Virus record (IMG/VR): IMGVR_UViG_3300008448_014404
Location: 1-24,293 of that record
Strand: one strand, 5' to 3'
DNA length: 24,293 nucleotides
Origin: a virus
The position numbers were made by a program, and so were the translations under genes. The notes under the pieces were generated by a model. The model was not told where the DNA came from, made no database searches, and saw only the letters and a list, made by a program, of their open reading frames with translations. Below, piece by piece: positions 1-24,293 of the stretch; position 1 is the stretch's first letter, and every line of letters starts with the position of its first letter.

Positions 1-1
1 T

Positions 2-733
2 ATGAGAATAGCCTTTTCAGGTACTGCAAATACAGGTAAAACAACATTAATTAAAAATTTCTTAGCCGTCTGGTCGCAATATAATACTCCAGAAAAGACA
101 TATAGGGATATTATTAAGGAAAAAAACCTTACTCATTCATCTGACACTACAACAGATACGCAGTGGGATATACTTAATTTTATGATTGATCAGCTTCAAT
201 CACAAGATAAGCAATCTAAAATTGTTTACGATAGATGTCCCTTAGATAACCTAGCTTATACCTTATGGGCGTATGATAAAGGTATAGATGGATTTGATAA
301 AAAGTTCGTCGATAAGTGTATTACATTAACAAAAGAGTCGATGAGACATTTAGATATCATCTTTCTCTTAAGACATGATTCGTCTATTAAGATAGAAGAG
401 GATGGTACAAGAGATACCAACATAACTTTTATTCAAGAAATAGATAATATTTTTAACGCGTTATTTGAACAATACAAACAAAACTATGATGCTGATATCT
501 TTTTCCCTAAAGACGATTCACCGGGAATTATTGAACTACCTACAAATCCTCAGCGTCGGATTGATATTATATCAGAATACATAACTTCAGAAGGCGAGTT
601 ATACGGTGATGAGCACTCTCTATTTAATCCTGAAAAACTAGATGAATTAGAGGCCCTTGTAAAGCAACAAAAAGCAGCTCTAGAGGCTGAGCAGAAAGAG
701 AAAGAACTATTTAAAAAGTTTGGCTTAAACTAA
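2..733 (+). CDS. P-loop NTPase / nucleoside-kinase-like AAA protein
   Basis: A 243-residue protein with a textbook Walker A loop, GTANTGKT, at residues 7-14, right after the first beta strand. That supports the ATG at base 2 as the true start, although no upstream sequence is available to check its ribosome site. A second motif, YDRCPLDNLAYTLWAY (about residues 76-91), resembles the DR-x-LD-x-x-AY segment of NadR-type and thymidylate-kinase-like P-loop kinases (AAA_28 type). The family transfers phosphate from ATP to a small substrate; the substrate here cannot be read from sequence. The last 40 or so residues are a charged, Lys/Glu-rich helix that probably forms a coiled coil. The stop codon overlaps by 9 nt the end of the convergent minus-strand structural gene. 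It could instead be a regulatory ATPase. The fold is secure, the exact role is not. Confidence 0.75.
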   Translation: MRIAFSGTANTGKTTLIKNFLAVWSQYNTPEKTYRDIIKEKNLTHSSDTTTDTQWDILNFMIDQLQSQDKQSKIVYDRCPLDNLAYTLWAYDKGIDGFDKKFVDKCITLTKESMRHLDIIFLLRHDSSIKIEEDGTRDTNITFIQEIDNIFNALFEQYKQNYDADIFFPKDDSPGIIELPTNPQRRIDIISEYITSEGELYGDEHSLFNPEKLDELEALVKQQKAALEAEQKEKELFKKFGLN

Positions 734-1588
734 CTCGGTTAATGTTATGGTAGATATTCCATTAAACCCATAACTTGCTGTATTGACTAAGTTGGGTACG
801 TTGATATACACCCCTGTACTGCTACGAGCTTGAACTTTGTACGTTAAGTTAGATGTGACAATATTTTCTAGCTTATCTATTACCTCAAAGGTAGTTGTTT
901 CGAGAGCAAAAGGTTGGCCAGTAGGTGAATTAGATGCTATATTATTAGTACGAACAGCAGTAGCAGGTATACGCACACCTCCAACGTCATCAGGTACGCC
1001 AATAGGAGTACTACCGCGACATATTCTAAAGCCCGCACTGTACCCGTTTTGATATATAGCATTACTAATAGAACACTGCACTCTTACGTAACTACTAAGC
1101 GTAGAGCGTGTAATATTACCACACAGTGAGACAATATCCGTCCATATACCGTTTAAGGGTTGAGCTGCAATAACCTGAGAATCTTTTTTAACGGTTTGAA
1201 GGGTTCTCCATGGAAAGGACGGTACGGTAGACGACAAGGCCTGTAAAATACTATTTCTCGTTGTACCACTACCTCCACCATTACCTCCACCTACTGGAGT
1301 AACGTTGTTAACATCTATAGTAGTTATATTAGATACATTGTAAGCTAATTGAGCTAAGTCACTACATAAAGACGCGATATTTGTAGTGTTGGTTTCAATT
1401 TGCGTACTGTGTGAACTAATTGTTCCGGAAAAAGTAGTATTTTCAAGAGGAATAAGTACATCTTGAAAATCAATAGTAGTAGTTAGATCATCCGTCTGTA
1501 CGATAAGCAAATCGCCATTACTAATATTACTAATACGAGGTAAATTGAGAATATTAGTATAAGTTGATGTATTACTGCAAGTAGCCAT
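725..1588 (-). CDS. Tail-fibre-like virion structural protein
   Basis: A 287-residue protein with the look of a phage fibre or baseplate appendage: rich in Ser, Thr, Asn, Ile and Val, with no enzymatic motif. The N-terminus contains NGDLLIVQTDD followed by a phrase of the type IDFQDVLIPLENTTFSGT. I associate this with the attachment domain of structural proteins in marine T4-like phages. A short heptad-like stretch (about residues 60-90) and a Gly-rich linker (about 99-108) separate it from a C-terminal beta-rich domain of about 170 residues. That domain ends TYKVQARSS...ISTITLTELV, as in jelly-roll fibre tips. It is alone on the minus strand here, with a perfect late promoter octamer 6 nt before its ATG, so it should be expressed late. 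A virion appendage is likely; a receptor-binding role is inferred. Confidence 0.65.
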   Translation of the reverse strand: MATCSNTSTYTNILNLPRISNISNGDLLIVQTDDLTTTIDFQDVLIPLENTTFSGTISSHSTQIETNTTNIASLCSDLAQLAYNVSNITTIDVNNVTPVGGGNGGGSGTTRNSILQALSSTVPSFPWRTLQTVKKDSQVIAAQPLNGIWTDIVSLCGNITRSTLSSYVRVQCSISNAIYQNGYSAGFRICRGSTPIGVPDDVGGVRIPATAVRTNNIASNSPTGQPFALETTTFEVIDKLENIVTSNLTYKVQARSSTGVYINVPNLVNTASYGFNGISTITLTELV

Positions 1589-1594
1589 TATAAT

Positions 1595-1602
1595 TATTTA
1601 TA
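1595..1602 (-). promoter_or_regulatory. T4-type late promoter (TATAAATA)
   Basis: A perfect TATAAATA on the minus strand, 6 nt before the ATG of the fibre-like gene at 1588. The T4 late octamer is centred near -10, so the predicted start of transcription falls within about 1 nt of the start codon. There is no Shine-Dalgarno sequence in the 6-nt gap. Confidence 0.75.
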
Positions 1603-1640
1603 GTAGTTGATTTTTTTCACACTAAAATTAATTAAATTAG

Positions 1641-2498
1641 ATGTCTAAAAAGAAAGATAAAGTAGGTATCGGAATAGTTACATGTGATAGACCAGATTAT
1701 TTAGCTAACTTGCTAAGTTCTCTATTTAAAGATAAGATATGCTTTGACAGCTTAGTTGTAGTAAATGATGGTAAACAAATATCTAAATTGAATCTACCAA
1801 GTGGTGTGCTCATTAATAATGATACCAATATAGGTGTTGGTAAATCAAAAAATAAGGCGATGCAGCATCTTCTGGATGAAGGATGTGATTATATCTTTAT
1901 AATAGAGGACGATTTATTAGTAAAATCGGTAGATGTTTTTGATACTTATATCAATGCTTCAAAAGAAACCGGAATACAACACTTTAATTATGGTCCCGGG
2001 ACACCATTTAATAGAAAACAAGATATAATAAATTACGATCTTCACAACAGACACCTACTTAATACTGAATCTAAACCTAACCCTAAAATTACCATAGACT
2101 ATGGTAATAACGTAAAGATAGACCTTTACGAGCATATTGCAGGATTATTTTCTTTCTTCACTCGTGATATATTATTAAAAGTAGGGTTAAACGATGAGCA
2201 ATTCTATAATGCCTGGGAGCATGTCGATCATACCTATAGAATTATCAATCAACAGGGACATCCACCATTTTGGTGGTTTGCAGACATACATAACAGCGTT
2301 AGCTTCTTATCAATACCTTCCGATTCTATCGATAGAAGCTCTACAGCAGAAAATAAAGAAAAATGGTTTATTAATATTAAGGAAGGTAGAGAGATTTATA
2401 AGAAAAAGCACGGTACATATCCAAATATGACTCCTATGGCACCTAAAGAGGAAGTACTCAAAAACTTAAAGGTAATAAAGTCTAAATGGAAGATATAA
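1641..2498 (+). CDS. Family 2-like (GT-A) glycosyltransferase
   Basis: A 285-residue protein with a GT-A nucleotide-sugar-binding fold. The N-terminal strand GIGIVTCDRPDYLANLLSSL (residues 9-28) is the typical family 2 opening. VVVNDG (39-44) is the strand and Asp that hold the nucleotide, NIGVGKSKNKAM (63-74) is the usual Gly-Lys segment, and FIIEDD (86-91) supplies the metal-binding acidic cluster equivalent to DxD. The segment WEHVDHTYRI in the C-terminal half fits the acidic region that carries the catalytic base. The enzyme should transfer a sugar from a nucleotide-sugar donor; donor and acceptor are unknown. It is the first gene of the plus-strand glycan cluster, after a 52-nt divergent gap, and overlaps the next gene by 13 nt. 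No clear Shine-Dalgarno precedes the ATG. Probably cytoplasmic, with no membrane segment. Confidence 0.85.
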   Translation: MSKKKDKVGIGIVTCDRPDYLANLLSSLFKDKICFDSLVVVNDGKQISKLNLPSGVLINNDTNIGVGKSKNKAMQHLLDEGCDYIFIIEDDLLVKSVDVFDTYINASKETGIQHFNYGPGTPFNRKQDIINYDLHNRHLLNTESKPNPKITIDYGNNVKIDLYEHIAGLFSFFTRDILLKVGLNDEQFYNAWEHVDHTYRIINQQGHPPFWWFADIHNSVSFLSIPSDSIDRSSTAENKEKWFINIKEGREIYKKKHGTYPNMTPMAPKEEVLKNLKVIKSKWKI

Positions 2499-3214
2499 CA
2501 TTAATTTCATGCTCTTACAATACTCCAGAGGTAACACTAACCATGTTACGTTCTTTTTTTAAGCATCATAAAGAAACAAAAGTTCTTATCGTTGATAATT
2601 CAACTAACAACGAAACGGAAAATTTACTAAAGATATATAATGTTCCATATATTAGAAATGAAGGTGGGTTACATCTACAAAGTGTAGATATTCTATTATC
2701 AAATATAAAAACTAAATATGCATTATTAGTAGATACGGATGTAATCTTTTATAAAGATCATACATTAATTTTTGATAAATTTAAAGAAATGAAATTATCG
2801 CTATTAGGTGAAATATGTGGTGATCGTGGAGGTAAATTAATACATAATCGCGTTCATCCATGGCACTGCTTCATAGATGTAGATTCAATAAAAAATAATA
2901 ATATTAAATTTTACAACCCAGTAAAACAGTTTTCAGTAAGTGAAAAAATATATGATGTAGGTTGTACTTTTTTTGAAGACGTAAAAAATTGCAATCTTAA
3001 AATAGGTAATATAAAATTAGAAGGTAGTTACTTTAAGCATTATGAGGGAATGTCATGGCGTACAAAACGCTACGGTGTAGAAGACGGTGATATAGATCAT
3101 AGCAGTAGCGCTGTACATAATAATTTAGCTATGTATAATTATGGTCTTTACGTAGAGCAGCTATATCAAGCCGAAATTGAAAAACATAAAGATATTATTA
3201 TAAGATGCAAATAG
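2486..3214 (+). CDS. Glycosyltransferase, GT-A fold
   Basis: A 242-residue GT-A protein. It opens with ITLISCSYNTPEVTLTMLRS (residues 4-23), the beta-strand/helix start of family 2 enzymes. LIVDNST (34-40) follows, then LLVDTDVIF (80-88), which contains the DTD metal-binding motif at 83-85. The C-terminal third has the Trp/His-rich stretch HYEGMSWRTKRYG near an acidic VEDGDIDHS, plausible for acceptor binding, though unassigned. It is shorter than many family 2 enzymes and has no membrane anchor. It starts inside the previous gene (13-nt overlap) and overlaps the next by 10 nt, so translation is probably coupled. The substrate is not predictable. Confidence 0.8.
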   Translation: MEDITLISCSYNTPEVTLTMLRSFFKHHKETKVLIVDNSTNNETENLLKIYNVPYIRNEGGLHLQSVDILLSNIKTKYALLVDTDVIFYKDHTLIFDKFKEMKLSLLGEICGDRGGKLIHNRVHPWHCFIDVDSIKNNNIKFYNPVKQFSVSEKIYDVGCTFFEDVKNCNLKIGNIKLEGSYFKHYEGMSWRTKRYGVEDGDIDHSSSAVHNNLAMYNYGLYVEQLYQAEIEKHKDIIIRCK

Positions 3215-3948
3215 ACTTTTATATTGTTGTACATAGTATAAATTTAATTAATTTTTTTGAAGAAACAGAAAAATATAAAGATCTTGTAAATTATAAATAT
3301 TTGTTAGTTGGCAAGCACCACACAAATTATAGTAATAATAAAATTATCCAGTGCGATAGATTGCCTGAAAATAAAGAAGAATGTAATCATTATTTAGCCT
3401 ATACTGGATGGTACGCATTAGCTAAAAATCTACCAACTAGTAGTTCAGATTATATATGCTTTTTAGAGTATGATACTGATGTAATGCCTGGGTTTAATTT
3501 AGAAAATCTACAGAATTATATATATTCAAAAAATTTAAAATGTTACGGCTTGACATACATGCCGCTGCATGATGGTATATTTGTTAATACTCAATTCACA
3601 CACAAAACACTTTCATACCTAAAACAAAGAAATATTAAGGAAATTAAACCAAATAATCATAATTGGTTAACTACAAATAATATGTTTTTTAACAAACAAT
3701 TTCTAGTAGATTATTTTAATGACCCATTTACTACTGATTTTTTAAATTATTTAAACAATGACCCTATGTCTGGTCATTTTTTAGAACGATTCTTATCAAT
3801 ATACTGCTTTATTAACAACATTACTTTCGATATTATAGATAATAATATATTAGTACATCGCGGCTTAGACAGTCACAACACACAAAATATTTTTAATTCA
3901 GAGAGAGGATATGAACAATTTAAAGCTATTAATAAAATTCCCGACTAG
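3205..3948 (+). CDS. Putative glycosyltransferase with DxD motif
   Basis: A 247-residue protein that starts with the strand IDFYIVVHS and has FLEYDTDVMPGF (residues 86-97), with the DTD at 90-92 in the setting expected for a GT-A metal site. Later parts (HNWLTTNNMFF near 150-160, and the GHFLERFLSIY region near 190-200) resemble the C-terminal halves of small glycosyltransferases in viral and bacterial polysaccharide clusters. It lacks the classic family 2 N-terminal phrase, so the family is uncertain. A 10-nt overlap joins it to the gene before and a 38-nt overlap to the gene after. The position inside a run of sugar-transferring enzymes supports the call. It is strongly AT-rich, with many Asn, Ile and Lys codons. 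Confidence 0.65.
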   Translation: MQIDFYIVVHSINLINFFEETEKYKDLVNYKYLLVGKHHTNYSNNKIIQCDRLPENKEECNHYLAYTGWYALAKNLPTSSSDYICFLEYDTDVMPGFNLENLQNYIYSKNLKCYGLTYMPLHDGIFVNTQFTHKTLSYLKQRNIKEIKPNNHNWLTTNNMFFNKQFLVDYFNDPFTTDFLNYLNNDPMSGHFLERFLSIYCFINNITFDIIDNNILVHRGLDSHNTQNIFNSERGYEQFKAINKIPD

Positions 3949-4579
3949 AGCACGTCCAGAGAAGTTTTTTAAGGTTCTTGATCTATACTATCATCTTCTT
4001 GATGGCAATAATTTTGAGTTTGTAGTATCTTGTGATGTAGATGACGAAACAATGAATAACTCAGAAGTAAGAGCTCGTCTAAAAGCGTATAATAAACTAT
4101 CTGTTAGTTATAATAATAACACATGTAAGGTAGAAGCTATTAACGCTGATTTAAAAGATAAACAATTTGATATATTAATATTAGCATCTGATGATATGGT
4201 ACCTGAAGTAAGAGGGTATGATGTTATAATAAAAAATAAGCTTATTGCTCGCTTTCCTGATAAAGATGGTGTCTTATGGGTCAATGATGGATTTCAAGGC
4301 GATAAACTTAATACTCTCGTAATAATTGGTAAACCATACTACGATAGGTTTGGCTACATATATCATCCAGATTACAAATCCTTATATTGTGATACAGAAT
4401 TTACCTTAGTGTCGCAAATGCTAAACAAAGCATACTATTACGATAAGTGCTTGATAAGACACTGCCAGTATTCTATAATAAATGAACCACCTGATAAATT
4501 ATATGTACGTAATGATTACTTGCAGCATAAAGATCATGTAACATTTAACAGCAGGCGCAATAAAAACTTCGATTTATGA
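3911..4579 (+). CDS. Glycosyltransferase-like protein, GT-A fold
   Basis: A 222-residue protein. The opening LKLLIKFPTRARPEKFFKVL (residues 4-23) is the strand-turn-helix of GT-A enzymes that begin with a (P)TRxRP phrase. FVVSCDVDDETM (37-48) fits the nucleotide-binding strand, and ILILASDDMVPE (88-99) gives a DD pair at 94-95 in place of DxD. The middle LWVNDGFQGDKLNT is a plausible acceptor or donor loop, and a late CDTEFTLVSQ contains an acidic pair. The ATG at 3911 is 38 nt inside the previous gene; the conserved motif lies so close to it that a later start would break the fold. It ends in an ATGA overlap with the next gene. Sugar specificity is unknown. Confidence 0.7.
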   Translation: MNNLKLLIKFPTRARPEKFFKVLDLYYHLLDGNNFEFVVSCDVDDETMNNSEVRARLKAYNKLSVSYNNNTCKVEAINADLKDKQFDILILASDDMVPEVRGYDVIIKNKLIARFPDKDGVLWVNDGFQGDKLNTLVIIGKPYYDRFGYIYHPDYKSLYCDTEFTLVSQMLNKAYYYDKCLIRHCQYSIINEPPDKLYVRNDYLQHKDHVTFNSRRNKNFDL

Positions 4580-5298
4580 AAAAAATACTAATATCTTTTG
4601 CTACAAACTCAAAGTGGTATAGAGCGCAATCCTTATTAAACGAAAGTGCAAAAAAAGGAAAATTCGACGGTGTTATTAGTTATACAGACAAAGGTCGAGA
4701 ATGGGAATTTATGAAAAAATATCCTGATATTCTTTCAACAAGAGGATTTGGATACTGGCAGTGGAAGCCTTTAATAATCTTAGACGCTTTAAGCAAAGTA
4801 AATGATGGTGATATAATAGCTTATATTGATAGCGGTAATATTATTATTAATGATTTAACTTATATATTTAACGAATGTGACAAAACAGAAATAGTTTTGT
4901 TTGAGAATCGCGATGGTAACTATCAAAGACAGACGCATAAAAATAAAGAATGGACGAAAAGAGACTGCTTTATATTAATGAATTGCGATTCTGAAAAATA
5001 CTATAACGCTTCACAGGTAGATGGTTCTTATCAATTTTATAAGAAAACACCTAAGGTAATTAAATTTTTAAAGGAATATAAAGAGTATTGTTCTAATGAC
5101 AATATTATTTCTGATCTTCCTAATATTACTAAAGAAAATTTACCTGAGTATATCGATCATAGACATGATCAATCTATACTATCGTTGCTCGCTGTAAAAT
5201 ATAATATACCCCTTTTACCTGAGCCTTCTGAATGGGGAAACTATTTAGATAATAGACCATACCCTCAATTATTTCTACATCATAGAGGAACATTATGA
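4576..5298 (+). CDS. Putative glycosyltransferase (GFGYWQWKP / YIDSG type)
   Basis: A 240-residue protein with a set of phrases I recognise from glycosyltransferase-like proteins in viral and bacterial surface-glycan clusters: GFGYWQWKPLIILDAL (residues 57-72), DIIAYIDSGN (79-88), DGSYQFYKK in the middle, and HRHDQSILSLLA near the C-terminus. The YIDSG stretch probably takes the place of the DxD metal site, and the HDQS segment is a conserved catalytic-region signature. Both ends use the 4-nt ATGA overlap, so it is translationally coupled to both neighbours. No membrane segment is visible. The donor and acceptor are not predictable; the enzyme class is inferred from motif resemblance and context. 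Confidence 0.65.
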   Translation: MKKILISFATNSKWYRAQSLLNESAKKGKFDGVISYTDKGREWEFMKKYPDILSTRGFGYWQWKPLIILDALSKVNDGDIIAYIDSGNIIINDLTYIFNECDKTEIVLFENRDGNYQRQTHKNKEWTKRDCFILMNCDSEKYYNASQVDGSYQFYKKTPKVIKFLKEYKEYCSNDNIISDLPNITKENLPEYIDHRHDQSILSLLAVKYNIPLLPEPSEWGNYLDNRPYPQLFLHHRGTL

Positions 5299-6143
5299 AA
5301 TTTTTAATTATACAGGAAAATGGTAGACATGAGGTTAGTAAACATCTACGCGAGTGTAATAGTATGCAGCGTGCGTTACATTATAATAATGTTGAATGCG
5401 ATGTATGGGGTCTAGGTCACGACAATTATAATATTACTCCAAATTTTAACAGTTACGATGTTATTATAAATCTAGAAAACTATGATACAGGCTGGATGCC
5501 TTGTCTTTCAAAATACGTTAAGCCGTTAAAATTTTTATGGTCGATAGACTGTCATGTACGAGGCTATGAATACTATAAAGATGTTTTTATAAAAGGAAAA
5601 TACAATTATATATTACAATCAACAAAAGATTATTGCGATAAAAACAGTTTATGGTTTCCTAATTGTTACGACGATGATTACATTAAACCTCTTAATATTG
5701 AAAAGAAACATTTTGTAGGCTTTTGTGGCAATTATGTAAACAGAAAACCGTATTTTGATTTTTTAAACTCTAAAATGCCTTTTAAGTTAGATATCGATGT
5801 TAGAGGTAAATATATGATTGAAGCCATAAACTCCTATCACATACAGTTTAATAAAAATATAGCTAATGATATAAATTATAGAAGCTTTGAAACTACAGGA
5901 TGTAGGACTGCTTTAATGACTGATTATAATAGTCAATATGAAGAGTTAGGATTTAAAGATAGATACAATGTATTTTTCTATCGTAATATAAATGAGGCTG
6001 TTGATATACTAAATGAATTAAAGAAAATGCCCGAATTAGTAGAAAGTGTTAGCTTAGAGGGTTATAAGCTTGCTTCTAGTAAACATACTTTTAAAAATAG
6101 AGCTACGAGTTTATTGAAATTTATTAAAACCAATATAGACTAA
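5295..6143 (+). CDS. Glycosyltransferase, GT-B fold (CgeB / Glyco_trans_1_2-like)
   Basis: A 282-residue protein that looks like a compact GT-B enzyme. The N-terminal half has a Rossmann-type start (KFLIIQENG) and alternating strands and helices (WGLGHDNY, YDVIINLENYDTG, FLWSIDCHVRGYEYY). After about residue 135, HFVGFCGNYVNRKPYFDFL starts the second domain. It is followed by the donor-site stretch NIANDINYRSFETTGCRTAL, which matches the N-x-R-x-FE-x-x-x-CG pattern of Glyco_trans_1_2/CgeB-like proteins (Glu contacting the donor). The C-terminal helix with HTFKNRATSLLKFI is also typical of that family. It starts in an ATGA overlap with the previous gene and ends 5 nt before the methyltransferase. 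It should transfer an activated sugar; which one is unknown. Confidence 0.75.
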   Translation: MKFLIIQENGRHEVSKHLRECNSMQRALHYNNVECDVWGLGHDNYNITPNFNSYDVIINLENYDTGWMPCLSKYVKPLKFLWSIDCHVRGYEYYKDVFIKGKYNYILQSTKDYCDKNSLWFPNCYDDDYIKPLNIEKKHFVGFCGNYVNRKPYFDFLNSKMPFKLDIDVRGKYMIEAINSYHIQFNKNIANDINYRSFETTGCRTALMTDYNSQYEELGFKDRYNVFFYRNINEAVDILNELKKMPELVESVSLEGYKLASSKHTFKNRATSLLKFIKTNID

Positions 6144-6148
6144 GACAC

Positions 6149-6688
6149 ATGAATTTAGTAAATGTAAAAACGAGAACGGAATTACTTTCTGTATTACCTA
6201 AAGGTGGGAGGTTTTTAGAACTAGGTGTATTTAGAGGTGAGTTTGCAAAAGAGATACTTAAAAAAACCTCCCCGGAAGAACTATATCTAGTAGATATATG
6301 GGAGGGAGAAATGGGATCAGGTGATAAAGATGGAGATAATTATGTTAAAGTTCAAGATATGCAAAATATATATCTCAGTCTTTTTCATCAGACTAAAACT
6401 AAAAATAATATCTTTGTAGTTCGTAGTGATTCTACATCTTTTTTAAAATCATGTGAAGAAAATTATTTTGATTCAATTTATGTTGATGCAGATCATTCTG
6501 AAGAAGCGGTTTATAACGATATGGTAAACTCTTTTAGAGTTATAAAAGCTGGAGGTTATCTAATGGGACACGACTACCACCATCAAATTAAGACTGCAGT
6601 AGATAAATTTTGCGTTGATTATAATCAAAATATAATTCATGTAACTGAAGACGGCTGTCCTACATTTTTAATAATAGCAAATAAATGA
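6149..6688 (+). CDS. Class I SAM-dependent methyltransferase (Methyltransf_24-like)
   Basis: A 179-residue protein with a standard Rossmann methyltransferase core. Motif I, FLELGVFRGEFAKEI (residues 22-36), binds the SAM methionine part. LYLVDIW (45-51) ends strand 2 with the acidic residue that holds the ribose. VVRSDS is motif III-like, and FDSIYVDADHSEEAVYNDM carries the post-motif Asp and His. GGYLMGHDYHHQIKTAVDKF is the strand 5 to helix E region seen in Methyltransf_24 and TylF-like O-methyltransferases. In a sugar cluster it most likely methylates a glycan hydroxyl or a related small group, but the substrate is inferred only from context. It lies 5 nt behind the GT-B gene and ends in an ATGA overlap with the next glycosyltransferase. 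Length is near the minimum for this family. Confidence 0.85.
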   Translation: MNLVNVKTRTELLSVLPKGGRFLELGVFRGEFAKEILKKTSPEELYLVDIWEGEMGSGDKDGDNYVKVQDMQNIYLSLFHQTKTKNNIFVVRSDSTSFLKSCEENYFDSIYVDADHSEEAVYNDMVNSFRVIKAGGYLMGHDYHHQIKTAVDKFCVDYNQNIIHVTEDGCPTFLIIANK

Positions 6689-7632
6689 AAGTAGTAGCTT
6701 TTCACTCAAACGAATTAAACGAGCGTGGGACAAATGTCGCTATGTATGACTATGCGCACTACAATGAGGCTATTTTAGGCAACAAGTCATATATTATATC
6801 TAATAAGAATGCAGATCTGACTGCTCTGATTAAATTTCAGGATCGATTTGAAGTTTTTTTATATAATGACTTTAATGAATGTACTGAATTTTGTGCGCAG
6901 AAAAATATACAATATGTTTATTATGTAAAAGCTGGGGATCAAGACGGTAAAATTATACCTAATTGCAAATCATGTATACACGCAGTATTTCAACATCGTG
7001 ATGAACACGGAGATGCCTATGCTTATATTTCACAGTGGCTAGCTCAACGAATGTCATTGCCAAACAATTATGTACCCTACATGGTTGATATGCCTCCAGC
7101 AAAACAGAGCTATAGATCTAAACTTAATATTCCTGAACAAGCCATTGTTATAGGTCGTCATGGCGGTTATTCCGAGTTTGATTTACCTTTTGTTCATAGA
7201 GCTATTTCTAAAGTTTTAGAAAGGCGTAATGATATCTACTTCGTGTTTATGAATACTAGACCTTTCATGAAAAAGCACCCCAATGTTATTCATGTTGAAG
7301 GGACTTTTAATATGCAGCATAAAGCAAACTATATTACTACTTGCGATTATATGCTACATGCTAGATATATGGGAGAGAGTTTCGGGTTGGCACTATCTGA
7401 GTTTCTGTTTCAAGGCAAACCTGTGATAAGCTGGGTAGGTGGTCAAGATCAAAATCATAGAGAGATACTACAAGACAGGGGTATATGGTATGAGGGTGAA
7501 AAAGACTTAATTGATATACTTGATAATTTACAAAAACAAAATAAAGGCGAATATTATTACAAGGAGTTAGTTCAGGAGTTCACACCAGACAAAGTAATGG
7601 ATAAATTTAACAAAATGTTTTTAAGTGTATGA
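6685..7632 (+). CDS. Glycosyltransferase family 4-like (GT-B)
   Basis: A 315-residue GT-B enzyme. The N-terminal domain includes LNERGTNVAMYDYAHY (residues 11-26), the stretch that normally binds the acceptor. Domain 2 begins with VIGRHGGYSEFDLPFVHRAI (155-174) and contains the donor-site signature ARYMGESFGLALSEFLFQG. In this signature Glu231 and Glu239 form the E-x7-E pair of family 4 enzymes. FVFMNTRPF and VIHVEGTF are the usual strands between the two. It should use a nucleotide-sugar donor with retention of configuration, as is typical of family 4; acceptor and sugar are unknown. ATGA overlaps at both ends tie it to the methyltransferase before and the DxD protein after. Soluble, no membrane segment seen. 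Confidence 0.85.
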   Translation: MKVVAFHSNELNERGTNVAMYDYAHYNEAILGNKSYIISNKNADLTALIKFQDRFEVFLYNDFNECTEFCAQKNIQYVYYVKAGDQDGKIIPNCKSCIHAVFQHRDEHGDAYAYISQWLAQRMSLPNNYVPYMVDMPPAKQSYRSKLNIPEQAIVIGRHGGYSEFDLPFVHRAISKVLERRNDIYFVFMNTRPFMKKHPNVIHVEGTFNMQHKANYITTCDYMLHARYMGESFGLALSEFLFQGKPVISWVGGQDQNHREILQDRGIWYEGEKDLIDILDNLQKQNKGEYYYKELVQEFTPDKVMDKFNKMFLSV

Positions 7633-8447
7633 AAATTGATAAAGTAATTTTTTCTTCATCTGAAGAGTATAGTGATTTTTGGAATATAAATTCTAAAATT
7701 TTTAAAACGAAGTTTGGATTTGATTGTGTCTGCTTGTTTTTTGGAGATAGATCTAAAACCAATATTAGTGAAGAGTACGGAAAGGTAATCGATTTTAAAT
7801 TTATTGAAACATTACCAAAAGTTCTTCAAATAACATGGAGTAAGTTTTACTACACTGCTCTAGAACCAGAAACTACGTGGATGATTGGCGATATAGACCA
7901 GCTACCCTTGAATAAATTTTGGTTTACAGACAATATTAGTGGTATACCCGAAGACCACTATATCCATTTAAACGCTACAGCTTGCGCTGAAAATAGACAA
8001 ATGCCGTATGATAGTTGGTTGCATGGATTATGCGATGTACCTGCGCATTATCATGTTGCTAAAGGAAAAACTTTTGCAGAGTTTTTAGATCTAGAAGGAA
8101 CTCTAGAAGAACAAGTTAAGCGAATTATTTTTAATAAAATAGGGGATAATAATAAATTAGATGAAATTACTGACCCTACTACCTTTTTCTGGTGTGATGA
8201 AGAGAGAACTTCAACAAAAAGTCTTTTAAGTAGACTACATACAAAAAAGATCCACTCTTTTGGTTATAACAATACTTTACAAAAAATATGTAGAAGTAGA
8301 TATGATTACAGTAAAGATAATTACATATATTGCCCAGAAAAACTTAAAGCGCAGAAGTATATAGATATCCACTGTGAACGACCATACCAAAAAACAAAGT
8401 CTCAAATAGAAGAAATTTTAAATATAGCATGGAGTACTAGTGTATGA
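7629..8447 (+). CDS. Putative glycosyltransferase with DID motif
   Basis: A 272-residue protein whose family I cannot name with certainty. ETTWMIGDIDQLPL (residues 81-94) has a D-I-D triplet after a hydrophobic strand, in the context of a GT-A metal-binding DxD site (compare SDIDMLPL-type phrases). The middle has a Cys/His-containing segment, NATACAENRQMPYDSWLHGL, then HYHVAKGKTF, often seen where GT-A proteins bind the donor diphosphate. The second half contains FFWCDEERTSTKSLL and a C-terminal IDIHCERPYQK, both conserved-looking and unassigned. It is linked by ATGA overlaps to the family 4 enzyme before it and the GDPD-like gene after it. A role in the same glycan pathway is an inference from motif and position. 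Confidence 0.5.
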   Translation: MKIDKVIFSSSEEYSDFWNINSKIFKTKFGFDCVCLFFGDRSKTNISEEYGKVIDFKFIETLPKVLQITWSKFYYTALEPETTWMIGDIDQLPLNKFWFTDNISGIPEDHYIHLNATACAENRQMPYDSWLHGLCDVPAHYHVAKGKTFAEFLDLEGTLEEQVKRIIFNKIGDNNKLDEITDPTTFFWCDEERTSTKSLLSRLHTKKIHSFGYNNTLQKICRSRYDYSKDNYIYCPEKLKAQKYIDIHCERPYQKTKSQIEEILNIAWSTSV

Positions 8448-8932
8448 CAAAAATAATATCACACAGAGCAAATCTTAACGGTCCGGCTAGCGACGAGAAT
8501 ACTCTCGGTAGTATACTTAGGTGCTTGCAAGAATACAATTTTGATGTTGAGATAGATGTATGGGTTCTAGATAATTTAATACACATAGGTCATGATCTAC
8601 CGTCAAAATTTATTCTGGATATCCAGAGTTTTTTATTTAAATTTATACAGTATAAAGATAGAATATGGTTGCATTGTAAAAACATAGAAGCAGCAGTCCT
8701 GTTCTCAGCACTTGATATTGGATTTAATTTTTTTGGTCATAGTAGCGATGAGTTTGTTCTAACATCAAAAGGGTTTATTTTTACTAAACCTGATGTTGTA
8801 AACAAAAATGCAATAGTGGTTATGCCAGAGTTAGTTAGTTCGAAAATAGAAGAAGCTTATTTTAATACGAAAGGTATATTAACAGATTACCCAATACAAT
8901 ATGAAGCATATTATAATACTATCAGGTCATAG
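8444..8932 (+). CDS. Compact GDPD / PI-PLC-fold phosphodiesterase-like protein
   Basis: A 162-residue protein with the active-site pattern of the glycerophosphodiester phosphodiesterase superfamily. It has SHRAN at residues 6-10 (catalytic His7 and Arg8), ENT at 18-20, EIDVW at 36-40 (metal-binding Glu36 and Asp38) and IGHD at 48-51 (second His, His50). DRIWLHCKN would be the strand equivalent to the substrate-lysine strand, and GILTDYP the last barrel strand. It is much shorter than typical GDPDs (about 250 residues), so several barrel elements must be minimal. In polysaccharide clusters such proteins may cut or form a phosphodiester-linked substituent; that role is inferred. It begins in an ATGA overlap and its end overlaps the nucleotidyltransferase by 32 nt. 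Confidence 0.65.
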   Translation: MTKIISHRANLNGPASDENTLGSILRCLQEYNFDVEIDVWVLDNLIHIGHDLPSKFILDIQSFLFKFIQYKDRIWLHCKNIEAAVLFSALDIGFNFFGHSSDEFVLTSKGFIFTKPDVVNKNAIVVMPELVSSKIEEAYFNTKGILTDYPIQYEAYYNTIRS

Positions 8933-9713
8933 TCAAAGATTTTTAGATCAAGGGTATACAATAAAACCTTTAATAAAAATAGGCGATAAGCCAATTATCG
9001 AATATGTAACTAATACACTTAATCTAACAAGTTTTGAAAATGTAACATTTATTATTAAGCGAGAAGATGTAGATGACTATAATCTAGAAAACTATCTAAG
9101 AGAAAAATTTACTAATTGTGCAATTTCAATTATCGAAGGTCATAGACTAGGGCCTGTATACTCGGTTCTACAGTCTAACTGCATATCAGATAAAGATGAA
9201 ACTCTAGTAACATATTGCGATCTTCATATTAATTGGAATATCCAAGAGTTCTATATCCACATAAAAAAACTAAATGTTGATGGGTGTATAGTTACACACA
9301 CTGGGTGGCATCCTCATCGTATATATAATAAGTATTTCGCATATCTACGGGTGGATAAAGATCAAGTTCTAGAAATTAAAGAAAAGCAACACTTTACAGA
9401 TAATCCAGAAAATGAATACGCTTCAGGTGGTATATATTATTTTAAAACAGGTTCAATGCTTAAAAAATATTGCGAAGAACTTATAGAAAGAAATGAAAGA
9501 GTTAACAATGAGTTTTATATAACAATGCTCTATAATTTAATGATAGAAGATAATCTCAAAGTGACGCACTTTGATTCTAAGAACTACGTTTGCTTAGGTA
9601 CACCAAAAGATGTAGAATTATTTGATGCGTTTTATAAAATACATAATCATCTTAATAATACTGCTGATGCAATAAACGCATTAAATTATTTCAACAATAA
9701 AATTTTTAAATAA
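8901..9713 (+). CDS. Sugar-phosphate nucleotidyltransferase-like protein
   Basis: A 270-residue protein of the NTP_transferase type. It opens MKHIIILSGHSQRF, in the place of the nucleotide-binding G-x-G-x-R loop, then KPLIKIGDKPIIEYV (residues 22-36) with the conserved Lys and the IGDKPIIEYV phrase. TYCDLHINW stands where the metal-binding Asp normally occurs, and YASGGIYYFKTGSML matches the sugar-pocket strand of this family. Such enzymes join a sugar 1-phosphate to an NTP to make the activated sugar used by glycosyltransferases, which fits the cluster. The glycine loop departs from the classic GGxGxR, so activity could be altered. The start is set by the first strand and lies 32 nt inside the GDPD-like gene. 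It is the last intact gene of the cluster. Confidence 0.75.
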   Translation: MKHIIILSGHSQRFLDQGYTIKPLIKIGDKPIIEYVTNTLNLTSFENVTFIIKREDVDDYNLENYLREKFTNCAISIIEGHRLGPVYSVLQSNCISDKDETLVTYCDLHINWNIQEFYIHIKKLNVDGCIVTHTGWHPHRIYNKYFAYLRVDKDQVLEIKEKQHFTDNPENEYASGGIYYFKTGSMLKKYCEELIERNERVNNEFYITMLYNLMIEDNLKVTHFDSKNYVCLGTPKDVELFDAFYKIHNHLNNTADAINALNYFNNKIFK

Positions 9714-9717
9714 GACT

Positions 9718-9846
9718 ATGAACGTTCAACTATACGACGGAGCGTTTACCTACCATTGGCATAATAAATGAACGCAACCCATTCATGAAAAATCTAAGTT
9801 TTTTACAATAGAACAAAAACACGAGCAAATTTTCAAGTCGCTATAA
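9718..9846 (+). pseudogene. Broken coding remnant with in-frame TGA
   Basis: Four nt after the stop of the nucleotidyltransferase an ATG opens a frame reading MNVQLYDGAFTYHWHNK, stopped by TGA at 9769-9771. The same frame then reads on as a protein-like TQPIHEKSKFFTIEQKHEQ, plus IFKSL, to a TAA at 9844-9846. If the TGA was once a Trp codon, the join gives HWHNKW...IHEKSKFF, which looks like the C-terminal end of a glycan-cluster protein. TGA is an ordinary stop in this genome (the ATGA overlaps and the capsid gene end use it), so recoding is unlikely. I read it as the tail of a decayed gene; a 17-residue peptide is the alternative. Confidence 0.45.
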
Positions 9847-9854
9847 TTTAGCTA

Positions 9855-9882
9855 TTGAAATAGATTCTAGATACATTATAAT
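9855..9882 (+). promoter_or_regulatory. Sigma70-like promoter before the DUF366-like gene
   Basis: TTGAAA at 9855-9860 and TATAAT at 9877-9882, 16 bp apart, form a good host sigma70-type promoter at the boundary between the glycan cluster and the replication/chaperone genes. The expected start of transcription, about 7 nt after the -10 hexamer, lands at or next to the ATG at 9889. This predicts a leaderless mRNA. It probably serves as an early or middle promoter for the genes that follow. Confidence 0.55.
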
Positions 9883-9888
9883 GGAAGT

Positions 9889-10470
9889 ATGATTATTGAA
9901 CAACCTATCTATAACGGAGATCTAATTCACAAACGATTTGCATATCAGTTTTTTAAAAAGGAAGTATCTCCATACGGTAATATTGTAGCGTTTAGAGCTC
10001 CAATGTATGTAAGTGAAAATCTTATTGATCTTGAAGATTCACTTTCAAAGGACTATATTTTTAGTGACGATGCTATTAATTTTTGTTGGGAGATTCCTAA
10101 CTTATGTGCATTTGGCGCTGTAGCTTTTCAAAGATACTTTAATACAATTATTGCTAACTTTCTTTCAAGTACTATTAACAAACCTATTGAAATGAAAGGT
10201 GATGATTTAATGGTTCATGATAAGTTCATTGGATCAGACAAAAAAGAATACGAGGTAGGTAAAGTAAGTGTATCAATTACTTACTCAAAAGATAATATAG
10301 CTATTGGTCATACAGGTATTAATATTAACGCTGGTAAAAAAGCTCCTGGTTTTGCTTATAGCTCTATGATGTCTGAACAAGAAGCACAGAGGTTTATGTC
10401 GCTGGTTATTGATCACTTCAATAACGAAATTAAAGATATACAAATAGCTACTACAAAGGTAATTGTATGA
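9889..10470 (+). CDS. DUF366-like protein
   Basis: A 193-residue protein that I match to DUF366 by its run of phrases: YNGDLIHKRFAYQFF near the N-terminus, GNIVAFRAPMYVSENLIDLE (about residues 30-49), the polar central GDDLMVHDKF, then KVSVSITYSKDNIAIGHTGI and NINAGKKAPG in the second half. The family is known mainly from archaea and bacteria and is thought to have a biotin/lipoate-ligase-like fold, but its reaction is unknown. Here it follows the sigma70-like promoter and ends in an ATGA overlap with the clamp-loader gene, so it is the first gene of that transcription unit. A GGAAG lies only 1 nt before the ATG, too near to act as a normal ribosome site. Function is not predictable beyond the family. 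Confidence 0.6.
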   Translation: MIIEQPIYNGDLIHKRFAYQFFKKEVSPYGNIVAFRAPMYVSENLIDLEDSLSKDYIFSDDAINFCWEIPNLCAFGAVAFQRYFNTIIANFLSSTINKPIEMKGDDLMVHDKFIGSDKKEYEVGKVSVSITYSKDNIAIGHTGININAGKKAPGFAYSSMMSEQEAQRFMSLVIDHFNNEIKDIQIATTKVIV

Positions 10471-10847
10471 CGTTTTTTGATATGTTACGCAATCTTTTCT
10501 TTTCTAGAAAAGATATACATCGTAATTTAGATACAGAATCACAGACTCATTTTCTACCATTTTTACTAAATAGGTGGCTATCCTTTTACAATAAAGATCA
10601 ATGTGTTTTAGTTAATGAAACTATAAACAAATATACTGGTCTTTTTGATGATAAGAATGACTTGTATAAGCTATATTTTAATTTTTTACCTGTGCTTAGG
10701 TATAAGAAGATAGAATATATAAAGAGAAAAAAAGAAGAAAAAGAAAAGGAAGAAGCTATTAACACAACGCTAATAGCAAGAAACTATAATATTTCTAAGA
10801 GAGAGGTACTACTATATATTGATTTATTTGATACCTCTAGTAAATAA
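10467..10847 (+). CDS. 62: Sliding-clamp loader small subunit (gp62-like)
   Basis: A 126-residue protein resembling the short gp62 versions in marine T4-like phages rather than the 187-residue T4 protein. Recognisable parts are FLPFLLNRWLSFYNKDQCVL (about residues 29-48), where NRWLSF and the following Asn-rich helix are typical. Next come a basic IEYIKRKKEEKEKEE stretch (about 83-97) and the C-terminal NISKREVLLYIDL phrase. In T4, gp62 joins four gp44 ATPases to load the gp45 clamp at primer ends for the phage polymerase. The gp44 partner is not in this window. It begins in an ATGA overlap and ends 6 nt before the co-chaperonin gene. Confidence 0.65.
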   Translation: MTFFDMLRNLFFSRKDIHRNLDTESQTHFLPFLLNRWLSFYNKDQCVLVNETINKYTGLFDDKNDLYKLYFNFLPVLRYKKIEYIKRKKEEKEKEEAINTTLIARNYNISKREVLLYIDLFDTSSK

Positions 10848-10853
10848 CCAAAG

Positions 10854-11288
10854 ATGAGAGCTAGCATTGATCAAATTACACCAACGAGAAGCTTAATTGA
10901 TTTATCGTCGCATTCAGAAGGAGATTTTGGTATTCGAGATTATGAATTAAGTTTTATATTCGACGACATTCTTCTTGTTGAGTATATAGATACTACGAAT
11001 GAAGGTGATGGGGTTATAAGAAACGGTATATATGTCCCTACAAACGCGCTAACCAAAGCGTGGAGAAAAGCTCGGGTTATTTTAGCCGGTCCAGATGCAA
11101 AATACACTAAAGTTGGTGATATTGTAATATTCCCAAACAACTTAGGAATAACAGTTTCAAATATTGATATTGAAAATGTAGGTTCAATAAAAAATGGTAT
11201 TTTCTTAAACGAAAATAGAATATTTGGAATTTGTAAACCAAAAAATAAAAATGATATCGAAGGAGAGCTTAGAGCAGAAACTGCTTAA
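10854..11288 (+). CDS. 31: GroES-like co-chaperonin (gp31-like)
   Basis: A 144-residue protein containing a GroES/gp31-type domain from about residue 32 onward. FIFDDILLVEY (34-44) is the first strand. DTTNEGDGVIRNGIYVPTNA (46-65) occupies the place of the mobile loop that docks on GroEL. KARVILAGPDAKYTKVGDIV and a late ENRIFGICKP match the barrel strands and the C-terminal strand. The first 30 residues are an extra N-terminal part, so it is longer than GroES (about 97) or T4 gp31 (111). In T4, gp31 replaces GroES on host GroEL to allow folding of the major capsid protein; the same job is likely for the gp23 encoded later in this window. Its 3' end overlaps the next gene. Confidence 0.8.
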   Translation: MRASIDQITPTRSLIDLSSHSEGDFGIRDYELSFIFDDILLVEYIDTTNEGDGVIRNGIYVPTNALTKAWRKARVILAGPDAKYTKVGDIVIFPNNLGITVSNIDIENVGSIKNGIFLNENRIFGICKPKNKNDIEGELRAETA

Positions 11289-11625
11289 TAGCGTTGTAGA
11301 TCTACGCTTTGTAAGAAGAATTCCTGTACCAGGACGACCAGCTACACGTAGAATGCTATGCACAAAATCATCATCTCTCCTAAACTCAACAAATGGAAGA
11401 ATGTCTCTAAACTACAGGCCTCCTATGAGTGGCAAGAGATTTAATGAAACAACAGAAAATGCAGTTATCGTATGGGATATATTTATGCAGGACTTTAGAG
11501 TTGTATCTTTAGAGGGTGCAATGATTTTGAATGAAATTCCTGCAAATGATGAATTTTGGCAATACTATAATAAAGCATTACTACCTATGACAGCTGAACA
11601 AAAACTTCAATTTATGAACTCATGA
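11251..11625 (+). CDS. DUF2693-like small protein
   Basis: A 124-residue protein if started at the ATG at 11251, 38 nt inside the co-chaperonin gene. A TTG at 11224 would add 9 residues but has no better ribosome site. The purine-rich AAGGAGAG at 11260-11267 falls after the ATG, so the start is not certain. The phrases VDLRFVRRIPVPGRPATRRM, with LCTKS after it, and later ENAVIVWDIFMQDFRVVSLE resemble DUF2693. In that family a basic N-terminal strand pair recurs with a VWD...WR-type strand, probably an SH3-like barrel. The role of the family is unknown. The end shares the ATGA overlap with the next small gene. Confidence 0.5.
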   Translation: MISKESLEQKLLNSVVDLRFVRRIPVPGRPATRRMLCTKSSSLLNSTNGRMSLNYRPPMSGKRFNETTENAVIVWDIFMQDFRVVSLEGAMILNEIPANDEFWQYYNKALLPMTAEQKLQFMNS

Positions 11626-11960
11626 ATATTGAAAATTACAATAAAATTCTTCAAAAATTTCTCTTACAGAAAGTTATTTTTAAGTGTGACAACAAAATAC
11701 TGAAAACCGGTAAAATAAAATTATTTAACACAAAGCAGTATTTTATAAAATTTAATATTGAGAACGAGCGAGGTGAAATAAAACAACTAGAGCTACCTTA
11801 CCCGTTTATTATTCACGATAACGGTGAAACATGTACCTTGAACTATCATCTTTCTAGCTTTACGCACTTTAATAGAGACGTTATGAAGAGGATCAATAGC
11901 GTTAATACTGACGATAGTATGAGAATGTATAATCGACTAGTTCAAATAATACCAGTGTAA
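11622..11960 (+). CDS. Hypothetical protein of T4-like phages
   Basis: A 112-residue protein of unknown function. It starts in an ATGA overlap with the DUF2693-like gene, which supports the start and the reality of the gene. The N-terminus is a short amphipathic helix (YNKILQKFLLQKVIF). The centre is strand-rich, with LKTGKIKLFNTKQYFIKFNI, and a conserved-looking LELPYPFIIHDNGE precedes LNYHLSSFTHF. The composition is basic in the first half. The layout (helix, beta core, PYPF phrase) recalls small uncharacterised proteins next to replication genes in marine T4-like phages, but I cannot name a family. A 27-nt gap with a weak AAGGA separates it from the helicase. Confidence 0.6.
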   Translation: MNIENYNKILQKFLLQKVIFKCDNKILKTGKIKLFNTKQYFIKFNIENERGEIKQLELPYPFIIHDNGETCTLNYHLSSFTHFNRDVMKRINSVNTDDSMRMYNRLVQIIPV

Positions 11961-11987
11961 AATAAAGGAACTATACTACAATGAGGT

Positions 11988-13625
11988 ATGTTTAATAACC
12001 TCCTCGAAGGATTTCCAGATAAGTTTACACCAAATACGCAACAGTTAAAGCTACTTAAAAACATAGATCAAGCCTTTGAGGATGGCTATAAGTTTGTTGT
12101 ATGTGCTGCACCTACAGGCTCTGGCAAGTCCTTCATTTCAAAAACTCTCGGTAATGTAAGCAATACACCTTCCGATAGTTATACAGATCTTGTAATGAGC
12201 TATCTTGCATACAAGAGAACGCAGATGGGCGCTTACATGTATGAAGATGAATGTCAGGATCAATCACCGTTCGGAGCATTTGCACTGACTATAACAAAGT
12301 CACTACAAGATCAGTATAAGGAATTGTTTCCTGATGTCGATGTACTGAAAGGTAAATCAAACTATCAGTGTGAGGTTGATCAAAACTTTACTGTAGAGAG
12401 TGGTCCCTGTCTACACTCTTCTAAGTTAAAAGAAGAGTGTTGGTCAAAAAATAGATGTCCGTATTACGAAGCAAGAAATAAAGCTCTCGTTTCAACGTTT
12501 TCTACTCTAAATTATAACATGTTTTTTGCCTTACCTAAGCACCTCAAAAAGCGTAAGTATCTTATTTGCGATGAAGCCTCAGAGCTAGAAGATCAAATTG
12601 TTAAAGAGTTTTCAATTAAATTAAATTTTGACTTTCTCAAAAAATGTGAAATTGCCATTAGTCCTTTTCCACAAAACGATTACGGTAAAGTAGGAAGATG
12701 GTTGGCACATATTTCTATTTCTATTAATGATAGGTTAGAAGACCTAAAAAATATAATAAGCAATAGCAAGCACGCTTCACCTATATTCTTAGCTGATAAG
12801 AGAGCAGAGCTATTATCATTAAAAAATATACATAATAAAATATCCGCAATTACATCTACGTGGTGTGATAGTGAGTATATATATGAAAGAGAAACGAATG
12901 GTATCTCTTTTACACCGCTTAAGGTTAATAATTTAGCAAATCATCTTTTCGATAACGGTGAAAAGATAATATTAATGTCTGCTACTATTATCGACCCTAC
13001 AAATTTTTGTAAAACGCTAGGTATAACAAAATTTAAATATATAGAAGCTGAATCAACCTTTGATTCTACAAAAGCGCCTATTTACGTTCAAACTAAATTA
13101 AAACTAAATCATAGCAACTTACAGAAAAATCTAAACAAAATTGCAAAGCAGGTGGAAGATATCTGCAATCTTCATTCGCAAGATAAAGGTATTATACATA
13201 CTCACTCTAACTATATAACAGAATATCTAAAGACGAATATTTCTAATAAAAGAATTTTGTTTAGAGAGCCTGGAGTTAACAACGAACAACTTATATCTCA
13301 ACACTCTCTATCCAGTGAACCTACAATATTAGCATCACCGTCTATGTCGCACGGTATAGACCTCAAGGATGATTTAGCTAGATTTCAAATTATAATCAAA
13401 GCACCTTATCTACCTTTAGTAGACAAAAGAGTAGAGCGTATGATGAAGTTAGATTTCAACTGGTATCTTAATAAAATGTTAAGTTCTCTAATCCAGAGTT
13501 GCGGTAGAGGAGTAAGATCTCATAAAGATCATTGCATAACATACATCCTCGATGGCGCTGTAATTGAACAGGTTATTAAGAATAAGCATAAGCTACCAAA
13601 ATACTTTATAGATAGATTTGTTTAA
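11988..13625 (+). CDS. DinG/XPD-like superfamily 2 helicase with Fe-S cysteines
   Basis: A 545-residue DNA helicase of the XPD/DinG branch. Walker A is APTGSGKS (residues 41-48) and motif II is DEAS (195-198, in place of DEAH). Four cysteines, C128, C141, C151 and C157, lie between motifs I and II in the arrangement that holds the 4Fe-4S cluster of this branch, followed by YYEARNKALVSTFSTLNYN, typical of DinG. Motif III is MSATI near 330, motif V is ASPSMSHGIDL, and motif VI is QSCGRGVRS (503-511). Such enzymes unwind DNA 5' to 3' and can act on R-loops or D-loops. Here it could help replication or recombination, but its exact task is unknown. It is not the usual T4 helicase (gp41, Dda or UvsW). 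Its stop lies within the late promoter of gp15. Confidence 0.85.
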   Translation: MFNNLLEGFPDKFTPNTQQLKLLKNIDQAFEDGYKFVVCAAPTGSGKSFISKTLGNVSNTPSDSYTDLVMSYLAYKRTQMGAYMYEDECQDQSPFGAFALTITKSLQDQYKELFPDVDVLKGKSNYQCEVDQNFTVESGPCLHSSKLKEECWSKNRCPYYEARNKALVSTFSTLNYNMFFALPKHLKKRKYLICDEASELEDQIVKEFSIKLNFDFLKKCEIAISPFPQNDYGKVGRWLAHISISINDRLEDLKNIISNSKHASPIFLADKRAELLSLKNIHNKISAITSTWCDSEYIYERETNGISFTPLKVNNLANHLFDNGEKIILMSATIIDPTNFCKTLGITKFKYIEAESTFDSTKAPIYVQTKLKLNHSNLQKNLNKIAKQVEDICNLHSQDKGIIHTHSNYITEYLKTNISNKRILFREPGVNNEQLISQHSLSSEPTILASPSMSHGIDLKDDLARFQIIIKAPYLPLVDKRVERMMKLDFNWYLNKMLSSLIQSCGRGVRSHKDHCITYILDGAVIEQVIKNKHKLPKYFIDRFV

Positions 13626-13631
13626 TAAATA
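13624..13631 (+). promoter_or_regulatory. Late-type promoter before gp15 (AATAAATA)
   Basis: AATAAATA at 13624-13631 has one mismatch to the T4 late octamer and overlaps the helicase stop codon. Unlike the other late promoters of the window it is 16 nt from the likely start codon, and a strong GAGGAGG ribosome site sits in between. It marks the beginning of the late block. Confidence 0.5.
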
Positions 13632-13635
13632 TATA

Positions 13636-13642
13636 GAGGAGG
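13636..13642 (+). promoter_or_regulatory. Strong ribosome site (GAGGAGG) before an ATT start
   Basis: GAGGAGG at 13636-13642 is the best Shine-Dalgarno match in this part of the window. It is followed after 5 nt by an in-frame ATT at 13648. No in-frame ATG, GTG or TTG lies at a usable distance, so this site decides the start of the gp15 homologue. Confidence 0.55.
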
Positions 13643-13647
13643 TTGCT

Positions 13648-14751
13648 ATTAAAGATTATACATACAATTTTGAAATAAAGGATTTAATTACTCAGTTTAT
13701 AGCGGCGTTTGACGATGTTGTTATAAAAAGGTATGATAATAATCGCGTAGCTAAAGAAGATATTGAGGTAAGATATGTTTTAGCTCCGAAACAGCGTGTA
13801 ATGTATGATATTGTCAATAAAGCTCAAAACCTTACCCTACCTGTAGTCGCTGTTGATATTGCCTCTATTAGTAGAGCTAATGATAGAGTTTTTAATAAAA
13901 TTGATAATTTTTACACTCCGTATACTAGAAATAAAACCAGCAATGTTAAAATGCCTATTCCGATCGACATTACTATTAATATGTCAATTCTAGCTAGGTA
14001 TATGCAGGACATAGATCAAATTTTATCTAATTTTATACCATATAGTAATCCTTATATAATATTATCCTGGAAGGAGCCATCTCAAATAGAAGGTCAGGTT
14101 GTAGAAATAAGAAGCGAAGTTCTCTGGAATGGTAATATATCGTTCAATGCTCCTACCGATACAACATATAACGATAAGTTTAGAGTAGTGTGTGATACAT
14201 CGTTTACTATAAAAGGATGGCTATTTAAAAATAAAAACGAATTATCAACTCCTATATATTTTATTGATGTTAATACCTACGCGATAGGTAGAACAGATAC
14301 TCTCTCATATGAATCATTATCTGGATTAGATCTAACAGGCGCAGAAGACTCCTACACTTTATCCGCTCTACCTACAATAACTAATATATTTTACTCAAAT
14401 ACAGGATCAAAACTTCCGGTAAAGGAAAATATTACTCTTAGTAAGGCTGCTCCGTTTACAAATGATTTTGTTTTCTATGGTACTAACTATAATTTTGTAG
14501 ATTGTGTTTTACTTAGTGCTAATAATACAGTAACTACTAACTATACGCTCACTACTCTAGAGACAAAATATACAGGAAGCGTTACGGGATTTATATTACC
14601 TACTTCTTCTTATTCTATCATAACAAACGACGTATTAGCAGTTAATATACCATACCTGAGCGGATCTGGTAGTATAGATATTATTGTTAATAACCCAGCG
14701 GGATGGACTACATCTCATAGTTTATCTGGCTTTACTTTTGAAGTACATTGA
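13648..14751 (+). CDS. 15: Tail sheath stabiliser/completion protein (gp15-like)
   Basis: A 367-residue protein if begun at the ATT at 13648. The T4 gp15 pattern is clear. YTYNFEIKDLITQFIAAFDD, then VVIKR, lines up without gaps with the N-terminus of T4 gp15 as I recall it (Y-x-YN ... IKR), placing this ATT at the position of gp15 Met1. PIPIDITINMSILARYMQDI and LSNFIPYSNPY match the gp15 core, and VCDTSFTIKGWLF its second domain. gp15 caps the finished tail tube and sheath and provides the joint to the head neck. About 120 extra C-terminal residues look like an Ig-type (IPT/TIG-like) beta domain, making it longer than T4 gp15 (272). A TTG at 13618, inside the helicase gene, is the only common alternative start and has no ribosome site. 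Confidence 0.75.
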   Translation: MKDYTYNFEIKDLITQFIAAFDDVVIKRYDNNRVAKEDIEVRYVLAPKQRVMYDIVNKAQNLTLPVVAVDIASISRANDRVFNKIDNFYTPYTRNKTSNVKMPIPIDITINMSILARYMQDIDQILSNFIPYSNPYIILSWKEPSQIEGQVVEIRSEVLWNGNISFNAPTDTTYNDKFRVVCDTSFTIKGWLFKNKNELSTPIYFIDVNTYAIGRTDTLSYESLSGLDLTGAEDSYTLSALPTITNIFYSNTGSKLPVKENITLSKAAPFTNDFVFYGTNYNFVDCVLLSANNTVTTNYTLTTLETKYTGSVTGFILPTSSYSIITNDVLAVNIPYLSGSGSIDIIVNNPAGWTTSHSLSGFTFEVH

Positions 14752-14767
14752 TTAAATATATAATAAA

Positions 14768-16591
14768 ATGGCTGATACAACACCAAATAATAATAGCAGT
14801 TACGTAACCAATAACGGAAAAACCTCTACATTTGGTAGAAATCTTGTATCCTATATTCAGAACAAACTACCTTATTCTAATATAGTAGATCCTAATAACG
14901 AGCAGCTTAACCCAAAATATAGTATATTTGCAAAGACTGGATTAAGAAGATCAGAAGCCTTAGCCCGACAGTCAATATCTATCTCTAATGAATATAATAA
15001 TATTCCTATAGGGTCAATGGGTAAAGATACCACGTTTGGTGATGTGATGTATGCAAATATTCAAGAGAATAAAGATGCTAGATTAAGAGATTATAGAATA
15101 ATGTCTGCTTACTCAGAAGTAGCAGATGCTTTAGATGAGATTTGTGATGAAACTATAAACCCAGATGAAAATTCGAATATAGCTCATTTAAATTTTAGAA
15201 ACATCGATTTAACACCTTCTGAAAAAGATACACTTGATACTGAATTTAATAAATACGTTGAATTCTATGATCTAAAAAATAGAGGATGGCAGTATTTTAG
15301 GCAGTTAATGATTGAAGGTGAACTGTTTTTTGAACAGATTATACACAAGGATTATTTAGATGAGGGTGTCTTAGGAGTAATTAACTTACCCGCTGAGCTA
15401 ATAGACCCGGTATATAACAACATTCAAAATATGATGGTTAAAGGGTTTATCTATAGAAAACCTATATTTGACCCCATACATCCGTCAAAAGTCGTTAAAA
15501 CAGAGTTAATACCACTAGACGAGAATCAAGTTGTCTATGTTAACTCAGGCGTAATGAATGAAAGTAAGACGATGGTTGTTCCATTTTTGGAGAACGCGAG
15601 ACGCGCATATAGACAGCTATCGTTAATAGAAGATGCAATTGTTATCTACAGACTCGTTAGAGCTCCAGAAAGATTAGTTTTTAATGTCGATGTAGGTAAT
15701 ATGCCGGCGCCTAAAGCTGAAGCTTATCTCCGTAAATTAATACAAAATTACTGGTCATCAAAAACATTTGATATAGATCAAAATGACGTGGTTAAAAAAT
15801 TCAATCCACAGTCAATGCTAGATGCATTCTGGTTCGCAAAAAGACAAGGTCAAGAAGGTACTACAGTCAGCCAGCTTGCTGGAGGTCAAAATCTTGGTGA
15901 ATTATCTGACTTGATGTATTTTATAAAGAAACTATATAGATCACTTAAAGTACCTACTTCAAGACTAGATCCGCAAGATGCCTTTAGAGATGGAGCGGAA
16001 ATTCTAAGAGAAGAATTAAAGTTTGCAAGATTTATTATTAGACAACAGCAACGATTCTCAGTTGGAATAAAAAGAGGATTTATTACCCATCTTAAATTTA
16101 AAGGATTATGGGATAAGTATGATCTTAAAGACATGAATATAGAAGTAGAGCTTAATGTACCTACTAATTTTTATGAAATGAGAGAAAATCAACGATTAGA
16201 ACTAAAATCAAGAAATTACACAACCCTTGCCGGAAGTGAGTTTATCTCCGCTACATACGCGCAGAAAAAGTATCTTGGATGGAAAGATAAGGATATACTT
16301 GCAAATAGAGAGTTTATGCGCAAAGATAAAGAAATGCAGTGGGAATTAGTTCAAATTGAGACTAATGGTCCCAGCTGGAAAGAGATTGCAGTAGCGGGAG
16401 CGCTAGGCGGTGGAGCACCAGAAGCGGGAGGAGGTGCTATGGGAGGTGAAGCTGGCGGTGGTATCCCGGCATTTGGCGGAGGTCCTGCTGAAGTTGGCGG
16501 TGAAGGTGCAGGGGTAGGAGAATCACCAGAGGGTGCTCCAGCTGAACCTACCGCAACTCCAAGTGAAGGTGCTCCAGCACCCATACAATAA
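14768..16591 (+). CDS. 20: Portal vertex protein (gp20)
   Basis: A 607-residue portal protein. Typical T4-family phrases occur in order: DVMYANIQENKDARLRDYRI near residues 92-111, EVADALDEICDETI (about 117-130), GELFFEQI, RLVRAPERLVFNVDVGNMP (about 295-313), then AFRDGAEILREELKFARFI. Twelve copies should form the DNA entry channel at one capsid vertex, start capsid assembly, dock the terminase and later bind the neck. It is about 80 residues longer than T4 gp20 (524). Residues from about 540 to the end are a Gly/Ala/Pro/Glu-rich low-complexity tail. An AT-rich variant of the late octamer, ATTAAATA at 14751-14758, lies 9 nt before the ATG, with no Shine-Dalgarno. Confidence 0.93.
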   Translation: MADTTPNNNSSYVTNNGKTSTFGRNLVSYIQNKLPYSNIVDPNNEQLNPKYSIFAKTGLRRSEALARQSISISNEYNNIPIGSMGKDTTFGDVMYANIQENKDARLRDYRIMSAYSEVADALDEICDETINPDENSNIAHLNFRNIDLTPSEKDTLDTEFNKYVEFYDLKNRGWQYFRQLMIEGELFFEQIIHKDYLDEGVLGVINLPAELIDPVYNNIQNMMVKGFIYRKPIFDPIHPSKVVKTELIPLDENQVVYVNSGVMNESKTMVVPFLENARRAYRQLSLIEDAIVIYRLVRAPERLVFNVDVGNMPAPKAEAYLRKLIQNYWSSKTFDIDQNDVVKKFNPQSMLDAFWFAKRQGQEGTTVSQLAGGQNLGELSDLMYFIKKLYRSLKVPTSRLDPQDAFRDGAEILREELKFARFIIRQQQRFSVGIKRGFITHLKFKGLWDKYDLKDMNIEVELNVPTNFYEMRENQRLELKSRNYTTLAGSEFISATYAQKKYLGWKDKDILANREFMRKDKEMQWELVQIETNGPSWKEIAVAGALGGGAPEAGGGAMGGEAGGGIPAFGGGPAEVGGEGAGVGESPEGAPAEPTATPSEGAPAPIQ

Positions 16592-16594
16592 ATA
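16587..16594 (+). promoter_or_regulatory. Late-type promoter before gp13 (AATAAATA)
   Basis: AATAAATA, one mismatch to the T4 late octamer, overlaps the gp20 stop codon and is 5 nt before the gp13 ATG at 16600. The expected transcription start is the A of that ATG. No Shine-Dalgarno is present. Confidence 0.55.
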
Positions 16595-16599
16595 ATAGT

Positions 16600-17745
16600 A
16601 TGTCGGACATTTGCGAGGTCAAGCCAGTTTCAGCGTTTCAATCTACTAATTTAAATAATAAGATTGAAACTTTTAACGATCTATCAGATAGAATAACTAG
16701 ATCACTCGGTGCACCTCTTATTACTCTTGAGATTCATCGCGATCAACTTTATCAAAGCATTCAATTAGCTGTTGAATATTTTACAAAATATGCAGGCTTC
16801 ACAAAAGAATTTTTGATATTTGATTCTAATTTATACGAAAAAAATAAAGGAATACGTCTAGATCACCTATATACACTTGCGAAAACTGATCTAAGTAACC
16901 CAGAAAAAATAGCTAAAGCTCCTCGTTACACGAGTCCTAATTATATAGTTGAAAATCCTGACACTGTCTACATATCTACTACTTCACTACCTAACAGCTT
17001 TTTTTCTACTTCATCTTCTTTATCAACTTTATTTACAGAAGGTCTTTATGAGTTAGAAATAGTTGATGATACTCTTTATAATTCACTTACTACTTATAAC
17101 CCATCACTTACAAGTTCATTTAAAGAATCGCGAAAAAAAGTACAGACTATACAAGGTGAGCCTACCACAGCATATCAATACGCAAACGTATTCGATTATG
17201 ATGCTATGGATTACCGTAAAGTAATAGCAGTTACAGACTTCGAAGAAGGATCAAATACCGGTATTAACACTCTCTTTACTTTAGAACAAACACTAGCTCA
17301 ACAAACTTATTTTAGTTACGCGTTAGGTAACTATGGATTTGACTTAGTATCTTGGTATTCTTTAAAGGAATGGTTAGAAACACGTGAAAAGGTTTTAGCA
17401 ACAAGAAAGGACTTTAAGTTTGACGAACGTACACAATATTTGCAGATGTACCCACAGCCCGGAAGTAGCAGATTCTATGGAGTAATATCGTGTTACGTAG
17501 AGAGACCTATTAGAGATGTAATAAAAGAGCAGTGGGTCTATGAATATGCTTGCGCGCTCACTAAAATAATAATAGGTAGAGTGCGTGGTAAGTTTACTAA
17601 TGTAAATTTATTAGGTGGCGGTGTTTTAAACTCAGCAATTCTAGACGAAGGAATTAGAGAAAAGAAAGAATTGGAAGAAAAACTATTAACCGGTGCATCT
17701 GCTGGATTCGGCGATGCAGATCCATGTTTATTCTTTATAGGATGA
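16600..17745 (+). CDS. 13: Neck / head completion protein (gp13)
   Basis: A 381-residue neck protein of the T4 gp13 family. The start region has SLGAPLITLEIHRDQLYQSI, equal to the LGAP-x-I-x-VEL-x-x-DQIYD opening of T4 gp13. The end has LLGGGVLNSAILDEGIREKK, then ELEEKLL, matching the LPGGV...EEARLEKEALREEL end, and both finish with a short hydrophobic -G tail. A middle segment, WYSLKEWLETREKVLATRKD, with FKFDERTQYLQMYPQPG, corresponds to the strand pair before the C-terminal helix. In T4, gp13 and gp14 seal the filled head and form the tail docking site. A gp14 gene is not seen in this window. It is about 70 residues longer than T4 gp13 (309), mostly in a Ser/Thr-rich middle insert (about residues 125-175). 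Confidence 0.85.
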   Translation: MSDICEVKPVSAFQSTNLNNKIETFNDLSDRITRSLGAPLITLEIHRDQLYQSIQLAVEYFTKYAGFTKEFLIFDSNLYEKNKGIRLDHLYTLAKTDLSNPEKIAKAPRYTSPNYIVENPDTVYISTTSLPNSFFSTSSSLSTLFTEGLYELEIVDDTLYNSLTTYNPSLTSSFKESRKKVQTIQGEPTTAYQYANVFDYDAMDYRKVIAVTDFEEGSNTGINTLFTLEQTLAQQTYFSYALGNYGFDLVSWYSLKEWLETREKVLATRKDFKFDERTQYLQMYPQPGSSRFYGVISCYVERPIRDVIKEQWVYEYACALTKIIIGRVRGKFTNVNLLGGGVLNSAILDEGIREKKELEEKLLTGASAGFGDADPCLFFIG

Positions 17746-18185
17746 ACCTTAAAAAGAATTCTAAATACAGACAAGGTATATTTAAACCCTGCAACAGAGA
17801 TAAATTTGTTGGTACTCATGCTATTTATCGCTCCGGTCTTGAGCTAAAATTTATGAGATTTTGCGATAATAATCCTAATATTATTAAATGGGGAAGTGAA
17901 AACGTGGTAATTCCTTATATCAGTCCTCTCGATGGACGGGTTCATAGATATTTTGTAGATAATTTTGTAGTTATACGCGAGGGAGATAAAATCGGTAGGT
18001 ACTTAATAGAAATAAAACCGTTTAAGCAGACATCTGCACCTACTACAAAATATAAAAAGCGGGAACATTTAATCTACGAGCAGTCTATGTATGTAATCAA
18101 TCAAGCAAAATGGACAGCAGCGAGACAATATTGTAAACAAAAAGGATTAGAATTTTTGATTCTAACAGAAAAGGACTTTAAATAG
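17742..18185 (+). CDS. 4: Head completion protein (gp4, nuclease-like)
   Basis: A 147-residue protein started at the ATG at 17742, which overlaps the gp13 stop as ATGA. An ATG 18 nt upstream is in frame but adds residues unlike the family. The T4 gp4 family pattern is clear: KYRQGIFKP, then YRSGLELKFMRFCDNNPNII, KWGSENVVIPYI, DGRVHRYFVDNFV, YLIEIKPFKQTSAPTT and a late WTAARQYCKQKG. The F(V)D-x-FV ... IEIKP part recalls the D...E-x-K motif of PD-(D/E)xK endonucleases, and gp4 is thought to trim or protect DNA ends during head completion. Virions lacking gp4 in T4 fail to join tails properly. Length fits T4 gp4 (about 150). Confidence 0.85.
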   Translation: MNLKKNSKYRQGIFKPCNRDKFVGTHAIYRSGLELKFMRFCDNNPNIIKWGSENVVIPYISPLDGRVHRYFVDNFVVIREGDKIGRYLIEIKPFKQTSAPTTKYKKREHLIYEQSMYVINQAKWTAARQYCKQKGLEFLILTEKDFK

Positions 18186-18196
18186 TAACAATTTTG

Positions 18197-18204
18197 TATA
18201 AATA
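18197..18204 (+). promoter_or_regulatory. T4-type late promoter before gp21 (TATAAATA)
   Basis: A perfect TATAAATA, 6 nt before the gp21 ATG at 18211 and in a 25-nt gap after gp4. The expected transcription start is within about 1 nt of the ATG, and no Shine-Dalgarno is present. Confidence 0.75.
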
Positions 18205-18210
18205 TATTAT

Positions 18211-18873
18211 ATGTTAAAACTTAATCTCTTGGTAGAAAAGCCAGCGCTTGAAGATCAATTCGAATACGTTGTAGAAGAGAGTAATAGAAACTCCCCTGCT
18301 ACTCTTTTCATTAAGGGTCCATACATGATGGCTGAAGGAGTTAATAAAAATAAAAGAATGTATCCTATTGATGAGCTAAGAAGAGAAGTTCAAAGATACA
18401 ACGAAGAGATGGTTATTCCAGGTCGTGCTATGGGTGAACTTAACCACCCCGCTACTGCAGACGTTGACTTAGAAAGAGCGTGTCATGTAGTAACTGATCT
18501 ATATGAGGATAACAATGTGTTTTACGGTAAATCAAAAGTTCTATCTACACCTTGTGGATTAATAGTTAGATCTCTTATCAACGATGGTGTAAAGGTTGGC
18601 ATGTCTTCCAGGGCCCTCGGTACGTTAGAAGAAGGTCATGGTCATAATGTAGTACGCAATCTCAAGCTAGTGGCAGTGGATTGTGTAGCTGATCCTTCAT
18701 TTCCTAAAGCGTTTGTTAACGGCATTCTAGAATCTAAGCAATGGGTAGTTGCTGAAAACGGCAAATACGAGGAATTCTATGAAAGATTCGAAAAAGGAAT
18801 TGCAACATTACCCAAAAAGAATTTAGACGGAATCTTAAGAGAACACATACTAAAATTCCTACAATCTATATAA
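18211..18873 (+). CDS. 21: Prohead core protease (gp21)
   Basis: A 220-residue prohead protease. YMMAEGVNKNKRMYP (residues 38-52) and IPGRAMGELNHPATADVD (69-86) give the region with the probable catalytic His79. VGMSSRALGTL (129-139) carries the serine nucleophile (Ser132 or Ser133) in the G-M-S-S-R motif of T4-type and herpes-type capsid proteases. LVAVDCVADPSFPKAFVNG closes the protease fold. In T4, gp21 sits in the scaffold core, becomes active after prohead assembly, cuts scaffold and capsid proteins after (L/I)-x-E, and finally digests itself. Candidate (L/I)-x-E sites occur in the gp22 and gp23 homologues here. Length is close to T4 gp21 (212). It follows a perfect late promoter and is followed by the core-protein gene, whose promoter lies in the gp21 stop region. 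Confidence 0.92.
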   Translation: MLKLNLLVEKPALEDQFEYVVEESNRNSPATLFIKGPYMMAEGVNKNKRMYPIDELRREVQRYNEEMVIPGRAMGELNHPATADVDLERACHVVTDLYEDNNVFYGKSKVLSTPCGLIVRSLINDGVKVGMSSRALGTLEEGHGHNVVRNLKLVAVDCVADPSFPKAFVNGILESKQWVVAENGKYEEFYERFEKGIATLPKKNLDGILREHILKFLQSI

Positions 18874-18876
18874 ATA
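18869..18876 (+). promoter_or_regulatory. T4-type late promoter before the core protein (TATAAATA)
   Basis: A perfect TATAAATA that includes part of the gp21 stop codon and lies 5 nt before the ATG at 18882. The expected transcription start is the A of the ATG. Confidence 0.7.
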
Positions 18877-18881
18877 ATAAT

Positions 18882-19190
18882 ATGCCTGCTAAGAGTGAAA
18901 AACAAAAGAAATTCTTTGGCGCTGTAATGGGAGCTAAGAAAGGCCAAAAAGGTGTTACAGGTGCAGCAAAAAAAGTTGCTAAAGAAATGCCTAAAAAAGA
19001 AATTAAGAAATTTTTAAAAAAGAAAGGTGAGGAAGATGAAGAAACCTTCAACTCTTCATCCAATATATCTAAATTTATAACCTCAATTTCTGCAAAAAAT
19101 TACGCTGAGGCTAATAAATATTTAAAGGCAGCCATCGAAACCAAGATTTTAGCTAGAATAAATAAAGCTGCCAATCAACCTCTTTTCTAA
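18882..19190 (+). CDS. Prohead core protein: DUF3008-like head fused to gp67/68-like tail
   Basis: A 102-residue protein made of two different parts. Residues 1-50 are very basic and begin MPAKSEKQKKFFGAVMGAKK, then a repeated KKVAKEM/KKEIKKFLKKK pattern, resembling DUF3008, small basic proteins known from bacteria and phages. After an acidic linker (GEEDEETFNSSS), residues 60-102 form a second part: ISKFITSISAKNYAEANKYL, then a helix ending ARINKAANQPLF. I associate this with the gp67/gp68-type prohead core proteins of T4-like phages. The gene sits between the protease and the scaffold, where such internal proteins belong, and has its own late promoter. It likely joins the scaffold core and may bind DNA or acidic partners through its basic part. 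The domain assignments are by eye. Confidence 0.6.
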   Translation: MPAKSEKQKKFFGAVMGAKKGQKGVTGAAKKVAKEMPKKEIKKFLKKKGEEDEETFNSSSNISKFITSISAKNYAEANKYLKAAIETKILARINKAANQPLF

Positions 19191-19193
19191 CAT

Positions 19194-20042
19194 ATGAAAG
19201 TTAACGACCTACTCCCTGAAAGTGCAAAAGATATTCTTACAGAAGAATCTCTTACCGCAATTGAGCAAGCTTTTAGTACTAAGCTTAAACTTACTGTTGA
19301 GTCTGCATTAGCACAACAGGATGAGCTTTATGCTGAAAAATTAGATCAATTAATTGCTGCAATTGACAAAGATCACACTGCTAAGCTTCAAACGGTTGTT
19401 GAGGCTATCGATCGCGATAACACCAAAAAGCTTTTAAACGTTGTTAAAAAATATGAGCAGTCACTCACCAGCGAAGCAAGTAAATTTAAAAATACACTTG
19501 TTGAGTCTATTTCAGACTATTTAGAAGAATTTATTGACGAAGCTATTCCGTTTGAGTCAATACAAGAAGCTACAAAGAATAGAACAGCTAGAGAGGTCCT
19601 AACTAATCTTAGAAAAGTTCTTGCTGTTGATTCAGCACTCATGAGTGAATCTGTACAAGGAGCAGTTATCGACGGTAAAAATCAAATAGACGCTCTTTCA
19701 CAGCAAGTTGAAAAACTAACAAACGAAAATAATATTCTTAAAGAGAGCTACCTTAAGACAAAAGCTAGCTTACTTATTGAAAGTAAGACAGCTTCTCTAC
19801 CTGAGAAGAAAAAAGAATATATTAAACGCGTTTTAGGCGACAAGACTCCTAAATTTATCGAAGAAAACTTCGACTACACCCTTAAGTTATTCGAAAAGAA
19901 AGAACAAGAGCGTATTGAAGTAATTAAAGAAGAAGCTTTTAAGAATCGTAAAGTAAAGTCTGACGCTCCAATTCTAACAGAGCAAGTCAGCGCACCACGT
20001 CAAGTTAATCCTTACGTAAGTGAGCTTTCGAAATTGAAATAA
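19194..20042 (+). CDS. 22: Prohead core scaffold protein (gp22)
   Basis: A 282-residue scaffold protein. It is long, helical and rich in Glu, Lys, Leu and Ala, with heptad patterns in residues 25-110 and 155-185, as expected for the rod-like T4 scaffold. The C-terminal half has SLPEKKKEYIKRVLGDKTPK and FIEENFDYTLKLFEKKEQER, phrases common to gp22 of T4-like phages. Several (L/I)-x-E sites (for example ILTEE at 14-18 and LLIES near 193-197) could be cut by gp21 during head maturation. In T4 it forms the core on the portal around which gp23 assembles. It starts 3 nt after the core-protein stop without a clear Shine-Dalgarno, so it is probably coupled to that gene. Length is near T4 gp22 (269). 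Confidence 0.88.
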   Translation: MKVNDLLPESAKDILTEESLTAIEQAFSTKLKLTVESALAQQDELYAEKLDQLIAAIDKDHTAKLQTVVEAIDRDNTKKLLNVVKKYEQSLTSEASKFKNTLVESISDYLEEFIDEAIPFESIQEATKNRTAREVLTNLRKVLAVDSALMSESVQGAVIDGKNQIDALSQQVEKLTNENNILKESYLKTKASLLIESKTASLPEKKKEYIKRVLGDKTPKFIEENFDYTLKLFEKKEQERIEVIKEEAFKNRKVKSDAPILTEQVSAPRQVNPYVSELSKLK

Positions 20043-20059
20043 TTTCACCCTGAACAATG

Positions 20060-20091
20060 AGGTTCTCGTAACCTGAGGTATTTTGAAAGGA
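20060..20091 (+). promoter_or_regulatory. Capsid gene leader: small hairpin and ribosome site
   Basis: The 60-nt gap before gp23 contains a small hairpin, AGGTT (20060-20064) pairing with AACCT (20070-20074) around a 5-nt loop. It is followed by AAAGGA at 20086-20091, 11 nt from the ATG. Most other late genes here lack a Shine-Dalgarno, so this leader is distinctive. No late octamer was seen in this gap. Confidence 0.45.
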
Positions 20092-20102
20092 AAAAAAGCA
20101 AT

Positions 20103-21575
20103 ATGAAAATTCGTCCGACACAAGCATTCGTAGATAAAGGTAGAGCAGAAGCACTTCTTGAGAAGTGGGCTCCTGTTCTTGATTACTCGTCTGATTCGGT
20201 TAAGTCCATTGGAGACGAAAACACACGCTTAAATACCGCTATTCTTCTTGAGAACCAAGAACAATGGTGTGTACAAGAAGCCAATACCGCAGGTACTGGT
20301 GGTGTTTTCGGTGGCGGTGGTGGTCAGTTCAATCCAGGCGGTGGCGTTATCAACTCCACTGACTCGTATGCACCTGGCGACTCACGTCTTCCAAAGATTC
20401 TTATCCCGATGATCCGTCGTACATTCCCTGAGCTTATCTCCAACGAAATCGTAGGCGTTCAACCAATGTCAGGTCCAGTAGGACTTGCATTTGCTCTTCG
20501 TTATACTTACAATTCACAAAACTTAGGTAATGGAATTGACGGTACAGCAGGTCCTATCGGTGCAACCACAACTGGTGCGGGTAACCCTCCAGGTCTTAAT
20601 GCTGGTTATACTGGTACAGTTGCTAACAAAGAGCTTGGTTATCAGTATCTTGACACACGCTTCACTGGTTCTAGCTCAGCTAGACTCAGCGGCGGTGCAG
20701 GATGGACATTCTCTGACCAAGATCGTGGCGTTGCCCAGATCTTATCAGCGTTTGAAATCACTGGTAACATTCCACAGGTTGAAGTTAAGTTCGAAAAGAC
20801 CGCTGTTGAAGCAGGTACTCGTAGACTTGGCGCACGCTGGTCCGTTGAATTAGAGCAAGACCTTAAGAACATGAACGGTATCGATATCGATGCAGAGATC
20901 ACAAACGCAATGTCGTATGAGATCCAAGCTGAAATCGACCGTGAAATGATCGTCAGAATGATCCAAGCAGCTCTTAACGCAGGTTATGGTGCTGGTTATT
21001 CTATCTGGTCTCCAGCTTCTGCAGACGGCAGATGGCTCGTTGAGAGAAATAGAGACTTCTATCAAAGACTTATCATTGAAGCAAACAGAATCGCAGTTCG
21101 TAACAGACGCGGTGCTGCTAACTTCATTGTTGCAACTCCAAGAGTTTGTGCAATCCTCGAGATGCTCCCTGAATTCCAGTGGGTACCTGTACAAGGTGAT
21201 GTTTCAACTCAACCAGTTGGTGTTGCAAAGATCGGTTCTGTAGGTGGAAGATTCTCAGTATACCGTGATACACGTACCGAAGTTCAATACGGTTATGATG
21301 CTGGCTACACAAATAGCTACACATCGCCAATTGAATACGCTCTCCTTGGTTACAAGGGTTCAGAGTTCTACGATACAGGTATCATCTACTGCCCTTACAT
21401 TCCTATCATGGTTCAGAGAACAATTGGTCCGAACGACTTCGCACCACGCGTAGGCTTGCTTACACGTTATGGTGTTGTAGACAATATCTTCGGAGCAAAT
21501 CTCTACTACCACGTTATTATTGTTCAGGGTCTAGGTACTGCGTTCTCACCAGCTCAGCAAAACGTGTACTTCTGA
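20103..21575 (+). CDS. 23: Major capsid protein (gp23)
   Basis: A 490-residue T4-type major capsid protein. AEALLEKWAPVLDY (residues 15-28) and AILLENQEQW (46-55) match the N-terminal propeptide of gp23. Then come LPKILIPMIRRTFPELISNE and IVGVQPMSGPVGLAFALRY, the start of the HK97-type core, and RLGARWSVELEQDL and RRGAANFIVATPRVC further on. After gp21 cleavage, most likely at E59 (CVQE before ANTAG) or E50, hexamers of this protein build the shell. It is slightly shorter than T4 gp23 (521). Compared with its neighbours the gene uses more C-ending and otherwise GC-richer codons, as expected for the most abundant protein of the phage. A Gly-rich run (about 65-84) follows the cleavage region. 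A strong terminator comes after it. Confidence 0.96.
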   Translation: MKIRPTQAFVDKGRAEALLEKWAPVLDYSSDSVKSIGDENTRLNTAILLENQEQWCVQEANTAGTGGVFGGGGGQFNPGGGVINSTDSYAPGDSRLPKILIPMIRRTFPELISNEIVGVQPMSGPVGLAFALRYTYNSQNLGNGIDGTAGPIGATTTGAGNPPGLNAGYTGTVANKELGYQYLDTRFTGSSSARLSGGAGWTFSDQDRGVAQILSAFEITGNIPQVEVKFEKTAVEAGTRRLGARWSVELEQDLKNMNGIDIDAEITNAMSYEIQAEIDREMIVRMIQAALNAGYGAGYSIWSPASADGRWLVERNRDFYQRLIIEANRIAVRNRRGAANFIVATPRVCAILEMLPEFQWVPVQGDVSTQPVGVAKIGSVGGRFSVYRDTRTEVQYGYDAGYTNSYTSPIEYALLGYKGSEFYDTGIIYCPYIPIMVQRTIGPNDFAPRVGLLTRYGVVDNIFGANLYYHVIIVQGLGTAFSPAQQNVYF

Positions 21576-21600
21576 TCTATTCAGAGATAACAACTATTTT

Positions 21601-21637
21601 AAAATGGCGGGGGCCGAAGACCCCGCCATTTTTTTAT
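21601..21637 (+). terminator. Intrinsic terminator after gp23
   Basis: AATGGCGGGG (21603-21612) pairs perfectly with CCCCGCCATT (21621-21630) around an 8-nt loop and runs into seven Ts (21629-21635). It closes the late head block. Confidence 0.92.
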
Positions 21638-21655
21638 TAAAAAAATCATAGAAGG

Positions 21656-21663
21656 AATAAATA
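21656..21663 (+). promoter_or_regulatory. Late-type promoter (AATAAATA) after the gp23 terminator
   Basis: AATAAATA, one mismatch to the late octamer, lies between the gp23 terminator and the ATG at 21669, with 5 nt before the ATG. An AAGGA just upstream (21653-21657) would fall outside the transcript if this promoter starts at the ATG. Confidence 0.55.
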
Positions 21664-21668
21664 TTAAT

Positions 21669-22085
21669 ATGGCAGTCGTATCCTTTAACAATCAAGCACT
21701 CTCAGCATATGGTCTACAACCTACTAATTTATCCTGGTCGTTATCAAACACCGGTACTTATAAAACAGTAGAACTACTAACTGTTGGTACAGGTCCCGCT
21801 AATAGCACTACTCTTAGCGGAAAAAGCGTACAGGGCATTGCTTTTAATTCTCTATCCTTTCCAGGGTCTGGAACTGGCGCCTTTGTTACTCTATCTGCTG
21901 CTACCGGAACTTCTTTTAGAGTAGATAGAGCTTATAATGCTTCGCAATTTGCTGTACTATATACCGACGGAACTAGCTCTTTATTTACCTGTACTACTGC
22001 TGCCTCTGCTCAATCTGTTTCTTTCAATGGTGATGAAACAGGTTTTCCAGAAATAGCTAGATTAGTATATCTCGGCTATCTATAA
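21669..22085 (+). CDS. Small putative virion protein
   Basis: A 138-residue protein with no recognised family. It is rich in Ser, Thr, Gly and Ala and beta-prone, with alternating short strands (TYKTVELLTVG, VQGIAFNSLSF, GAFVTLSAATGTSFRVDRAY, QFAVLYTDGTSSLFTC). It contains no enzymatic motif, signal peptide or membrane segment. The composition is like phage surface or fibre-associated proteins. It forms a single-gene unit, with its own late-type promoter 5 nt before the ATG and its own terminator, directly behind the capsid gene. The place and the late signal point to a protein of the virion, perhaps a head decoration or tail component; this is inference. It ends EIARLVYLGYL. Confidence 0.6.
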   Translation: MAVVSFNNQALSAYGLQPTNLSWSLSNTGTYKTVELLTVGTGPANSTTLSGKSVQGIAFNSLSFPGSGTGAFVTLSAATGTSFRVDRAYNASQFAVLYTDGTSSLFTCTTAASAQSVSFNGDETGFPEIARLVYLGYL

Positions 22086-22106
22086 TATAACTTCTTTATA
22101 TACTAA

Positions 22107-22137
22107 GAGAGCCGATCGAAAGATCGGCTCTTTTTTT
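22107..22137 (+). terminator. Intrinsic terminator with GAAA tetraloop
   Basis: AGAGCCGATC (22108-22117) pairs with GATCGGCTCT (22122-22131) around GAAA, a stable GNRA loop, followed by Ts at 22131-22137. It ends the small plus-strand unit. The last three bases of the minus-strand 55-residue gene lie in its T tract, so the same hairpin also sits just after that gene. On the minus strand it lacks a good T run. Confidence 0.9.
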
Positions 22138-22303
22138 ATAACTTTTGTATCGCTTCTTCTTCACTCTCAAACCAATACCATCCATCTATGGGATACTCAT
22201 ATGTGTCTTTATCTTGAGCTAATAGCACATATCCATCGCCCTCTACGATATGTGGTCCATAGAGTAATTGTCCGTCTTGTTTTTTATAGAATCCTGCTGT
22301 CAT
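22136..22303 (-). CDS. 55-residue protein downstream of the repeat fibre
   Basis: A small open frame of 55 codons reading MTAGFYKKQDGQLLYGPHIV, a central YVLLAQDKDTYEYP, and an end with DGWYWFESEEEAIQKL. It is aromatic-rich, acidic at the end and clearly protein-like. The ATG is 4 nt after the stop of the leucine-rich-repeat gene, and AGGA lies about 8 nt before it, inside that stop region, so the two are almost certainly translated together. I recognise the FYK...GQLLY...DGWYWF-x-SEEEA arrangement as common among small proteins next to fibre genes in T4-like phages, without a known function. A role as fibre assembly partner is a guess from position. Confidence 0.7.
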   Translation of the reverse strand: MTAGFYKKQDGQLLYGPHIVEGDGYVLLAQDKDTYEYPIDGWYWFESEEEAIQKL

Positions 22304-22307
22304 AAGT

Positions 22308-24293
22308 TTATCCTGTTACTGCCCAGCCTTTTAATAGTGCTGTACCTGTTTTCAATTGCCTAAATGTCAATGTGGTTGCCCCGTTTGCTGCCATTGGTCG
22401 TGAGACGACTATGCTCGTATTAGGAGTAATTGATACAATTTCAGTTCGGTGTCTCAATGTACCAGAACCTGTTCCAGTTAATGTCAATGCAACGCCGCCC
22501 GGTACTGCTGCTACTTGAAATGATCCCGACGCAGCGTTAACCACATAGTATATTGTGTTAGTCACGATACCTGTTGTTGTTACTATAGTTGCAAATGATA
22601 CCTCGTCACCGTTGCTTAGCCCGTGGTTAGTGATAGTTACAGTACTACCGGTGGTAAATGTAACAGCTCTCGCCGTGGTTAACGGAGAATTTGTACCAGT
22701 AATCTGCATACCTGTCTCTAAGCCTGTTGTATTTGCCATAGTTATCGTAGTACTACTTGCAGTTGTCGTAGCTGCCAAACTTACCACAGTCGGCGCTCCC
22801 CAGTTATTACTAATCGTTAATGTCTGACTTGCCGCACCTATAGTGCTTAAATTAGTAAATATAGATTCTAACTCTTCTTTGGATAACTTACATCCGCTAT
22901 AAGATATAGAGAATCGTGTTCCACTTAATGCGCCTCGCGTAAGTGAAGTGCATGCATTAAAGGTATTAGTAAAGTTACCAGATGTAACTGATGATGCATT
23001 AAGTAACGGTACTGTAGTGAGTGCAGAGCAACTGTTAAACATCTGAGCCATAGTTGTAACTTTAGAGGTATCAAGATACGGTATAGATACGAGTTGGTTA
23101 CATGCCTGAAACATCAAAGACATATCCGTAACATTTGAAGTATCAAATAATGGTACAGCTACAAGTGAATAACAACTGTTAAACATCTGAGTCATAGACG
23201 TTACTACTGATGTATTAAACAGCGGTACAGATTTGAGTGAAAGGCAGTTAACAAACATGTTAACCATAGTTGTAACCTTCGAGGTATCGAACAACGGTAC
23301 AGATGTGAGTGAAGTACAGCCATTAAACATAAACCCCATATTTGTAACTGACGATGTATCGAACAATGGTACAGATGTAATTGTAGTACAGCCATTAAAC
23401 ATGCTAACCATATTTGTAACTTTTGATGTATTAAATAGCGGTACAGATGTAATTGAAATACAGCCAAAAAGCATATTGCTCATACTCGTAACATTTGAGG
23501 TATCGAACAACGGTACAGAAGTGAGTGAACGGCAGTTATAAAACATAGCACCCATATTTGTAACTGACGATGTATCGAACAATGGTATAGATGTGAGTGA
23601 ATTACAATCTCTAAGCATTTGAGACATATCTGTAACTTTTGATGTATTAAATAGCGGTACAGATGTAATTGAAGTACAGCCCAAAAACATATTGCTCATA
23701 CTCGTAACATTTGAGGTATCGAACAATGGTACAGATGTGAGTGAATTACAGGCAAAAAGCATACTGCTCATACTCGTAACCTTCGAGGTATCGAACAATG
23801 GTACAGATGTGAGTGAATTACAGTTAGAAAACATGCTACCCATACTTGTAACCGACGATGTGTCAAACAACGGTACAGATATGAGCGAGCGACAGTTAGC
23901 AAACATGCTACCTGTGCTGGTAATTATAGCAGTAGTATAAAGATTTGACACCAGTTTTAATGCAGTTAAATGTTGAAATATACTGGTAAAATTAGTAATT
24001 ATCCCCATGTTAACACCCGAAAAATGAACGAGACTTTTACAAAAAACTCCTGTAACGGTTGCAAGACCTAAAGATATACTCGTTAAGTTTGGGCAAGAAA
24101 ATATAATTTCTAATATCGGAGACGAATTAGGAAACGTAGAACCATCGATTGCATATGGTTGATTAAAGTTAACACTCGTTAAATTTTGGCCAGCTTGTGG
24201 AGTAATAACAACGACTGCCATTTTATAACCATCGCTAGTCACAGTGGCGTTTAAATCTGGATCAGCATAGTCATAGGAGTGTTGCGCTTTGAC
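22308..24293 (-). CDS. BspA-like leucine-rich-repeat fibre/adhesin, 5' end outside the window
   Basis: The frame is open from the right edge to a TAA at 22308 (661 codons visible). A GTG at 24242 and an ATG at 24221 are possible internal starts, but the 17 codons before the GTG read like protein (SYDYADPDLNAT), so the gene probably begins outside. After about 120 residues come thirteen repeats of about 24 residues, of the form SLTSVPLFDTSKVTSMSSMF, ending in x-x-C-N. This is the BspA-like/DUF285 repeat of bacterial and protist surface proteins. The C-terminal 200 residues have two beta modules: an ITMANTTGLETGMQITGT part, interrupted by a TNHGLSNGDEVSF...IYYVVN module of the kind common in phage tail proteins. 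It is probably a receptor-binding tail fibre or adhesin. The gene order suggests transcription with the 55-residue protein. Confidence 0.8.
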   Translation of the reverse strand, partial: VKAQHSYDYADPDLNATVTSDGYKMAVVVITPQAGQNLTSVNFNQPYAIDGSTFPNSSPILEIIFSCPNLTSISLGLATVTGVFCKSLVHFSGVNMGIITNFTSIFQHLTALKLVSNLYTTAIITSTGSMFANCRSLISVPLFDTSSVTSMGSMFSNCNSLTSVPLFDTSKVTSMSSMLFACNSLTSVPLFDTSNVTSMSNMFLGCTSITSVPLFNTSKVTDMSQMLRDCNSLTSIPLFDTSSVTNMGAMFYNCRSLTSVPLFDTSNVTSMSNMLFGCISITSVPLFNTSKVTNMVSMFNGCTTITSVPLFDTSSVTNMGFMFNGCTSLTSVPLFDTSKVTTMVNMFVNCLSLKSVPLFNTSVVTSMTQMFNSCYSLVAVPLFDTSNVTDMSLMFQACNQLVSIPYLDTSKVTTMAQMFNSCSALTTVPLLNASSVTSGNFTNTFNACTSLTRGALSGTRFSISYSGCKLSKEELESIFTNLSTIGAASQTLTISNNWGAPTVVSLAATTTASSTTITMANTTGLETGMQITGTNSPLTTARAVTFTTGSTVTITNHGLSNGDEVSFATIVTTTGIVTNTIYYVVNAASGSFQVAAVPGGVALTLTGTGSGTLRHRTEIVSITPNTSIVVSRPMAANGATTLTFRQLKTGTALLKGWAVTG
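22947..23888 (-). repeat. Thirteen tandem LRR-coding units of 72 bp (last one 78 bp)
   Basis: Twelve 72-bp units (23025-23888) plus a degenerate 78-bp unit (22947-23024) encode the DUF285 repeats. Units share long DNA stretches, such as the reverse complement of GTATCGAACAATGGTACAGA. Each unit varies mainly in the last third, before the conserved Cys. Units 3-5 (23529-23744) and 6-8 (23313-23528) form a longer 216-bp duplication. Confidence 0.9.

Follow-up and report, generated by a model that had tools for sequence, protein, structure and literature searches.

The rare start codons AUU, AUC and AUA have, on comparative sequence evidence, evolved repeatedly at gene 15 (gp15) in one clade of T4-like phages. 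The window, i.e. the whole stretch of 24,293 nucleotides that was analysed, is a metagenomic contig in which, by comparison with relatives, gp15 very probably begins with the ATT at position 13648. The carrier is an uncultured T4-like phage of aquatic bacteria. Its nearest isolates are remote: among the matches listed, identity to cyanophages is below 25 % for gp15 and about 33 % for gp23, and scans of genome contigs with gp15 and gp20 found no relative. The relevant features of the window are:

11988 to 13625, plus strand: helicase gene upstream of gp15 (PHROG 2488, E 4.8e-94), with its stop 22 nt before the ATT.
13618 to 13620, plus strand: TTG, the sole canonical in-frame codon upstream, rejected as start; an in-frame TAG lies downstream of it in L001, L002 and L041, the three closest related loci.
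13624 to 13631, plus strand: T4-type late promoter box AATAAATA; the mRNA start is predicted near 13637 from T4 numbering (accessible part of PMC2988020).
13636 to 13642, plus strand: Shine-Dalgarno (SD) sequence GAGGAGG, its last G 5 nt before the ATT; with the next base, AGGAGGT gives a 7-nt anti-SD match.
13648 to 13650, plus strand: predicted ATT start codon of gp15; relatives have ATG, GTG, TTG, ATC or ATA at the homologous codon.
13648 to 14751, plus strand: gp15, tail sheath stabiliser, 367 aa from the ATT (PF16724, PHROG 227), start predicted by homology.
14768 to 16591, plus strand: gp20 portal gene (PF07230), downstream neighbour and control, with ATG in 91 of 91 members.

The identity of the gene is clear from profile searches. 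The protein matches PF16724 (E 8.8e-20, 71.3 bits against a cut-off of 25, profile positions 1-209 of 245), which places it in the tail sheath stabiliser family, and also PHROG 227 (E 7.9e-20). The gene stands among T4-type structural genes, being followed by gp20, a head-tail adaptor, gp4, gp21 and gp23; in T4, gp14 lies upstream of gp15, whereas in the window the helicase gene takes this place. About a dozen genes upstream of the structural genes (1641-9713, plus strand) resemble, by eye, glycosyltransferases, a methyltransferase and other sugar enzymes. A GroES-like co-chaperonin gene (10854-11288, plus strand; PHROG 3188, E 4.1e-05) is conserved near the helicase gene and gp15. The TTG start listed for the frame 11224-11625 (plus strand) is probably wrong, as relatives begin at ATG 11251. 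A DUF285-repeat protein of 644 aa (22308-24242, minus strand; PF03382, E 2.8e-55) has a GTG start at the contig edge.

A sequence-only reading of this DNA had proposed that gp15 starts at an AUU 5 nt after a GAGGAGG, in a frame with no well-placed common start. Both observations hold: GAGGAGG (13636-13642) is followed by ttgct (13643-13647) and the ATT, and the sole NTG of the frame 13612-14751 before the conserved core is TTG 13618, inside the helicase open reading frame (ORF). The proposed AUU start is itself supported by the relatives, most of which have ATG, GTG or TTG at exactly that codon, the replacement for which it had been suggested to look, and conserved sequence extends upstream of it in none of them, as expected of a true start. 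The reading had also proposed a gap-free match to the N-terminus of T4 gp15. Position 1 of the PF16724 profile aligns with residue 4 of the ATT-started protein (the Y of IKDY) and T4 gp15 begins ATG TTT GGT TAT (MFGY); the two proteins are therefore equal in N-terminal length. The next in-frame ATG of the window gene is codon 52, within the invariant core. Neither the recurrence of such starts across a clade nor the adjacent late promoter had been part of the sequence-only reading.

A start at TTG 13618 in the end of the helicase gene, coupled to the helicase stop and adding ten residues, would suit the window on its own. This codon is in frame and open there, as it is in the L003 type, and it is the start reported by an ORF listing restricted to common starts. 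However, the TAG in frame between the TTG and the ATT makes such a start impossible in L001, L002 and L041, the homologues begin at the ATT codon, and the TTG has no ribosome site before it. The lack of a usable canonical in-frame start, which follows from homology in the window, is directly visible in 15 of the 18 stretches with an ATH start (ATT, ATC or ATA), as these have no canonical upstream codon. We therefore consider the TTG start very improbable. Frameshifting or read-through from the helicase gene was ruled out, since that gene is read in a different frame and every ATH stretch has in-frame stops before the start codon. Although the window is a metagenomic contig, a sequencing or assembly error or a broken gene is practically excluded as the source of the ATT, because the same codon class returns across many samples and lineages and the gp15 gene is complete and evolves under purifying selection.

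When IMG/VR was scanned with the protein as guide, 41 related loci were found, 40 of which contain the gp15 N-terminus. The homologous codon is ATT in L001, L002 and L041, ATC in L003, L004 and L040, and ATA in L037, the rest having GTG or ATG. Wider scans, one of them represented by the best 80 of 574, added up to 109 anchored sequences (ATG 47, GTG 27, TTG 21, ATC 8, ATT 4, ATA 2). Twelve loci were not anchored by the regular expression; eleven of these begin with M, V or L by tblastn, and L011 is without the N-terminus. In each of the 148 distinct sequences examined, the homologous codon was NTG or ATH; in this set protein-guided matches are merged with codon-targeted scans, so that ATH is over-represented relative to nature. 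For the tree the set was reduced to 145 by dropping the L041 fragment and by the loss of two rows with a short protein or a short upstream stretch. These 145 sequences have GTG (56), ATG (48), TTG (23), ATT (8), ATC (6) and ATA (4), i.e. a weak codon (GTG, TTG or ATH) in 97. Among the relatives, the order of genes is rearranged in L037, where gp20 (471-2270, minus strand) sits upstream of the gp15 with the ATA start and is encoded on the other strand. The gp15 of L092 has an in-frame stop within the conserved TQF motif (near 2221), and that of L050 a frame break (near 3669).

The range of codons accepted at this position was also determined with a DNA pattern for the conserved N-terminus. When any first codon ending in A, C or T was allowed, 2.9 million IMG/VR contigs gave 18 stretches, all with ATT, ATC or ATA and identical to the 18 from the ATH scan. 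Pattern scans of IMG/VR for codons ending in G gave at least 120 stretches with NTG; a scan for CTG gave none, and one for AAG, ACG or AGG gave none. Within the codons scanned (all those ending in A, C or T, and NTG, AAG, ACG and AGG) the gp15 start position tolerates only ATG, GTG, TTG and ATH. In cultured T4-like phages gp15 starts with ATG in seven of seven (T4, HTVC008M, Syn19, P-SSM2, Cr30, RHph_I1_18 and SynMITS9220M01).

A gp15 tree was built from the 145 distinct sequences with the start residue left out. ATH and NTG were exchanged at least nine times on this tree, at least five of these on well-supported branches; an earlier tree with L041 included had 10 such changes. In comparison with close relatives, purifying selection on gp15 begins at the ATT codon. 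Over the first 30 codons from the ATT, the window differs from L002 by nine synonymous and no non-synonymous changes, and from L001 by 15 synonymous and one non-synonymous change, and the region upstream, when read as coding, contains a stop in both L001 and L002.

As controls, open frames from every locus were sorted into families, and a modal start column was determined for each family. The 193-aa and gp21 families, in which the modal column is an internal Met, were left out, and the start column of gp4 was unreliable. No ATH starts were found in the 14 informative control families: an NTG lay at most six codons from the modal start column in 663 of the 668 members whose N-terminus is present. 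The five exceptions were the GroES-like protein of L007 and the gp22-like protein of L232 (Met just outside the six-codon range), two members of a 102aa family (L275 and L239, with a longer N-terminus) and gp23 of L268 (an internal fragment), none of which resembles an ATH start. In the same survey, 18 of the 128 gp15 members whose N-terminus is present were ATH with no NTG within six codons; a nineteenth case (L038) was misaligned and has GTG. The helicase family (e.g. window 11988), with a GTG start in 62 of 93 relatives, is the only other mostly non-ATG-start family here with more than 20 members.

Upstream of gp15, 140 of the 145 sequences have a late box NNTAAATA, in most cases AATAAATA. 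In T4, according to the accessible text of PMC2988020, the late box is a TATA box of 8 bp whose numbering starts at -13, roughly one helical turn upstream of the point where the mRNA begins. By this numbering, a distance of 5 nt between box end and start codon puts the codon at +1. The distance is 5 nt in all six ATC sequences (the L081 and L003 types), so that ATC is the predicted +1 there, and 5-6 nt in 39 of the 56 GTG sequences. It is mostly 9 nt for TTG and 11 nt in roughly half of the ATG sequences. For ATT and the SD-bearing ATA starts it is 16-28 nt, with 16 nt in the window.

Short box distances are not confined to gp15. The window and 13 related records together have 649 predicted genes, a few of which may be counted twice where pieces overlap. 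Among these genes the box lies 5 nt before ATG in 61 cases and 6 nt in 34, compared to 0 and 4 in the reverse-complement control. Examples are found in the window at 16600, 18211, 18882 and 21669 (plus strand) and 1588 (minus strand), and in L258-L293; in relatives, the GroES-like gene often has the box 5 nt before its ATG. In the T4 stretch there was no box at 5-6 nt and most were 17-28 nt from the start, and HTVC008M, P-SSM2 and Syn19 had one box at 5-6 nt in all three together. From the sharp peak at 5-6 nt, the late mRNAs of this clade appear to be leaderless or nearly so. The window gp15 appears to be an exception, with a short predicted leader that carries an SD.

A strong ribosome site is unusual in this setting. 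The gp15 site is the only one with an anti-SD match of at least 6 nt among the 28 gene starts checked in the window, and an SD of at least 5 nt was found in 17 of the 649 genes over 14 records (again with possible double counting of a few genes in overlapping pieces), compared to 17 of 44 in the T4 stretch, 15 of 53 in HTVC008M, 7 of 42 in P-SSM2 and 2 of 33 in Syn19. At gp15, a strong SD (at least 5 nt of anti-SD complement) precedes 9 of the 12 ATT or ATA starts, none of the six ATC starts and none of the 127 NTG starts, although the tree-aware test of this link, with only three supported independent pairs, was underpowered. Since three ATT or ATA starts (L124, L137 and L274) and all ATC starts are without a strong SD, compensation by the SD is not general. 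Two layouts of gp15 can thus be predicted from sequence, one with ATT or ATA and mostly a strong SD, and one with ATC placed exactly at the predicted late mRNA start. Four folds of the gp15 site gave no masking RNA structure better than shuffles, and the window contained no Rfam match.

We propose that gp15 of the window would be translated from AUU 13648, read by the ordinary initiator fMet-tRNA. By T4 spacing, transcription from the late box at 13624-13631 would begin near 13637, giving a late transcript with an 11-nt leader that begins AGGAGG, and the SD would position the 30S subunit so that AUU occupies the P site. In the clade as a whole, gp15 keeps a weak start while neighbours such as gp20 use ATG; the weak start may hold a low-copy tail protein at a low level, with the SD added back in the window lineage. 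A longer leader and a strong SD may offset the weaker codon in the ATT and most ATA lineages, and the start codons of the ATC lineage and of one ATA lineage would lie at or beside the predicted mRNA 5' end without an SD. This explanation as a whole, i.e. an SD-led AUU start kept weak for a low dose, is likely to be right, whereas for dose tuning as the purpose of the weak start the case is evenly poised. In T4, gp15 is a low-copy tail part. Dose tuning is favoured because of this, because known AUU or AUA starts with a strong SD give about a tenth of the AUG yield, and because initiation factor IF3 represses such codons. In Staphylococcus aureus, AUU or AUA with a strong SD yields about 10 % of AUG in cvfC1, ccpN and citZ, as given in the accessible part of PMC13009471.

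A more far-reaching reading, which we put forward tentatively, is that most late transcripts of the clade are leaderless, their start codons lying no more than one or two bases from the mRNA 5' end, that the ribosome accepts AUC or AUA as the first codon of such an mRNA, and that 5'-terminal near-cognate, SD-led AUU or AUA and canonical starts have been swapped many times at gp15. If true, natural leaderless initiation would tolerate changes in the third base of the start codon, and the ribosomes or initiation factors of the hosts would differ in behaviour from their E. coli counterparts. Rules drawn from E. coli account least well for the ATC group, without SD or predicted leader.

It is also possible, though unlikely, that the ATH start does more than keep gp15 low and, as in infC and sigR, makes it respond to IF3 or the state of the ribosomes late in infection; the sequence-only reading had likewise pointed to initiation-factor levels. 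IF3 represses ATH and GTC starts in known cases (available text of PMC5472188), and in E. coli it represses leaderless translation and reinitiation as well (available text of PMC2268962). However, most relatives have GTG, ATG or TTG at this codon, which would not be sensed by IF3 in the same way, and a phage IF3 gene was found in none of 20 related records, probably all partial. Equally doubtful is translational coupling, in which ribosomes leaving the helicase gene would reinitiate at gp15 and the identity of the codon would matter little. In nearly all sequences a long upstream frame does end about 2 to 35 nt from the start of gp15, the distance being 22 nt in the window group, but the late promoter is placed between the two genes or overlaps them, so that the late mRNA would lack the helicase. 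In addition, the gp15 codon is still confined to NTG and ATH, and reinitiation in E. coli prefers canonical codons and an SD, as far as the accessible part of PMC2268962 describes it.

If the host ribosomes ignore SD sequences, the gp15 SD would need another explanation than the one we prefer. With a Bacteroidota-like host, whose ribosomes disregard SD sequences except when they lack bS21, SD and AUU might restrict gp15 during infection to bS21-poor ribosomes, as for host rpsU. The rarity of the SD in the clade (17 of 649 genes), with gp15 as the lone strong exception in the window, would fit this, and in Flavobacterium johnsoniae such an SD occurs on rpsU only (accessible part of PMC9976891). 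We regard it as improbable, however, as bS21 was found in none of 21 related records, probably all partial, leaderless mRNAs also explain the rarity of the SD, and the rpsU SD is longer, with pairing below -13 kcal/mol. An unusual tRNA as the explanation was rejected on the pieces scanned. There was none in the window or in the loci of five relatives scanned alongside, and none of the seven tRNA genes predicted in 36 pieces (Tyr, Gln, Pro, Asn, Ile-TAT and Arg, one gene being counted twice in an overlap) was initiator-like; the Ile-TAT gene is on a record whose gp15 starts with ATG (L110, the same as G011).

ATH starts as such are already known (infC, pcnB, T4 26', cvfC1, ccpN), and near-cognate starts have otherwise been described gene by gene. 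Our search of the open-access literature on phage AUU and near-cognate starts, infC and IF3 found no report of ATH starts in phage gp15. As far as this literature shows, three things are new: that ATH has evolved repeatedly at a single phage gene, that codon and layout are linked, and that the late layout is leaderless. Here the start of one orthologous gene in one phage clade covers AUG and five of the nine codons that differ from it by one base. It has switched among them repeatedly, and the layout of the ribosome site is tied to codon class. The clade is thus a natural experiment on the trade-off between SD strength, leader length and start codon, and its ATC group, with no SD at a predicted mRNA end, makes the limits of leaderless initiation directly testable. 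Gene callers limited to ATG, GTG and TTG would miss or misplace such starts, as when the common-start ORF listing gave TTG 13618.

Among known systems, infC shares the ATH start, which is ATT in E. coli, ATC in Streptomyces (accessible part of PMC5472188) and AUA in S. aureus (accessible part of PMC13009471); infC is autoregulated by its own product, whereas gp15 is a tail protein. In cvfC1, ccpN, citZ and pcnB the weak ATH codon limits expression, as we propose for gp15; the available text of PMC13009471 gives cvfC1 and ccpN a strong, extended SD and covers pcnB by the title of a reference. These are cellular genes, and the non-canonical start is kept in the two which that text describes as conserved. 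Streptomyces sigR likewise combines a strong ribosome site with a non-canonical start that is conserved, being GTC in 32 of 34 species and GTT in two, but its codon lies outside the ATH class and repression by IF3 was shown there, according to the accessible part of PMC5472188. The gp15 gene differs from the cellular ATH genes in that its codon has switched at least nine times and half of its ATH starts are without a strong SD. T4 26' (baseplate hub) is, like gp15, a T4-type late structural gene with an ATT start, annotated with ATT AAA as its first codons; its AUU start was reportedly described in 1992. In 26', however, the ATT lies inside a gene that has an ATG start as well and serves as its second start, whereas in gp15 the ATH codon is the sole start of the full-length protein and recurs across a clade.
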